From a virus: a DNA stretch of 64,000 nt. Within the stretch, counting starts at the first letter, position 1. Each line of letters opens with the position of its first letter. Location: the IMG/VR virus record IMGVR_UViG_3300025012_000053, positions 1 through 64,000 of that record; one strand, 5' to 3'. The notes beneath the pieces are model-generated. The model was not told where the DNA came from. It saw only the letters and a program-made list of their open reading frames with translations, and did no database searches. Positions 1-64,000 of this stretch are shown piece after piece. The position numbers were made by a program, and so were the translations under genes.

Positions 1-3000
1 TACAAGTCTGCCATCATTAGTACGATAATACCTGAGCTTACCTGAAGGACCAGCAGAAACACTCTGATTAAACTTACGTACTCCATATTCACTCTGAAGA
101 ACGAGTTTCGTACCTGAGAATTCTATATCTACAAGATTACGTTCAAGATATGAAGCAAGTTGTATAATAACTTTATCGATGATAGCAGGAAAGTCTATAC
201 TTATATCCGTACTTAAGATATCATAAGCTCTTTCATTGCCTGCACCATCCAAAAGATTAAGGATATTCCCTTTGATGCTTTTCTTATTAAAGAATTTACT
301 GAAGAACCTGTCTGATCCTATCCTTTCCAGTTCAGCCATGTGATAGTAGATCCTGTCAGCCATATCCTGGTTGTTTAAAAGCACTCTGGCAAGATATATA
401 AGCTGTGATGGTTGACGTACCTTACTCTCGATCTTGGCTTTTGGATCCAACTGTATACGATAATGATCATTCTCTACTTCAAATGTCATTTGTTTCACCA
501 ACTCCGGATCCTGAACATATCCTTCAGTAAGCATATCAAAGAATGATGCTGTCACTTCCGGCATACCAACCTTTACGCCAGACCCAAATACTGCTTCCAG
601 GGCTCCTGATTTACGTATATTATCGCGTAGGATACCAAGAGAAGGGAATTCTTTAATGAGCTCATCACTTAAAACAATAGAACTATATTTAATTGCTCTT
701 ACAGTACCATCTTTACCTATTGAATAAACTACAGGCTTTAATATCTTACCAAGTGAAAACTCTGATCCAAAACCTATGTTCTTAAGTTGTTCAAATCGTT
801 CCGGAAGCATGAATCCCTGGCCATCACCAATAGCAAAGTTATCCTTGAATGCCTTCATCAACATTGGAAGCTTCGGTAGTTCATCTTTTGTAAGAATATT
901 CTCAAGAAGAGTCTGTATATCTCCTGTCTCTTTATATTGATCACCTATGATCAGGAACTTAACTCTTTCAGGAAGCCCGAATACTTTATTAACAATAGGT
1001 TTCATACCAGGTGCTGTAGCAAGAGAAAACCTCCTCATCACATCTTCTTCATTCAAAAACTGATTATTATCACCAAGGATCATCTGATTAAGAAAATATG
1101 AATTAATATAGTTATTTGCTACATAAGAATATACAAATGGAAATATAAGATCCCTGTCAATAAGATATTCACCGGTTGTATTATTGACGGAACGAAGTTT
1201 CTTTTTACCTCTCAGGTTTGAATTGATAAATCCATCCATCGAAACATCTTCTCCAAGAATTCTTTTAACATTCTTCATAGAGAACATATCGGAATCAAAT
1301 GGGACCTTATTTTCTATAATGGTATCTGCTGCCTTTTCTGCTTCACGTTTTAATAAATCCATGACCTTATCGGAATACTTTGTAATCTCTTCTTCCGATA
1401 GTGGTTTTTTAACTATGTCGCGTTTACCGATTACCTCCTGTAATAATCTGAGATTAATAAACTTACTTTTATTATTTTCTTTTATACCTGAAAGCTGTGG
1501 AGAACTGTTTATCTGTCTTATTGCATCTTCTATTGAAGTTCGGACTTGTGCAATAGTAAGTACATTGATCTTTGCCCCGAGAACATTATTCCTTTCATTG
1601 GGATATAGTGCCTGGAAGTATTTCTCTCTTCCTTCACTTGAATATCTTATCCTGTCAATGAATCCTGCAACAAAAGTCCTTACTATAAAATCCTGTGTAC
1701 TCTCATCTTTTTGTTTTATCCCAAATAGATTTTCATTGAATCCTATATTCCGTATGCCATCATGATCAAATACTGAGAAGATCTTATTCTTCCCGGTCAA
1801 GAATATATTATGCTTAAAATAATCAGACCTGAGATGATTTGGAATAGACAGAGATATGCTCCCGCCTTTTAATTCTCTTGTATTAATAAGACTAAATAAT
1901 ACATTATGAGCAAATGAAGATGGCGACCACATGTATTTACGTTTCTTTGCAACATCCCTGACATTAGTTGCCCTTAGATTAGCATTACTATACATCATAA
2001 GCCTGGATAATCCCCTTAATAGATTACCGCTCTCTGCGAGTATGTCTTCTGTAGTATAGTAAAGATCCGCTGCTTCTTCTCCTGATTCGATAGCATCCTG
2101 AGTAATTGTCTCTTTTGCTTTTCCTATAAGTACAGAAATCCTTGATATGAATCCTTCAAGATCATTATATATAGCAGTAACATCTGATTCTACATTCTGA
2201 ATGTTATTAGCAAGCAGTCCCATTCCCATCTTCTTAAGGAATGATCTTATAAGTTCAAGTCGATTATCTTTAAATTCATTTTTATTAGGAGCCCACCAAC
2301 CTTTAACGAATTTATCAACAGAATCCTTATCAGGTAATGAATCAACGATATTCTCTTTTAACTGACTTTCTATTCCAAGATGAGGACCAAAATATGAACC
2401 GGGAATATAAGATATAGCATATGTACCTGCTCCTTCCCATTTCTTTTCTACAAGAAATAGATTTTTTTGCTTCTGGTTATTAAAGAGATTGATGATACTC
2501 CGATAAGTATTTACATTCATATATTTCTCAAAATGTCCCTTTATATCATCAATATTAAGATCATATGTTGATGATAAACGAATAATATACTCCCGGGTAC
2601 TTTCATTATCTGCCCTTGCAATAGTATTAGAGCCTATGATAGATGCTCCTGCAGGCCCGGCAACATCACTTACATCTTTATTCTCTGAGAATGCAAACAG
2701 GTTCTCATTAATAAAACGCATCGTATTTGGAAGATTGGTTCCATCTTTACCATAATTGATTCTACGCGCATCATTATTAAGATTCTTTATATACTCGACT
2801 ATTGCATATGATCGTGGTTCTTTACCATTATTTCTCCATTGTTCTTCAACCTGTTTTATAAACTCACTATTTTCTGGCTGTAAACCTTCAAAGAGTTGCA
2901 ATGTCCTGATATATGCTTCTCTCCACCCCATATACTTACCGGTAGCAAGTTTAATATTGGAAAGGAAATCTTTTACAACTGCTGACATCTTTGCTTCCTG

Positions 3001-6000
3001 GTTAAAATCATCAGACTCCATGATATGTTCCTTCATGTTAACCCTGTCAACAATCTTGTCATAATATTCTTTTATTTCCTCTGTAGATATGGTTGTATCA
3101 ACGGTTATCTCTCCTGCAGAACTGAAGTCCCAATTTTGATATATATCATTGACAAGAAGATTGTAGTTGTCAATTACTGTCTTGTAATATCCGGCTTCTT
3201 TTCCATTCTCTGCTATCTCATTAAGAGAAGTTTTTGCTTTCTTAAGTCTCTTCCCTTCTTTTAATAATATTATATAATCCTGTGTTATTACATCTTTTGC
3301 AATATCAAACATCTCTCTTCTGGTTACAGGGAAACCATCAAATCCAAGTGCATGAATCCTTAAAAACTCATCCTGTATTATTGCCCTGGCATTACGATAT
3401 ACATCAATGGCATGTGAAAAACTACCAGTATCCTGTCCGTAAAGAGAAATAATATTACGCATAGACCGGGTAATACCAATGCCAGTATATTTACTCTTTG
3501 TGAAATAACCTCCTTCAATAGTCTCAAAGAACCTATCAAGACTATTCATGTTCATATTAATAAACCCAAGATTCTTAGCGAGCCAGTTGAAGAATCTCTT
3601 TAGTATGTTATCAACAGTTGTAAGTTTCTTTTGTTGATAATCCTGAAACTTCTCGGCAAGTAATTCCTCTATCTCATCCACTGATCTGTCAGCATACTCT
3701 TTAAATTGATTCCTGAAGGCATTAACGATCATATTACGTTCTCTCTGGCTGAGATGTTCATTGAAGATCTTATGGAACGTCTCATGCCTTATTATCTTCT
3801 TAAATGTCATGCCACCGCGTTCCATTGCCCAGATAACTTCATCCCGGTATAAACCATAAAGACTTCTTCCATCTTCCATCCCGGATAAAGTCATCTCATC
3901 AACAAAATACAATACTTCTTTTCCCTCTTTTGATATGTTAGGGATGAATTTCTCAAGTAGTTTACGAGCTTCTTCCTGAGTTATTGCTTCACCAGGATCC
4001 TGTCCCACGTTAAGCATATTCCGGGTCCTTCTTCTATTTACTATTTTATCCTGAACGCTATTAACAGCTTTGTCTATTTTAGCTCCTATAGTCTTTGGTT
4101 CATCTTTAGCTGTCTCTGGTTTCTTATCCAGATCTATTTGTATTTGTGTACGGTTTATTGATGATAGTTTACTTGCCAGAAGATCCTCGAGCTGAACTAT
4201 GTTCCTATTAATATCTTTCCCAAGTTCATTGATCCCCTGTGGTCCATTCATCATAAGGGGTAGGTTCAAAGATGTGTGATTACCATCCTGATCGAATGTT
4301 AGTATCTGATGTAATTGTTCTGAGGTAACAAGCGCTACCTCATGTTCCTTCCTGAGTTCATCAAACTCCTGTTTACTTATTCCTTCAACCAATGTTTGCT
4401 GATTGTCTTTTATTTGTAACAAAAGTGTTTCAAGCCTGGTTATATTTTCTTCATCGGTAAAGCTTTTTGTCTCATCAAGAAATTCGGTTACATCTCTGGC
4501 ACCGCGACCTATTGATATCTGTTCTCTTGCCATCTCCTTATAGATTTTAAGAAGATGTTCATAATAATTGGTTGATGAATTATGTTCACTCAAGAGATGT
4601 TTTGCCTGTGTTATATATTTAACCGATGGCTTGCCATCTGTATATGTTGTTATCCTTTTCTTAATGACCCAGGGATTATCACTATTAGCCTTAGCGAGTA
4701 TATTAAGAGCTATCTGTGCTGTTCCCTTACCTGCAATAAGTTTATTCTGGTCAGTTACATATTCAACAATATCTGATTTGTTATCCTTACGAAGAATATA
4801 CCCGCCTTGTTTCTTTGGATGCTTTTTAAACTCATATGTATAATCAGGATTAGTAAGTTCCGTTGGACCAAGATACTGTTCCATCTCTTCCTGGCTCTTA
4901 ACTTCTACCCTCTGTTCTCCTGGTCCATAGAATCCCGGGATGATAGTAGCTGATAATTCAGCAATCTTATTGAACTGTTCTTCTGTTACATTTGGAAATC
5001 CTCTTTCTTCAAACTCATCCTGGTAATCTTTATATTTATAGTTACCATCTTTAATACTCTGTATCTCTCCATCAGCATTGACCTCAAAATTCTTATAGAA
5101 CCTTTTAAGAAATTCATTTACTCCTGGCTCAGAAAGTCTTCCTATTCCCAAAGCCTCAAAAGTATCTATAGCAGAAGTAAAATCAGATAACTTCTGCATA
5201 AGATTATCACTATTACGTATCTTCCTTGCAGTAAGTCTTATGAACTGTTCTTTACGTGTGTGCTCTTCTCCATCCTTAGTTGTTTTACGCTGAATAATAA
5301 GATATGGGACACCCGGGAATAACTTCTTATCTTTTATACTAAACATCTCGATAGTGAAAGCAAGAGTCTCTTTTAATGGTGAAGAAAAGATGCTCTCCGC
5401 TTTTGCAAGTAACCTCTTAAGAAATCCAGTTCCCTGATCCTGAATTGTATCTGAATAAGTATAGGATAACTGTTCTGCTTTTCTTATTGTTCCTTCTGCA
5501 AGTATTGTAGGACCAGTTTCAAGTTTAAGAGTTCCCTCTATTCCTGCAGATAAACTATTTGATACATTGCCGGCAGCTTCACTCCTGGATAACAGATCAA
5601 GACCAAAATCATCTTCAAGAAGCTCAGCCTGACCCATGATGCCAATCTGTTCCCACTTTCCATTACCTGTTGGACCTGGAAGAGGAGAACCATCTATATT
5701 GATCTGCTGTGCCACTATCCATATCTGGTAATCCTTAATATCGGGATTGTAAACCCTTATATATTTTACCTTGGATCCACTTCTTATATATGGTGTACTG
5801 TCTGATTTATTATCCCTGCTCTTGATAGGATAATATGAAGGAAACCTGACAGATCTTGTATTACCATCAGAAAGATCAAGAAGAAACTCACCTCCGGTAG
5901 ATGGTATATTATCAATACTCATCTCTTCATCTTCTGCGGGAGAATCTTTAATATCAGAGAATGGCACCTGTTCTTCAGTTTCTCCTGTTGCTTTTAATGC

Positions 6001-9000
6001 CTGCGCAGGTGCAACCCCGGCGCCTTTTATTGTCATACCATGAATTCTTGCTTCAAACTCAAGTCTGTTTGCAAATGCATTACGTATATCAATATCCCTT
6101 TGTTTATTATCTTCTGGAACAATATCATGTACACGGAATCTCCATGCCCCAGGATCCTTTTCATAACTCTTGATGAAGATATAATCCTTTGACCGGGATA
6201 AGGCTGTGTACATACCTTCATTAAACTTACGCTGCGCTGCCTTGAGATATGTATCAAAATCTTTTGGATCCATATCGACATATACTTCATCATACTGAAG
6301 ACCTGCTACAGCATCATACTGCATTATATCAACACCAAGACCTTCATAGAACTTAGCATCCTGCTCATTACTGACTACTATAACCCTGCTCCTTTGATTT
6401 GCTTTCTGATGTATTGCTATCTGTCTTTTAAGATCTGCCTTGCTGCCTGATATGTGAACTCCATTAGCAGGATTGCCAAGATCGGCATCAGCAACACCAA
6501 GGATTGTATTTACCTTTGATGGCACACCAAGGAACCTGTTCTGGATACTTATTATTGCTGAATTGCCGGACCGGAATACTGCAGTAAGAGGATTAAGATG
6601 ACGTACATTGATCATATCACCATAGAAATTATTGATAGCAGGGAAATCCACGTTCCTGTTTGATGACTGTGAAGGATCTCCAAATACATATACTCTTAAT
6701 GGTTTCTTTCTTGTCTCATTTGCCTTAGTTACATTTTCTGCTATCATATCAAGCTGTGAAGCATCAAGCCTGGCTACTTCATCAATAAGAAGAATATTGA
6801 ATTTATCATCCTTTAGCAGCTGATAATCAAATGTATCTACAAGTCCGGTATTGGTTACTCCTTCAAGACTTTTCTTTAATACACCAAGAGCATTCTCATG
6901 AGTGCTCAGACCAATTACTGATTCTGGTTTAAAGCCCATCATCCTGGATAACCACTTCGCAAATATTGTTGTCTTACCTGATCCAGCCAATCCCTTCAGA
7001 TAATACCATCCTTTATACTCCTGCTTAGACTGTGTTTTTGTTAAAGAGATATTAAGTTCACGTATAGCTTCACGAAGAGCTATATCCTGTTGATTACTCG
7101 GGATCTTATCTTCAGTATTCAATAGAGAATTCTCTACTTCTATTATCTCTTCAATCTTGATTTTACTTTCAAGCATCCTGGTTAACTTGTCAAGGGCAAG
7201 AAGAGATATATGTGTCTCAAGAAGCTCGAGTAGTTTCTTCTTATCTACATTATAAACAACAGGAGCGCCTTCTTTCAGTGCTGTATGTAGTTTGATTGCA
7301 TCCTTATCAATAAAGAAGTCATCAATGGCATTTGCCTTGGTTATATTAAGATTAGGATCAAACTTATTAACAATGATCTCAAGTATGTCATTGAATGCAC
7401 TGTCAGGATACTTCTTATATTGCTCAAGAGTAGTCAGTGAATATAACTTAACCATATCCATTACCTGCTGAGCAAATGTCTCTATCCTGCTATTAATTAT
7501 CTCGGTAGTTTTCTTATTTAATTCATTTTTTGCTTCATTGTTTTTCTTAACCAGTTCGATGATTTTCTCAACGAACGTACTGTCATAGGTATATTCTATA
7601 CCATCCTGCTGAGCTTTTGATGCTTCGTTAAGAATTCCTTCAAGGATATCCTTGCCAATAGTCTTCTCGATAATACTGTAGATATCTTTATTAAGATCCG
7701 ATACCTGATGTGTTTTCTTATCACGGTTAGTTATAAGACCTATGGCATTAAATAGCGAAGCGGAATAATTGATCCTGCTTTTCATATCAATCACGCTCAT
7801 CTTTTCCCGGGCCTCAGCAGCTTTAGGTCTTAATGTATTAAGATCCTCTATCGCCCTGTCGATCTTCTCAAGAAACCCCTTAAATTCATTCGTGGTGAGC
7901 AATCTCCTTCTGCCAGGGGAACTATATATCTGTTTTCTTCTATCAAGTTCTGTCAAAGCATTGTCAATAGCTGAAACATCATTATACTTATCATTACCCC
8001 TGGCTGCATGTATTATATCCTTAGCTGTATCTATAGGCTGATCAGCAAACTCTCTTTGAAACTTACGATATGTTTTCTTCTGATCCTTCGCGAATGTTTT
8101 ATCTTCAAGTTCCGGGATATTAGATAATATATCCTGAAATGACTGTGATGAACGTTCATGATCCAGACGAAGAGCCTCTCTTGTATCTATCTTCTTCTGT
8201 AATTTTATTGCTTCGTTATTAAGCTTCTCAAAATCTGGTCCTGGTTGTTTCGGACCAAAAGGTATTCCATCCTCATCAACAGGTTGGACCATGCTACCTT
8301 CTCTTGCTGCTTCGGCTTGTCTCTCCCACTCTTCTGCCTGGTTCTTTGTCCTGTTAAGATATGATCCTCTCTGGTTTATAAGTGACTGTACCTTATCAAG
8401 ATCTTCTTTGGAATAATAATCACCATTTGATATATTGTTAACAACGGTGTTAATAACATCAGATATAGGCTTCCTGCCTTTTACTGCTTCTTCTACATCC
8501 TTTGCTGTCTGAGCTTTCCTACGATAGTTCTTTCCTATATCATGGAAATAGTTATACATGGCGCCAAACTCATTAGACATATCCGGCGCAAGGCCATCGG
8601 CTACATCCCTGGCAAACCTGGTAGAAAAAGGATTCTTGGTACCATTGATATAAAAATACTCATCCTGTTCATACTGTGCTCTCTCAATATCTTTCTGAGT
8701 AACTTTTGAATCCGGTTGTTGCTGATCTTTTTTAAGTTGCGTAACCTTGTCCCTGGCATTGGCTTTCATGAACTGCTCATTAAGATAATCCGTGTATAAC
8801 TTCTCACGGGTTTTCTTTTCAAGGATCTTCCCGGTCAGTCTCTCACTATCTTTTATAAGCTTTCGAATATCATCTTTCTGCTCATCTGAAATCTGGTCAT
8901 TAGAAAGATAATCCTCATACATATTTCTCTTTACCTGTTCTCCAAAGAGTGTTTTTAAAGCTACTATATTAAACTCTTCTCTTGACTTCTCATTCTTAAA

Positions 9001-10767
9001 GTCTTCAGCACTCATGATCTGGTTACGTGCATTTTCAAATGCTTCACGCAAAGGTTTAATATCTGCCTTTGTAAACTTATTCTGATATCCTTTCTCTGCA
9101 AGTTCCTTTGGTATTGCCAGATCACGTTCCATCAGGAGATCATCTACTTCCTCAAGGTTAGTCATGCCCGGAGTAGTAGCATAGTTAAAATATAACCTTG
9201 CCAGGGCATCTTTATTTATTGTCTCAAGGTGAATATTATCAGCATTGACTGTTGCTGCCATACCTTCATCAAAAAGAAGTTTATTATAAAGAGAATACAT
9301 GAACATCCTCTCTGCCTTATCAATATCTATCTCAGTTTCATTATTTTCATTATAGTATGATTCTGTCTCTATATCCCTGACAGTACCATCTTCCTGTTGT
9401 TGTTTTATAGTTGATTTGAAAGTCTTGTAAGGAGCTGCAATATGTTGTGAATACCACTTATCATGCTTATTCATCTCTCCCTTAAGGAAAGTATAAATAT
9501 CTTCTTCCTCTTGTATCTGTTTTCTTTCCCCTACTGCTGAAGCCCTGCCTCCAACACCACCAAAGAGACTACCAACCAAAGATCCAAGAACCATATTTTT
9601 TTGACCCTCTACAGTACTAAAATTATCAATCCATTCATTTGCTATCCCAAGAGTATAGTCATCAATATTCTGTCCGAATGATTCTTTCCTCGTACTATAT
9701 GTCTGAAGGGCATGTTGCATACCTTCTTCCCATAGACCTTCTGATACAAGTCCTGTTCCTATGCCTTTCAATGATTCTCCCCATAGCGATATATCTTTTG
9801 AAGCAATAGTTCCTGCGCGTACTCCTGTCCTCATCTCTGACGCTACCTGTCCGATCTTGCCGAACATAAACTTACTCTGAATGTAGTTAGGAACTATCAG
9901 TACTCCAAGGTTCCCTTTAAATACATTAGCTGCTCCGGTAGACACAACTCCATTTATCTTTGTCTGTTGTTCAGTAGTAAGCATCTCGAATGGCTTATCA
10001 TAATCGCGCATTGACATCTTCTGCTTCTCACTGTCCTTAAAGTCTTTTGATTCAAACCCGGCTTCTCCTATTGAGTTCAGAAGTGTTGATCCATATACCT
10101 GAACTTTTTGGCCCATTATCTTTGCAGCCTCTTTTGTTGCGCCTGCTCCTGCAAGAGCCTTTCCAAGACCAAGAGCTTTTGATGCAGCACCAATACCGGC
10201 TCCGGTAAGATATGCAGATCCAAGGAAAGCAAATGAATCAAAAAGATCATCAAACCAGAATGCAGGATCCTTCATCTGTTGTAACAGGTTTCCGTTTCTT
10301 GCACTATAGGATTTATTAATCGGAAGGGATTCCCTGAGACCAGAATCCATCTTACTCATTGTATTTACAAAAGCATTATCCCATATAACATTAGGATCTG
10401 CTGTTTCCGGATCATCAAGATAATCCATACCATAAGAAACAGCTCCGGCTATATGACCTACATTCTGAGCAAACTTAGGAATAAGACTTGTACCACGCGA
10501 TACAAGGCCACTACCGAATTTATTAAAGAATGGTTGAACTTCAGCTTTCATTGACTCTTCATCCCATACAGGAACACCCTGTCCGATAAGATACTTTGCT
10601 TTACCGACAGATGTATCCATATTAAAATAAGAACCAGGTCTTTGTTCTCTTTGTTTGAATAGCTTTATTGGTAATGGTTTTTCAACAGGAAGTCCTGTCC
10701 CTTGTTCTATTATTGGACTTTCAATATCCTGGGCATCAGGGTCTACCCAGTTTCTATTAGATATCAT
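1..10767 (-). CDS. Giant multi-domain virion-type protein: SF1 helicase, HExxH peptidase-like and possible RNA polymerase regions (3' end cut by window)
   Basis: An open frame of 3589 codons runs from the ATG at 10767 through the left edge, so the C-terminus is missing. The ATG lies 3 nt after the stop of the upstream cargo gene. The N-terminal ~350 residues include small-residue-rich hydrophobic stretches, followed by long charged helical regions. An SF1 helicase domain follows: Walker A GLAGSGKTT at ~1259-1267, Walker B LLIDE with D1329/E1330, and motif-VI-like YTALSRSK at 1520-1527. HETFH at 2328-2332 fits a zincin active site. GDGQGF at 3314-3319, followed by a Lys/Gly-rich segment, resembles a motif I recall from crAss-type giant proteins interpreted as two-barrel RNA polymerases; the expected DxDxD catalytic loop would lie beyond the edge. 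Position after the cargo genes suggests packaging and injection. The helicase call is firm, the peptidase likely and the polymerase tentative. Confidence 0.8.
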   Translation of the reverse strand, partial: MISNRNWVDPDAQDIESPIIEQGTGLPVEKPLPIKLFKQREQRPGSYFNMDTSVGKAKYLIGQGVPVWDEESMKAEVQPFFNKFGSGLVSRGTSLIPKFAQNVGHIAGAVSYGMDYLDDPETADPNVIWDNAFVNTMSKMDSGLRESLPINKSYSARNGNLLQQMKDPAFWFDDLFDSFAFLGSAYLTGAGIGAASKALGLGKALAGAGATKEAAKIMGQKVQVYGSTLLNSIGEAGFESKDFKDSEKQKMSMRDYDKPFEMLTTEQQTKINGVVSTGAANVFKGNLGVLIVPNYIQSKFMFGKIGQVASEMRTGVRAGTIASKDISLWGESLKGIGTGLVSEGLWEEGMQHALQTYSTRKESFGQNIDDYTLGIANEWIDNFSTVEGQKNMVLGSLVGSLFGGVGGRASAVGERKQIQEEEDIYTFLKGEMNKHDKWYSQHIAAPYKTFKSTIKQQQEDGTVRDIETESYYNENNETEIDIDKAERMFMYSLYNKLLFDEGMAATVNADNIHLETINKDALARLYFNYATTPGMTNLEEVDDLLMERDLAIPKELAEKGYQNKFTKADIKPLREAFENARNQIMSAEDFKNEKSREEFNIVALKTLFGEQVKRNMYEDYLSNDQISDEQKDDIRKLIKDSERLTGKILEKKTREKLYTDYLNEQFMKANARDKVTQLKKDQQQPDSKVTQKDIERAQYEQDEYFYINGTKNPFSTRFARDVADGLAPDMSNEFGAMYNYFHDIGKNYRRKAQTAKDVEEAVKGRKPISDVINTVVNNISNGDYYSKEDLDKVQSLINQRGSYLNRTKNQAEEWERQAEAAREGSMVQPVDEDGIPFGPKQPGPDFEKLNNEAIKLQKKIDTREALRLDHERSSQSFQDILSNIPELEDKTFAKDQKKTYRKFQREFADQPIDTAKDIIHAARGNDKYNDVSAIDNALTELDRRKQIYSSPGRRRLLTTNEFKGFLEKIDRAIEDLNTLRPKAAEAREKMSVIDMKSRINYSASLFNAIGLITNRDKKTHQVSDLNKDIYSIIEKTIGKDILEGILNEASKAQQDGIEYTYDSTFVEKIIELVKKNNEAKNELNKKTTEIINSRIETFAQQVMDMVKLYSLTTLEQYKKYPDSAFNDILEIIVNKFDPNLNITKANAIDDFFIDKDAIKLHTALKEGAPVVYNVDKKKLLELLETHISLLALDKLTRMLESKIKIEEIIEVENSLLNTEDKIPSNQQDIALREAIRELNISLTKTQSKQEYKGWYYLKGLAGSGKTTIFAKWLSRMMGFKPESVIGLSTHENALGVLKKSLEGVTNTGLVDTFDYQLLKDDKFNILLIDEVARLDASQLDMIAENVTKANETRKKPLRVYVFGDPSQSSNRNVDFPAINNFYGDMINVRHLNPLTAVFRSGNSAIISIQNRFLGVPSKVNTILGVADADLGNPANGVHISGSKADLKRQIAIHQKANQRSRVIVVSNEQDAKFYEGLGVDIMQYDAVAGLQYDEVYVDMDPKDFDTYLKAAQRKFNEGMYTALSRSKDYIFIKSYEKDPGAWRFRVHDIVPEDNKQRDIDIRNAFANRLEFEARIHGMTIKGAGVAPAQALKATGETEEQVPFSDIKDSPAEDEEMSIDNIPSTGGEFLLDLSDGNTRSVRFPSYYPIKSRDNKSDSTPYIRSGSKVKYIRVYNPDIKDYQIWIVAQQINIDGSPLPGPTGNGKWEQIGIMGQAELLEDDFGLDLLSRSEAAGNVSNSLSAGIEGTLKLETGPTILAEGTIRKAEQLSYTYSDTIQDQGTGFLKRLLAKAESIFSSPLKETLAFTIEMFSIKDKKLFPGVPYLIIQRKTTKDGEEHTRKEQFIRLTARKIRNSDNLMQKLSDFTSAIDTFEALGIGRLSEPGVNEFLKRFYKNFEVNADGEIQSIKDGNYKYKDYQDEFEERGFPNVTEEQFNKIAELSATIIPGFYGPGEQRVEVKSQEEMEQYLGPTELTNPDYTYEFKKHPKKQGGYILRKDNKSDIVEYVTDQNKLIAGKGTAQIALNILAKANSDNPWVIKKRITTYTDGKPSVKYITQAKHLLSEHNSSTNYYEHLLKIYKEMAREQISIGRGARDVTEFLDETKSFTDEENITRLETLLLQIKDNQQTLVEGISKQEFDELRKEHEVALVTSEQLHQILTFDQDGNHTSLNLPLMMNGPQGINELGKDINRNIVQLEDLLASKLSSINRTQIQIDLDKKPETAKDEPKTIGAKIDKAVNSVQDKIVNRRRTRNMLNVGQDPGEAITQEEARKLLEKFIPNISKEGKEVLYFVDEMTLSGMEDGRSLYGLYRDEVIWAMERGGMTFKKIIRHETFHKIFNEHLSQRERNMIVNAFRNQFKEYADRSVDEIEELLAEKFQDYQQKKLTTVDNILKRFFNWLAKNLGFINMNMNSLDRFFETIEGGYFTKSKYTGIGITRSMRNIISLYGQDTGSFSHAIDVYRNARAIIQDEFLRIHALGFDGFPVTRREMFDIAKDVITQDYIILLKEGKRLKKAKTSLNEIAENGKEAGYYKTVIDNYNLLVNDIYQNWDFSSAGEITVDTTISTEEIKEYYDKIVDRVNMKEHIMESDDFNQEAKMSAVVKDFLSNIKLATGKYMGWREAYIRTLQLFEGLQPENSEFIKQVEEQWRNNGKEPRSYAIVEYIKNLNNDARRINYGKDGTNLPNTMRFINENLFAFSENKDVSDVAGPAGASIIGSNTIARADNESTREYIIRLSSTYDLNIDDIKGHFEKYMNVNTYRSIINLFNNQKQKNLFLVEKKWEGAGTYAISYIPGSYFGPHLGIESQLKENIVDSLPDKDSVDKFVKGWWAPNKNEFKDNRLELIRSFLKKMGMGLLANNIQNVESDVTAIYNDLEGFISRISVLIGKAKETITQDAIESGEEAADLYYTTEDILAESGNLLRGLSRLMMYSNANLRATNVRDVAKKRKYMWSPSSFAHNVLFSLINTRELKGGSISLSIPNHLRSDYFKHNIFLTGKNKIFSVFDHDGIRNIGFNENLFGIKQKDESTQDFIVRTFVAGFIDRIRYSSEGREKYFQALYPNERNNVLGAKINVLTIAQVRTSIEDAIRQINSSPQLSGIKENNKSKFINLRLLQEVIGKRDIVKKPLSEEEITKYSDKVMDLLKREAEKAADTIIENKVPFDSDMFSMKNVKRILGEDVSMDGFINSNLRGKKKLRSVNNTTGEYLIDRDLIFPFVYSYVANNYINSYFLNQMILGDNNQFLNEEDVMRRFSLATAPGMKPIVNKVFGLPERVKFLIIGDQYKETGDIQTLLENILTKDELPKLPMLMKAFKDNFAIGDGQGFMLPERFEQLKNIGFGSEFSLGKILKPVVYSIGKDGTVRAIKYSSIVLSDELIKEFPSLGILRDNIRKSGALEAVFGSGVKVGMPEVTASFFDMLTEGYVQDPELVKQMTFEVENDHYRIQLDPKAKIESKVRQPSQLIYLARVLLNNQDMADRIYYHMAELERIGSDRFFSKFFNKKSIKGNILNLLDGAGNERAYDILSTDISIDFPAIIDKVIIQLASYLERNLVDIEFSGTKLVLQSEYGVRKFNQSVSAGPSGKLRYYRTNDGRLV

Positions 10768-10770
10768 ATC

Positions 10771-13176
10771 TTATCTGTTATTAATATAAAATAGAACTGC
10801 ATTTCTATGATTCTCTCTGTGAGCAGCTGCAGTTGGCTTTTTTATTGTCCCTCTCTTTTCATTAACATCAATCCAGATATTATAAGCTTGCAGTTCTGCC
10901 ATTACAGGATCGATAGCTCTTGATGTAGGATCAACTTGTGCAGGATAAACAATATAACCGTTAGGATTCTTTTTTTCATCATAGAGATTCGCGTAAGAAG
11001 CATCTTTGATATTATTCGGATCTGCCTGGTATACTCTGAAGATTACTTCTGAGTCATCTGTCGTTCCAAGAAAATCTTCTGCAACATTCATCCATACATC
11101 GGTAGGTCTGCTTCCTTTTTTATTATCAATATTATTGAACCTGTCAATGGTTTCAAAGATAATTCCATCCTGAGTATTTAATGGACCCCTGACTGCGAAG
11201 AAATTACTTTCTCCTTTTGCTTGTGGAAGATTGAACGTATTTATATTATATGAAAGTCTGTTTTTCTCAACCTCCCTCTTATCTCCTTCTATAAGATAAA
11301 GACCATCGCTTGTACTTATCTGGTACATGCCGGGACCATATTGACTTGTCTCGTCTTTTAACTTTCCAGTAACTTTAAATGTTTTGCCCTTTTTAAACAA
11401 TGAATTCTTTTCATCAGCATCCATCTCTGGTTTATCCGGATTATTTAAATCAACAACCCTTTGTCCGGAAAATTGTGCAGAAGCTTCAGTATTAAGTTTT
11501 ATCTCTCCATTTGCATCTGGAACAATACCTGTAAATGCAGTTGTCCATTCCTCCATCATGTTTTTAGTATAATTAGGATCACCTGGCATAGACCATACTT
11601 CAATATCTGGACGAACGCCTACTTCATTAATCTGGGAATCATATGCTTTATTGATTCTTTGAAGTGTATATTTTTGTTGTGGGGTTAAATTGTTTATATC
11701 ATCAATCTTAACACTCTGATATAACTCACCTGGCAGGTTTCTTGTAGCATTATAAGCATATAATAATTTATTTTTCTCAACATCTGTTTGTTGAATCTTT
11801 TCATTTACTTTCTGATCTTTAAGTTCTTCGTCTATCCAGGTCATTACCTCATCTTTCTTACTCTTAAGATCTTTCGCTTCTTTGCTATTCTTATCTGGCA
11901 GTGATGCAATCTTAGAATCAAAATAACTCTCTATGTAAGGTCTTGTTCCCCAGGGATCATCAAAGATCATTTTTTGCATAGTAGGCTTCCATCTATTTTC
12001 AGGACTCTTAAAGCCAAGAGAATAATCAGTTAATACCTTTCCTTCTTCGTCTCTTAAATTTTCTCCTGAAAACATAAGATCTGGATTTTCTGTAACCTTT
12101 TTATAATATTTTTGCCCTAACTCACTTTCATAAAACTTATCAACCTTACCGATACGATTACTCTTCCAGAATCCTATGTTTGATAATGACTTTAATTCTC
12201 CACCACCAGGAGTATTTTGTAATGGAACTATTTTTTGCATAGGTGTTGAGAATATCTTATTAGATTCTTTTTCGGGTTCCTTTTTCGTTCCTGATGCTCT
12301 TCCGGAACTTTGACCTATAGGTGTAGTCTTTACATCTCTTTCATAGATCACATTCTCTTTTTGATATGGTTTGGTATATGGCATTATATCTTCAGGGGTG
12401 AGCTCAGAGACATGTTTTCCAGCAAGCTTTGCAAAATATCTTGCCTCAGGACCCTGTGATGATATGATATCTGCAACGGCTTTTTCTGTTGCCGGTCTCA
12501 TCATCTCCTCGTTCCTTGATTGTATTGTCTCCTGCTGAGTATAGTTTACATTAACAGGATTACCTTCAGAATCAACTACCGGTTTTCCGGTATTCTTATC
12601 TATGAATGGCATCTGATAACCTTCAAGATCCTTAGTGTCTACTTGTGCAGGAATATTTTTATATATATCTGTAAAATACCCTCGAAGATCAAGAAGAGGA
12701 TCATATGGGCTATACTGATCTCCTGACTTATATTGTCTATATTGTCCTGTATTAGGATCTACATTAGGATTAATCATGCCGGGTTTAGACTGAAGGATCA
12801 TTTTCTTGTGAAGCTCACTATCCTGGTAGTCTTTCATTACAAGTTGAACATCAGGATCTCCATGAAAGTCTGCATTAATCCTTGTCAGTTCTCTCATTGC
12901 CGGTACAGAATATGTCGAATCACCATGTTTCTGCTGCCATGATTGTATTCTTTGCTTGTATCTATCTTTTACCTCTTGAGCAAGACCCTCGGAACTCAAT
13001 CCACCAACTACAGATCTGGATAATGCATCAATTTCACCAGCTGCTGCATCTGTCTTTTCAGCACGTTGTATCTTATCCTGTTCGAATCCTATTATTGATT
13101 CCCATGGAGTCTTATCCTCTACAAACTGAGAAGTATATTCAGGAAGACTTGGATTATAAAACCGATTTATACCCAT
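10771..13176 (-). CDS. Probable virion cargo protein (801 aa)
   Basis: A largely hydrophilic, helix-rich protein without a recognised catalytic motif. Its N-terminus (MGINRFYNPSLPEYTSQF, then a long charged helical region) resembles a class of large virion proteins in crAss-like and other Bacteroidetes phages. It sits between the other cargo-type gene, 11 nt upstream, and the giant helicase-containing gene, 3 nt downstream, which is the position of ejected cargo proteins in crAss-like phages. The middle, at residues ~300-320, is a low-complexity Lys/Glu/Ser linker that probably separates two halves. Function is inferred from position and N-terminal resemblance only. Confidence 0.6.
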   Translation of the reverse strand: MGINRFYNPSLPEYTSQFVEDKTPWESIIGFEQDKIQRAEKTDAAAGEIDALSRSVVGGLSSEGLAQEVKDRYKQRIQSWQQKHGDSTYSVPAMRELTRINADFHGDPDVQLVMKDYQDSELHKKMILQSKPGMINPNVDPNTGQYRQYKSGDQYSPYDPLLDLRGYFTDIYKNIPAQVDTKDLEGYQMPFIDKNTGKPVVDSEGNPVNVNYTQQETIQSRNEEMMRPATEKAVADIISSQGPEARYFAKLAGKHVSELTPEDIMPYTKPYQKENVIYERDVKTTPIGQSSGRASGTKKEPEKESNKIFSTPMQKIVPLQNTPGGGELKSLSNIGFWKSNRIGKVDKFYESELGQKYYKKVTENPDLMFSGENLRDEEGKVLTDYSLGFKSPENRWKPTMQKMIFDDPWGTRPYIESYFDSKIASLPDKNSKEAKDLKSKKDEVMTWIDEELKDQKVNEKIQQTDVEKNKLLYAYNATRNLPGELYQSVKIDDINNLTPQQKYTLQRINKAYDSQINEVGVRPDIEVWSMPGDPNYTKNMMEEWTTAFTGIVPDANGEIKLNTEASAQFSGQRVVDLNNPDKPEMDADEKNSLFKKGKTFKVTGKLKDETSQYGPGMYQISTSDGLYLIEGDKREVEKNRLSYNINTFNLPQAKGESNFFAVRGPLNTQDGIIFETIDRFNNIDNKKGSRPTDVWMNVAEDFLGTTDDSEVIFRVYQADPNNIKDASYANLYDEKKNPNGYIVYPAQVDPTSRAIDPVMAELQAYNIWIDVNEKRGTIKKPTAAAHRENHRNAVLFYINNR

Positions 13177-13187
13177 TAGAGTAAATA

Positions 13188-15110
13188 TTAATATTTCCTG
13201 TATCTGCGTTTCCCTAATAATGCTGTAGTTTTTCTTCTGAGATTACCTCCAAACCTGCCAGTAAAACTATTTCTCGGATTAAGATCTTCTTCATTCTCAT
13301 CAAGATTGAATAGATCAAATTTTGAGTCTTCAGGAGTAACAAATGAACTTTTGTCTTTATTTCCCCAATATGCATCAATCATTTGTTTTTTTAGACCTAT
13401 CATCTGATTCTGATAATCTTCCTGTGCAGTCATCATCTTGTCATCCCTTGATTTCTGCCCTATCTGAGTAAATAGTTGATTCGTATTAGCATCTATTGCA
13501 GTCTTTCTTGCTCCCCTGTTAGCCGCGTTAGCTTCTGCCTCCTGCATTCCTACCTGGGTGTTAAACATACTTAACCTGGATCTGTTTTGTGAATCCATCA
13601 TTGAGGCCCTGTTCTGTGTTTCTGCATTCTGTGCCTGTATCTGACCTGTATAACTACCTATTGCTTCGGCTTCTGATGCTGCAATGTTAGACAGGTTATT
13701 CATGTATCCTCTTGGGTTTAATCTGCGTAATCGTTCCCGGGAAGATCCGAATGATCTCTTTATGTTCTGTATTCCTGCTTCAGAACTTATAGGAGCCACT
13801 TGTGTCGGTGTAAATGATGCCTGTTGATAGTCTACCTTCTCAGGTCTGCGTAACAGGTTTGTTGCCATTCCTATTCCACTACCAATGATAGGTGCGTTAC
13901 CAGGATCATCAAGAAATGATTTAAGGTTTAATCCATCTTTACCATATCCTATTGCTCCAAAATATCTTCGTGTAATATCATAGATCTGGCTTAATTCATC
14001 ACTCATTTCTTCAAATGGAAGTTGTGATACTTTTCTTGTTTCATCATTCCACTGATCACCGGTACGTTTTTCGAAACGCTTATCGCGCTTCTTTACAACA
14101 TCAGCAACACTTTTGCCAATATCTACCCTTTTAAATGGTACATTACCTCCGTATCTTTTCATAATAGCGGGTGTTACTTTAATCTTATCTGAGTGAACGA
14201 TATCTCCTGTCCGGGATTCTCCATCCTCTACCTGTACTCCAATAGGAAGGTTAATACCTCCCTGGTTATGCTGTTCTCCAATATAATCTGTTCTTTTTGA
14301 TAGTTTTTTAAGGTTCATTCCACCAGCAGCAACTACATTATCATACTGCTGAACTCCTCTTGATACTGCAGGTTTATATACTTCTGATATCTCATTCTCA
14401 TCACTGGCTGGTTGACCAATAGATCCAAGAGCCCCTGCAGCACCTGAAGTCATAAGACTTGCTCCTATGGGCGCTCCGATACCTGTTGCTGTCATGGCTG
14501 CTCCTACACCTATCTTGGCAAGGTTCCCTGCATTATCCTTGAGCCATCCACCTACTGAATACTGAGGTACATCTGTATCTGCCATAAAAGGATTATAGTT
14601 GTCAGGATCAAAACCTTGTTTCTTAAGAAGTTTTGCTGTCTTCTTTTTTTCTCCAAGATAGTAACCGGAAAAATTCTTATTAATGTTTGCAGCTTGTGGT
14701 ATACTTTCCATGTTCCAGAGGCGATATCCTTCAGGTCCTCCCATTGTCCAGTCGGTACCTTTATCCTTACTCATCATGCTTGCTCTTTGAGATGCCGGCA
14801 TCCTGAGCCATACCGATTCAGGAATACTATCTCTGCCAGATCCCATCAATCCTTTTTTTGCAAGAACAGGATATATTTCTTTAGCTGTATGTGATCTCCA
14901 TAGGTTATTATTAACTACATCTTTTGGCAGATCTCCAAGTGGACCGCCCAATTCTAATTTTTTAAAATGTCTTTTAGCCATCCTGGCAAAATTAGCCATC
15001 TGTCTTACATGAGGATCTTTAGATCTCAATGCTTCTGCAGTTGTTTTACCGGTTCTCTTTTTATACGCTGTAAAACGACCTTTATGTGATGCCTTGATTT
15101 TTATTGCCAT
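13188..15110 (-). CDS. Probable virion cargo protein with IKIKASHKG N-terminus (640 aa)
   Basis: The N-terminus, MAIKIKASHKGRFTAYKKRT followed by DPHVRQMANFARMAKRH, matches a start I recall from crAss-like and other Bacteroidetes podovirus virion proteins. Residues ~200-245 are Gly/Ala-rich and hydrophobic, with the character of a membrane-inserting helix. The C-terminal third is Gln/Asn/Ala-rich and helical, and the last ~20 residues are strongly basic (RRKTTALLGKRRYRKY). This composition suits an internal protein that interacts with DNA or crosses membranes during ejection. It lies directly upstream of the 801-aa cargo-type gene and downstream of the muzzle gene, the crAss-like order muzzle-cargo-cargo. 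No enzymatic motif is evident. Confidence 0.65.
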   Translation of the reverse strand: MAIKIKASHKGRFTAYKKRTGKTTAEALRSKDPHVRQMANFARMAKRHFKKLELGGPLGDLPKDVVNNNLWRSHTAKEIYPVLAKKGLMGSGRDSIPESVWLRMPASQRASMMSKDKGTDWTMGGPEGYRLWNMESIPQAANINKNFSGYYLGEKKKTAKLLKKQGFDPDNYNPFMADTDVPQYSVGGWLKDNAGNLAKIGVGAAMTATGIGAPIGASLMTSGAAGALGSIGQPASDENEISEVYKPAVSRGVQQYDNVVAAGGMNLKKLSKRTDYIGEQHNQGGINLPIGVQVEDGESRTGDIVHSDKIKVTPAIMKRYGGNVPFKRVDIGKSVADVVKKRDKRFEKRTGDQWNDETRKVSQLPFEEMSDELSQIYDITRRYFGAIGYGKDGLNLKSFLDDPGNAPIIGSGIGMATNLLRRPEKVDYQQASFTPTQVAPISSEAGIQNIKRSFGSSRERLRRLNPRGYMNNLSNIAASEAEAIGSYTGQIQAQNAETQNRASMMDSQNRSRLSMFNTQVGMQEAEANAANRGARKTAIDANTNQLFTQIGQKSRDDKMMTAQEDYQNQMIGLKKQMIDAYWGNKDKSSFVTPEDSKFDLFNLDENEEDLNPRNSFTGRFGGNLRRKTTALLGKRRYRKY

Positions 15111-15115
15111 GGCTT

Positions 15116-15406
15116 TTATTTTTGAGTGACTTTATTAGCAATCGATTCAGCCGGTACCATATACAAAGATACAAGATCGTGAAGAACTATCGTATGATGA
15201 TTAGTATCATTTACAAAAGTAAACTTTACTTTGATATAGGTATCTCTTAATCTTGCATTATCACCAGCATTTCTTCCTGCATCAATCCTCCATGTTCTCA
15301 GTAGTCTCCTACAGTTGGAAGAATTAATAGGAATAACACCAGTATCCTGATAATCATTTCGTACCTGTATCTTATCTATCGTTCTTGTATGTATAGGAAT
15401 TCCCAT
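15116..15406 (-). CDS. Small structural protein between muzzle and cargo genes (96 aa)
   Basis: A 96-aa protein with alternating polar/hydrophobic strands and no signal peptide or membrane segment. It begins 2 nt after the muzzle stop codon and ends 5 nt before the cargo gene start, so it is almost certainly co-expressed with virion proteins. I do not recognise the family. A small tail or portal-associated adaptor is plausible from location alone. Confidence 0.5.
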   Translation of the reverse strand: MGIPIHTRTIDKIQVRNDYQDTGVIPINSSNCRRLLRTWRIDAGRNAGDNARLRDTYIKVKFTFVNDTNHHTIVLHDLVSLYMVPAESIANKVTQK

Positions 15407-15408
15407 GA

Positions 15409-18400
15409 TTATAATGTTTTACATAGTCGAATATTAAAGCAGTCAACAATATCCCTTGCTTCATATGTTATTGCAGCATATGAATGATAGAATGTTATTG
15501 TCATATCAGAATCAGAGCACCAGTATGATCCTTTTAATCCGAGCTCAGAGAATGTATTATATCCGACAAAAACACTTCCTCCGGGTAATGCTGTATATCC
15601 ACTTGAATTTGTTGCTCCGGTATTAGGACTTGTCCAATGAGCAGTACCAACTTCTTTCATTGCTCCTCCGGCTAATGACGATCCACCAAGAGCAGCAACA
15701 AGAGCCATCCAGTCTGCTATAGTAGGAACTCTCCATCCTGTCTCCAGGGCACCACTACGTGTAAGATAAGCTATGTTATTCGCGCTTTGAGCTGCATAAC
15801 CATTATAGTAACGTCCATATGTAGATAACTGATCTGTAATAGGAGTAAAGTCAGCTATATAAGGAATGATAGCATTCTGAAGTGTATTATAACTAAGAGC
15901 TGATGCTATTATTGATCCTCCATTGACAAACTTGGTTCCTTTAAAGTTTTGTATTATCCATCTTCTGCCGGCAACATCAATAGTATCATACTCATATCCT
16001 GCATTATCTGTAAGCGGTCCTGTTATTGGTGGTGTTGCTGTAGTAAATGTGAGATTTTCTCCATAGCCAACAAGTGCTACACTATTAACGGCATATGCTC
16101 TTATATAGTGTGTTGTCCCATTGGGAAGATTATCAATAAGTTTATAGAATGATCCTATACCACTACCTGAAGAATAGTTTTGTACCGTTGGATCTGGAGA
16201 TGTACCTACGCAGAATCCACGTCCTGTAATTGTAAGTCCACTGCCTCCTGCATATATTACATTACCATTAGCTCCTGCTTCAGTATATCCTATACCTGTT
16301 ATTGAATCAGTTGTAACTGTAGGTGCTACATTCTCATTCATTACTATAGTTATAGGAGCGCCATATCCATCACCCTTGCTATTTGTGGCATAGGCTGCTG
16401 CATAATATGTTTCTCCAGGGGTAAGACTACTTCGGGTTACACTATATGATCCTGTTCCTGAATCACCATCATCATATTTAGGATTATTATATGCGACAGG
16501 ATCCGTACCAAAGAAGAATCCTTTTTCTGTAATTGCCACTCCTCCATCAGATGTTGCATTACCATTAAGGACAACACTTACTGTAGTAAGACCGGAATAT
16601 GCATTCGTTACAACAGTGGGCACATAATAAGCTATTGTTGTAAAGCTTATCTCATTACTATAAGTTATATCTACAGAGTTTTGCGCGTATGCCCTAACAT
16701 AGTACGTGATACCATCACTACCACTATTCATTATATGTGAAAATTCTGTAATACAATCATTATAACTATCAGCTACAGTAGGAGAGCCAGATGTGTTCCA
16801 ACAGAAACCGAATCTTGTTATGGCAGCACCACCTGTACTTAATAATATAGCACTTAACGTAGCACCAATTGCGGTTATTGATGTTGCATTATATTGACTT
16901 AATACAGGAGCCGTCTGGGTTTTTGAACTGAATATCTTCTCATCTCCATATGATGTTCCTGCACCATTAGTTGCATAAGCACGAACATAATATAATGTTC
17001 CAGGACTAAGAGAAGTAATAGAACTTACAAAAGTGCCTATTCCAGAACCATCGATAGTCTTTGAATCACTTGTTGTAGGTCCTGAACTTGTCTTCCAACA
17101 AACACCCCTGGCAGTAACAGGATCGCCACCATCACTTGTGATCGTTCCACCACATGTAGCCGTAGTATAATCTATAGATGTTACATCAGCAGTTGACACG
17201 TTAGGGGGAGATACATTTATTGTCGTGAATGACTTTCTCACTCCATATGCTGTACCTACACTATTCATTGCATAGGCCATAACATGATATCCCCTTCCTG
17301 ATAATAATCCTGTAAGAGCTATATCAAAAGATCCAAGACCCGTTCCAGTGTCTGCTACTTTTACTCCATCCGCAACAGGATCAGAATAGTCATCTATACA
17401 GTAATATATTCCTCGTTCATATACTGTAGATCCATTCCCGGAAAGAACATTTCCTCCTGCAGTAGCTGTTGATGATCCAAAGACTGTTATCTCATTTGTC
17501 TCAACAGAAGCTGTAGTATATACTGTAGTTGTCCTGGCCCAGTTGGTTCCATATGATACACCTTCACTATTGACTGCATAGGCTCTCATGTAATATGTAG
17601 TACCCTGAGAAAGCCCGGTAATATCAACACTGAATGTTCCTTCTCCTGTACCTGAATCAATATGATCTCCTGCTATCGTAGGATTAGTAGATGTTCCATA
17701 AGCAATACCTCTTTGTGTTACTCCCCCAAGAGCATTGCCATCATGAGTAACATTCCCTCCTGCTCTTATAGACACATGACTCAATACAGTAGGTTCCGTT
17801 GTCAATACCGTAGCATAATCAAGATCGAGAGTAGAAAATCCTCTTGATGTTGCACTATAACCTGTACCTTTCTTATTTATCGCATAAGCCCTCACATAAT
17901 ACTGAGTGTTGTCAGTAAGACCTTCCATATCTGCTGAAAACGAATCGGATCCAGTTCCAGCTGTAACAATATCATCAGCTGTTGTAGGTGGATCAACTAA
18001 ACTGTAACACAATCCTTTCTCAGTGATTTCCGCACCACCATCATTTGTTATTACACCACCACTTCTTGCAGATGATATTCCTATCTGATCAACAGCATTT
18101 GTAGTAAGAGTAGGAACGAATAGATTTGTTGTATTAAAACTTTTCTCATCACTATAAACGGGTGTTGCACTAAGACTATTTATCGCGAATGCTCTCACGT
18201 AATATTGAGTTGTATCTGTTAACCCGGTAATTGTATATTCAACAACACCTTCAACTCCTGTAAGTATTGTATAGTTATCATCGAGTATAGTAGGATTAGG
18301 AGATGTAGACCAACACAATCCGCATGTCAATGGACTGTCTCCTCCGTCTTCAACCAGGGTCCATCCTGTAGTGGCTTCCTCTTCTCCTATATTACTTATA

Positions 18401-21400
18401 GCGGTAAGAAGTATTACCGGGGGGATTGTAGTTTTATGTATCTTATTGGATCCGTAACCGGTGCCTACGCTATTTGTAGCATATGCTCTGACATAATAAG
18501 TATTTGCAGGAAGAAGTCCTGTTACCGTGCTTGCATAATCAGCAGACCCGGTACCATCAGAAGTATGACTATTAACATCAATAGTGGGATCGGCAGTAGG
18601 ACCATAACAAACTCCTTTGGCTATTATAGGAATTCCTCCATTAGAGATTATATCCCCACCACTTACACATCCCGTTGATGTAGGAGTAGTTATATCTTCA
18701 GTTTCCAATGATGGAGCATTTATATTACTAACGAGTTCAGGAAGATCTGCCAGGTATACTTCAGATGATATCTCAAAATTGGTAAATGTTGCTACAATGT
18801 TTGGCATTGGATTGACAATCACCTCGACAAAACTATCAAAGTACTTACCAAAATATTGTCCCGGATAACCATAATCTTCTTTATAAAGATGCTTACTATA
18901 TGCTGAGAACAATTTATTATCGTATATCATATAAAAATATGCCAGGGTATCAGCAAAACCGGTGAATGCATCAATAACCTCATTGAAGATAAGAGCTATA
19001 CCGGCATCAGCATGATTCTTAATGATGAACCAGATCTCATTATACATGGGATTAAAGACCATGAAGAACCCTGTATTATTAAGATTTAGACTCATGATAT
19101 TATCTGAATTGGAATATACATCGGATATACCATTGAGATATGAGTTTATACCTCTTATGGTAGATATATTCTCAAGGTTATTAAGGAACCTGTTTATCGT
19201 TCTTCGCTTATGATCATACCAGTAAATGCCATTGATACTTTCAGCAATAGAAAATTTTGTACTTAATCCAATTTTAGTAGATATATAATCATATCTCTGC
19301 AGGATCTCGCCCTGTCCGAGTGTTGTACTCTTACCTTCTGTATCAGATATTACAGATCTATCCATGACACTTAATGAACCAACAGCATTATCCTGAAAGA
19401 ATAACAGGTAGTTTTTCCATGCAGCGAGTTTATTAACTGGTCCAAAGGTTTTATTAACAATTATAGATTCATTTGAAAGCCATTGAGTCCAGGGATCTAT
19501 TGTCTCTCTTCCCTCTTTCATATTGGAAGCCATGACAAGACAGTCGTTATAATATTCCGGATTATAGTCAAATGGCGCCGGAAGAAACTTCTTAGCATCA
19601 GCAGTACGTTTATATACTGTATTCTCGAGATAAAGATCTGTCCAGTTATTAAGATATGTTATTCCATCGGCATTGCTTATTGTCTCTGTGAACTCTGCAT
19701 TTCCTTTCTCTCTTATCCAGTATGCTGTAGGAACATTATCAAAGATCCTGTGCCAGCAGTCATCGAGTCTGTATGCAAGGTTTACACTCGTCTCACATGG
19801 AAACATTACCACTGATGCAAATGTATCAACAGAAGCAATGCCTGATGCCTTTTGGTACCATTCATTATAGTAACTTGTAAGATGATCAGTGTAGGCAATG
19901 TAAGTATCTCCCTGGTTAAAATAAGCCGTGGCATTACCAGTACTGACAGCAACAATATCTCCAGCTGCTATATATTCATTCTTTGTCCGATCCTCATAGG
20001 AATGACCACCATATTGAGAACCATAAAGATTAGTCCTGTAATTGGCAATCATATATTTATCAGCAGCTATTATTCCCGATACATCAAGAGCAGTTCCTAA
20101 CTTAATAAGAAGTGATGTTCCAAGATTACCAAGCTTACGGACTCCTGACGGCGCTGTCCATCCGGATATAGGAATAAAATTAGGGATATCCCCAAATGAA
20201 GTACTTATTGCTTCTACATCTGGCGTGACTGCTGCATTCTGCATCCTTGATTCCTGTACTGCATACCACTTACCAAGAGCAAGGGAAACAGGAGTATGAT
20301 ACTTTAGTGCTTCATGTTGTGTGCCATATGCATTATTTACTCCGGTACAAGTACCAATGAGTTGAAGAAAATCATTCGAACTCTGCGTAAAGTTTTTATA
20401 GAATGATATCTCCGGTGAGAACATCACGAGATGTTTCTTTGGTATGGCAGCAAGGCCACTATATGCACTTGTACTTGAATATGATGGCTTGCCTACTATC
20501 CACTCAGAACCATTATAAGGATATATCCAGCTTAAGTTTCCCTGTAGTTTAACAGTCTTATTGTCATCAGTGCGCTTTACATATACTATCTGGACATATT
20601 TTACTTCAGTAGGAAGATTTGTAAGGGTGAATACAATCTCTATGGGCCATGAATTTGTTGCTCCAAGACTTGTATAAGAAGATCCTGTCTTACCGCTTAC
20701 ATCAGTTCCGTGCTCGGGAGTTCGTATATCTCCTATCCACTTAACAGGACTCGGACGACCCTTGTCATCAAAACCAACACAACCGACCCTGTATATCTCT
20801 CCTCTGGTAAGTGTTCTTATAGACTGGTTGAATACCGGGCTTTCCGGACCATTATAATAATTAGGCACTGCAACAGGCACTACACCAAAGGTTTTATTAT
20901 TACCAAGATTGTCGATAGGCTTTTCATTAACAGACTGGAATATATAACTTACATTAGGACCCTCTCCGCCTCTTGTTGTTCCATCCTGGTGAAATGCAAA
21001 GTTTGTTCCCTGGCTATCAAATGTAATATCATTGCTTTTACATATAGCATCTATGTCAAAAGGAAGATCATCTATTGAATCAACAGAATCTATATTTACT
21101 CCTGATGAATTGTATTTCAACCACGTGTTTCCATAAGTAAGACTATTCATCCAGTAACCACCATCTGTTTCATATAGATAACAGGAACGAGTACTTGCAT
21201 ATCTATATGCTCTGGCATCATAATCAAAATCAAACTCGTTCTGTTTTATTCCGGTAGCAAAAAGAATATTGAACTTGGCAGCAATAGATTTACATCTGAA
21301 TGGATTGTTTATCATCACAAACTCAGAATACAGGTATTCTCCTGAATTATAAAGTCCATCATCAGTGATATATACTGTTGAATCTACCGGTTTAACTTCT

Positions 21401-22284
21401 ACTATATAAACCTTTGGTACCTCATTAAGAGCTGAGTAATGAACTGCTATAACCTCTATCCTGTCATAATCAGTATCTATATTTTCTATCTTTATTACTA
21501 TTCCTTTGCCTGAAGATTGATTAGCTCCTGAAGCATTAAGACGATCTGCACCTTTAAATGAAATAGTATTCTGCAGGGACATAGAACTTGTTGTCAGCGG
21601 TATCATCCTACATAATGGAGAGAAGTTGCTGGCCGGACCATTAAGTTTATAAAGACGATATCCATATTGAACCATACCAACAGGGATACTTCCACTTACC
21701 ATTTGCATGAATTCCGGGGTAGAAAGATCCATCTTCTGTACTATATTGAACTCATCAGGATCAAGATATGAGTTGCTTCCTGATTTTATCAATCCGTCAT
21801 CTGTAAGATAAGTTGCTACATTGGCATAACGAAGATCATTGTAATTATCACTCCAGTAGATCTTGACTATATCCTCATTCTCATAAAATGAAAGAGCATC
21901 TTCAATAGGATTCTGCATTGAGAAGTTAAGGATCCCGGAATAAAGAAGCCTGATATCAGCCATCACTATCTGATCATCCGCAAAATCAGTTTCCCATATC
22001 TTTCCATTAGAAGCAGTAGGAGAAGGAGTATCATCATCAGTAGTAAAGAGTATCATCTTGTCTCTTACTCTAACACTACCTATTATCCTGTGATTTGTAG
22101 CTCCTATTGAATCAAAGTCCCCATCTAACGGATAATTACCCTTTATGATTGTAAGTCCTCCATTACGAGCAGGATCATTGCCAGTGATACGAAAGTTACG
22201 ACAGTCATACATGCTTTCATTATCAACCTTGTTAAAAGCTGTATCCCTGTCAAGCTTCTTATATGTATTCTTAAATACAGGCAT
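15409..22284 (-). CDS. Tail muzzle/nozzle-type protein with fibronectin-like repeats and C-terminal FISUMP domain (2291 aa)
   Basis: Residues 1 to ~1190 are beta-rich with repeated Tyr/Asp/Gly turns, and begin MPVFKNTYKKLDRDTAFNKV. Size and position after a ring-type gene and before cargo genes fit the crAss-like tail muzzle (the T7 gp12-like nozzle role). Residues ~1195-2085 contain nine consecutive ~95-residue modules, most with a TYYVRAYAxNSxGxxYG-like strand and an upstream GGxxITxxGxCx segment, typical of Bacteroidetes fibronectin-III-like repeats. Residues ~2090-2291 form a FISUMP domain (GRRWIIQNFKG, YGRYYNGYAA, GWRVPTIADW, LPGGS, GSYWCSDS). This domain is common on Bacteroidetes surface proteins and suggests an adhesin displayed at the tail tip. 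The next gene upstream ends 3 nt away. Confidence 0.7.
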   Translation of the reverse strand: MPVFKNTYKKLDRDTAFNKVDNESMYDCRNFRITGNDPARNGGLTIIKGNYPLDGDFDSIGATNHRIIGSVRVRDKMILFTTDDDTPSPTASNGKIWETDFADDQIVMADIRLLYSGILNFSMQNPIEDALSFYENEDIVKIYWSDNYNDLRYANVATYLTDDGLIKSGSNSYLDPDEFNIVQKMDLSTPEFMQMVSGSIPVGMVQYGYRLYKLNGPASNFSPLCRMIPLTTSSMSLQNTISFKGADRLNASGANQSSGKGIVIKIENIDTDYDRIEVIAVHYSALNEVPKVYIVEVKPVDSTVYITDDGLYNSGEYLYSEFVMINNPFRCKSIAAKFNILFATGIKQNEFDFDYDARAYRYASTRSCYLYETDGGYWMNSLTYGNTWLKYNSSGVNIDSVDSIDDLPFDIDAICKSNDITFDSQGTNFAFHQDGTTRGGEGPNVSYIFQSVNEKPIDNLGNNKTFGVVPVAVPNYYNGPESPVFNQSIRTLTRGEIYRVGCVGFDDKGRPSPVKWIGDIRTPEHGTDVSGKTGSSYTSLGATNSWPIEIVFTLTNLPTEVKYVQIVYVKRTDDNKTVKLQGNLSWIYPYNGSEWIVGKPSYSSTSAYSGLAAIPKKHLVMFSPEISFYKNFTQSSNDFLQLIGTCTGVNNAYGTQHEALKYHTPVSLALGKWYAVQESRMQNAAVTPDVEAISTSFGDIPNFIPISGWTAPSGVRKLGNLGTSLLIKLGTALDVSGIIAADKYMIANYRTNLYGSQYGGHSYEDRTKNEYIAAGDIVAVSTGNATAYFNQGDTYIAYTDHLTSYYNEWYQKASGIASVDTFASVVMFPCETSVNLAYRLDDCWHRIFDNVPTAYWIREKGNAEFTETISNADGITYLNNWTDLYLENTVYKRTADAKKFLPAPFDYNPEYYNDCLVMASNMKEGRETIDPWTQWLSNESIIVNKTFGPVNKLAAWKNYLLFFQDNAVGSLSVMDRSVISDTEGKSTTLGQGEILQRYDYISTKIGLSTKFSIAESINGIYWYDHKRRTINRFLNNLENISTIRGINSYLNGISDVYSNSDNIMSLNLNNTGFFMVFNPMYNEIWFIIKNHADAGIALIFNEVIDAFTGFADTLAYFYMIYDNKLFSAYSKHLYKEDYGYPGQYFGKYFDSFVEVIVNPMPNIVATFTNFEISSEVYLADLPELVSNINAPSLETEDITTPTSTGCVSGGDIISNGGIPIIAKGVCYGPTADPTIDVNSHTSDGTGSADYASTVTGLLPANTYYVRAYATNSVGTGYGSNKIHKTTIPPVILLTAISNIGEEEATTGWTLVEDGGDSPLTCGLCWSTSPNPTILDDNYTILTGVEGVVEYTITGLTDTTQYYVRAFAINSLSATPVYSDEKSFNTTNLFVPTLTTNAVDQIGISSARSGGVITNDGGAEITEKGLCYSLVDPPTTADDIVTAGTGSDSFSADMEGLTDNTQYYVRAYAINKKGTGYSATSRGFSTLDLDYATVLTTEPTVLSHVSIRAGGNVTHDGNALGGVTQRGIAYGTSTNPTIAGDHIDSGTGEGTFSVDITGLSQGTTYYMRAYAVNSEGVSYGTNWARTTTVYTTASVETNEITVFGSSTATAGGNVLSGNGSTVYERGIYYCIDDYSDPVADGVKVADTGTGLGSFDIALTGLLSGRGYHVMAYAMNSVGTAYGVRKSFTTINVSPPNVSTADVTSIDYTTATCGGTITSDGGDPVTARGVCWKTSSGPTTSDSKTIDGSGIGTFVSSITSLSPGTLYYVRAYATNGAGTSYGDEKIFSSKTQTAPVLSQYNATSITAIGATLSAILLSTGGAAITRFGFCWNTSGSPTVADSYNDCITEFSHIMNSGSDGITYYVRAYAQNSVDITYSNEISFTTIAYYVPTVVTNAYSGLTTVSVVLNGNATSDGGVAITEKGFFFGTDPVAYNNPKYDDGDSGTGSYSVTRSSLTPGETYYAAAYATNSKGDGYGAPITIVMNENVAPTVTTDSITGIGYTEAGANGNVIYAGGSGLTITGRGFCVGTSPDPTVQNYSSGSGIGSFYKLIDNLPNGTTHYIRAYAVNSVALVGYGENLTFTTATPPITGPLTDNAGYEYDTIDVAGRRWIIQNFKGTKFVNGGSIIASALSYNTLQNAIIPYIADFTPITDQLSTYGRYYNGYAAQSANNIAYLTRSGALETGWRVPTIADWMALVAALGGSSLAGGAMKEVGTAHWTSPNTGATNSSGYTALPGGSVFVGYNTFSELGLKGSYWCSDSDMTITFYHSYAAITYEARDIVDCFNIRLCKTL

Positions 22285-22286
22285 CG

Positions 22287-23021
22287 TTATGGAGTACTTG
22301 GCAGATCATGATAAGTAACATTAGGTTTTGTATACCCAGAATAATCTTCTGTTATTTCATCAATATTCTCGGGATCGCTTGTCATTATTGTAGGGAGTAC
22401 CTGGGTAAAGTATTTTGTCCACATACGTCTTCTTTCCGGACCTATTATTCTTAAAGAATTCTGTGCACTGCCTACATACCATAACCATTCCTTTTCGCTA
22501 TGAGAGTATACCTTATCACTTATCTTATCTTTTCTCCAGAGTTTATGATCGATACGATAAGTAACGAATGCCCTTACTGCTTCGATGACTCTTTCGTTAT
22601 CCGGGACCATAGGAAAACCATGATCATCAATCATGAATGCCTTATATGCAAGTTCAAGAGTAGCTGTCTCTTCGCTGATATCAATATACTGATCCTTTAC
22701 TACATAAGTAGGGGATCCGTAATCCTTATTTACATTGCCACTATACGTGTATATCTGTTTTGAGGTTGAGTCTCTGACACCATTCACAAGTATTTCTACA
22801 AAGTCAATAGGAAGATTGCCTCTATAATCAACACATTCTACATGAGGAGTAAGGATGTCAAGACCGGTTATCTTTGACTGATATATGGCAGGAGCTGCAA
22901 TAAGTCCAAGAGCTTTGCCTATCCAGGAGATAGCATCTGACCAGTCAAGTTCATGAGCATAACCCTCATTCTGGTAGACCTCTTCTATTACTCTGTAAAC
23001 GGAAACAAATTTATCAGCCAT
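22287..23021 (-). CDS. Tail ring-type protein (244 aa)
   Basis: The N-terminal helix MADKFVSVYRVIEEVYQNEG and a later helix pattern around residues 145-190 (an RAFVTYRI segment, then a cluster of basic and aromatic residues) resemble the four-helix ring proteins stacked under the portal in crAss-like phages. It lies immediately upstream of the muzzle gene, with a 2-nt gap, matching the order ring protein then muzzle. No enzymatic motif is seen. The ring call rests on size, helical pattern and position. Confidence 0.55.
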   Translation of the reverse strand: MADKFVSVYRVIEEVYQNEGYAHELDWSDAISWIGKALGLIAAPAIYQSKITGLDILTPHVECVDYRGNLPIDFVEILVNGVRDSTSKQIYTYSGNVNKDYGSPTYVVKDQYIDISEETATLELAYKAFMIDDHGFPMVPDNERVIEAVRAFVTYRIDHKLWRKDKISDKVYSHSEKEWLWYVGSAQNSLRIIGPERRRMWTKYFTQVLPTIMTSDPENIDEITEDYSGYTKPNVTYHDLPSTP

Positions 23022-23032
23022 GATATTATAAT

Positions 23033-23344
23033 TTAGTCAACAGACAATAACCCGGAAATATTAGACAGGCTGTTGATCATGTCTGATACTTCCTCTTTAT
23101 CTTTCTTATCTTTATTCTTAAGATTTTCCATAGGATTATCTTTTGAAATGTATTTTTTGCATTCATTTTTCCACTTACGGTTATCTCCTTCTCCTTCATA
23201 CCATTCTTTTGATATTGTAATTACCCATCCGTTTTCTACTTCTTCTCCACTTACATTTTTGGTTACACCGTCAACTTCCTTGGAGAACCTGAAAGACTGT
23301 TTTACATTTTCCATAATTGGCGATATTGATTTTGCATCATTCAT
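23033..23344 (-). CDS. Small hypothetical protein in the tail cluster (103 aa)
   Basis: A short charged protein with a predicted beta-hairpin centre (GWVITISKEWYEGEG) and a Lys/Asp/Glu-rich segment near residues 65-85. It overlaps the end of the upstream 176-aa gene by 8 nt, which implies translational coupling. No family is recognised. A chaperone or small tail-joining role is possible from location only. Confidence 0.5.
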   Translation of the reverse strand: MNDAKSISPIMENVKQSFRFSKEVDGVTKNVSGEEVENGWVITISKEWYEGEGDNRKWKNECKKYISKDNPMENLKNKDKKDKEEVSDMINSLSNISGLLSVD

Positions 23345-23867
23345 AATAATCTATTTTTCTTTCTCCCTGCAGTACTTTTGCAAGATGACGGTTATTTGAA
23401 AACGTGAACACTAATGAATACAGACTCCTATTTACGGCATTACTTCCCTTTTTACTCCAGTATAACATGAATCCATATCCATCTGTATGTTCATTAAGAA
23501 AATAAACCAGTGGTTTCTTCCTTATCTCCTTCAACTCTTCTTTTGTCTTCCCGGGATATTCTCTGTTCCATAAACTTTTTGATGATGGCCAATCGATACT
23601 TAATCCCTTTTTATCAACAGTACCATCATCATTAATATGAGGAGATTTCTTATATTTTTTTATCCTTACAAATCCAAGACGAAGAGGCATCTTAAACTCA
23701 ATTGCTTCATCAATGATCAGCGAAGATAGTTTTTTATTAGAGTCTTTAAGAATTGCACTGAACTTCTTATAGTCAAGGAATGCAGAACTATTCCTTTCGT
23801 CCCTTGTGAATTTCTTCTTAAAGAACTTATATATCTCAGGCAGACCATATCTTTCTTTATTCTTCAT
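23337..23867 (-). CDS. Conserved-looking tail-cluster protein (176 aa)
   Basis: A basic protein beginning MKNKERYGLPEIYKFFKKKF, with a C-terminal half that reads as mixed alpha/beta (YGFMLYWSKKG, LYSLVFTF). It overlaps its neighbours on both sides (8 nt and 11 nt) and lies between two tail-ring or hub-type genes. Small proteins with similar starts occur at this position in crAss-like phages, where tail-hub components are encoded, but I cannot assign a name. No catalytic motif is visible. Confidence 0.5.
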   Translation of the reverse strand: MKNKERYGLPEIYKFFKKKFTRDERNSSAFLDYKKFSAILKDSNKKLSSLIIDEAIEFKMPLRLGFVRIKKYKKSPHINDDGTVDKKGLSIDWPSSKSLWNREYPGKTKEELKEIRKKPLVYFLNEHTDGYGFMLYWSKKGSNAVNRSLYSLVFTFSNNRHLAKVLQGERKIDYYE

Positions 23868-24570
23868 TAGAAGTAACTTTTAATGTCTCACTTGCATCAT
23901 TAACCTTATCTGTAGGCGCTCCTGTTACTAATGGAAAGTTATCCTTTGTTATCCTATCCCTGATATAGTTCCACATCCATTCATTCATAGGATAATCATC
24001 ATCATCGGAATAACAAGCCGTGCCATCTACATGCATAAAGTTTGCAAGTTGCTCGGGATCATAAAATATTCCGCGGTACTTAAGATATCTCATGTACTTA
24101 AGAAAACTTCCGCTCTCCATATCTTTCGCGATAAGGAGAAATCTTAATCCATGGCGGAATACAAATATCTGTCTTGAGTTCCATCTTCCATTTCCACCAA
24201 ATCTGGCCCTGGCAATATTAACATATGAAAAACGATGAGCTATCTCATCTACAGGACCTACTTCCAAAATACCATCTCCATTGTTAAGTTCTATAGTCTT
24301 AGGGATATCATTGACTGTTCTTAAAACACTATACCCGGTAAGATGTACCGGATGTAATGATCTGTCACATACTTCCAATGGATCAATGACCGTTTGTATT
24401 ATCTGTTCGTCGATATCATGATTTTTATTCATGTCATTACGAAGCCATAATGCTCTTTGATTATTGATCCAGAACTTTATAAGACGATCATCAAGCTTGT
24501 CGTCATCATAGAGATTAAGCTGACGGATCCTGAGTCTTACCTCATATATATAATGTGAAAAAGAACTCAT
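23857..24570 (-). CDS. Tail hub or ring-type structural protein (237 aa)
   Basis: The start at 24570 (MSSFSHYIYEVRLRIRQLNL) was chosen over an upstream ATG at 24636 because it follows the spanin stop codon and places a typical crAss-like N-terminus first. The segment LYDDDKLDDRLIKFWINNQR matches a pattern I recall from crAss-like tail proteins that reads as two helices with conserved Asp and Trp. The C-terminal half holds an acidic stretch (YSDDDDYP). The gene separates the lysis cassette from the muzzle cluster, so tail genes flank the lysis genes. Confidence 0.55.
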   Translation of the reverse strand: MSSFSHYIYEVRLRIRQLNLYDDDKLDDRLIKFWINNQRALWLRNDMNKNHDIDEQIIQTVIDPLEVCDRSLHPVHLTGYSVLRTVNDIPKTIELNNGDGILEVGPVDEIAHRFSYVNIARARFGGNGRWNSRQIFVFRHGLRFLLIAKDMESGSFLKYMRYLKYRGIFYDPEQLANFMHVDGTACYSDDDDYPMNEWMWNYIRDRITKDNFPLVTGAPTDKVNDASETLKVTSNEE

Positions 24571-24586
24571 GATATAGTTTATTAAG

Positions 24587-25105
24587 TTATTTTTTAAAAA
24601 CAAACAACCTGAGTACAACATAACCCAAACCTGCAACTATCACAAAAATCCACAACCAGAATGCAACTTTAAAAACCTTTGGAGTATACTTCTCTTTTAC
24701 AACAATGGTTTGCTTTTCATTCTTGTACTTGTATTCCCAGTGCTTTGATACCTTGTCTGCGCTATCAAGTTTAAAAGTTATTACCTGATCTTTCTGTTGC
24801 AGTTCCATCTTTAACCGGGAATTATCTATCCATGCCTTAGCAATTGCATAGGTATTTTCAAGGATTATCGGAGATATATTAATCTTTTCAGGTATTCCTG
24901 GAATCGGTTTATCTTTCCGTATAGTATCTCCTGGGATCTTATAAGGAACATCCCTGTCCCTGTAAATGATTGAATCTTTAACGACAATACTATCCTTAGT
25001 CTCTGTAACGGACTGAGGAGGAAATTTGCTGGCACATTTACGTTGTGTAACACAACTGCCTAAAAACAGGATTAAAATAGCTAATAAGAGTAGTTTTGTT
25101 TTCAT
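24587..25105 (-). CDS. Unimolecular spanin (u-spanin, 172 aa)
   Basis: The N-terminus is a lipoprotein signal: MKTKLLLLAILILFLGSC, with lipobox LGSC and modified cysteine C18. The C-terminus (residues ~146-170) is a hydrophobic transmembrane segment (AFWLWIFVIVAGLGYVV) followed by FKK. A beta-rich and helical periplasmic linker separates them. One outer-membrane lipid anchor plus one inner-membrane helix in the same chain is the defining layout of u-spanins, which fuse the two membranes in the last step of lysis of Gram-negative hosts. It overlaps the amidase gene stop by 4 nt, completing the order holin, endolysin, spanin. Confidence 0.8.
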   Translation of the reverse strand: MKTKLLLLAILILFLGSCVTQRKCASKFPPQSVTETKDSIVVKDSIIYRDRDVPYKIPGDTIRKDKPIPGIPEKINISPIILENTYAIAKAWIDNSRLKMELQQKDQVITFKLDSADKVSKHWEYKYKNEKQTIVVKEKYTPKVFKVAFWLWIFVIVAGLGYVVLRLFVFKK

Positions 25106-25545
25106 ATTTTATTAAGTGTATTCATTTGCAATTTTGTAAGTCCTGCACAATGCGGCTTATTTTTAGGATCAACATCCGAGTGCTGTTTGACTATTATCTC
25201 TCCAAATTGTTTCCTTAGTTTTCGTGTCTCAAAATCAAGCGCCCGGATCTGAGAATCTGAGAATGTACCGGATAACCCTATCAGGCAAAGTCCGACTGCC
25301 ATATTATAACCGAAAGCATGAGCCCCCTTTTCGTCAAGTTCAAAATCATTATCATCATCCAAAGGCCTTCCGGTTTCTATATGTCCGTCATATTCCATGT
25401 GCATCTTAAACGGAGACAACCTACCATTAAGGATGACATAGTGATAGGCAATAGTTTCAAAACCACGTTCTAAATGCCATTTTGTTATCGCTGCTGCATT
25501 ACCCCAGGAACTATCCGAGCAATGCACTATTACAAGAACTGCCAT
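25102..25545 (-). CDS. N-acetylmuramoyl-L-alanine amidase endolysin (147 aa)
   Basis: A compact T7-lysozyme-like amidase_2 domain that cleaves the bond between MurNAc and L-alanine in peptidoglycan. Visible residues are H8 in IVHCSDS, Y34/H35 in AYHYVI, the GAHAFGYN segment at 74-81, H122 in QHSDVDP, K130 and C133. H8, H122 and C133 fit the zinc ligands, and Y34 and K130 the catalytic Tyr and Lys of the family. There is no signal peptide, so access to the wall would depend on the adjacent holin, whose stop overlaps this ATG. Length is typical for the single-domain enzyme. Confidence 0.92.
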   Translation of the reverse strand: MAVLVIVHCSDSSWGNAAAITKWHLERGFETIAYHYVILNGRLSPFKMHMEYDGHIETGRPLDDDNDFELDEKGAHAFGYNMAVGLCLIGLSGTFSDSQIRALDFETRKLRKQFGEIIVKQHSDVDPKNKPHCAGLTKLQMNTLNKI

Positions 25546-25817
25546 TATACCGTTTGTTTCTTCTCAGTTTCAGTTGTCGTTTTGGATGAGGTTGTTTTCA
25601 TCTGATTGAAAAATTCGGCCGTTACCGCACCTATACAAAACAGGATAACTCCGACTGTTGCATAAAGGATCTGAGGGTCAATACTTGCACCCCCGATATT
25701 AGCCTTTACCTCCATAAAGAAGATAAATACAAAGATGTACATTACAAGCCTTTTGCTACTTGCTGAGTCTCCCTGGTCCTGAAAAAACCCGGCAAACCAC
25801 GAAATAAACTTTTTCAT
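25545..25817 (-). CDS. Holin (90 aa, two transmembrane segments)
   Basis: Two hydrophobic segments at residues ~26-43 and ~49-70 are separated by a short loop, and the C-terminal tail is charged and Thr/Lys-rich. This is a class II-like holin topology. The gene lies directly upstream of the amidase and overlaps it by one base, the expected place for the pore-former that releases or triggers the endolysin. The family name is not certain, but function is well supported by size, topology and context. Confidence 0.75.
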   Translation of the reverse strand: MKKFISWFAGFFQDQGDSASSKRLVMYIFVFIFFMEVKANIGGASIDPQILYATVGVILFCIGAVTAEFFNQMKTTSSKTTTETEKKQTV

Positions 25818-25818
25818 C

Positions 25819-26010
25819 TCAATTATATATTAGTTCAACCATATCATACATCGCTAAAAGATAAGCATCTGCACAGACTTTATTTTTCTCAGGGTCATCA
25901 GGGAAAAACCTGTCTGCCACCTGCTGAGCCTTAATACCCATTTCATAACGGACCTTATCAACACTCCTCAAAGGACTCCTGTTTTTAATATAGTTTTCAA
26001 ACTCTGTCAT
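25819..26010 (-). CDS. Small hypothetical protein in lysis cassette (63 aa)
   Basis: A soluble 63-residue protein, predicted helical (SVDKVRYEMGIKAQQVADRF). It overlaps the upstream lipoprotein gene by 4 nt and ends 1 nt before the holin gene. No motif identifies it. A regulator of lysis timing is possible but is inferred only from its neighbours. Confidence 0.5.
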   Translation of the reverse strand: MTEFENYIKNRSPLRSVDKVRYEMGIKAQQVADRFFPDDPEKNKVCADAYLLAMYDMVELIYN

Positions 26011-26513
26011 TTCAATATCGCTAAATCAAAAGTATCAGTGTAAGAAACAAACCTTTGCCTTACACCGGCAGAATCCCACGAAGCGACAACAAGGATATTC
26101 CGAGTGAACACGCTGTCAATCATTCCTACCATCCGATCAGCAGTGTCGTAAAGTAGCTGGCTCTTTTTAAGCAACTCATCAACTGAAGCGATAGGAACGG
26201 TTATCCGGGGTGTGATAGTATCCAGCAGAGTAACTCTGAATGTTTCTGATGTTGATTTGCCGTTCGTGCCGGTGGCTTTTAAAGTGACTGTAACGACCTT
26301 ATTAGTTGCTGATAGTATTGTTCCGGGTGCAGGAGTTTGAGTCAGAGAATAACCAAAACAACCCGCTGTTACTTTTGCCTGTAGTTTGTAATCCGGTAAC
26401 TGTGCTTTACAATACTGATCAACATAAACATATTGATCTGATATTTGCGCTATGGTACACACGGGACTGCACCCGCAAAGAATCACGACTAAAAAGAATA
26501 GTATTTTTTTCAT
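26007..26513 (-). CDS. Exported lipoprotein of unknown function (168 aa)
   Basis: The N-terminus MKKILFFLVVILCGCSPVC is a signal sequence with a plausible lipobox (LCGC, modified C15). Residues ~50-110 look like a beta-sandwich of the HYR or cadherin-like type, with the pattern TNKVVTVTLKATGTNGKS. The C-terminal third is mixed. It sits among membrane proteins upstream of the holin, so it probably acts at the outer or inner membrane of the infected cell. Both a lysis role and superinfection exclusion fit; the sequence does not decide between them. Confidence 0.6.
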   Translation of the reverse strand: MKKILFFLVVILCGCSPVCTIAQISDQYVYVDQYCKAQLPDYKLQAKVTAGCFGYSLTQTPAPGTILSATNKVVTVTLKATGTNGKSTSETFRVTLLDTITPRITVPIASVDELLKKSQLLYDTADRMVGMIDSVFTRNILVVASWDSAGVRQRFVSYTDTFDLAILK

Positions 26514-26797
26514 CTCTTATAAAGTAAAGTCAATATATACATTATAATTGGCTGTAAAAGTAACCATACTCCGAGTCCGATGTAAACCAACCGTGATAAA
26601 CTTTTGATCTCCCGTTCAACCAGCTTCATTTCATCTTTATTAACAAATGTCTCATTCTGCTTTACAAGTTGCAAATGTATGTTGTTCATTCCATTAAGTC
26701 TGGTATTCATTAGCTTCCGTGCAAGTTTCCGAGCCTTGCTCATGTCCTTGAACTTCTGCTCAAAGTATTTCTTTAAGGTTTTAATTGTCCAACTCAT
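26510..26797 (-). CDS. Coiled-coil protein with C-terminal transmembrane helix (95 aa)
   Basis: An amphipathic basic N-terminal half (residues ~5-70) leads into one transmembrane helix at ~71-90 (YIGLGVWLLLQPIIMYILTL), ending in YKR. The topology resembles XhlA-type haemolysin/holin accessory proteins. It overlaps both neighbours by 4 nt, so expression is coupled with the lysis block. The next gene upstream has the same overall plan, suggesting a functional pair. Confidence 0.55.
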   Translation of the reverse strand: MSWTIKTLKKYFEQKFKDMSKARKLARKLMNTRLNGMNNIHLQLVKQNETFVNKDEMKLVEREIKSLSRLVYIGLGVWLLLQPIIMYILTLLYKR

Positions 26798-27303
26798 TTC
26801 TTATTCTTCACTTTTGTAATTATGAACATATAAGCAGAATCAGTGGGCCAATAATAAATCTTAGTCGTATCATTGAACACCACCGGCTCACCCCTGTTGT
26901 TAGTGATAAATGGTGTACCAAGATTCTGAATTTCTTTTTTTGTTATCGCTACATCTGCTGGCACGGCCTTATTCCTGAGAATATTGAACACCCCTAATAT
27001 AATCGAAACAGCAATACCTATGATTACTACCCACCGTCCTGCACTTGCCCTGCGGTCTTCCTTGTCATCCTTTGCTCTTCTTTCCAGTGCTTTCTTGCCT
27101 GTCAGTTCATCCCTTAACTCCTCAATGGTAGCTTTTTGAACACAATGAACAACCGAGTGCGGAAGGTTCTCACTGATCTTTATCTCATGCCTCGTCACAG
27201 ATCCATTAAGCTGGTCTAAATGATCATTTATGGAAGTCAGTTTATCATTCAGAGCCTTAAACTCTGATTCAAGATAAAGGCGGTAGTCGGCGTTACCTGG
27301 CAT
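26794..27303 (-). CDS. Coiled-coil membrane protein with central TM helix and extracytoplasmic tail (169 aa)
   Basis: Residues ~5-85 are a predicted coiled coil (FKALNDKLTSINDHLDQLNG and a later Lys/Glu/Arg-rich helix). A single hydrophobic helix at ~91-110 (WVVIIGIAVSIILGVFNIL) is followed by a ~58-residue tail. The positive residues before the helix predict a cytoplasmic N-terminus and an external tail. The plan resembles XhlA-like accessory holin proteins, but the tail is longer than usual. It is placed upstream of a second coiled-coil/TM protein and the lysis genes. Confidence 0.55.
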   Translation of the reverse strand: MPGNADYRLYLESEFKALNDKLTSINDHLDQLNGSVTRHEIKISENLPHSVVHCVQKATIEELRDELTGKKALERRAKDDKEDRRASAGRWVVIIGIAVSIILGVFNILRNKAVPADVAITKKEIQNLGTPFITNNRGEPVVFNDTTKIYYWPTDSAYMFIITKVKNKK

Positions 27304-27328
27304 ATCATTCGAGTTTCTTCTGAGTTAC

Positions 27329-27658
27329 TTATGGAGCCTGAATTTTCTTCTGCTTAGCCTTGAATAATTCATAAATGCCGGATGATAGAAATATACCAAT
27401 AAAAAAACATATTGCAAGGTCCCCGACAAAAGCAACTCCATCAGGCAATGCAGGAAGATATTTATTCAGGTCAATCGTAATACCTCCTGCCATTAATAGA
27501 ATCATTAATACAAGGTCAAACATTACTATAGCAAGCGACTCAGGCCAGTTATCTTTAATCCAGAATATTGGAGATAACTTAGTTGTCTGGTCCGTTCTGT
27601 TGATGTACTTTAATATAAAATAAAGTACAATTCCCAAAATGTTTAATAAGATTTTCAT
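27329..27658 (-). CDS. Multi-pass membrane protein, possible second holin (109 aa)
   Basis: Three hydrophobic stretches are visible: residues ~1-18, ~42-62 (SLAIVMFDLVLMILLMAGGI) and ~77-98 (FVGDLAICFFIGIFLSSGIY), with a basic C-terminus (KAKQKKIQAP). Size and topology fit a holin or antiholin. It is separated from the proven lysis genes by four small genes, so a role as antiholin or membrane accessory is equally possible. Confidence 0.5.
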   Translation of the reverse strand: MKILLNILGIVLYFILKYINRTDQTTKLSPIFWIKDNWPESLAIVMFDLVLMILLMAGGITIDLNKYLPALPDGVAFVGDLAICFFIGIFLSSGIYELFKAKQKKIQAP

Positions 27659-27659
27659 G

Positions 27660-29756
27660 TTAATATATTATTAATTTACCTTCCCAAATTAACTGACTCC
27701 CTCCGTTCTGTATCATTCCGAGTGCCGGAGTTGTAAAACTGACATTTGCACCGTATGAAGTGCCTGCTGAATTAGTCGAATAGGCCCTCACATGATACGT
27801 AGTACCTTTCTGCAAAGGACTGATCGAGTTGCTGAATGTCGTTTCTGTGCGTGTAGTATTCGGCACTATATTGCCATTGGCTAAAGTAGGACTTTCCGAT
27901 GTTGACCATACAAACCCCGAAGCGGTAATTGTCGTTGCTCCGTCTGAAACAATAGTCCCGACAAGTGTAGCTGAACCAGCATTATATGTAGTTACTGTTG
28001 ATGTTGATACAGTTGGTGCATCAGGATCAGCAATAGTAACGGTTACGTGCCATACCTGCGTAGAATCTGTACCTAAAGAAGTTACCGTATAATCAATGGG
28101 ATTAGTAAAGTTTCTTGCAGTTCCGCTTGTAGGATTTATTGTAGCACCGTAATCCATCGTTATCGTAGGCTCCAAAGCAGTAACATCAGTACCATTGACA
28201 ACAGTAATGGCTACCGTGTGCATTGAAGTACTTATCGTTGATTGGTTTTTCTGCGCTGAAAGCGTAAATGTAATTATGTTGGTTGCTGTTGAATCAGGAG
28301 CATCCACCCATTCATCATAGCCAACATCAGGGGAATCTCCTGTATATGTTAAGTTGGCTGCCGCAATGACATCAGTAGTTCCCTGATTTACAAGATCAGA
28401 CCCAGCCGTTAATCTTAAAAATGTAATATCGGGTAGTGATCCGTCTGCTTTTCTTCCTGCTGTAAGTTGATTATATCCAGCTGCGGAGTCTATTGTAAGA
28501 AAATCAGTATTAGTAACAGTAAAAGCATCTGTAGCCTCATAATTAGGCCACCCCTCAATTCTATCCCATGAATTATGACTTTCAGTATATATTTGATAAG
28601 CACTTGAAAAAGTTATTCCATCTTGATATGAAAGGTTATTTTTGTATTGTGCCAGGACAGTCGGCCTCAGTGCATTGATTGAAAAGTTATACCCATACGC
28701 ATTGTTGTAGGAAGTGTTGTTATAAATTCTTGCGTTCAACCTGTAATAGTAAGGATATTCAACGACAGCAATTCCAGTACCGTTGCACCACGCTATCAGA
28801 TTTCTTGTTATGATACGAACAACCTTTGTTATACTATCTGGAAATTGTGCCGCTGGCGTTGTTGTTGAATTAGTTCCCCCTGTTTTAAATCCACATCCAT
28901 CGCCTTCTAATTTGCCTAAATCAAATAGCCAGCAGTTTTTAACAACAATAAGCCCTATTCCTCCAATATCCAAAGCATCATCAGAACAATTCCATGCCCT
29001 GCACCCCTCAAAAGAAACATACCCATATTTATCAAGAGATGCACTTGAATTAACCTTCCATGCGTCTGCATAATTACCAGCATATCCTTCACCCATTGTG
29101 CTTGTGGTGTCAATACAATTATATGCATCACAATTTATAAACTTTGTTGTATCAAAAGCAATTCCCGAACCCCATGATCCATATCCCCCGCTTAGGTAAG
29201 CACTAAATGCTTCTCCAGATATATTATGTGCCGTACAATTCTCTAATGTAATATTACTTCCACCATAAATCCCAAACCCATAACACTCTACCTCCAATCC
29301 ACGCTGCCAAAAATTTCGAACAGTTAATCCTTTTATTTTCCAAAAATTAGTCCATTCCATTTCTATTGCAGTTGCGTAAGCCGTCCTTACAAAAAGAGAA
29401 CCATCCAAAATAGGTGTCTCTCCGGGGTAAGCCATAACGACAATTGGGTCTTCGGCAGTACCGTCATGACCGACATGGCTCGCATGAGGAAGATTATTAT
29501 AAGGATCAGTGCTCGTTCTGGCATTAATAAATACTACATTATTCCCATTAAGATAACCTGTTATTGGATACCAAACACCCCCCCTTAGATATAAGGTATC
29601 TCCTGCTTCTAATGTCTGAAACCCCTTCTGCCATGAATAAAATGGACTTGCAAGTGTTCCGGTATTATTATCACTTCCTGTTGTTGAGCAATAATAGGTA
29701 GTTGCATTAATCAGAAGCGAAAATAGCAATAGTGGTATTATAATTAATTTTTTCAT
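27660..29756 (-). CDS. Secreted right-handed beta-helix protein with C-terminal fibronectin-like module (698 aa)
   Basis: A Sec signal peptide (MKKLIIIPLLLFSLLINA) is followed by YYCSTTGSDNNTGTLASPF and GDTLYLRGGVW, the opening typical of DUF1565/pectate-lyase-like beta-helix proteins. Residues ~60-400 contain repeated short strands and Asn/Gly/Cys turns consistent with the helix coils. Residues ~500-580 look like a bacterial Ig-like domain, and ~585-680 form a fibronectin-like module (GTTYHVRAYSTNSAGTSYG) of the same type as the nine in the muzzle protein. A signal peptide is unexpected on a tail-spike-like protein. It may be an exported carbohydrate-active or adhesive protein made during infection; no catalytic residues can be named with confidence. 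Confidence 0.7.
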   Translation of the reverse strand: MKKLIIIPLLLFSLLINATTYYCSTTGSDNNTGTLASPFYSWQKGFQTLEAGDTLYLRGGVWYPITGYLNGNNVVFINARTSTDPYNNLPHASHVGHDGTAEDPIVVMAYPGETPILDGSLFVRTAYATAIEMEWTNFWKIKGLTVRNFWQRGLEVECYGFGIYGGSNITLENCTAHNISGEAFSAYLSGGYGSWGSGIAFDTTKFINCDAYNCIDTTSTMGEGYAGNYADAWKVNSSASLDKYGYVSFEGCRAWNCSDDALDIGGIGLIVVKNCWLFDLGKLEGDGCGFKTGGTNSTTTPAAQFPDSITKVVRIITRNLIAWCNGTGIAVVEYPYYYRLNARIYNNTSYNNAYGYNFSINALRPTVLAQYKNNLSYQDGITFSSAYQIYTESHNSWDRIEGWPNYEATDAFTVTNTDFLTIDSAAGYNQLTAGRKADGSLPDITFLRLTAGSDLVNQGTTDVIAAANLTYTGDSPDVGYDEWVDAPDSTATNIITFTLSAQKNQSTISTSMHTVAITVVNGTDVTALEPTITMDYGATINPTSGTARNFTNPIDYTVTSLGTDSTQVWHVTVTIADPDAPTVSTSTVTTYNAGSATLVGTIVSDGATTITASGFVWSTSESPTLANGNIVPNTTRTETTFSNSISPLQKGTTYHVRAYSTNSAGTSYGANVSFTTPALGMIQNGGSQLIWEGKLIIY

Positions 29757-30481
29757 TAGTATATAGAATATTTTGTATTAAGATAACTTAATATATCGGC
29801 CTCATAATCAGTTGTGTTTCTTACAATGACTTCTTTGACCTCCATATTACCTCCGTCCACTCCGTCCTTGCTTATTCTAAAATAAGTGCCTCCATCCGCA
29901 CCTACCGTTCCTGTTTGTGCGGTTGTATTGTATACCATTTTTGAACTTGCTCCATTCCATAATATCCTATATATAGCGTAGGAATTAATCGGAGTGCCTG
30001 ACTGAGAAAAAGACGACCCTCCTGAGTTCAATTGTACTTGTCCGGATAATGTAGTTTGGCGCACAGAAACTCCAGCACCGACGTCAAATAAATAGTCTGC
30101 GTTGGTATGGGTTACTTGAATCATTACAGCATATACTATTATCGGTTGCGATAGAGCCATTGTCACATCCCGCAGCTGATCAGATGATCCGTTGAATAAA
30201 ATGCCTGTAGCTGTAAGATCAGGACGATAAGAAGCTGCTCCGACAAGATGATTACCATTACCACTCTGATCATCCCACTGAGTGACCTCTGATCCTGATA
30301 ATGTCACTCCAACCTCAAAATCATACCATCCTTTTGTTGTATTCACATCAGTTAAACACGCAGGAGCAGCGACACCAGTCACCTCGCCCTGACTATTTAT
30401 AACTCCCAATGGAATAGCATTCTGACCACTACCAATTAAAGTAGCTATCAGAAACGAAAATATTAATAGTATCTTTTTCAT
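29756..30481 (-). CDS. Secreted concanavalin/LamG-like protein (241 aa)
   Basis: A Sec signal peptide (MKKILLIFSFLIATLIGSGQ) precedes a short Gly/Val segment. Residues ~60-235 have the pattern VTQWDDQSGNGNHL ... GILFNGSSDQL ... YRILWNG ... VKEVIVRN, typical of LamG/ConA-like jelly-roll domains used for carbohydrate binding. Its stop overlaps the start of the beta-helix gene by one base, so the two are probably made together. Export, rather than virion assembly, is indicated by the signal peptide. Confidence 0.65.
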   Translation of the reverse strand: MKKILLIFSFLIATLIGSGQNAIPLGVINSQGEVTGVAAPACLTDVNTTKGWYDFEVGVTLSGSEVTQWDDQSGNGNHLVGAASYRPDLTATGILFNGSSDQLRDVTMALSQPIIVYAVMIQVTHTNADYLFDVGAGVSVRQTTLSGQVQLNSGGSSFSQSGTPINSYAIYRILWNGASSKMVYNTTAQTGTVGADGGTYFRISKDGVDGGNMEVKEVIVRNTTDYEADILSYLNTKYSIY

Positions 30482-30483
30482 AG

Positions 30484-31047
30484 TTAGTCAGTTAAATCAC
30501 CAAGTAAATCCCATTTATTAGCAGCTCTCTTTATTGCAGTTGCCCAGCCTCCTTTAAAATTGATAGTTGTTGAATCTTTTTTAGCATCTATCACGCTATT
30601 TGATTCATAGAATGTCACTATACCCGCATTATCCATACTAAAGTTAAGAGTCGATCCAATCGGGAAATTAACTGTACTGTCAGGGGGTAAGAACACTTTG
30701 ACCTGAGTTGCTTTGTTGCACCTTATATAAGTATTAAGGTGAGTCAGTTGCGGTCTGAACTCTGTTGTGGTGACAAGTAAAGAATCAGGGTATTTCTTCA
30801 TTGCTACGTCAAATAGAGCCAGCTGGTTTACATACGGTATCGTAGGATTCAGTGTGTCGCCTCCCTGATAGTGAGTGATGTTCCCGCCCGATACCTTTGT
30901 ACTGTCAATCTTATCGGCTGCTTCTCCTTTCAAAGTGTTTATTATCCCACCCTTGGCCTTTAACACATACTTAAATGTATTAGACCCCTGACCGGATAAA
31001 GCACCGACAATCATAACCGCTATTAAAAAAACCATTAATCTTTTCAT
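30484..31047 (-). CDS. Exported fibre-tip-like protein (187 aa)
   Basis: The N-terminus MKRLMVFLIAVMIVGALSGQG is a signal peptide. The C-terminal ~90 residues (TQVKVFLPPDSTVNFPIGST ... KWDLLGDLTD) read like the beta-structured tip domain found at the ends of phage fibres and appendages. Combining an export signal with a fibre-tip domain is unusual. The gene starts an exported trio (this protein, the LamG-like and the beta-helix) with 1-2 nt junctions. Confidence 0.6.
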   Translation of the reverse strand: MKRLMVFLIAVMIVGALSGQGSNTFKYVLKAKGGIINTLKGEAADKIDSTKVSGGNITHYQGGDTLNPTIPYVNQLALFDVAMKKYPDSLLVTTTEFRPQLTHLNTYIRCNKATQVKVFLPPDSTVNFPIGSTLNFSMDNAGIVTFYESNSVIDAKKDSTTINFKGGWATAIKRAANKWDLLGDLTD

Positions 31048-31059
31048 TTCTTTATTTAT

Positions 31060-31830
31060 TTAATCCGTTACAATATCCCCAATTACGTTACAATTTAAAA
31101 CCTGTGTATTAGTGACTCCTGTATAATGTATTGTCGTGCCACCTGCATTTTCATTTTCAATAGTTAAAGAAGCCCCTCCCGACTGACTAACCCTGCCATC
31201 AATCAAAACATTCGCACAACCATTGAACAGAATCAAGTCATCTGCAAGATTACCAGTTATCGACAATCCAGATACCGTTGGGTAAATCGTTACTGATAGC
31301 CAATCAGAATTACCAAGATAGCCCGTAGGCTGAAGCGTTGCTTTCGCTATTTCTGTACAGTCATCGATAATCCTTAAAACAATATGACCAGTCTGGTTTC
31401 CTGCATTTATATCAGTGAAAGCCTCCTGTAAAGTAATATAGTCCGGTCCAGTAGTGCCGATGGTGAGTATTGTCGGTACGACACTACCAGAAGTCGCATA
31501 GATATTCTCCCAATCTGTATTTTCAACTCCGGCATAGCCCGTAGCTGTCAGAGTCTGATCAACATGGTACTCTAAATCTTTAATCCTGTGCCTGTAAACA
31601 TGTGCCAAATCAATTAAAACACTTTCTTCTGTCAGGTCAAGATTAAGAAGCTCCTCCCAATTAGCGCCTGCATCAGATGAATACCATAGTTTGAAATAGC
31701 CACCTGCATTGTTTATCTCACGTCGATACCAGGTAGATCCGGATTTGAGGGTGTAATACATAGCACTCCACGAAGCACCGGAGGGGCGACCAACTCTTTT
31801 AATTCCAATATTTGTATTAACACCTGGCAT
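31060..31830 (-). CDS. Beta-structured fibre/decoration protein (256 aa)
   Basis: The start MPGVNTNIGIKRVGRPSG at 31830 is preferred to an ATG at 31866 that would overlap the preceding gene by 25 nt. Residues ~1-75 form a small beta domain with repeated Trp/Tyr (WSAMYYTLKSGSTWYRREI). A short coiled segment follows, and residues ~115-256 look like beta-helix rungs (TGPDYITLQEAFTDINAG, then repeated IxxxGNxxDDLI-type strands). No signal peptide is present with the chosen start. A virion appendage is the likeliest role from its beta-rich composition and location. Confidence 0.5.
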   Translation of the reverse strand: MPGVNTNIGIKRVGRPSGASWSAMYYTLKSGSTWYRREINNAGGYFKLWYSSDAGANWEELLNLDLTEESVLIDLAHVYRHRIKDLEYHVDQTLTATGYAGVENTDWENIYATSGSVVPTILTIGTTGPDYITLQEAFTDINAGNQTGHIVLRIIDDCTEIAKATLQPTGYLGNSDWLSVTIYPTVSGLSITGNLADDLILFNGCANVLIDGRVSQSGGASLTIENENAGGTTIHYTGVTNTQVLNCNVIGDIVTD

Positions 31831-31841
31831 GATTATAAGGG

Positions 31842-32195
31842 TTAAATATTCTGATAAAATACCCAAAAGGATCCTGCACGTAATTTAATATGAGTAACAG
31901 GATTATCAAAGAGAACCCATTTATTATCATTGATATCTACTCCTCCTGATGCAGCTGTAGTATCAGTCTTTGAAATATAGCTTAATCCACTTGCTCCAGT
32001 TACATCAACTATATCAGCAGTAGTGCCAAGATTACTTTTTATCTCAGTTATTTGTTCTATCTGAGATCCATCAGCATTAGATGTAACTCCTCTAATCTTT
32101 CCGAGTCTTGCCTTAAAGGTCCCGGTCCCAGTAACAAGATCACATCCTATTCCTCCCTGGAGGATCTGTAATGCATTAAATTCATTCTGATTCAT
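31842..32195 (-). CDS. Small beta-rich appendage/decoration protein (117 aa)
   Basis: A short protein with an N-terminal helix (MNQNEFNALQILQGGIG), then beta-strands ending HIKLRAGSFWVFYQNI. The C-terminal segment resembles a receptor-facing or trimer-forming strand region of small phage fibre proteins. No signal peptide or membrane helix is present. It lies between the small helical gene downstream of the glycosyltransferase and the beta-helix-like protein. Family not recognised. Confidence 0.45.
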   Translation of the reverse strand: MNQNEFNALQILQGGIGCDLVTGTGTFKARLGKIRGVTSNADGSQIEQITEIKSNLGTTADIVDVTGASGLSYISKTDTTAASGGVDINDNKWVLFDNPVTHIKLRAGSFWVFYQNI

Positions 32196-32206
32196 GGCAA
32201 TATTTT

Positions 32207-32500
32207 TTAAGTATTATATTTTTCCAGTTGTCTGTAAGAATCATCAATGATATCCTGAATGTCCTGTACTGTAAGAACATTATAATATTCTGTTATTGAT
32301 ACATCAGATATTACTTCATACCTATAAAGAATCTCGATATACTTTGAGATCATTATATTACGTTCATTAAGTTCTTTCAGGAATATAAAGTTACCTGTAT
32401 GATATGCAAAGCTTTTAGAAAGATCCAATCCAAGCCTTGAATGTAATAGTTGTATCGTTGCGATATCACTATTTAATTGTGTTTGACTGAATGCTTGCAT
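32207..32500 (-). CDS. Small helical hypothetical protein (97 aa)
   Basis: An all-helical protein (TQLNSDIATIQLLHSRLG ... VQDIQDIIDDSYRQLEKY) without membrane segments. Its start lies inside the last 32 nt of the large glycosyltransferase gene, so the two are translationally coupled. It may assist that enzyme or be a small virion protein; nothing in the sequence decides. Confidence 0.5.
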   Translation of the reverse strand: MQAFSQTQLNSDIATIQLLHSRLGLDLSKSFAYHTGNFIFLKELNERNIMISKYIEILYRYEVISDVSITEYYNVLTVQDIQDIIDDSYRQLEKYNT

Positions 32501-34841
32501 TTATCAGTAAATTATCTTCAACTAATTTATCAAGAATATACTTAATATCAATATCTTCTGTTATCCAGCGGATCAATAAATCTCTTTCTGCTATAGGGTT
32601 ATGATGACTTGACGGACGAACATTTTTCTTCTGAAAATAATGACTCTGTTCAGATTGAAAAAATGTAAAGCCGGAGATGATTATCTCCTTGAATCCCATC
32701 CATCTTGCCAGGGCAATAGCCATTATCCCTACAGTAGGAAATGCTTTTATCTCTTCTGATACATATCTAAACACTTCCGAAAACTCTTCATTATCTCCAT
32801 ACATCCAGACAACATTACCCATCTTAATAAGTTTCTCTCCATTATCCAGCCAGAACTCATGCATCTTCTTAGCATCAGTATACTTCTGATACATTGTTTC
32901 TGATATAGGAAGAATTCCAAGAATAGGATAATCAACTTTATGGTCCGGAATAATTTCATGATAGAGACTGGATATATTAAGATCGATCCTGGATCCTATT
33001 TCCGGAAACCCAAGTTTAAAGTTATTACATCTCATTACAAAAGAATCATCAATCTCTTTTGATAGGTCTGTTTTGAATGGTCCATTACCAATAACTGAAC
33101 AAGATGTTTTACCACTGATGATCTTCTGTACTTCCCTTCTGATTATTCTATCATATTCCAATGGTTTACTTATAATATTCATCTTGTCTTTAAATCTTCT
33201 GGATGCCTGGTTATGTATTATAACAGGCTTATCACATTGCAAGTATTTATTGTCTGCAATATGAATATACTCTTTTGGAAGATCAACGATCTTAACCCCC
33301 TGTAATCCTTCCATTACTGCCTGAAAGTTTATAGCATCGGGATTATTGTTTTCAGAATTAAGAACTGTCCATCTGTTAATCACTTCCCGGGAAACAGTAT
33401 TGTTTTTAAAGAACATGGTACCTGTCATCTTCTCATTCCACTGCTTAAGATAATGAAATGATATATCGCAATCGACAGTATAGAAGAATTCCGGCATTGC
33501 AAGTATCTCAGCATCGGCATCGATCCAGATAACATCCTTCTTATACTTGTCCATTACAGATTTAAGGACCTGTGGTTTCATCTGAGTATTCTTCTCCCAG
33601 GATCCCTGATGACGAAGACCAACTATCTCATATGGAAGACCAAACTTATCAAGACTTGCTTTAAGGACTTTTACCTCTTCTTCATATGGAGTATCTGCAG
33701 TAAACATACTTACATAGACAATATCATTACGTCCCGTGATCTTGCCTTCAAGCTTTTGGTTTATGAACTTAAGATTTTCTTCATTCTGTTTTCGAATATG
33801 ATCAGCCACACCAGATTTCTCTTTTACTATTAGTGCATGCTTCTGTGCTGTTTCATATTCACCCATCCAGTAATAACAGATCCCAAGTTCAAAGTCTGCC
33901 AAGTATGATTTATTTGTAGCATGAATAAATAATTTATCATTTACAGGATAATCCATCCTTAACACTTCTTCCTGAAGTAACCGGGCCATATGATATTTCT
34001 TCCGTTCTCTATAGACAAGGCCAAGCAGATATAATGCCTCAAATCTTGAAGGACGGAATGAATAAGCTTCAATAAGCTGAAGAATGGCACTATCCATACT
34101 TTTAAGATGATATTGCATTACAGCTATCTGAAATAAGGAATAATATACTTCTTCCGGCCAGCCACCTCGTTTTGCTCTTTCCTCGTAATACTTTATGGCT
34201 TTATCATATTCCTTCATGTTGGCATATGTCTGTGCCAGGTAAAAGTAATTACGTGTATCGGATGGATTATCAATGATTGCCTTTTCAAGAAGATCGCGAT
34301 CCCTGGTTAACTTCTCACTTCGTGTACCACCATCAGCATGATGTATTACTGCAAGAGATCTTAACTCAGGACTCTCCCCGCAATTCTCTCCATTAATATA
34401 TTCATGTGTTACTCCAATATATCTGAATTTCTTTCTACCTGATATAAGTAAGATCTGTGCAAAATCAAGATCTCCCATGTATCTTAAATGATACCAGTCA
34501 TATTTCAATTGTGATTTGTCAAATAGATCTGATACTTTATATTCAAAGTCAGCATCGGCAAGAAGAAGATAATCTGCTTTATCATAGGCAAGAGCCATGA
34601 GCTCTGATCTGTTATGTCCGAAGTTAACCCAGGGTCTTGCATGAAGTTCTCCTTTTATCCCGGCATCTTCCATTACATCAACGATTATCTTCTGTGTTTC
34701 ATCAACAGATCCTGTATCAATAATAACATAGTAATCAATAAATGATTTACAGCTATCTATCATTCTTGCAATTACTTTCGCTTCATTACGAACTATTGCA
34801 CAAAGGCATATTGTTTTTTTATCATTCATTTCATTTGTCAT
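32469..34841 (-). CDS. Multi-domain glycosyltransferase: GT2, TPR, GT-A-like and GT29 sialyltransferase-like (790 aa)
   Basis: Four parts can be read. Residues ~9-130 are a GT2 domain (LCAIVRNEAKVIARMI, IIDTGSVDET, DADFE at 96-100) of the SunS/WaaE-like type. Residues ~190-350 contain TPR-like helix pairs (YFYLAQTYANMKEYDKAIKY, ALYLLGLVYRERKKY). Residues ~370-570 form a second GT-A-like domain with IWIDADAEI. Residues ~585-780 match GT29 sialylmotifs: CSVIGNGP, DDSFVMRCNNF and GSRIDLN (L motif), TVGIMAIALARWMGFKEI (S motif), then HYF and HNPIAERD. GT29 enzymes use CMP-sugars, classically CMP-sialic acid. Substrates here are unknown; virion fibres or host glycans are both possible. A promoter-like TACCTTTG lies ~43 nt upstream. 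Confidence 0.8.
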   Translation of the reverse strand: MTNEMNDKKTICLCAIVRNEAKVIARMIDSCKSFIDYYVIIDTGSVDETQKIIVDVMEDAGIKGELHARPWVNFGHNRSELMALAYDKADYLLLADADFEYKVSDLFDKSQLKYDWYHLRYMGDLDFAQILLISGRKKFRYIGVTHEYINGENCGESPELRSLAVIHHADGGTRSEKLTRDRDLLEKAIIDNPSDTRNYFYLAQTYANMKEYDKAIKYYEERAKRGGWPEEVYYSLFQIAVMQYHLKSMDSAILQLIEAYSFRPSRFEALYLLGLVYRERKKYHMARLLQEEVLRMDYPVNDKLFIHATNKSYLADFELGICYYWMGEYETAQKHALIVKEKSGVADHIRKQNEENLKFINQKLEGKITGRNDIVYVSMFTADTPYEEEVKVLKASLDKFGLPYEIVGLRHQGSWEKNTQMKPQVLKSVMDKYKKDVIWIDADAEILAMPEFFYTVDCDISFHYLKQWNEKMTGTMFFKNNTVSREVINRWTVLNSENNNPDAINFQAVMEGLQGVKIVDLPKEYIHIADNKYLQCDKPVIIHNQASRRFKDKMNIISKPLEYDRIIRREVQKIISGKTSCSVIGNGPFKTDLSKEIDDSFVMRCNNFKLGFPEIGSRIDLNISSLYHEIIPDHKVDYPILGILPISETMYQKYTDAKKMHEFWLDNGEKLIKMGNVVWMYGDNEEFSEVFRYVSEEIKAFPTVGIMAIALARWMGFKEIIISGFTFFQSEQSHYFQKKNVRPSSHHNPIAERDLLIRWITEDIDIKYILDKLVEDNLLINASIQSNTIK

Positions 34842-34883
34842 CTTCCTGTCTCTTTAATTAATACTTTAGTATCTCCATAAAAC

Positions 34884-34891
34884 CAAAGGTA
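34884..34891 (-). promoter_or_regulatory. Bacteroidetes-type -7 element (TACCTTTG) upstream of the glycosyltransferase
   Basis: The minus strand reads TACCTTTG in the 61-nt gap between the LRR gene and the glycosyltransferase start, an exact match to the Bacteroidetes TAnnTTTG -7 box. No clear TTTG -33 box is seen at the usual distance, so this is a weak to moderate promoter call. Confidence 0.4.
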
Positions 34892-34902
34892 GATTATTTA
34901 TT

Positions 34903-35874
34903 TTAATTTGTAGTTACAGATATTCCTTTTGCAATCAAACTATTTTTAGCAGTTATTCCTGCACCTGTTGGCGCAGCATTAGTTCCACCTTCAAGATAAA
35001 TAAATCCCATTGTTTTAGTGGAAGCATCTATTTCTATAAGTATGTTATTTATATCGGCTGCAAGTATAATATCATTTTCTCGTGCATCAATTTGTATTGA
35101 CAGCGATAAATCCCATTCGCTATGTGCTTCAAGCGTGGCTAATCCTGCATCATAAACATTTATTCGATAAAAATCAACCCATGCAGCAAATGTAGTTATT
35201 GCACTTATCGGACAACTCGTAAGTTCTATACTCTGAATATCTACCCATGCTGCATAAGTACCTCCAATATTGACTAAACCATAATTATCATGTAAGTTTA
35301 TGTTGATTATTTTTATCCATTCAGGTCTAAGAACAATTGCTGTAAGTAAATTTTCACTTGCTCCAAGAACTTCCAATAACACCCATTCTGCATGAGTAGC
35401 AAGTGTTATTAACTGGTTGATATCAAGGGTCAGGCTTACTAAATTAACCCATGTGGCATAAGTATTGAATGATGTCAAAGCATTATCCCCTGCTGCAAAG
35501 ATCATCAGATTTACCCATTCAGGATAGGTTTCAAATGATGTAAGTAAGTTCCCCTGAACATTTATCTGTTCAATATTAATAATTGTACTTGGAATGAGGA
35601 TATCGGTTATATCCTGATTAGGTGCAGAAATATGCGTGATCACAGTAGCACCGGATATAATTACAGTCCCTCCTCCTATATAAAAATGATCTACAGTAAC
35701 ATTACCCATTCCTAATAATGTTACTGTCTCTAAAATAGAACCATCCGTCCAATCAATAATAACATTTCCTAATCCTTGTAAGTCCATACTAAATGTACCA
35801 ACAATAGATGTTTCAATAATAATTTTTATACCTCGAAATCTTGTCAATGATCTGAATGTACAACCTTTTCTCAT
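34903..35874 (-). CDS. Leucine-rich-repeat-type phage surface protein (323 aa)
   Basis: Residues ~105-265 contain about seven imperfect repeats of ~22-24 residues with the frame LTxxxTxxxWVxLxxLxxxxNxL, for example FNTYATWVNLVSLTLDINQ and LATHAEWVLLEVLGASEN. This is a leucine-rich-repeat spacing with an unusual conserved Trp. The N-terminal ~100 residues are beta-rich (GTFSMDLQGLGNVIIDW). The C-terminal part (ADINNILIEIDASTKTMGFI ... GGTNAAPTGAG) resembles the capping segment of Bacteroidetes LRR surface proteins. No signal peptide is present, so a virion location is favoured. The gene starts 2 nt after the collagen-like gene ends. Confidence 0.6.
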   Translation of the reverse strand: MRKGCTFRSLTRFRGIKIIIETSIVGTFSMDLQGLGNVIIDWTDGSILETVTLLGMGNVTVDHFYIGGGTVIISGATVITHISAPNQDITDILIPSTIINIEQINVQGNLLTSFETYPEWVNLMIFAAGDNALTSFNTYATWVNLVSLTLDINQLITLATHAEWVLLEVLGASENLLTAIVLRPEWIKIININLHDNYGLVNIGGTYAAWVDIQSIELTSCPISAITTFAAWVDFYRINVYDAGLATLEAHSEWDLSLSIQIDARENDIILAADINNILIEIDASTKTMGFIYLEGGTNAAPTGAGITAKNSLIAKGISVTTN

Positions 35875-35876
35875 AA

Positions 35877-37727
35877 CTATTGTGTATATGGTCCACCTTT
35901 ATTAAACCAGAAAGCACCACTCTCATCATAAAGGAATGCTAACAGATCCCTGTCATTAGGACCTGTATCAAAAGCAAATCCTGCCTCAGTATAATATGTT
36001 CCTGTAAGAGACAAGACATGATCTCCTGTATTATCCTGGATTATCTTTAAATTACCCTGATCTCCACTTACTACATTTGATATTATAAGAGTACAATCCT
36101 GAACAAGAGTAAGCTTTGCATTATATCCCTGCGTTACATCCCAATGAATTCCTGCTGTAGCATTATCAAGAATGATAAATGTCTTTGGCGCTTCTGCAGG
36201 TCCTGTAGGACCAGTACTACCAACTCCTGTTGCACCTGTAGGACCTATTGATCCTGTAACACCAGTTGGTCCTATTGCTCCCTGTGTGGCAAAAACTACA
36301 AGATCAACCCTCGATACTCCCACAACACCTGTACCGGAATATCTCCTCATCCTTCCCTTAACATTATATGTTCCGGCAACAAGTGATGATGATCTTTTAA
36401 CAACAGGGATAACGATATAAGTAGGAGTGGTAGTAAGATAGGCAAATACCTCATCGGTATCAACACCATTGATCTGAAGAGTTAATCCTATTACTGAAGC
36501 ACCACCGGAAACAAGTTCACATTGACAATTCATAATAGCCATTATCTCAACAGTAGATTCAAGAGTTATTGATGTTGTCACTCCTGTAATATCTATGAGT
36601 GTTGCTGAAGTGGTAGTTCTTAATGTCTCCATCTCGACAAATGAACTTGGGATCTTTCCCGCTACAGCATCAGCCCCTGCAGCACCAGTAGGTCCGGTTG
36701 CTCCTACAGCACCTGTCGCTCCATCTGCACCTGTGACACCCGCACCTGTGGGCCCTACTGGACCAGTGATTGAAGGTCCTGTTGGTCCAATGGATCCGGT
36801 TACACCATCAGCACCTGTAGGACCTGTTATACTTGACCCTGTCGGTCCTGTAGCTCCGGTAGGTCCAGCAACAGTAGAATCTGCACCGGTTGGTCCGGTT
36901 GATCCTGTAGGTCCTGCAGGACCAGTAGCACCAGGTGAATATGCTCCACCATAAAGATTTATAATCCAGTCTGAATACGTACCTGATCCTGTATGGTTAA
37001 CAGAAACCATAGATAACTCTCCTGAAGCTGCTGTATAATTTACTACAGTAGCACGGAATAGATTATTAATATCATAAGCAACAACAATATCCTGTCCTAA
37101 TGTAAATGCTCTTCCTGTAGAACATATCATATCTATTCCTGTAGGATGAGTTGTTGGAAGTGTTTCTGTTCCAGTAGATGTAGATGCAAATCTATCGGCA
37201 TATCCTGTTGGACCTATTGATCCTATTGGTCCTGAAGGTCCTGTTGGTCCTGCCACTGTTGAGTCAGTGCCCGTTGGCCCTGCATTACCTGTTAATCCTA
37301 TTGGACCAGTTGCTCCTGTAGAACCAGTTGGACCTGTATTCCCATCTGCACCTGTCGGACCAGTATCTCCTGGTATTATTGATGCGGCTCCTGTCGGACC
37401 TGTAGCACCAGTAGGTCCATCATCTCCTGTATTACCATCAGATCCTGTTACTCCTATAGGTCCTGTTGGTCCTGTAGAACCGGTTGCACCGTCTGCACCT
37501 ATATCACCTGTTGGTCCTGATGGACCTGTAGGTCCAGTACCAGAAGATCCTGTTGGTCCAGTCGGACCTGTGGCTCCTATTCCTATAGGTCCGGTAGCAC
37601 CGGCCACGCTAATAGTTTCTCCTGTAAGAAGAATAATATTTTTCTTATCATCCCTGGCCGGTTCAATAAATATATTACCACCATCGAGTTGTGGAGAAGG
37701 ACCTAAGAATTGTGCACCGGTTGACAT
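35877..37727 (-). CDS. Collagen-like fibre protein (616 aa)
   Basis: Long Gly-X-Y tracts rich in GPTGPTG and GATG fill residues ~45-180, ~265-345 and ~480-505. They are separated by globular beta domains at ~180-255 ([18 protein letters not shown]) and ~350-475. The last ~105 residues ([20 protein letters not shown] ... [12 protein letters not shown]) form a beta-rich tip of the kind that ends phage fibres. Gly-X-Y tracts imply a trimeric triple helix; Thr in the Y position is typical of bacterial and phage collagens and a possible glycosylation site. No signal peptide is present. Highly repetitive DNA is expected to vary in repeat number. Confidence 0.8.
36650..37620 (-). repeat. Repetitive DNA encoding Gly-X-Y collagen tracts
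   Basis: Two stretches (about 36650-36940 and 37190-37610) consist of degenerate 9-18-nt units reading GGACCTACAGG- or GGTCCTGTTGG-like on the minus strand, coding Gly-Pro-Thr triplets. Synonymous variation between units suggests repeat-number change by recombination or slippage over time. A shorter tract lies near 36190-36290. Confidence 0.7.
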
Positions 37728-37739
37728 ATCTTTATTTTA

Positions 37740-37848
37740 TTAATATAATCCAGGTATCATATTTGTTTTTTTCTTAATGGCAGCAAGTTCCGTGCTATTG
37801 TCATCCATTTCTGTTCTTATCTCCACAGCCGTAGGCAAATCACCTAAT
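37740..37848 (-). pseudogene. Out-of-frame C-terminal tail of the ConA-like gene (apparent frameshift)
   Basis: Immediately after the ConA-like gene stops at 37844, the -1 frame stays open from about 37848 to a TAA at 37740 and encodes DTQLGDLPTAVEIRTEMDDN followed by STELAAIKKKTNMIPGLY. This resembles a tail common at the ends of Bacteroidetes phage appendage proteins. Codons run directly on from the upstream gene if one base is shifted near the GAAACC at ~37857-37862. No convincing slippery heptamer is visible, so an indel, a sequencing error or a decayed end are all possible. Confidence 0.5.
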
Positions 37849-38494
37849 TGTGTATCAAGGTTTCACCACCATATCTACGAGCATTACCAGCCTTGAACCA
37901 ATCTATATAAGTAAGCCCGATGACTGTCGTTCCATATTGACGTAATGTAGTAGTTCCTGTCGTACTGCCACTACTTGTACTACAATCAACCGCAGAAGCC
38001 TGTAAAACTCCATTTAAGTAAACATCAACGACCCCAGCAGCTTGCATAGTCCATACAAAAGTCCACTCTTGCCAAGTATCCTGTTGAACTAAATCAGCAC
38101 CTACCTCGTTCCATGCTGCACCATCATAAACATATAGTCCATCAGAAGCCCAACGAATACCAAGATAGTAACTTGTAGCATAACAAAGAAGTTCAAAATA
38201 ATCTGAATTAGCGAGTGTTCCTAAAGTGTCATGGTATAGTTTAATTGAAATAATATTCGGGTTTGTTTGATATGAACCTATGTCAAGAGTACGGGAAGCT
38301 AAGTTACCAGCACCAGCAGCAACAACATCCATTTTAAAACAACTCTTGGAATCAAAGAAAATCTGTGAGCTCACACCTGTTCCTGTATCGCCATCTGTTG
38401 TCCAATCGACAATATCAGCGCAATCCTCATCCTTGATTGTACCACTTGAGAATGTTAATTCGTCTAAATACTTATTTTCGGTTATTATTGACAT
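37844..38494 (-). CDS. ConA/LamG-like appendage protein (216 aa, end possibly frameshifted)
   Basis: A beta-jelly-roll pattern is visible: DWTTDGDTGTGVSSQIFFDS near residue 30, SIKLYHDTLG, then DTWQEWTFVWTMQAAGVVDV and VYLNGVLQAS. These are typical of LamG/concanavalin-like carbohydrate-binding domains. There is no signal peptide. The protein ends abruptly at YGGETLIHN, and the following ~110 nt continue coding in the -1 frame, so the natural protein may be ~35 residues longer. It lies just upstream of the collagen-like gene and probably belongs to the virion appendage set. Confidence 0.6.
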   Translation of the reverse strand: MSIITENKYLDELTFSSGTIKDEDCADIVDWTTDGDTGTGVSSQIFFDSKSCFKMDVVAAGAGNLASRTLDIGSYQTNPNIISIKLYHDTLGTLANSDYFELLCYATSYYLGIRWASDGLYVYDGAAWNEVGADLVQQDTWQEWTFVWTMQAAGVVDVYLNGVLQASAVDCSTSSGSTTGTTTLRQYGTTVIGLTYIDWFKAGNARRYGGETLIHN

Positions 38495-38497
38495 TTT

Positions 38498-38884
38498 CTA
38501 TGAATATGTTACGCTCGTTAAATCATCTCCTGTAAAACCAAATGTTTTTGTAAGACTTATTCCTGAAGGGGTGTCACCTGATAAAACAAGGCTTGTTAGA
38601 ACGCCAAGAGTATAATTAAATGTCTTTACTATTTCAAGACTACCACCAAGATCATAAGTTATATAGTCAATATCATCACCATTATAAGTTATCACATAAG
38701 GATAACTTTTAAGATTTTTTGACACTGTTTCAAATGCTTCTGATAATCCACTTACAGATCCCCATTCAACATCATAATCTACTGTTCCTTTTTTCTTAAT
38801 AATCTGACCAATAGAACCACCTTGTGGAAGAGTATTCTTATAATTCTTAGAATATCTTATTTCTCCAATAGGTTCTCCTGACAT
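38498..38884 (-). CDS. Small beta-rich appendage protein (128 aa)
   Basis: The N-terminus contains GEIRYSKNYKNTLPQGGSIG then VEWGSVSG, which resembles the head-binding or neck region of phage fibres. The rest is a series of beta-hairpins (TYNGDDIDYITYDLGGS, SLVLSGDTPSG, GFTGDDLTSVTYS) with a YD/RHS-like hairpin periodicity. It begins 5 nt after the 254-aa gene and ends 3 nt before the ConA-like gene. Exact role unknown. Confidence 0.5.
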   Translation of the reverse strand: MSGEPIGEIRYSKNYKNTLPQGGSIGQIIKKKGTVDYDVEWGSVSGLSEAFETVSKNLKSYPYVITYNGDDIDYITYDLGGSLEIVKTFNYTLGVLTSLVLSGDTPSGISLTKTFGFTGDDLTSVTYS

Positions 38885-38889
38885 GATAA

Positions 38890-39654
38890 TTATAAGTTAG
38901 GGTCAACATCATAAAAATCAAGTATCTGATCTATCTCTCCCTGTATTGTTGTTAATGCAGTAAGATTGGATGAACTGATAGCACTCTTTAATGAACTGAG
39001 AAGTCCCCAGGCTGTAAGAGCATCATCAAGATATTTCTTTCTTGTATTTCCGGGCACCATCCTTGCAAGATTAGAAAACATCTTATCAACTCCTGCTTCA
39101 GATCTACAATATACATAAGGATAGAATGTACTTTTATATTCTCTTGTACCTGTACATGCACCATCATTTGCTACCCAGGTATCAGCAATATAAAAGTTAT
39201 TTGCATCAATCTTGGTAACAAGATGTTCTCCATTATAACTTGTTGATCCGGTAATATCAACATACATACCACCAGTTAATCCATGTGTAGCAGCTGTTAC
39301 TTTTACTGTTCCATTTACGGTAGATCCATAATTTGAGAATGCAGATATGGTAAAGTCACCAGTCTTAAGCTTATAAACAATATTATGAAGTCCATCCTCG
39401 CTTGTACCCGTAAGATCATCAAACCACCAGGTACCTGTTACCGGATCAGGTATCTGACTAAGGATATCATATTCATCTGATGCTACCCCGGAAGGATTTA
39501 TTATTTGAATTATGGCAGAAGTCAATGTCCCTGGATCCAACCCTGAAACACCACTCCATTTTGTCCCATCTCCTGTATCAACACCAGTCTTGTCCTGTAT
39601 GCTGAACTTAGTACAACGGGTTACTACTTTAAGATCAAGATCTGGCGTAAACAT
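38890..39654 (-). CDS. Virion structural protein (254 aa)
   Basis: A beta-rich N-terminal domain (residues ~1-80) is followed by an insert at ~90-150 with the pattern VTAATHGLTGGMYVDITGST and HLVTKIDANNFYI, seen in many phage structural proteins. A C-terminal helical region (VDKMFSNLARMVPG ... LTTIQGEIDQILDF) closes the protein. No enzymatic motif is present. It is the first gene after the terminator that follows the 435-aa gene, and the first of the appendage series. Confidence 0.55.
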   Translation of the reverse strand: MFTPDLDLKVVTRCTKFSIQDKTGVDTGDGTKWSGVSGLDPGTLTSAIIQIINPSGVASDEYDILSQIPDPVTGTWWFDDLTGTSEDGLHNIVYKLKTGDFTISAFSNYGSTVNGTVKVTAATHGLTGGMYVDITGSTSYNGEHLVTKIDANNFYIADTWVANDGACTGTREYKSTFYPYVYCRSEAGVDKMFSNLARMVPGNTRKKYLDDALTAWGLLSSLKSAISSSNLTALTTIQGEIDQILDFYDVDPNL

Positions 39655-39686
39655 GACTTATCTGTTTTAAATTGATTAATAAATTC

Positions 39687-39721
39687 AAAAAAGGGGAAGA
39701 GAAAATATCTTCCGCTTCCCC
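39687..39721 (-). terminator. Rho-independent terminator after the 435-aa structural gene
   Basis: On the minus strand, GGGGAAG (39721-39715) pairs with CTTCCCC (39699-39693) around a loop that can itself partly pair, and is followed directly by TTTTTT (39692-39687). It lies ~30 nt past the 435-aa gene stop, within the 96-nt gap. Confidence 0.8.
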
Positions 39722-39750
39722 CGATTTGAAATATGGCAGATAAGCGGTTA

Positions 39751-41058
39751 TTATACGCCTATTGAACTTGTCTGTGTAGTATAAGCCTGAAGTATATCAG
39801 AGATAGTATCAGGTGGTTCTCCATTGGAGAATCCTGTTTCAAGGGCAACAAGAAGTTGTTTCAGTCTCCTTGGCGCTCCACCAATACCTCCGGTAGTAAC
39901 ATCAGTATAATAACTGACCGACATTTGATCATACATCTTTCCTGATGTAGCAAGGGCCCTGGCAGCTGTCCACATGAAGTCTCCGGCATAGGCATTACCA
40001 TCATTACCAAGGAGTCCCCATTCCAGTTCAGCTATCTGTTCATAATTACCCTGCCCAAGAGTCATAGCAGTCGTATAGGTAATAGGTGTTGTTCCAAATG
40101 AACTTGATGTATCAAGCCCTATCAGAAATGATACTTTTGAGAATGGAGTTTTCCCAACAGAGAATGCCCTGGCAACACCAGAGAGTTTAATACCAAGATC
40201 AGCAGAAGCCATCTTGGCAGCGGTAAGAACCGTGCCTGCAGCCTTCCCTGCAGCTACTGCCGAGAAACTTTCTTCCTCAATAGGTCTGTCAACCTTGAAC
40301 ACGGTAGTTGAGGTAAGCTCCTCGACCCTGTATATACCATCAGTGACAAGACACCCGGTTACTGCCTGTGCATCAGAAAAACGAACATAATCACCTACAG
40401 CCAGGTCCACGTTGGTATTATAATCAGTATTAGTACCGCATGTTACATATTTTTCTCCTTTAACAAAGGTTACTGTTCCAGCAAAAGCAGCTGTAGCTGC
40501 ATAAGCAACATCAGAAATAAGTTCAGCCTGGATAGGAACAACAGCCTGCCTGCGAAGAGTACGACTCAACTGCTGAACAAGACCAAGAGCAACCTCAAGT
40601 TGTGTAGCCGAAGCATCACTCTTGTAAGCTGAATTGATTATCATTTGTTGTCCGATACCTGTATAATCCTGTTCTTTCAGAGAAAGTCTTACGACATACA
40701 GTTTGCTGTTTGCTACTTCAATCTCACCTGAGGTACCATTATACCCGATATAGGATACCTGTTCTGCGGCTGCTACATCGACCTGTGTTTTGAACGCGAG
40801 GATATTGGCCTGTTTGATAAGATCACTCTGGATCAGATCGGTACCATTACGGAGAATGAGTTTAATTCCAGATTCTGCAACAATGTCATCAGTAAGCACT
40901 GATGTTGCGCTAAGAACCATGTTGTGGGCATTACATACGGCGATCTCACCATCAGTCAGTCCTGCATAGGTGGATATTACGCCGTTAATGGCAGTAGTTG
41001 GAGTTACTGCTCCAAGGTCCTTGCCGATAAACAGTTGCATTACATCATTTTGTGTCAT
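39751..41058 (-). CDS. Abundant-looking structural protein, head or tail (435 aa)
   Basis: Ala/Thr/Val-rich and beta-strand-rich, with an SH3-like small domain around residues ~205-265 (VTFVKGEKYVTCGTNTDY ... LAVGDYVRFSD ... GIYRVEELTSTTVFKVDRPI). The flanking regions are mixed alpha/beta. Length, composition and the strong dedicated terminator are what one expects of a highly expressed virion protein such as an auxiliary capsid or tail protein. I do not recognise the family with certainty. It follows the NUMOD1-like gene after 24 nt. Confidence 0.6.
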   Translation of the reverse strand: MTQNDVMQLFIGKDLGAVTPTTAINGVISTYAGLTDGEIAVCNAHNMVLSATSVLTDDIVAESGIKLILRNGTDLIQSDLIKQANILAFKTQVDVAAAEQVSYIGYNGTSGEIEVANSKLYVVRLSLKEQDYTGIGQQMIINSAYKSDASATQLEVALGLVQQLSRTLRRQAVVPIQAELISDVAYAATAAFAGTVTFVKGEKYVTCGTNTDYNTNVDLAVGDYVRFSDAQAVTGCLVTDGIYRVEELTSTTVFKVDRPIEEESFSAVAAGKAAGTVLTAAKMASADLGIKLSGVARAFSVGKTPFSKVSFLIGLDTSSSFGTTPITYTTAMTLGQGNYEQIAELEWGLLGNDGNAYAGDFMWTAARALATSGKMYDQMSVSYYTDVTTGGIGGAPRRLKQLLVALETGFSNGEPPDTISDILQAYTTQTSSIGV

Positions 41059-41082
41059 GTCTTTGGAATTTAAAATTTATAA

Positions 41083-41340
41083 TTATAATAATTGGTTCTC
41101 AGAGTTCCATAAGAATCCTTTGTACTTTGTACCATTCTTGATAGCTTTATTGATATTGGTTTTATCAAAACCTTTATCTATTGCTTCTTCCAATGATTCA
41201 AAGATCTCAACGATCTCACCTGTCTTTGGATCTTTTGTAGCTATCTTTGTTTTTTCAACAACTGGTTCTTCAACTTCTATAGAGACTTCAGGGATATATC
41301 CCTTGGCTTTCTCCCTTGCAAGTATTGCCCTGTTTTTCAT
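41083..41340 (-). CDS. NUMOD1-like small protein (85 aa)
   Basis: Residues ~35-82 read DPKTGEIVEIFESLEEAIDK then TNINKAIKNGTKYKGFLW. This matches the pattern of NUMOD1/IENR1 modules: a strand, an Ala-containing helix, then NIxKAIK and GxxW. Such modules bind DNA and normally sit beside homing endonuclease domains, but no nuclease is fused here. The N-terminal ~30 residues are a basic then acidic linker. It lies inside the structural operon with 24-nt spacing to the 435-aa gene and a 4-nt overlap with the ring-type gene upstream. It may be a remnant of a mobile endonuclease or a domesticated DNA-binding protein. Confidence 0.55.
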   Translation of the reverse strand: MKNRAILAREKAKGYIPEVSIEVEEPVVEKTKIATKDPKTGEIVEIFESLEEAIDKGFDKTNINKAIKNGTKYKGFLWNSENQLL

Positions 41341-42017
41341 TCTGTTGCTTTTTTAGGTTCATTAATTTTACTTATCATGGCAAGAGCAATGACTATTGCC
41401 CTGTCAACAATCTCCTCATGAAGACTTTCATGTAACTGACAATCTGCACCTGTAATAATATTTATAGCTGAAGGTTTACTCAGATATCTTAAGTTGTAAG
41501 ATGTAATAGTATTGTCACTTGCATGTATCAGTTCATGTTTCTTCGTTCCTGTAGCTCCATAGTCCATTCTCCAGACAAGATTCTTATATGGTTTGCCAAA
41601 TGGATTCTTGACATTTTTTGTATATTCATCATGACGGATTGGAAGTACTTCTACAGATCCTGTAGCGCTGTCATCATTACAGTCAGTATATCCTACAACA
41701 CACATCTCCTGCAGGGAATAAAGAAAGTCTGAAGGAAGGTTAGCAAACTGACCTCCTGGATGAAGAGCTGCATCGGCTGTTACAAAATTTGTTATTACAG
41801 TATTCTTTATAAGACTACCGAGTTCAAGTCTTGTCTTTTCATCCGCTTCAAAATACGATAGATTGCTTCCTGCTTTCTTTGAATACCTGTCATCTATAAG
41901 TTGATCCTGGGCAAGGTTAAGGAACACAGCAATATCAGTCGATGTATATACCTTATTCACCGTATTAAACTGATTAAGCTTCAGTTCAAAATGATATTGC
42001 ATCTGTTCCGCGATCAT
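41337..42017 (-). CDS. Tail ring-type protein (226 aa)
   Basis: The N-terminal region TDIAVFLNLAQDQLIDDRYS and DEKTRLELGSLIKNTVITN matches, position by position, the pattern of the 222-aa protein encoded at 43878-44546 (TAEILVFLNNAQDDFIKDRM, then DNQRRVADLRTIVTNLALT). Both also end with ...HxEIVDRA / HQEIIDMA and a final helix. These are features of the ring proteins that stack below the portal in crAss-like phages. It overlaps the 323-aa decoration-like gene by one base and the NUMOD1-like gene by 4 nt. Confidence 0.65.
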   Translation of the reverse strand: MIAEQMQYHFELKLNQFNTVNKVYTSTDIAVFLNLAQDQLIDDRYSKKAGSNLSYFEADEKTRLELGSLIKNTVITNFVTADAALHPGGQFANLPSDFLYSLQEMCVVGYTDCNDDSATGSVEVLPIRHDEYTKNVKNPFGKPYKNLVWRMDYGATGTKKHELIHASDNTITSYNLRYLSKPSAINIITGADCQLHESLHEEIVDRAIVIALAMISKINEPKKATE

Positions 42018-42988
42018 TATAAATCAGGAACTATCGTTGTCGGTGCACCAAGTGAACTCCATGTTTTGACGACCCATTTAGTATTACTTACTTTTACAGC
42101 TTCAAAATAGGATGCAGTAGCATCACTGAGTTGTAATTCATTACCACCGGTTACTCCATTGATATATTTCGTTCCTGTCTGATCAGTAGGATGAACCCTT
42201 AATTCCCCGCCTGTATTCAAAGGAGTACCACTTATCATGCCACCAGTAGCAAAGCTTGAAAGAAGAGGAAGGGAAACAATATGATCAGCATTTGTGAATG
42301 TGATCACGACATGTTGTTCTACAGCAGATATTATAGCTGCTCCTCCTCCGGTAGAATTCGCGGTAATGGCAGTAGTTGCACCTTTCTTACCATCTTTAAT
42401 AAGAAGAGAATCAATAGTAACACCAGATCCTGGTGTCTTTTCTGAAACAGTATCTGCCACTAAACCTGATATTGTAAATGTAGCACTATCAGTAGAAATA
42501 TCCTGATCTCCTCCCATTGTAAGCGTGACTGCAGCATCAGTATCATTTTTTAATTTCATTAATCTGCTTGCAGTACCTTCACCCTCTACTTCAAAAGTCT
42601 GTTCATCAAGAGTTATTGAAGAAGCCGCATCTTCTGCAGCTAAAGTAACACCAAATCCAGCGGTAACGGCAAAATCATCATTAATATCAACTGCTGCACC
42701 TGCAATAACATCTAATGAGGCCGTTCCATTTGTTATATTAAAAGTGTTAGTTCCACCTGTAATAACAGTAGCTCCACCGTCTTTTAATTTAACACCATCA
42801 ATGGTTACACCTGCATCCGTTGTTTTTTCAGATATCGTATCTACAGTAAATGCTCCTGCTTCTGTAAGAACTGTCTTTAACAGAGCAATAAGATTATTCC
42901 AAAATCCAGATCTTACAACAAATCCATTATCCGGATTACTGTTGAATTTACTGGCATTATCTCTACTAATCGACTCAAGGTTTGCCAT
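42017..42988 (-). CDS. Decoration or head-fibre-type structural protein (323 aa)
   Basis: An N-terminal helical segment (NASKFNSNPDNGFVVRSGFW) precedes a Thr/Ala/Gly-rich beta region. A direct internal repeat is visible: DTISEKTTDAGVTIDGVKLK (~residue 50) and DTVSEKTPGSGVTIDSLLIK (~residue 180). This SEKT..GVTID motif recurs in environmental phage structural proteins. The C-terminal ~90 residues (VITFTNADHIVSLPLLSSFA ... WVVKTWSSLG) resemble an appendage tip. No catalytic residue is seen. Confidence 0.55.
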   Translation of the reverse strand: MANLESISRDNASKFNSNPDNGFVVRSGFWNNLIALLKTVLTEAGAFTVDTISEKTTDAGVTIDGVKLKDGGATVITGGTNTFNITNGTASLDVIAGAAVDINDDFAVTAGFGVTLAAEDAASSITLDEQTFEVEGEGTASRLMKLKNDTDAAVTLTMGGDQDISTDSATFTISGLVADTVSEKTPGSGVTIDSLLIKDGKKGATTAITANSTGGGAAIISAVEQHVVITFTNADHIVSLPLLSSFATGGMISGTPLNTGGELRVHPTDQTGTKYINGVTGGNELQLSDATASYFEAVKVSNTKWVVKTWSSLGAPTTIVPDL

Positions 42989-42993
42989 GACTT

Positions 42994-43878
42994 TTAGTTT
43001 TTAGTTATTAATTTTAATTTTGCTTCTTCAAGAAATAATGATACAGCCTGATCAAGAATACTATCATGAAGATATGCAGGAAAATCAGGAGTATCTGTTA
43101 ATCCCCAGGGATAACCAACAACGATCTGCTCATCATCATAAGTGATAGTATTATACCCCGCTACCTTTAGTACTTTATCTCCGGGTTTGAATGTAGTAGC
43201 AACCCCAACAGAATTAACATATGTCATCCTTGCCTTTGCAAGAAAATAAGATCCATTGGTTATTGCACTTATACTTAGATTACCGGTACCAACGCCGGAT
43301 AATTCAGTGTATAAAAAATCAAGTTTATATGGTTTTCTGAGGTAAGTCAATACTCCTGCAGTAAGAGATGTAGTATATGCATCCCCAATAAGCATAATAT
43401 AATAAGGATCTTCCCATACAGATATAGGTTTTGGATACATGACCTTATCAGATGTATTGCTTATGACTCTCTGTGCCTGACGGCGTGACATCCATTCTGC
43501 AAACATACTCTGATCAGTCATCGGATATATCTCTGTCCGGGTTACAGTACAAACAAGACTTATAGGAATAAGTATATCATCAGGCGTACGATATCTCTGG
43601 CCCCTGGTAGACCAGTTATATTCAGCAAGATCTTTAGCTGCTGTTAATGCCCCATTGGGGATAATAAGATTATGCAGTTCATCTATATTAAGATCTATGG
43701 CGCTTAGTCTTTGTTCATATGTCGGAAGTGCCAGGTATTTCTTTTCAAGATACCTGTCAATAGATCTGTTGAGGTAATTACATATAGTGAATGTATCAGG
43801 CCTTTGCTGAACCTCAAAAACAGGATTAGTATCCTGTATCTTCTGCTGGAACAATATTTGTAACTCCGTGAGATTCAT
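42994..43878 (-). CDS. Tail ring-type protein (294 aa)
   Basis: MNLTELQILFQQKI and DTFTICNYLNRSIDRYLEKK follow the same helix-helix layout as the two neighbouring ring-type proteins, but with a larger beta insertion (residues ~190-260, TYLRKPYKLDFLY and later). It ends with the shared LHDSILDQAVSLFLEEAKLK helix. It overlaps the upstream 222-aa ring gene stop by one base (ATG/TAA junction at 43878). Together these form a three-member paralogous set, consistent with distinct rings in the head-tail connector. Confidence 0.6.
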   Translation of the reverse strand: MNLTELQILFQQKIQDTNPVFEVQQRPDTFTICNYLNRSIDRYLEKKYLALPTYEQRLSAIDLNIDELHNLIIPNGALTAAKDLAEYNWSTRGQRYRTPDDILIPISLVCTVTRTEIYPMTDQSMFAEWMSRRQAQRVISNTSDKVMYPKPISVWEDPYYIMLIGDAYTTSLTAGVLTYLRKPYKLDFLYTELSGVGTGNLSISAITNGSYFLAKARMTYVNSVGVATTFKPGDKVLKVAGYNTITYDDEQIVVGYPWGLTDTPDFPAYLHDSILDQAVSLFLEEAKLKLITKN

Positions 43879-44546
43879 TAGTTCGATTTAATTTTTTCTT
43901 CCTGTACACTTGTCTGCCAGCGTGGATCCTGTATTGCCTGCAGTGCCTGTCTTACTGCCATATCAATGATCTCCTGATGTGTATGCGCGGGAAGATCACA
44001 TGATCCTGATGAAGCAAGCGCCATGGGTGTCTTTATATAATTTAAAAGTAATGCCGTGTTTGTGGTAAATCTGTCTATTATCAGTTTTGCATATGTACCG
44101 GAAATAGACAGATATGGTTTAATGAAATGAGTTTTGTTTGTTGTCGTGTTAATGAACTTTGATACATCTTCACTCTTTATAAAGTTACATTCAAATCCCT
44201 CTGATGCTAAAACAAGAGGATATGTTGACCTGGTACATGTAGCAAATGCCTTTATCGCGAACATAAAGTTTGCAGGTAATGTATATTGTCTTGCTCCATG
44301 ACTGTCATTAGAGACATATGTAAGAGCAAGGTTTGTTACAATGGTTCGGAGATCAGCAACCCGCCTCTGGTTATCTTCAAAGGCAGGTGGCTGAAAATTT
44401 TGTCCGAACATACGATCTTTGATAAAATCATCCTGAGCATTATTAAGGAATACCAATATCTCTGCGGTCTGGTATCCCGGAGCCGAGAAACTGGTTATCC
44501 TGTCATAATACAACAGGAAGGATTCTATCATCTGATCGACAGTCAT
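43878..44546 (-). CDS. Tail ring-type protein (222 aa)
   Basis: The paralogue of the 226-aa protein at 41337-42017. The motif ILVFLNNAQDDFIKDRMFG, followed by RRVADLRTIVTN and YTLPANFMFAIKAF, is typical of crAss-like ring proteins, and the C-terminus has LPAHTHQEIIDMAVRQALQA. No enzymatic motif is present. The start overlaps the stop of the 320-aa head-associated gene by one base. It is probably the first ring beneath the portal given its place in the order. Confidence 0.65.
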   Translation of the reverse strand: MTVDQMIESFLLYYDRITSFSAPGYQTAEILVFLNNAQDDFIKDRMFGQNFQPPAFEDNQRRVADLRTIVTNLALTYVSNDSHGARQYTLPANFMFAIKAFATCTRSTYPLVLASEGFECNFIKSEDVSKFINTTTNKTHFIKPYLSISGTYAKLIIDRFTTNTALLLNYIKTPMALASSGSCDLPAHTHQEIIDMAVRQALQAIQDPRWQTSVQEEKIKSN

Positions 44547-45508
44547 TATTCAACGTTTTCAATTTGATGTTTTAACTTCATACGTACATCCTGGTTCTTG
44601 GGATCATCAAGAAAGTCGATAAGATCTTCAATTGTTCCTATCGGATGATCAGACCCGGGAAGAGAATACAGATGCCTGTTACGCTGCAGGGAGCCATTAG
44701 CTATTGACTTTTGGATCAACAGTTTTAAAGTATAGAAGTCATCATTGAGAATCGAAAGATAGGTCTTAAGATCATCTTCAATAATTTGTCCTATAGCTTT
44801 TCTTAACTGGTCAAGTGTAGCATTACGCGGTGGCTGCTTGGCATCTTTTTTAGTAAGATAGTAAACATACAGGAAGTCCTTCATCTTATCAAGGCTCGAA
44901 TCCATCTTGCCAAAGAGAATATATGCATTCTTCTTCTCTTCCAGGTTGCTGACATCGTCCAAAAGCTCTTCTCCTTCTTCCACAAGCGCGAACTTGTACG
45001 TCCCACGATCAAATCTCGAACTCCAGTTTGGAGCAATGCGATCTGTATCGGAACGGAGAACAAGAAAATTGATAAGATCTTCAATCCTGTCAAGATGAAG
45101 ATGCAGTCCATTACGATCAAGAGTAACTGTCTTTCCTCTCCAGAAACATTTTGGAGTATAAAGATTGAGTTTCTTTATATCTTCAAGACCAAGTTCTTCA
45201 GCAAGAAGAACAACATCCTCTTTAGTAAACTCCGGCATAGGATTGGCAAGTATGTTCCCTTTTAACACTGGTACTACAATACCTATCTTTGCTCCATCAT
45301 TCATGAAAGAAGAATCATGGTCGCTTGTCACCCATTGTCCTTTACGGCGAATAGGTCTTACGACATATCTCTTCTCTCGCAGATTCCTGACCTTTATTGA
45401 ATAAGGTCTTTCCATTTCAAGTACTTCATTTAGTACATCAGGCTCAGGAGCCAGCGTAGATTTTACGCCGGCTTTTCCTTTACCTGTATTGCCTCTTTTT
45501 GTTTCCAT
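44546..45508 (-). CDS. Head-associated structural protein downstream of the capsid gene (320 aa)
   Basis: The protein has a Lys/Gly-rich start (METKRGNTGKGKAGVKSTLA), a beta-rich central part and a helical C-terminal half (YVYYLTKKDAKQPPRNATLD ... LLIQKSIANGSLQRNRHLYS). A protein of similar size and composition directly follows the major capsid gene in many crAss-like genomes, where it is taken as a structural component. An SD-like AGGAG precedes the ATG in the 33-nt gap after the capsid gene. I do not know its exact location in the particle. Confidence 0.55.
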   Translation of the reverse strand: METKRGNTGKGKAGVKSTLAPEPDVLNEVLEMERPYSIKVRNLREKRYVVRPIRRKGQWVTSDHDSSFMNDGAKIGIVVPVLKGNILANPMPEFTKEDVVLLAEELGLEDIKKLNLYTPKCFWRGKTVTLDRNGLHLHLDRIEDLINFLVLRSDTDRIAPNWSSRFDRGTYKFALVEEGEELLDDVSNLEEKKNAYILFGKMDSSLDKMKDFLYVYYLTKKDAKQPPRNATLDQLRKAIGQIIEDDLKTYLSILNDDFYTLKLLIQKSIANGSLQRNRHLYSLPGSDHPIGTIEDLIDFLDDPKNQDVRMKLKHQIENVE

Positions 45509-45541
45509 GCTTTTAGTCTCCTAACTAATTTATAGATTCAG

Positions 45542-47026
45542 TTAATTCAATACGCTTGGTTTAATGGTAGCGCACCTGGTAGGATCGTTAACCAGACAAC
45601 CGCCAACGAATGCACGGTGGAATGTGTAGCCATCTTCAGGAGAAGACATGAATCTCCGTGGTCCCTGTGCCTGGAACGGATCTCTCAAACCGGGTTGATA
45701 ACCCATGAAATCTTCCATTCCTTCATTATATACAGGACGGATATTATCCTCTCCACCGGTACGTCCAACATTAAGGATCTGGTATACATAACTCTGTGCA
45801 ACACCTTTTCCGGATGGATGCATGATCTTATTACGTTCCCTGTCATCAAATGTTGAATCAACCATGACACCAAGTTGTGTTCCATCAGGACCCCAGTATT
45901 CTACATAGTTCTCATGATATCCCCAGCCATTACCGGATTTATATTTCTCATCTCCGGAATAGAAAGGTGTATAGAGAGTAGTATAGTTCTTGATTGCCTT
46001 ATGGAAGTTATATGCTCCCCACTTACCGGTACGCATGATCACTTTTCTTGTCTGACCATAACCACCTTTAGTATCATCGGTAAGATCCATGATAGCTTCG
46101 GTAAGCCATTCGATATCAACATCAAAATCATTGTAATAAAGAACATTCGATGCTTCAATCTGCTGTTCGAGGCCGGCACCCTGTTCGATCTTGAACCCGC
46201 TGTAACCAATTTGCTTGAAAGTACCATCGTCTGCACGGTTGGTAGTTGCAAAGTTGATCAGCTTATCCTTCATATCCTGGAACTGTGTTTCAAATTCCCA
46301 GTCTGCATACTGAGTCCATGTAGTCATGATTTTCTCTTTGCCATTCGAATCCATTGCCTTCCATGAGAAAGCTACCGGCCTTGAGATCATATTACCTGGT
46401 CTGGTGTCCTGCATCCTGATCATCGAGAAGGTGTTCTTCATCGAGAAAGGACTGGTATAGTTCGGGGTTCCACCTTTTATTGATAGTGTCTTTTCAACAA
46501 TGGACCATTCTTTTGAAAACCTTTTTCCGGCTACGAGTTCATCGTAAGGAATATAGAGATCAGTGTCTCCTGTGAAAAGTTCGCATTCATAATCCCACAT
46601 GGTCCCGTTTGGAACCGGTATAGCTACAATCCTGATCGGGTATACAGAATTCTTTTCACCAACTATCAGGTTAGTGTCTGAGAAATACTGTTCCGGGAAT
46701 GTAAGAGTAAACCTTGCACTGCTACGGCCAACCTGTGAGGTTGCAGAAATAGCACTGCCATTTACTGTACAAGCAATCAAAGGCACGTTCTTTTTTGAAG
46801 AACCCTGTAGCCTCCAACGAAAATCGTCATCTGTCTTTAAGGTCAGAGGACTGAATTTCTGAAGAACAAGACCGAAGTTTGTTCCCCTGTTGGCGCGATA
46901 CAGCATGTTGATCATCTGGCTCGTGTCCTGTGGTTTGTTTTGATAGATCGCACCCAAGTGGTTTTTGGTTGTTAAACCAGACCAGTCTTTGGGTTCATAC
47001 TCCTGAAGTGGTGATACTCGTTGCAT
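45542..47026 (-). CDS. Major capsid protein, crAss-like HK97 type (494 aa)
   Basis: Length, position after the scaffold gene and sequence character fit the crAss-like major capsid protein. Visible features are an N-terminal arm beginning MQRVSPLQEYEPKDW, a long central beta region, SWKAMDSNGKEKIMTTWTQ, and a C-terminal segment SSPEDGYTFHRAFVGGCLVN followed by DPTRCATIKPS, which resembles the C-terminus I recall from these proteins. There is no protease gene nearby and no obvious cleavage site in the N-arm. The upstream scaffold gene is 25 nt away; no SD is visible before this ATG. Confidence 0.8.
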   Translation of the reverse strand: MQRVSPLQEYEPKDWSGLTTKNHLGAIYQNKPQDTSQMINMLYRANRGTNFGLVLQKFSPLTLKTDDDFRWRLQGSSKKNVPLIACTVNGSAISATSQVGRSSARFTLTFPEQYFSDTNLIVGEKNSVYPIRIVAIPVPNGTMWDYECELFTGDTDLYIPYDELVAGKRFSKEWSIVEKTLSIKGGTPNYTSPFSMKNTFSMIRMQDTRPGNMISRPVAFSWKAMDSNGKEKIMTTWTQYADWEFETQFQDMKDKLINFATTNRADDGTFKQIGYSGFKIEQGAGLEQQIEASNVLYYNDFDVDIEWLTEAIMDLTDDTKGGYGQTRKVIMRTGKWGAYNFHKAIKNYTTLYTPFYSGDEKYKSGNGWGYHENYVEYWGPDGTQLGVMVDSTFDDRERNKIMHPSGKGVAQSYVYQILNVGRTGGEDNIRPVYNEGMEDFMGYQPGLRDPFQAQGPRRFMSSPEDGYTFHRAFVGGCLVNDPTRCATIKPSVLN

Positions 47027-47051
47027 TTTTATTTAATTTAGAACGATTAAG

Positions 47052-48353
47052 TTACATGTTAATAAACTGTTGTGGAAATTGAAAGTCATCCTTTTCCTCT
47101 TTTTCTCCTTTACCCTTATTTACTTCAGAGCCTGGCTTCCCTACAGTTCTTCTCTCTCCATTGAGGATACTTCCAAGACGTTTTGTAGCTGAAGTCTCAA
47201 CTTTTTTAGTAAAGACATCGAATGCCCCGTCTTTAATCTTGTCATCAAAGAATCCATTTTTGATAAAGTAAGCCAGGCGCAGTTCAAAAGCAAGAGGGTT
47301 CTTTGCTCTTTGGGCCATTGCAGCACTCATGGGGATCTTCTCTCCTTGTTTATTAGTAAAATAAACAGGAACAGTAAGTGACTTGATGAGTTCTTTCTTT
47401 TCTTCTTCTGTTACTTCAATTCCAGGGATGATCTCTTTGGTTGCTTTTACTGCAGACTGAACAGCCTCTTTTGTCTTTCTGATGGATTCATCTTTTGCAG
47501 TCTTTTGTCTTTCTGCCTGAATCCTCATCTCTTTTCTCTCTTCTTCGATGGTACTCTGGATCTCTCCAAGTCCTTCTGTAGCTTCCTCGAGAAGATCTTC
47601 CTTTTCTTTAGCTATAGCTACCATCTTGTTGATTTTTGCTTCAGAGAATCCCTTTAATGTCAAAAGGTCCTTGTAGACCTGTTCCTGAAGTTTCTCATCT
47701 TCTGCAAGGGATTTCTTTGTAATGGATCCGTATCTTTCTTCAAGGCTATAATTATCAGCCAGTGATTCAAATGGAATTCCCTTTTCAAGATCGGCAATAA
47801 ACTTAACAGCTTTATCACCTATTGTAGATTTGTATTCTTCTACACCTTCCTGAATAGACTCATCGATTTGTGTCTGTATGTGCTCATTAAGTTTTATGAT
47901 TGCCGCTACAGGTTCCAGACCATCAAGGCTTTTTAAATCAAAGTTTGGGAGTACGCCGTGTTCCAGAAGAGCCGCAGCATGGAGATAGACAGGAGATTCG
48001 TTCCCTTCATCTGGCGCACCCCCGCCCTTTTTGTCTTTCCCTGGTTTAACTGTGTCCTTCTTATTGTCATCATCATCAGGATTTTCATTATCCTGTACGT
48101 CTACGATTAATGTATCGTCTTTAGCTTTCTTCCCGGGTTCGGATTTATCCTTCACGGGTTTTTGACCTTTACCTGGTGCTCCACCACCTGGTTGCCCTTT
48201 TATCTTTTCATCGTCACCTGGTTCATCCCCGACACTTAATTCATCGTCAAGTTCATCTGTTACAGGTTGATCGACATCAAGAAGAGCACTCTCAAAACCG
48301 GATATATCCATGTTCTGAAAGAGATCGTCATTGTCATTTTGCTGCTTTCCCAT
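47052..48353 (-). CDS. Capsid scaffolding-type protein (433 aa)
   Basis: An acidic, Gly/Pro/Asp/Lys-rich disordered N-terminal third (residues ~1-130, including GDEPGDDEKIKGQPGGGAPG) is followed by long charged coiled-coil helices (~150-330, such as ATEGLGEIQSTIEEERKEMR). The C-terminal ~60 residues are basic. This composition and the position between portal and major capsid genes are typical of scaffolds. A clear AAAGGAG Shine-Dalgarno precedes the ATG by ~9 nt, unusual in Bacteroidetes-type genes and consistent with high expression. Confidence 0.7.
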   Translation of the reverse strand: MGKQQNDNDDLFQNMDISGFESALLDVDQPVTDELDDELSVGDEPGDDEKIKGQPGGGAPGKGQKPVKDKSEPGKKAKDDTLIVDVQDNENPDDDDNKKDTVKPGKDKKGGGAPDEGNESPVYLHAAALLEHGVLPNFDLKSLDGLEPVAAIIKLNEHIQTQIDESIQEGVEEYKSTIGDKAVKFIADLEKGIPFESLADNYSLEERYGSITKKSLAEDEKLQEQVYKDLLTLKGFSEAKINKMVAIAKEKEDLLEEATEGLGEIQSTIEEERKEMRIQAERQKTAKDESIRKTKEAVQSAVKATKEIIPGIEVTEEEKKELIKSLTVPVYFTNKQGEKIPMSAAMAQRAKNPLAFELRLAYFIKNGFFDDKIKDGAFDVFTKKVETSATKRLGSILNGERRTVGKPGSEVNKGKGEKEEKDDFQFPQQFINM

Positions 48354-48481
48354 TTAAAATTCTCCTTTAAATTAATACAAGTTTAGAAATTAGATTAATA
48401 CCAGACAAGAGTATCACCATACACGAGTCTTTTTAAAAAAATACTTCTATAGATAAAAACTATAAAATTAAATTTTATAAA

Positions 48482-50935
48482 TTATTTTTTTATAGTTGCA
48501 GGTTTTGGTCTTGATCTCGCGATTTTCTCAGCACTCTGAACCTGCATTCGCACGATATTTCTTTGTTCTTTAAGTTTCTCATTGAACTGTCGGATCTTCT
48601 CTTTCATCTCTTCTTTACGCTGCGCGAGCTGCAGGCGAAGCTTTTCAAGTTCAAACTCGCGTTTTTCTGATTCATCATCCGTGATCTTACCGAGATCCTT
48701 ATCTTCTCCAAGCTTAGCGTATTCAACTTCTATCTGCATCTCTTTCATGTAGATCTCAGCATCAAGCCGGTTATTCTCAATTCTTTCTGCCTGTTCAAGT
48801 TTCATGAGTTCAAGTTCATTCAATGCCTGTTGAATTCTTTCCTGGCTTTCAAGTTGTTCTTTACGTACATCATCTTCTCTTTGATTGCGTTGTTCTTCAC
48901 TATCTTCAAGTTTACGGATCATACCAGCGACACTTGTATCACGATATATTGTAAATAGATCTTTAAATGTAGCCTTGTCATTCTGAAGAGCTGCAAGAGA
49001 TAATTGTTTTATCGCTGCTATGAGTTCTGCATCATTCTGTCCATCGGATATATAATAGCCATAATCCGTTTCAGCAAACTTCCTTCCGTCAACTTCAAAG
49101 AGATGTGTTATCATACCATCATCAACATACTGAAGTTTTTTAATATTCTCTCCTGTTGCATTCTTCCATGCATACTTGGCTGTCTCAAGAAGACATTCAA
49201 GTACACGAAGTTTTGTATTATCGTGTACCCTAAACCATTCTTCAGTAATATGTGAGCTCTGGGTAACGGATCTTTCTACTCCTCCATATGTTTCCCTGTT
49301 ATCAATCTGTCCTTCGCGTTGAGGAGTAATACCGGCTACTTCACCAAGTTCATTTTTTACATATTGTGCCAGTTTAAGATTAGCAAGAATAACTTCTGAA
49401 CTATTGAGATTAAGAACATTGGAATTCCTTTGTTTTATCGTAGACAACAATTTACCCTGGGCAATACCTTTTTTACCTTCCTTGAACGAATCAGTGACCA
49501 TGTATCCATTGGCCTCTGCATACATCATTACAAGTTCCTCATCCCATCCATCAGGAATCTCTGCCAGGTCCAGTTCTGCAATAACTCCTTTATTACGTGC
49601 CGATGCAAGTTCCGTCCTGCGCATGTATACATTATAAAGGTATTTATATGGTTTAACACGGTCCATAAGCGATACACCTGTGCCTCCACCTATCGAATAT
49701 ATTGTTCCTATATATGGCGGAAGACATATTGACGGATTGGAAAACTTACTTCCTATCCTGGGAAGAGACTCAATACGCTTATACATATCAACTCCTATCT
49801 TATGCCCCTGCCACCATTCATTTATCCATCTCCAATCGATCTTCCAGCCAAGATTCTTAAACTGATCGATAGGGAAGTTCTCATCAACGATAGTCTCCTG
49901 TTCATCTCCTTTAGGATCATAATATGTCAATCTCCCTATCTTACGTCTGCTCTTCCATACAATCTTCGCAACGAAGATATTTCCTTCTGAATCAAACTGT
50001 CCACCAAAGTTACGGGCATCAGGACCATCAACAGTAATAAGTTGTGTGGCACCAAGACCACGAACATTAGGTTCATCTCTGTCAACGGGTCCACTGAATA
50101 CTATGTTTGATGCAAATCTATTTTCCCGGGCTCCTATTTCCAAGGTGTCAATCTCATCAGAAGTAAGGACATCCCAATAATCATCAATAACCTTCCCGAT
50201 AGGAACATAACCGCTGTCAATGATTATCTCTGAATCCTCTATCTTATAACTATCTCCTCCTCCAAATGTTGATATATTAAGTACATTCCGTTTACTGACA
50301 ACCGGTTCTCCATGCAGTATTGGCACCTCATATATTTCCTCGGCACCAACAAGAACATCATAAAAAGCATCTGAGAATATGTTCTTAAGCTTTTGAGTGT
50401 ACCAGAAATAATCAAGGATCCGTTGGCCCATCACTTCACCGTAATCCTGGTATTCATAATTATGATAATGTTGTAATTGTTTTAACCTTCGGGCAACCTG
50501 TTCCTCATTATATCCACCACTGGTTATCTCCTGGGAAATAAGACCAAAGACCTGTTCCCTCATCATGAACTCTTTCTCACTGACAACATCCGGGTTAACA
50601 CTTCGTAATCGCCATTCAAACCTGCGCTTCCCCTCTTCTCCTTTTAGTACATTGAACTTTGTCAGTTCGATAGGATAGTTCTGGATCTTTGCAGGAAAGT
50701 TAACTCCTTTTATTCCCATAGGATTAAATGCCTTCTCTATGTCACTCTCATCAATGATCCCATTTATAAGATCATAGTTGATCTGTTTTGCAACCCGGGA
50801 TTTACGAATCTTACTTGTATCGCCATTGGTTATTGTCAGGCCAGCCTCAATACATTCCTTACCCCATTCTTCTGTTTTTTCACGAAGTAGTTTTTTCTGA
50901 GAAGGAAATTGGTAAATAGTCATTGTAGTTGCCAT
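48482..50935 (-). CDS. Portal protein, crAss-like (817 aa)
   Basis: A large portal-type protein: an N-terminal wing with YPIELTKFNVLKGEEGKRRF, a middle segment EVPILHGEPVVSKRNVLNIS, and a stem/clip region around residues 400-560 (QYVKNELGEVAGITPQREGQ). The last ~140 residues form a very charged coiled coil (~680-800), consistent with the barrel extension of long portals, ending RSRPKPATIKK. Gene order (terminase immediately upstream with 11 nt, scaffold and capsid downstream) and length agree with crAss-like portals (~750-850 aa). Confidence 0.8.
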   Translation of the reverse strand: MATTMTIYQFPSQKKLLREKTEEWGKECIEAGLTITNGDTSKIRKSRVAKQINYDLINGIIDESDIEKAFNPMGIKGVNFPAKIQNYPIELTKFNVLKGEEGKRRFEWRLRSVNPDVVSEKEFMMREQVFGLISQEITSGGYNEEQVARRLKQLQHYHNYEYQDYGEVMGQRILDYFWYTQKLKNIFSDAFYDVLVGAEEIYEVPILHGEPVVSKRNVLNISTFGGGDSYKIEDSEIIIDSGYVPIGKVIDDYWDVLTSDEIDTLEIGARENRFASNIVFSGPVDRDEPNVRGLGATQLITVDGPDARNFGGQFDSEGNIFVAKIVWKSRRKIGRLTYYDPKGDEQETIVDENFPIDQFKNLGWKIDWRWINEWWQGHKIGVDMYKRIESLPRIGSKFSNPSICLPPYIGTIYSIGGGTGVSLMDRVKPYKYLYNVYMRRTELASARNKGVIAELDLAEIPDGWDEELVMMYAEANGYMVTDSFKEGKKGIAQGKLLSTIKQRNSNVLNLNSSEVILANLKLAQYVKNELGEVAGITPQREGQIDNRETYGGVERSVTQSSHITEEWFRVHDNTKLRVLECLLETAKYAWKNATGENIKKLQYVDDGMITHLFEVDGRKFAETDYGYYISDGQNDAELIAAIKQLSLAALQNDKATFKDLFTIYRDTSVAGMIRKLEDSEEQRNQREDDVRKEQLESQERIQQALNELELMKLEQAERIENNRLDAEIYMKEMQIEVEYAKLGEDKDLGKITDDESEKREFELEKLRLQLAQRKEEMKEKIRQFNEKLKEQRNIVRMQVQSAEKIARSRPKPATIKK

Positions 50936-50946
50936 TGCAGTATGGT

Positions 50947-53073
50947 TTAATTTTTATTACGATTTTCTAACTGAAGTCTTTTATTGATTGTTGAGAATGG
51001 ATTCGATTCCTGTTTCAGTTTTTCCTGGAACATCTCCATCCTTTTAAAGAAAGGGCTTAAAGCATCTTGTGGTTTCTTATCCATGTCATCAGGGTGAATA
51101 TGCTGCATGTCCTCTTTAAGTATCATAAGCATCTGTAAAGCATCAACCCTATCAAAGTTACCCTTTGGATTCCAATATATTAACTCCTGTAATAAAGGAA
51201 TTGAACGGATTCTATGGAGATTTAATATTTCACTACCAGGTTCTATAGATGTTGTCAGCCAGATAAGTATTTGTTCTCTTCCCCATTTCTGTATAGGAGC
51301 CGTTCCTGGCGTTCCTTTACCTCTGTTTAACAGAGACTTATCGAATATCTTATCAACGATTATCTTGGGAGTATCACATAGTAAATGTGCTGAGTGTCTG
51401 TTATTTAAATATGTAAATAAACCTTTCCAGTTATTTTCATAGTTACAAATAGCTCTGTAATAGATTAGTAACCTTCTTACTCCTTCATAATATTCATTTG
51501 CAGTGGAGGGACGACCGGTATATTCTGCAACTATCCTCTCCGTAATCCGGTTCATTATGAATGTACTACCAAGAGAATCAGTAGTACTCTTATCATGATC
51601 ATAAGTATCATTACCGGCAATATATATACCCCATGGAATAACACCATCTATAATAACCGGTTGTTCGTATATTATTATTGCACCCTGCAGATTGCGTTTA
51701 TCAAGTTCCGGGAACCTTCTTATAGGATGAAGATCGGCACTTGGTTTCCATTCTATCTTTTGTGTCTCTTCATTTATCTCAAGAAAACCAACATATTCCT
51801 GTTCTTCATATTTTTCAGGATTAGAAGTAAGATGATTAAGATGATGTTTAAGATCATTGATAGGAAAGATAGTCCCACCAATACGCATAACAGCTTCCTG
51901 GGGTGTACGTGGTTCTTCTGCAATGAATCTTATAATGGTTTCAGGGTTCTTTGTTGCTTTAATAATCTTATTCCTTGAATGATCAACCATCTCCCTGGCA
52001 ATATCTTTTAATGAATTTCCATCCTTATCCATTGCTCCTTCAAGATTCTGTTCAATAGAAACAAAATGACCACACTTACTATTCAAAGATCCTTCATCCC
52101 ATATATTAGGAACCTGATGAATATTATATGCATCACCCTGGTAGAATAACTGTTCAAGTCCCATAAAATCAGAGTCTTCCGTACCCCCGGTCCCAAAACT
52201 TACGGCTAAACCATGAGTAAGACGACCCTGTTGCATGCTTTTTAACGAGATGTTCCATGCCTGAAGAAGATTAGGATTCTTACCCGATTCCTCATAGATC
52301 AAAAGTTTACCACCCTTCCCCCTTACTTTTTGATAATCATTCTTCATTGAGATACCCATTATTTCACTCTTGAATCCTTTCTCAATCTTAAGACCTTTCT
52401 GATCTACTATATAAGATGATCTCTTATACATTGTAGTATCATGCTTCTGTCTTCTTTTTCCCCAGGGTGTATGTTGTTCGATATGATCCATCATCTCCCA
52501 TGCTTTTGAGAGAAGACCATCTTCAATAAGGAATGCTTTATCATCTGCAAATACAAAACTCTTGGATCCTGGAATAAGATAATAGTTCCTATCGCACATT
52601 GAACCAGCCTTGTAACTATATCCTCTACGTCTTGATTTAATTACAACGCCATGTTCACCATTTGCTTCTGCATCATCAAGATACCAGAAATACTGATAAT
52701 CACCATCCCAGAAATCAGGAAGAGTAAAAACACGATCTGCTTTTGCCTGTTGGTAAAGTTTAGCGACTGCATCCTGATCCGTTTCATCATCAGGAATATC
52801 AATTTCTATAGCTTTATAAATAGGACTGTAATTAAGGTAGAAATAAAAATAGCCGGGGATCTTATCCCGGCCTATATCATATCCATATACTGATCGTCTT
52901 GCTTCTTCTTCCCAGAATTTATAATACCTGGATGACGGATGATCATTTACAGGATAGTTAGTATATCTTTCAAACTCGTTAAAATGTAAAGCGCTCTCGC
53001 GCCATACCTCAGTATTATAGTGTAATGTATTCTTAAAATAACCTGTTTCTATAATTGCCTTGTTGTCATCCAT
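50947..53073 (-). CDS. Large terminase subunit, TerL (708 aa)
   Basis: The ATPase domain has a Walker-A-like segment VVIKSRRRGYSYKAGS (residues ~140-156), where the usual GKT is replaced by RGYSYK, and a Walker-B-like LLIYEES (~254). Nuclease-domain acidic residues are visible in AGNDTYDHDKSTTDSLGS (~485) and LLCDTPKIIVDK, plus D in FDRVDALQML (~641). TerL pumps DNA into the prohead and cuts concatemers. The degenerate Walker A is found in crAss-like and related terminases as I recall. It overlaps the candidate small terminase by 25 nt. Confidence 0.85.
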   Translation of the reverse strand: MDDNKAIIETGYFKNTLHYNTEVWRESALHFNEFERYTNYPVNDHPSSRYYKFWEEEARRSVYGYDIGRDKIPGYFYFYLNYSPIYKAIEIDIPDDETDQDAVAKLYQQAKADRVFTLPDFWDGDYQYFWYLDDAEANGEHGVVIKSRRRGYSYKAGSMCDRNYYLIPGSKSFVFADDKAFLIEDGLLSKAWEMMDHIEQHTPWGKRRQKHDTTMYKRSSYIVDQKGLKIEKGFKSEIMGISMKNDYQKVRGKGGKLLIYEESGKNPNLLQAWNISLKSMQQGRLTHGLAVSFGTGGTEDSDFMGLEQLFYQGDAYNIHQVPNIWDEGSLNSKCGHFVSIEQNLEGAMDKDGNSLKDIAREMVDHSRNKIIKATKNPETIIRFIAEEPRTPQEAVMRIGGTIFPINDLKHHLNHLTSNPEKYEEQEYVGFLEINEETQKIEWKPSADLHPIRRFPELDKRNLQGAIIIYEQPVIIDGVIPWGIYIAGNDTYDHDKSTTDSLGSTFIMNRITERIVAEYTGRPSTANEYYEGVRRLLIYYRAICNYENNWKGLFTYLNNRHSAHLLCDTPKIIVDKIFDKSLLNRGKGTPGTAPIQKWGREQILIWLTTSIEPGSEILNLHRIRSIPLLQELIYWNPKGNFDRVDALQMLMILKEDMQHIHPDDMDKKPQDALSPFFKRMEMFQEKLKQESNPFSTINKRLQLENRNKN

Positions 53074-53606
53074 GTTGCTTTCTCAGTATCTTCGAAAATA
53101 CCAACTTTACCACCACCGCGTATTGACATCTGATCCTCTTCACCATAAATCTTTTTTTCCCATTTCTCAAGATCCTCAACAATAGATCCTACATCTTTCA
53201 ATGCTTTAGTGGCCAGGGCCGGGTTATATGATTTGGTATCATTGTCACTATTAAACTTTAAAGCTTCATTGAACTTGATTATTGAATCAACAGTGTCACG
53301 TATACTGCGAAGATATCTCATTGATGATGTCTCCTGCAGTTTAATATATTTCTTTATTGCTTCTTCAATAATATCATCAGTTACATATTCCGGATCTTCC
53401 ATTACTTCCCGGGATATCATGGAACGTTTTTCAATACCATAAATATTATACTCACTTTTATAGTCTGCCACAAAATAAACATAGGCGAGTTGTTTGGTCG
53501 CTTTTTCTTTATTCTTTGAAATATCTCTATCCCATATCTTCCTGAACTCCGGGATCAACAGCATCCTGGGTTCTATCGTTACCTTGTTCTGATTGAGAAT
53601 AAACAT
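53049..53606 (-). CDS. Conserved crAss-like protein, candidate small terminase (185 aa)
   Basis: The N-terminal sequence EPRMLLIPEFRKIWDRDISK and TKQLAYVYFVADYKSEYNIYG resembles a protein I recall next to the large terminase in crAss-like phages. The remainder is helical (EEAIKKYIKLQETSSMRYLR), as expected for an oligomeric DNA-binding subunit, and the C-terminus is flexible and Gly-rich (SIRGGGKVG). It overlaps TerL by 25 nt and the HU/IHF-like gene by 80 nt in another frame. Assignment as TerS is inferred from position. Confidence 0.5.
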   Translation of the reverse strand: MFILNQNKVTIEPRMLLIPEFRKIWDRDISKNKEKATKQLAYVYFVADYKSEYNIYGIEKRSMISREVMEDPEYVTDDIIEEAIKKYIKLQETSSMRYLRSIRDTVDSIIKFNEALKFNSDNDTKSYNPALATKALKDVGSIVEDLEKWEKKIYGEEDQMSIRGGGKVGIFEDTEKATWMTTRQL

Positions 53607-53850
53607 CTTCTATTGTTTTTTTACTTTTGTTTACAAAGAAATTACGCTTACCTTTTTTCACTTTGAAACATCCAAAATATTCTAATCGCACATAAGGGAA
53701 ATAATTATTATAAGAATCAACTTTCTTCATCGTTTCCTTGACCATCTCAAATTCAACAGAGACAATCATCTTAACGGTATTTTTATGTATTCCGTGTTTC
53801 TTAGCTATTTCTTCGCATATGCGATCAATTCGTTTTGAGTGGATGTCCAT
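53527..53850 (-). CDS. HU/IHF-like DNA-binding protein (107 aa)
   Basis: Residues ~1-75 follow the HU/IHF fold: two helices (ICEEIAKKHGIHKNTVKMIV and a second ending VKETMKKVDSYN) and then a beta arm with VRLEYFGCFKVKKGKRNFFV, where the FGxFxVKxGKR pattern corresponds to the FGxFxxxxRxxR of HU/IHF. crAss-like phages are known to encode IHF-like proteins. The C-terminal ~30 residues are an acidic tail that overlaps the next gene. It may bend DNA for packaging or replication initiation. Confidence 0.7.
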   Translation of the reverse strand: MDIHSKRIDRICEEIAKKHGIHKNTVKMIVSVEFEMVKETMKKVDSYNNYFPYVRLEYFGCFKVKKGKRNFFVNKSKKTIEDVYSQSEQGNDRTQDAVDPGVQEDMG

Positions 53851-54238
53851 TTAACCTGAATGTAAAAGTTAAACTACGATCATCAGCTAATATTACAAAT
53901 ATCGGCTTAATATTCTTTCCTTCCAAAATGCCAAGATTTCTTAATTGAGAAATATATATATTAAGATGATGCTCCTTCATTTTAAGATTATCACAGATCA
54001 TCTCCTTTACTTCTCTTGAAAAAAGCTGAGCAGATCTATCCTTTTCAGGTATATTCTTATACTCATCATTAAAGTAAAGTAGTTGTGCAAGGACTCTCAT
54101 AGGTTTATCGCTAAGAGTAGCCTTACGATTACCGGTAATATGCTTGAGCATGGAATCTATAGCCGGCTTCTTGAGGATCAGATACTCGAGAAAGAATTTT
54201 TCCCTGGTTGTTGTGATATTGATATTTTCTGCGAGCAT
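53825..54238 (-). CDS. Possible winged-helix DNA-binding protein (137 aa)
   Basis: A small basic protein whose middle (residues ~45-110, VLAQLLYFNDEYKN ... VKEMICDNLKMKEHHLNIYI, then SQLRNLGILEGKNI) reads as a winged helix with a recognition-helix-like HHLNIYISQLRNLG. The last 25 residues form a beta hairpin (IFVILADDRSLTFTFRLNGH). Its leader (190 nt) is the largest gap in the window and contains a promoter match and an inverted repeat, so the protein may be a regulator controlling packaging and structural genes. Its stop overlaps the HU/IHF-like start by 26 nt. Confidence 0.5.
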   Translation of the reverse strand: MLAENINITTTREKFFLEYLILKKPAIDSMLKHITGNRKATLSDKPMRVLAQLLYFNDEYKNIPEKDRSAQLFSREVKEMICDNLKMKEHHLNIYISQLRNLGILEGKNIKPIFVILADDRSLTFTFRLNGHPLKTN

Positions 54239-54287
54239 GATTAAATTTTATAAAATCAAAATTTATAAATTTCAATTTAATACACAA

Positions 54288-54317
54288 AAGCCAGGTGAGG
54301 AACATCCCCCCTGGCTT
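54288..54317 (-). terminator. Inverted repeat between promoter and winged-helix gene: terminator or attenuator
   Basis: AAGCCAGG (54288-54295) pairs with CCTGGCTT (54310-54317) around a 14-nt loop. On the minus strand it is followed by TTTTGTGTATT, and on the plus strand by AAGTTTTTT, so it can act in either direction. It lies downstream of the promoter match at 54374-54405, so it may attenuate the winged-helix/terminase transcript as well as end the GroES transcript. Confidence 0.55.
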
Positions 54318-54373
54318 AAGTTTTTTAAGACGATGATTTAATAATTCTCCATACTGCAATCAAGTTACTTCGT

Positions 54374-54405
54374 CAAAGGTAAACTTGATTTTTATAAATT
54401 CCAAA
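54374..54405 (-). promoter_or_regulatory. Bacteroidetes-type promoter (TTTG-N20-TACCTTTG)
   Basis: The minus strand has TTTG at 54405-54402 and TACCTTTG at 54381-54374 with a 20-nt spacer, an exact fit to the Bacteroidetes -33/-7 consensus. It would start transcription near 54367, upstream of the winged-helix, HU/IHF-like, terminase and portal genes. Two copies of AATTTATAAA flank the -33 box. Confidence 0.6.
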
Positions 54406-54428
54406 TTTATATTTTTCAGTTTTATAAA

Positions 54429-54857
54429 TTACTTTATGAGATTCGCTGCAGGAACCGTACAGAATATATCATGATCCTTTATGACCCAATAGAGCTCTTT
54501 GCAGATAACAAGAGGTTCTCCGGACTTTCCACGGTATAGAATATGGTCCCCTGTCTTGACAGATGGTTTAAGGAGTGTCCCCCCACCTATATCCCTTCCC
54601 GGGCCCACAGCCATAACAACACCCTGGTTAGGATGCTCATCCCATTTATTCTTAAATTCAATATCTGCCACCTCATAACGAAGTGCATCTGCTGTTTCTC
54701 TTTGTTCTCTTTCGAGTGCATTCTTAGGAGCCGGAGCATCGGCAAGTATAAGCTTGCCTTTCTCTGCACGTTTTTGATTTACATCCTTGATAAGCAACCT
54801 TCTTATTATTATATTGTCACTACAAGGTTTAACCGGAAATTGTTTTGTTGTACTCAT
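54429..54857 (-). CDS. GroES-like co-chaperonin (142 aa)
   Basis: The start VKPCSDNIIIRRL aligns with the first strand of GroES (xxPLxDRVxVxxx). The second half contains GVVMAVGPGRDIGGGTLLKP, KTGDHILYRGKSG and LYWVIKDHDIFCTV, matching the GxVxAVGxG, VKxGDxVxF and xxxxxxEdDIxAxx blocks of GroES. The family is usually ~97 residues; here ~40 extra residues (about 40-80, rich in Glu/Arg/Ala) occupy the region around the mobile loop. Phage co-chaperonins of the T4 gp31 kind adapt host GroEL to fold the capsid protein, which fits its place upstream of the head genes. Confidence 0.75.
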   Translation of the reverse strand: MSTTKQFPVKPCSDNIIIRRLLIKDVNQKRAEKGKLILADAPAPKNALEREQRETADALRYEVADIEFKNKWDEHPNQGVVMAVGPGRDIGGGTLLKPSVKTGDHILYRGKSGEPLVICKELYWVIKDHDIFCTVPAANLIK

Positions 54858-54880
54858 AAATATTGGTTATTAGTTAATTA

Positions 54881-55324
54881 TTAAAACGAGAGATCATCTT
54901 CTATAGGAGTAGCATTATCGGATTTCACTGACAATATATCATCCTCATCATCGCTATCAATTCCAGGGAACTGATCTGAATAACTGTTAGACTGTGGTCT
55001 TATATCTGCTTTGATGATGTCATCAGCCTTATTGATTATCTTGATCTCCATTACATCAAGATTGGTGTAGAATGATTCTTCTTCATCCTTTCCTATCTTT
55101 CTCCCGGAGATCTTAAACTTACAGATTACAAAGTCTCCTTTCTTTGCACCATCTAACTGACTCATTATTTCATTGATACATTGGAATCTCAAGTATTCAA
55201 TGAATGTCCCTTTTTCGGTAGGGTTGTTGACCTGGATAATAAGTTCCTGCTTTTTGAACTTATCTGATTTAACCTGTGGCTCCATGATCTTATAGATCTT
55301 TCCTTTCTCTGTATAAATTTGCAT
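54881..55324 (-). CDS. OB-fold DUF3127-like protein with SSB-type acidic tail (147 aa)
   Basis: Residues ~6-95 (GKIYKIMEPQVKSDKFKKQE ... IEYLRFQCINEIMSQLDGA, then GDFVICKFKISGRKIGKDEE) follow the DUF3127 pattern, an OB-fold family found mainly in Bacteroidetes and thought to bind single-stranded DNA. The last residues, PIEDDLSF, after a Ser/Asp-rich linker, mimic the DDDIPF tail by which SSBs recruit partners. It probably acts in phage DNA replication. The gap to the upstream dehydrogenase gene is 24 nt and contains TTTATAAAATT motifs. Confidence 0.65.
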   Translation of the reverse strand: MQIYTEKGKIYKIMEPQVKSDKFKKQELIIQVNNPTEKGTFIEYLRFQCINEIMSQLDGAKKGDFVICKFKISGRKIGKDEEESFYTNLDVMEIKIINKADDIIKADIRPQSNSYSDQFPGIDSDDEDDILSVKSDNATPIEDDLSF

Positions 55325-55348
55325 TTTATAAAATTGAGATTTATAAAA

Positions 55349-57868
55349 TTAAGAATTACTTTTTGCTTGCCCAATTCTTTTTACAGTTACTCCATCCTGA
55401 TCAGAAATATATCTGAAAGGATCTATCACTATACTTCCTGCAGGAAACATGCAGTTCCTGAACACTTCATGCTTAGTTCCTATAAAGAATATTCTTGCAT
55501 CACCAAGAAATTGATATAGCTCATTTTCTTTCTGACCTGAATTTGGATCCAATTCTCTGCTCTTGCTGAACATATATACAGGATCAACCCATGGATCATA
55601 CATCTTTATTTGTTTCTCGTCTATCCCTCTGTCAATTAATAAAAGTTCTTTTAATAAAAGAGATGGACTACCTATGGTAAGATTTGTTTCCGGTTTGAAT
55701 GTATAGCCAAGGATCATAATATCAAGATTACAGTCATTATTGAAATACTCATCTTCTATAAGCTGAGCAAGCCATTCTGTCTGTTTCTCCCGGGCCATCA
55801 TAAGATTCTCCCACCAGTCATAAGAGATATTGAGTTTCTTTGCAATATGACTCAGGGCAATATTATCCCTGGGATGACAATTATGAACTGTACCACAAGG
55901 TACAACATAAGTATTATGTCTATCAATCCAGAGATTATAAACTGGTCCTTTAAACCATGTTTTATGTATCTGTATTATATGACGAAAAGTTCCTTTATTG
56001 GTGACTACATAGTTTTGAATGTCTACTGGATTTTCAATTTTATCCCATCCAATAATATCACATAATTTAGAAGCAAGATATTTATTTCTAACTCTTACTT
56101 CATATGCTTTCTTATGAATACCTCTTGGTGGGATAACCCTCAACGAAGGACAAAGATCAAGACGATGTAGTATTATAAAACTCCCCCAAGCAAGATCTTT
56201 CGAAATTGTACTATATGAAATTCCATTCTTATTTCTATGTCCATCTCCAAGAATTAATCCTTTCAAAAGCAATAGCGATTGTTTTGACCATAAAATTTGA
56301 GGAGGAATATATTTTGTAGCTGCGCCTTTACCAAAATCATTAAATAATAATTCTGCAAGTCTTTTTGATCCAAATCTTACAGATAAACTATTCCCTTCTA
56401 TTTTAATAGTAACTCTTGAAAAAAGACCTCTTAAATTTTTCCTTTTTGGAATAAGACCAAATCTCTCTGATGTTATTCTTTCAATTAATTCTTTAATTCG
56501 TTCAGCATACATCATTTCTTTTGCATGCAAATCGAATCTTATTCTTCCCCTTCTCGAATTTAATTCAAGAGATCCCTCGCTTAAATACCAACCTGCAAGT
56601 TCAAGATATTCAGGAGGCATTCCAGGTTCTCTTCCTTCGTTAATCTTAGGCCAATACAACATATTATCATATGTTAGATCTGATGCTTTTATCTCATTGT
56701 CATCTGACATCAATTCTGATATCTTTAATAAAGTATTCCTTCTCCCATCAGGAACCCTTGTTCTCAAATCAGTTGAAGCAATAACAGGATGATCAGCAGT
56801 CATTAATGTATGAGGAAGTCCTTTTGTTTTTAACAAAATCATATCTCCTTCATAATCCCTTACATATGTTTTTATTACTTTGCAAAATTCACCATTTCCC
56901 GAAAGCACCATGTCTCCTTCATTTATTTCTTCGATAGGTTTCATTCCATTATATGTCATTACAAGTTGTCCTGCAGGAAAACAGCCGCCTCCATCCCCCA
57001 TTCCTGCTCTCATATATGAAGCTGAAATGATTCTCCTATCAGCTAAGGATAAAGCATCAATAAGATGATCCACATCGGCTCCGGTCTTTTCACATAACTC
57101 CATAGCTGCATTAGCAAAGCAGATCTTACCTGTAATGTAAGTATTGTATAGGACCTTGATTGCCTCAGCTGTATTGATAGAGCATTCAAACACTTTAGGA
57201 AAATAATCAGCTTCCCGTGGAAATGGATTTAATACTTTTTTATAGAAATCCTTAACAATTTCTGCAGCATAAGGATCATCAACCCCCAGGAGAACGAATT
57301 CCGGATAAAGGAAATCCTGTATTGTAGTACCCATTGCAATAAAGAATGGATTATAAACAATATGTAGATTAGTTAATTCTTTTGGTACTAAAGGAAATAT
57401 CTCGCGGTACATCGTTCCGGGAAGCACCGTTGATATTATACTTACAACGAATTGCTTCCTTTCTGTTTCATCAGACATTCCATCCAAAATCATACCATTT
57501 ATATATTCATTATAATGAACAATCTCCTGAATGATATCCTTCATTCCGGCAATAAGATATGAATAGTCGAAATCCACCCTTTCTTTCGGAAGAGGTGTTA
57601 TTCCTTCATACCTGGGATCATGTGGTGTCTGGATAGATACAAAACAGATATCACTTTCTGTAAGCACAGAAAATAGATTCTTTACTTCTATTTTCGTTTT
57701 TTGAAGTAACTCTTCCGCTCCCTCTTCGCGATACGGAATCTTCTTTTCATCGATGTATCTTTGTATTTGTGGATTAACATCATATCCACATACCTGATAG
57801 CCTCTTGACTCTACAGCGAGAGCACAGGGCAAGCCCAACTTACCTAAAGCCACAAAACCGATTTTCAT
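55349..57868 (-). CDS. UDP-glucose/UDP-ManNAc dehydrogenase-family protein interrupted by an intein (839 aa precursor)
   Basis: The N-extein (residues 1-295) has a Rossmann start KIGFVALGKLGLPCALAVES and the conserved INTAEAIKVLYNTYITGKIC helix of NAD-dependent nucleotide-sugar dehydrogenases. The C-extein (664-839) begins CHPRDNIALSHIAKKL, holding the catalytic Cys, and includes GYTFKPETNLTIGSPSLLL, the UDP-binding C-terminal domain signature. Residues 296-663 are an intein. Spliced length is ~471 aa, normal for the family, which oxidises UDP-hexoses to uronic acids. It heads a run of sugar, methyl and radical SAM genes, overlapping the methyltransferase by 4 nt. Its substrate cannot be told from sequence. 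Confidence 0.85.
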   Translation of the reverse strand: MKIGFVALGKLGLPCALAVESRGYQVCGYDVNPQIQRYIDEKKIPYREEGAEELLQKTKIEVKNLFSVLTESDICFVSIQTPHDPRYEGITPLPKERVDFDYSYLIAGMKDIIQEIVHYNEYINGMILDGMSDETERKQFVVSIISTVLPGTMYREIFPLVPKELTNLHIVYNPFFIAMGTTIQDFLYPEFVLLGVDDPYAAEIVKDFYKKVLNPFPREADYFPKVFECSINTAEAIKVLYNTYITGKICFANAAMELCEKTGADVDHLIDALSLADRRIISASYMRAGMGDGGGCFPAGQLVMTYNGMKPIEEINEGDMVLSGNGEFCKVIKTYVRDYEGDMILLKTKGLPHTLMTADHPVIASTDLRTRVPDGRRNTLLKISELMSDDNEIKASDLTYDNMLYWPKINEGREPGMPPEYLELAGWYLSEGSLELNSRRGRIRFDLHAKEMMYAERIKELIERITSERFGLIPKRKNLRGLFSRVTIKIEGNSLSVRFGSKRLAELLFNDFGKGAATKYIPPQILWSKQSLLLLKGLILGDGHRNKNGISYSTISKDLAWGSFIILHRLDLCPSLRVIPPRGIHKKAYEVRVRNKYLASKLCDIIGWDKIENPVDIQNYVVTNKGTFRHIIQIHKTWFKGPVYNLWIDRHNTYVVPCGTVHNCHPRDNIALSHIAKKLNISYDWWENLMMAREKQTEWLAQLIEDEYFNNDCNLDIMILGYTFKPETNLTIGSPSLLLKELLLIDRGIDEKQIKMYDPWVDPVYMFSKSRELDPNSGQKENELYQFLGDARIFFIGTKHEVFRNCMFPAGSIVIDPFRYISDQDGVTVKRIGQAKSNS
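55880..56983 (-). mobile_element. Intein with LAGLIDADG homing endonuclease (368 aa), inserted before the catalytic Cys
   Basis: The element starts at Cys296 (CFPAGQLVMTYNG, with block A and the TADHPVIAS block B near 356-364) and ends VVPCGTVHN, followed by the +1 residue Cys664. C1, the TxxH motif, the terminal His-Asn and Cys+1 are all intact, so splicing is expected. Two endonuclease motifs are visible: ELAGWYLSEGS (~420) and LKGLILGDGHR (~535), characteristic of the DOD family. The junction falls exactly at the active-site Cys of the dehydrogenase, a conserved site where inteins typically settle. Confidence 0.9.
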
Positions 57869-58494
57869 AATATATGAGTTTTAAGTTTAAAAAATCCATT
57901 AGATTCTTTATTCGAGTTCCAGTTCTCTTTTATCCCTTTCATACTATATCCGGACCATACTACTTCAATAAGATGACTCTGGAATGTATTACTCCACCAT
58001 GTAATATCTTCTCTTATTATATGTGTTGAATCAAGTTCGTATGCTGGTTCGTTATATGTCATGCCATTATTAGACAGTGGTACTATAACGAAGATATTAT
58101 CTGAACAAGATCGGATCTCTTTTATTATATCATTGATCTTATCATAACCAATATGCTCAAGAACATCTTTACAGATGATCCAGTTCCATCTTTTCTTTTT
58201 CCAGAATTCTCCGCTATAAATATATTCATCTATATCAACAGGTACATTCTCAAGAGCATATTCGCTTATATCATATCCATAGGCATTAAAACCAAGTAAT
58301 CGGAAAGCCTTAACAAGATATCCCATTGCGCAACCAAAATCCAAGATGGTATCTTCATCAAGTATTACAAGTTCATTTGATAGTCTGTATGCCAATGGTA
58401 TTGTTAATTCAGGCATCCACCGGTACTGAGAATAAAGACTCTTTCCCGTTTCTAATCCCCTGATGTAATAATCCTCATCGTACTTTTCCATCAT
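57865..58494 (-). CDS. SAM-dependent class I methyltransferase (209 aa)
   Basis: A SAM-binding motif I ILDFGCAMGYLVKAFRLLGF (~residues 49-68), an acidic motif II GYDISEYAL and motif IV ICKDVLEHIGYDK (~105-118) match the class I fold of small-molecule or glycan methyltransferases, as in Methyltransf_11/23. The C-terminal ~50 residues (TWWSNTFQSHLIEVVW) form the substrate cap. It overlaps the dehydrogenase and the radical SAM genes by 4 nt each, suggesting a shared pathway. The acceptor is unknown; a sugar nucleotide or glycan is likely from context. Confidence 0.75.
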   Translation of the reverse strand: MMEKYDEDYYIRGLETGKSLYSQYRWMPELTIPLAYRLSNELVILDEDTILDFGCAMGYLVKAFRLLGFNAYGYDISEYALENVPVDIDEYIYSGEFWKKKRWNWIICKDVLEHIGYDKINDIIKEIRSCSDNIFVIVPLSNNGMTYNEPAYELDSTHIIREDITWWSNTFQSHLIEVVWSGYSMKGIKENWNSNKESNGFFKLKTHIL

Positions 58495-59504
58495 ATAAAG
58501 TTTTCATATTCAATCTTTTCTTTGATCCATATAGGATTATCGTTATGCATAAACCCTTCAAGCATATTGACATTATGAGTGAATACACATCCCTGGCAAT
58601 CTCTGTTTGCATTGAAAGGCTGATCTATACTTCTACTCATATATTGCTTTATATCTTTTGCCACGCATAATGCATATTTCATATCAAAATATCCTGAATT
58701 ATCGTTTAATGGTATGCTATCACAAGGAAATACTATGCCACCAAAGATCTCACTTAAATATGGACGAAAATATGACTGATGACAGATATTACTTACTGGT
58801 GCTTCTTTCTTCTTATGTTGAATAAAGAACCTGTTGTCATATTCTCTTCCAAGCCATTGATCGATCTCTTTATAACTATCTTCAATTTCTTCGTCTGTTT
58901 GCAGACAATCTGGAAGTACCCTGATATACTTTGCATTTATATGATCCGCTATTGTTACAAGATCATCCGGAGCGAATCTTTTATTTTCCCCTGAATAAAC
59001 GAAACTCAGTCCTACAGTGGTATTCTTTCCAAATTGCTTACTATTATCCATGAAGGAGCGTATCCAGTAATCATCATAATTGACACTTACGCGCACCCAG
59101 GAGAAAGGATACATATATATATAAGGTATGGTTGTTCCATTTGTTATAAGAGCTATTTCTTTTATTCCAGATCTGTGACTTCTGAGTAAATGAATAAGTT
59201 TATCAAACTGAGGATATAATGTAGGTTCACCACCACCGGTTAATATGACAGCTTTACAGCCAAGATCAACTACATCTTCAATGTATCTTTTAATAACATC
59301 GAGTTCTAATCGTTCATGTTTTGCCCTTTTTATAACACTACAATACTTACATTTAAGATTACATCGGCCTTCAGGTGATATATGAGTTGAGACTATTGTT
59401 CGTGAATAACCTTTTTTGTAATTCTCCATCTGAGATTTATGTCTGAAAAACTTCAATCCTGTTGAAGTATATATGTCTATATTTCTCATAATCGTATTCT
59501 CCAT
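58491..59504 (-). CDS. Radical SAM enzyme with extra C-terminal cysteines, SPASM-like (337 aa)
   Basis: The CxxxCxxC motif is at C48, C52 and C55 (GRCNLKCKYCSVIK), followed by the SAM-binding ILTGGGEPTLYPQFDKLIHL. Additional cysteines in the C-terminal third (ICHQSYF, FPCDSIP, YALCVAKD, RDCQGC) could hold an auxiliary iron-sulfur cluster as in SPASM/twitch proteins. These enzymes perform radical chemistry on peptides, sugars or cofactors. It overlaps the neighbouring B12-type radical SAM by 19 nt. Substrate unknown. Another in-frame ATG six codons in could be the true start. Confidence 0.8.
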   Translation of the reverse strand: MENTIMRNIDIYTSTGLKFFRHKSQMENYKKGYSRTIVSTHISPEGRCNLKCKYCSVIKRAKHERLELDVIKRYIEDVVDLGCKAVILTGGGEPTLYPQFDKLIHLLRSHRSGIKEIALITNGTTIPYIYMYPFSWVRVSVNYDDYWIRSFMDNSKQFGKNTTVGLSFVYSGENKRFAPDDLVTIADHINAKYIRVLPDCLQTDEEIEDSYKEIDQWLGREYDNRFFIQHKKKEAPVSNICHQSYFRPYLSEIFGGIVFPCDSIPLNDNSGYFDMKYALCVAKDIKQYMSRSIDQPFNANRDCQGCVFTHNVNMLEGFMHNDNPIWIKEKIEYENFI

Positions 59505-60976
59505 AGTCTCTTAGGATAACCAAGTCTATATCTTACAACATCTATACATACCTGTAAAAGCTTCAATTGATAGTGGGCAATATTAGAATAAGTGGCATGT
59601 TTGATTTTTTCTTCTCTTAATATCTTATTCATATAAATCCCTTCCCTGTTTTTATATTCTATCTGTATCTCTTTAACTGTAGAGTCGATAGCATATATCA
59701 TCTTGTTCTCTTTTATAAAGATAGTTTTGTTTCCTGTATTTTCAATTTTAGTGACATAAGTTTCAAAATCAAAATACTCTTCATAGAACTGAGAACCTTT
59801 TGTAGGTCTTATCCCCAATGATAACCCACATGTATAAAAAGGATCCTGAATAAATTCTATTGTCTTCTCTATTGTTTCTTCAAGATCCCATAATAGCGTT
59901 CCGGGTGTTATAAGCATCAATGTCATGAATGTTTCAATATTGTATTCCTTCAATTTGACAAGTGCTTCGATATTCTTTTCTGCAGTGCACTTTTTTCCTA
60001 TCTCAATAAGTACATTATCGGAGAATGATTCTATACCGATATTGAGTCTTCTGAACCCTGCCTTTTTCATTATAGGAAGGATATCGTCATTGATATCATC
60101 GGCCCGGGCAAAACACATGTACGATAAATCATCAAGTCCTTTATCAATTACTCTTTGACAGAACTGCATAACAGTTTTCTTATTGATGCAAAAATCGTCA
60201 TCGGTAATATATATGGTCCGTACAAGAGGATGTGCCTTCCTTATTCTTAAGATCAGATCCGTCAATATATCGGCATCAATCCCATAAGAAACTACATTAC
60301 ATCCTGCAGCATCAGGTAACTGATTCGTAGATGTACAGAACTTACAATGATGAGGGCACATGTTACGCGAGTATATCCTTATTGTATAGATCTGCTGAAG
60401 TATCTCATCGGTAATATTGTCTCCATATTTCTTAAGATAATAATCCCAATATGTTTCATAATTTATATTTTCCCAATCTATCTGAGAAGTAAATATCTCG
60501 AATTCTTCCTGGCTTAGACTTCTTGCTTTATTCTTAATGATTATTCCGGGTATTAACTCAAGATCATACTCATCACATATTAATAGCATAGGCATCTCTC
60601 CTTCTCCAATTACAACTATATCGCATGGAGACTTATCGAGTATTGTCTGGTAGTTGTACTGAGCTTCTATGCCACCGGCAATAAGCATTGCATTTGGAAG
60701 AATATCTCTTGTGGTCCAAACATTACTGAGATCTTTAGCAAGTGTCTCTTCAAGACAGGAGAATCCTATTATATCCCAATCTTTCTCTTTGAGTTTATCT
60801 TCAACAGACATATAAGAATCACTAAGATCATGGAGGTTAGGATCGAATGCCTCTGCATAATGACCATTGGCATTAAGTACTCCTGCTATCCTGTTAACAC
60901 CCATAGCAGGACTTACATACCTGCTTTCATTAAGTCTGTTCGAAGAATGCGGCGATATCAGAAGGATTTGTTTCAT
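59486..60976 (-). CDS. B12-binding-type radical SAM enzyme (496 aa)
   Basis: The start at 60976 (MKQILLISPHSSNRLNESRY) was chosen because the N-terminus then forms a cobalamin-binding-like domain (SPAMGVNRIAGVLNANGHYA ... DPNLHDL, GGIEAQYNYQTILDK, VVIGEGEMPMLL); an upstream ATG at 61090 only extends into the neighbouring gene. The radical SAM core has MCPHHCKFC (CxxxCxxC) and GIESFSDNVLIEIGKKCTAE. This is the architecture of BchE/MiaB-like methylases and oxidoreductases. A DxH motif for B12 is not evident, so cobalamin binding is uncertain. It lies in an operon with the other radical SAM, the methyltransferase and glycosyltransferases. Confidence 0.75.
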   Translation of the reverse strand: MKQILLISPHSSNRLNESRYVSPAMGVNRIAGVLNANGHYAEAFDPNLHDLSDSYMSVEDKLKEKDWDIIGFSCLEETLAKDLSNVWTTRDILPNAMLIAGGIEAQYNYQTILDKSPCDIVVIGEGEMPMLLICDEYDLELIPGIIIKNKARSLSQEEFEIFTSQIDWENINYETYWDYYLKKYGDNITDEILQQIYTIRIYSRNMCPHHCKFCTSTNQLPDAAGCNVVSYGIDADILTDLILRIRKAHPLVRTIYITDDDFCINKKTVMQFCQRVIDKGLDDLSYMCFARADDINDDILPIMKKAGFRRLNIGIESFSDNVLIEIGKKCTAEKNIEALVKLKEYNIETFMTLMLITPGTLLWDLEETIEKTIEFIQDPFYTCGLSLGIRPTKGSQFYEEYFDFETYVTKIENTGNKTIFIKENKMIYAIDSTVKEIQIEYKNREGIYMNKILREEKIKHATYSNIAHYQLKLLQVCIDVVRYRLGYPKRLWRIRL

Positions 60977-61799
60977 TATATATTTTGAGTAAGATTTTTT
61001 CCGGCAACTCCCTTCCATTATATGGTATTGCACGGGATATTGAGGACCTGTATTGTTTTGATATCTCAAGATCCCTGTTATTAGTTTCATAATCCCATGT
61101 CATCCACATATCAAGCCAGTTTTCATCAGGGATCGAGTCTCTTATCACGGCAGAGAACGCGAGGGCTGTAAGATGCTTCCAGTACATCACCTTCTCTGAT
61201 ATAGCAAATCCGAAATTATGAACAAAGCTATTGAGGACTTTTATGTTACTTGTCTCTCCATTTCCTTTTGTTACCGGTAATTTTGATAAGTTTGTCATGT
61301 TCCAGAATACTACTCCTGTCCTGGCTGGTCTTTCCGGAATACGAAATAAATGAGTCTTCCATAACTCTACCTGTTTTGTCTTCGCGGATTGATATCCTTT
61401 CTCGATAAACTCATTAAAGGATGCTTCAACCTGGTCCTTTCGAAATACATGATCAACTTCCGGGATAATAAATATATCAGGTTTGCCATGATTGGGAATG
61501 ACATAGTTGTTTATAAGTGTGGTGTAAAGATTCCAGGGTACGGAATAAGGATTCATCTCTTTAGTCTGCTCGATAAGGATTATCTTCGAATTATTAAGAT
61601 CCCTGATCTTTTGAACCACGTCATCAAACTTCTCAGGAAACTTAATCTTTACACCTTTATATATACACTCAGATACATTTCCCCAGGGTTTGTTTGTCCA
61701 GAATACAAATATTCTATCAACGTGATCAATGATCGATAATATAGATTCCTGAATGTAATCTTCCCCATAGAGACACCGGTAGACCGCGTATGTTATCAT
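60930..61799 (-). CDS. GT-A-like glycosyltransferase-type protein (289 aa)
   Basis: The N-terminal MITYAVYRCLYGEDYIQESI and SIIDHVDRIFVFWTN match the first strands of nucleotide-sugar-binding GT-A folds. The metal-binding position may be IIPEVDHVF with E114/D116, a DxD-like variant. The rest (TGVVFWNMTNLSKLP, YWKHLTALAFSAVIRD) is consistent with a substrate-binding domain. No firm CAZy family is recognised. Its end overlaps the B12 radical SAM gene by ~47 nt and its start overlaps the small membrane gene by 4 nt. Confidence 0.55.
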   Translation of the reverse strand: MITYAVYRCLYGEDYIQESILSIIDHVDRIFVFWTNKPWGNVSECIYKGVKIKFPEKFDDVVQKIRDLNNSKIILIEQTKEMNPYSVPWNLYTTLINNYVIPNHGKPDIFIIPEVDHVFRKDQVEASFNEFIEKGYQSAKTKQVELWKTHLFRIPERPARTGVVFWNMTNLSKLPVTKGNGETSNIKVLNSFVHNFGFAISEKVMYWKHLTALAFSAVIRDSIPDENWLDMWMTWDYETNNRDLEISKQYRSSISRAIPYNGRELPEKILLKIYNETNPSDIAAFFEQT

Positions 61800-62017
61800 A
61801 TCTTAAACCTGTCAAGTTTCTCCTGCAGTTCCTTTATCCTATCCTTAAGCTGGCCAATAACCATTATAAGTACAAATATTGTCATCCCGGATACAAGTAA
61901 CCAGTGACCAATTCTTGGTATACCAAGGAACCAAAGTAACCAGGCAAGAATGGTTGTTAGCCAGATAATAGTTGAAGTCATATTTTCTTTTAAATAACGT
62001 AAAATAATGTTTGTCAT
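61796..62017 (-). CDS. Small two-TM membrane protein (73 aa)
   Basis: Two hydrophobic helices (residues ~15-33, TSTIIWLTTILAWLLWFLGI, and ~38-56, HWLLVSGMTIFVLIMVIG) precede a basic coiled-coil tail (QLKDRIKELQEKLDRFK). Both ends overlap neighbouring glycosyltransferase genes by 4 nt. It could anchor a glycosyltransferase at the membrane or be an unrelated envelope protein. Confidence 0.5.
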   Translation of the reverse strand: MTNIILRYLKENMTSTIIWLTTILAWLLWFLGIPRIGHWLLVSGMTIFVLIMVIGQLKDRIKELQEKLDRFKI

Positions 62018-62763
62018 TTTGCTGTGTTTTTAAGGTTTAAGTATTTCTCGATTCTCTCCGTGATCATTTCTGCTGTAGCCATCCGGTTCTTATCGGATAA
62101 CTTGAATACTGTTGTATCTACATTATGAGTATCATTGTTTCTCCACTGCATGTAGGTATTGTCTCTTGGTGAACTGCCATTACTGAAATGAAGATGTTTT
62201 ATTACTACCTCAGGAATATACTTTGTTACTCCTGTTTTTTTTGCAATATCGAACACCCAGGTATCATGATAGAAGAAATGGAAGCAATCAGGAACGAAAT
62301 ATCCCAGGGCCCCGACCCAATGTTTTGTAACTATAGGAAACGCACAATGCTTTTCACCATTTATACTATCATCAAAATAATAACAGAAAAATGGATGTTC
62401 TGCTGCCATCAGTCTTTCTTCAAGGATAATATCCCAATCAGGTGTGATATAAACAAGATCATCATTTCCCATTATAAATACATCAGGACTATCGTTCCAT
62501 GCTTTCATTCTGGCCAGTTCATTCCAGATCTTACCTATCGGCCGGCGTTCCTCTTCAATCATGGTCATTATAATATTGTCATGACTATGATCCTGCATCA
62601 TACGAAGTATATCATAATAGTCTTTTTTCCCTGGATCATCTGAATCTATTCCAAACAGGAAATAGATTTTATTTTGCCGGCTTACAGTCTTATTAATACT
62701 GTCAAAAAACCTGTAAAGCTCTTTTGGTCTTTGTCTTGTTGGTGTAAGGATAGCTATCTTCAT
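62014..62763 (-). CDS. GT2-like glycosyltransferase (249 aa)
   Basis: The opening MKIAILTPTRQRPKELYRFF is typical of GT2 family members (TPTRxRP). The GNDD motif at residues 99-102 (VFIMGNDDLVYITPDW) occupies the place of the metal-binding DxD. Later HDTWVFDI (near 165) and IKHLHFSNGSS could contribute the catalytic base and acceptor site. The family transfers sugars from nucleotide donors. It sits in the sugar cassette and its start overlaps the next gene upstream by 4 nt. Confidence 0.7.
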   Translation of the reverse strand: MKIAILTPTRQRPKELYRFFDSINKTVSRQNKIYFLFGIDSDDPGKKDYYDILRMMQDHSHDNIIMTMIEEERRPIGKIWNELARMKAWNDSPDVFIMGNDDLVYITPDWDIILEERLMAAEHPFFCYYFDDSINGEKHCAFPIVTKHWVGALGYFVPDCFHFFYHDTWVFDIAKKTGVTKYIPEVVIKHLHFSNGSSPRDNTYMQWRNNDTHNVDTTVFKLSDKNRMATAEMITERIEKYLNLKNTAK

Positions 62764-63068
62764 ATTTTTTTCATTATTAAATTCTTAAATATTATAACTT
62801 TCTCAGCAGTATATGGAGTCCTGAAACTTGTACCAAAAGCATAGAATATAATATCTCTTGTCATAGTGTCATCATCTATATCCGGGTCAACCCAAAAAGC
62901 GCCGATCTCATTTTCATCAATATATAAATCAGTAAGTTTCTCTTTAACATCAAGATCTGCTTTTGTGACTTTGTTTTTCTCAAAGCCCATAGTCTCATTT
63001 TCATCCAGAAGTTTCTGTATCTTTTCTTTCTTTGAAGTATCGACAATATATATCTGTAGTAGTATCAT
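62760..63068 (-). CDS. Hypothetical protein in sugar cassette (102 aa)
   Basis: A soluble protein with an N-terminal strand-helix (LLQIYIVDTSKKEKIQKLLD) and an acidic stretch WVDPDIDDDTMTRD, with no identifiable family. It overlaps both neighbours by 4 nt, so it is probably a true gene within the same transcript. Role unknown. Confidence 0.5.
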   Translation of the reverse strand: MILLQIYIVDTSKKEKIQKLLDENETMGFEKNKVTKADLDVKEKLTDLYIDENEIGAFWVDPDIDDDTMTRDIIFYAFGTSFRTPYTAEKVIIFKNLIMKKI

Positions 63069-63343
63069 TTAATATAATATTTTGCATATTCATCAATCGC
63101 TTTATTGAAATTGATCAATCCCTGTTTTCCAGTAAACATTATATAAACTCTATCTGAAACTACAGGATCACAACCAATATAATAATTATCTCTTATTGTA
63201 GATAACTTGTTCTTCCAATTGATAGGTTGTACAAGTTGCATAGGGGCAAGTTTGACAGGTTCTTCTGGAATAAGTAGTTTTGGTGCAATAACACCAGCTG
63301 CTACAACTGCAGGGATTAACCTGAGAAATTTTCGTCTATCCAT
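63065..63343 (-). CDS. Small protein with twin-arginine-type N-terminus (92 aa)
   Basis: The N-terminus MDRRKFLRLIPAVVAAGVIA matches a Tat signal (RRKFL then a weakly hydrophobic Ala/Val helix ending near residue 22). The remaining ~65 residues contain GCDPVVSDRVYIMFTGKQG and a helical end; no cofactor site is evident. Tat export would imply a protein folded in the cytoplasm. Alternatively the segment may be a membrane-targeting peptide of a virion protein. It overlaps neighbours by 4 and 8 nt. Confidence 0.55.
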   Translation of the reverse strand: MDRRKFLRLIPAVVAAGVIAPKLLIPEEPVKLAPMQLVQPINWKNKLSTIRDNYYIGCDPVVSDRVYIMFTGKQGLINFNKAIDEYAKYYIK

Positions 63344-63719
63344 AAATTAATGAAATATCATATATCCCTAATTCTCTCCTTTTTTTTATTATCTCACCTA
63401 TTTCGATAGGCAGATACGCAGTTATTTCTGTAGACATCATAAAGTCATAAAAAACTTCTCGTGGTAAATATTCAGCAAAATGAAACATTATATCAGTACA
63501 TCGTTTTGACCATATAAAACATTCATTTAATTCTTTTCTGAATCGTTGTCTTTCGATATTTCTCTGTCTGAATTCTTCATGTATTTTTTCTCTGTTCGAT
63601 TCAATCTCAGACATACATTCACGATATTCTTTGTCTGATTTAATATTATTATTCATATCACTCCATTTAATATAAAAATAGATTGCAACGAATATTGGTA
63701 ATAAATATAATATTTCCAT
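63336..63719 (-). CDS. Membrane-anchored coiled-coil protein (127 aa)
   Basis: One N-terminal hydrophobic helix (MEILYLLPIFVAIYFYIKW) acts as an uncleaved anchor. A charged coiled coil (SEIESNREKIHEEFRQRNIE, residues ~38-70) and a mixed C-terminal half follow. No family is recognised. It overlaps the Tat-type gene by 8 nt. Confidence 0.5.
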   Translation of the reverse strand: MEILYLLPIFVAIYFYIKWSDMNNNIKSDKEYRECMSEIESNREKIHEEFRQRNIERQRFRKELNECFIWSKRCTDIMFHFAEYLPREVFYDFMMSTEITAYLPIEIGEIIKKRRELGIYDISLIYG

Positions 63720-63920
63720 TTAACTCATTGAATAATTAAAGATTCTTTTCTTTCCGCTTCTTCTCCTTCTGATAGTAGTTCCATTATGAATGATACTATA
63801 GAGGTTATCATTATGATCGAAATAAGATATAGAAGTTGCAATAAGATTCATAAACTGAATCTCCTCTACACACTGATAATAGTACTGTCCTGCCTCTTCT
63901 ATGTAATCAATCCTTATCAT
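63720..63920 (-). CDS. Small hypothetical protein (66 aa)
   Basis: A basic 66-residue protein with beta-hairpin character (YSIIHNGTTIRRRRSGKKRI). The RRRRSGKKR patch suggests nucleic acid binding. Its ATG overlaps the stop of the upstream gene (ATGA) and it ends directly before the next gene. No family is recognised. Confidence 0.45.
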   Translation of the reverse strand: MIRIDYIEEAGQYYYQCVEEIQFMNLIATSISYFDHNDNLYSIIHNGTTIRRRRSGKKRIFNYSMS

Positions 63921-64000
63921 TTTACTTCTTTAAAAAAATCATCAAATCCACTACCATCTCTCTTATCCGGCTGCCTGGTTTCTCTCCGGACTTTAACTTG
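63917..64000 (-). CDS. C-terminal end of a gene cut by the right window edge
   Basis: Only the last 27 codons are visible, ending GSGFDDFFKEVK before a TGA that overlaps the next ATG. The tail is Arg-rich and then acidic/Phe-rich, as in proteins that dock partners through a short C-terminal peptide (SSB-like). No more can be said without the rest of the gene. Confidence 0.6.
   Translation of the reverse strand, partial: QVKVRRETRQPDKRDGSGFDDFFKEVK

Follow-up and report, generated by a model that had tools for sequence, protein, structure and literature searches.

A crAss-like virion RNA polymerase gene of an environmental phage, predicted to encode the whole polymerase block as one chain of about 6,100 residues

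What protein is encoded by a reading frame so long that the record that holds it ends before the frame does? The window considered here is a stretch of 64,000 nucleotides, bases 1-64000 of the 94,414-bp virus record IMGVR_UViG_3300025012_000053. On its minus strand, from 10767 to 1, runs a frame of 3589 codons which starts with ATG, has no stop codon and is open at the first base of the record. An earlier note, made from the letters alone, had described one unbroken frame with an SF1 helicase, an HETFH site and a GDGQGF motif, and all of these are found at the residues it gave. Since the record itself ends at base 1 of the window, the true gene must be longer than 3589 codons. From alignment with its closest relative the full length is estimated at about 6110 amino acids, and 1..10767 would then encode the first three-fifths of a phage protein of roughly 6,100 residues. 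The reading argued for here, to which a probability of about 0.83 is assigned, is that the RNA polymerase block which an environmental crAss-like phage packages in its virion is here the product of one gene, a single chain with the following order and the working proposed further on: a part like g067 of phage phi14:2 at the N-terminus, an SF1 helicase, a zincin-like metallopeptidase domain (zincin 1), a two-barrel RNA polymerase, a second such domain (zincin 2), a PD-(D/E)XK-like motif and a C-terminal part like phi14:2 g065.

Consider first the extent of the frame. A second minus-strand frame, of 1426 amino acids, is open at the last base of the record, its opposite end, and continues to a stop codon; HEIVH lies near the start of this frame. 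The sibling contig IMGVR_UViG_3300025010_000084, with 99.95% identity to the record, lengthens this frame by 584 bases (194 amino acids) that are missing from the record, and there the frame is still open. Because the sibling continues the frame, the record ends are taken as an assembly break within one gene or one block. On contig IMGVR_UViG_3300034059_000003 (G002), which was reached via its large terminase subunit (TerL), both pieces lie within one frame of 6393 amino acids, at 45-59% identity. The last residue of the window corresponds to residue 3859 of G002 and the tail piece starts at residue 4955, from which follows that about 1095 residues are missing between them, a stretch that by alignment to the relative would include the catalytic loop of the polymerase. 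As the sibling gives 194 of these ~1095 residues, we infer about 900 residues of the chain, and the uninterrupted frame across them. Searches for a contig that bridges the gap returned the sibling only. A direct joining of the record ends, which have the same frame phase, was rejected, since the sibling and the relatives put ~1095 residues between them.

A search with the polymerase alignment gave five more contigs, four of them viral and one assigned to a bacterial genome bin. The order N-terminal part, SF1 helicase, zincin 1, RNA polymerase, zincin 2 is the same in all seven relatives, each of which carries the helicase, zincin 1, the DxQ motif of the polymerase, the sequence GSDFDVD and zincin 2. 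Because they are present in seven of seven, the helicase, the HExxH site and the DxQ motif are not there by chance. In five of the relatives, on separate contigs, the block is a single frame, of 6393 (G002), 6246 (L070), 6161 (L069), 6057 (L068) and 5981 (L072) amino acids, where the last four lengths are counted from a stop or the locus edge to a stop. In G003 the frame has 5575 amino acids and the remainder, near the C-terminal end, is frameshifted. In L071 the block is split into 4752 and 1564 amino acids between the polymerase and zincin 2, with zincin 2 in the second gene, and this is the same boundary as that between g066 and g065 in phi14:2. The contig L072 (DAOWEB010000162.1, 99.4 kb), which is binned as a Spirochaetaceae genome, carries both the phage block and TerL, and is probably a mis-binned phage.

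Could several genes have been fused, whether in assembly or through the loss of stop codons? A fusion by assembly had been named in the earlier note as what would overturn its reading, and such an artefact could draw on the ending of the record within the gene and on the frameshift in G003. Against it stand the unbroken frames of 5981-6393 amino acids in independent assemblies, on contigs which over the polymerase part are 28-56% identical to the window. Judged by these frames the giant frame is not an assembly fusion, and the artefact is highly improbable.

The polymerase assignment concerns residues 2900-3589 (1..2070, minus strand), where the first part of an RNA polymerase is predicted. 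A model of these residues, built from the window sequence and an alignment of the seven relatives, has one significant Foldseek match, 6VR4 (E 4.2e-7, probability 1.00; the next match has E 1.5), at an overall pLDDT of 56 and a global TM-score to 6VR4 of 0.22. This structure is the virion RNA polymerase of phi14:2, g066. Profile-profile comparison (hhalign) of the polymerase part with known crass polymerases gives 6e-19, compared with 0.6-0.9 for controls with shuffled columns. A polymerase profile also matches phi14:2 g066, at 3.7e-19, cr118 gp14 and crAss001 gp50. Sequence searches of solved structures, with a single protein or the polymerase profile as query, gave no match. Within the invariant columns, DGQGFMLPER aligns to DAQAWITPKR of g066, and the downstream lysine motifs LKP, KYS and KVG are common to both. 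GDGQGF (residues 3314-3319, bases 811-828) was considered as a catalytic site and rejected, since its counterpart in g066 lies about 400 residues ahead of the catalytic loop; by its alignment it is a conserved polymerase motif and not the loop. No DxDxD motif occurs in the 3589 residues inside the window. In G002 the DFDVD of GSDFDVD starts at residue 3939, about 80 residues beyond the window edge and thus well within the ~300 residues over which the earlier note had proposed to look for a catalytic loop. In all seven relatives GSDFDVD aligns to GSDFDID of phi14:2. What had been called a possible polymerase region is in this way borne out by fold match and profile. The kinship with crAss-like virion polymerases that had been suggested also holds, but the description as a more complex version of their theme gives way: the comparisons support a gene product that is itself a crAss-like virion RNA polymerase of the phi14:2 g066 family, in fused form.

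The helicase core lies at residues 1258-1532 (6172..6996, minus strand), with the Walker A motif GLAGSGKT at residue 1259 (6970-6993). Its assignment, earlier placed at ~1259-1527 from the Walker A and B motifs and motif VI, is confirmed by Pfam Viral_helicase1 (1258-1532, E 2e-11, exceeding the curated cut-off) and AAA_30 (4e-8). Walker A, Walker B (LIDE) and GDPxQ are kept in the relatives. In G002 (locus L065) an intein with an HNH endonuclease interrupts the helicase at residues ~1257-1543, within Walker A (GLAG, then C...VHN, then TGKT; Pfam Intein_splicing 1e-9).

Zincin 1 is assigned to residues 2230-2480 (3328..4080, minus strand), with HETFH at residues 2328-2332 (3772-3786), where the earlier note had seen a peptidase-like site. 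The HExxH and a Glu pair about 40 residues later are invariant in 8 sequences (H99, E100, H103, E138 and E139 of the modelled slice), and the domain is homologous to the HEAFH domain of Suoliviridae (hhalign 3e-15). The model has helices at 94-109 and 134-151 of the slice and the order of strands and helices given in PMC5512222, with a core pLDDT of 75-87. The structural comparison with zincins that had been proposed as a check did not bear fruit: Foldseek gave no significant solved structure, with PPEP-2 and MATCAP at E 1.7, and Pfam gave no zincin match for the HETFH slice of the window sequence. Matches of the zincin profile to TAL effectors were rejected as summed repeats, with single-stretch E-values >500. 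Zincin 2 and the PD-(D/E)XK-like motif are in the part of the chain beyond the window. Zincin 2 is homologous to the HEIMH domain of phi14:2 g065 (hhalign 6e-14). The nuclease-like motif, GTTD...IIDWKT in the tail piece, is echoed in L068, L072 and cr4, with a weak profile (Pfam PDDEXK_1, E 0.1). At the other end of the chain, residues 71-406 (9550..10557, minus strand) form a domain homologous to phi14:2 g067 (blastp 28% over 364 amino acids, E 3e-26 in a small set; tblastn against all phage records, 2e-10).

How does this chain relate to polymerase blocks already known? In phi14:2 (Steigviridae), g067, g066 and g065 hold, as in the window's clade, an N-terminal part, a polymerase with GSDFDxD and DxQxxxxPxR, and then zincin 2 (HEIMH). 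Unlike in that clade they are three genes, of 1797+2180+1421 = 5398 amino acids, and profile searches of the phi14:2 block found neither helicase nor zincin 1. In Suoliviridae (cr50_1 gp059/gp060, cr118_1 gp14/gp15, cr55_1, cr4_1) zincin 1 (HEAFH) lies upstream of the polymerase in one chain of 4491-4946 amino acids, as in the window, and in several members zincin 2 is in the next gene, to which cr4 adds a nuclease motif. The Suoliviridae block has two genes, of about 4500-4950 and 1386-2007 amino acids, where the window's clade has one chain. An SF1-type helicase related to that of the window is placed after the polymerase in cr118 and cr50 (profile E 2e-12 and 3e-6), in contrast to its position ahead of zincin 1 in the window's clade. 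Read with the standard code, the genes of cr4 contain many in-frame stops. In p-crAssphage-type phages (Intestiviridae) the annotation reads 'RNAP associated protein fused to zincin protease' and 'RNAP catalytic subunit fused to unknown RNAP subunit'; in the records examined the block is divided elsewhere, ahead of the polymerase, into two genes of 1962 and ~4090 amino acids, and no helicase was found. In Flavobacterium phage FpV4 the block has, by position, 4287 and ~1600 amino acids; an HExxH lies close to the end of the first of them, and the DFDxD pattern found no match.

Much of this is published or annotated: giant crAss polymerase genes, which reach about 6000 amino acids (PMC10136315), zincin fusions, nuclease domains in transcription proteins (PMC7886860) and polyvalent proteins. 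Such polymerases are usually split over two or three proteins; elsewhere among crassviruses the block is divided between two or three genes, and in the window's clade it is completely fused. What is new is the complete single chain together with a helicase ahead of zincin 1; in the text of the part of the literature covered, no description of such a chain was found. The block acts as a single unit, about 5,400-6,400 residues long, within which the gene boundaries move from one lineage to another.

Sequence or fold shows which domains there are and in what order, the single frame of the relatives and the crassvirus setting, and on these a scheme for the working of the chain can be built. By extension from homologues found in virions, namely g065, g066 and g067 of phi14:2 (mass spectrometry, record annotation) and gp47, gp49 and gp50 of crAss001 (PMC10172136), and from g066, which is packaged in virions and makes early RNA (PMC10136315), the chain would be packaged, ejected and used to transcribe early genes. 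Most likely it is a late product that is kept in the capsid and leaves through the tail in a partly unfolded state. In the cell the polymerase would transcribe the early genes, convergent with the giant gene at its 3' end, and the helicase would probably, at a guess, open or pull the incoming DNA for it. Cleavage of the chain into its working parts, either inside the capsid or once in the cell, would probably fall to the zincins, whose targets are guessed.

The last step leads to a reading in which the single chain is a polyprotein, the storage form of what zincin cleavage during virion maturation or after entry turns into roughly the separate proteins of phi14:2. It overlaps with the reading preferred here, of which it would be the processing step, and in itself it is plausible at somewhat less than even odds. 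In phi14:2 the same modules are separate genes, and L071, Suoliviridae and p-crAssphage-type phages have them split; the polymerase is flanked by two HExxH domains in every single-chain member; and autoprocessing by zincins has been proposed to recur among the giant proteins that phages inject, N4-type virion polymerases included (PMC5512222). The zincins cannot, however, serve only to undo the fusion, because they are also present in Suoliviridae and phi14:2, whose genes are already partly or fully separate. Suppose instead that the full-length chain works uncleaved, so that its helicase draws in or opens the entering DNA and hands it to the polymerase of the same chain, with entry and early transcription mechanically coupled. 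A coupling of DNA entry to transcription has been proposed for P23-45 and crAss-like fusions (PMC10770324); for the present chain we consider it doubtful.

A different role is suggested by the polyvalent proteins, defined by several unrelated enzymatic domains in one chain, a property that the helicase, zincin and polymerase parts give to the present chain. Zincins are their commonest domains, and fusions of the N4 virion polymerase with a metallopeptidase (vRNAP-MPTase) are counted among them (PMC5512222). The N4 protein is a giant injected chain with polymerase and zincin, as the present one would be, but its polymerase is T7-like and that of the window two-barrel. From the same definition, helicase, peptidases and nuclease could be directed at host targets, with the polymerase as one weapon among several. 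This is unlikely: across crassvirus families the zincins hold fixed positions around the polymerase, as fits a common step of infection more than an arms race with its changes, and the helicase alone has shifted. A further likeness to the preferred reading, a virion-packaged polymerase block, is offered by gp96 of Thermus phage P23-45, a virion chain of 5002 amino acids with a DFDGD polymerase, a metallopeptidase and membrane domains; it differs in being the tail tape measure protein and in having its polymerase at the N-terminus, and the available part of that report (PMC10770324) does not mention a helicase. For models of protein ejection, the passage of a predicted chain of ~690 kDa through a narrow tail is a hard test. 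The helicase, kept in every member of the clade and placed elsewhere in Suoliviridae, makes a need of crassvirus virion polymerases for opening or pulling DNA on entry testable.

That the phage is a crassvirus follows from its muzzle protein (15409..22284, Pfam crAss_MUZ 5e-157), major capsid protein (45542..47026, PHROG 4e-93), portal protein (48482..50935, PHROG 7e-102) and TerL (50947..53073, PHROG 1e-121), all on the minus strand. In a TerL tree the window's clade stands among the crassvirus families, beside Steigviridae and Suoliviridae and within none of those sampled; TerL identity to Suoliviridae is 42-45%. Two genes on the same strand, of 801 (10771..13176) and 640 (13188..15110) amino acids, adjoin the giant gene. 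The earlier note had called them cargo-type, which is supported by their position, that of crassvirus cargo proteins; against known cargo genes, profile comparison gave nothing significant. The muzzle protein has an extension of many fn3-like repeats with a Fib_succ_major domain at the C-terminus, which may bind the host. In-frame insertions of ~370 codons, probably inteins, occur in TerL of G002 (C1:74770-78000) and G003 (C1:23695-26934), and in the window a UDP-glucose/GDP-mannose dehydrogenase (55349-57868) is broken by a probable intein with a LAGLIDADG endonuclease. Radical SAM, B12-binding radical SAM and glycosyltransferase/TPR genes adjoin the structural genes (58491-61799 and 32469-34841), and a collagen-like protein with GPTGPTG repeats, probably a fibre, is encoded at 35877-37727.
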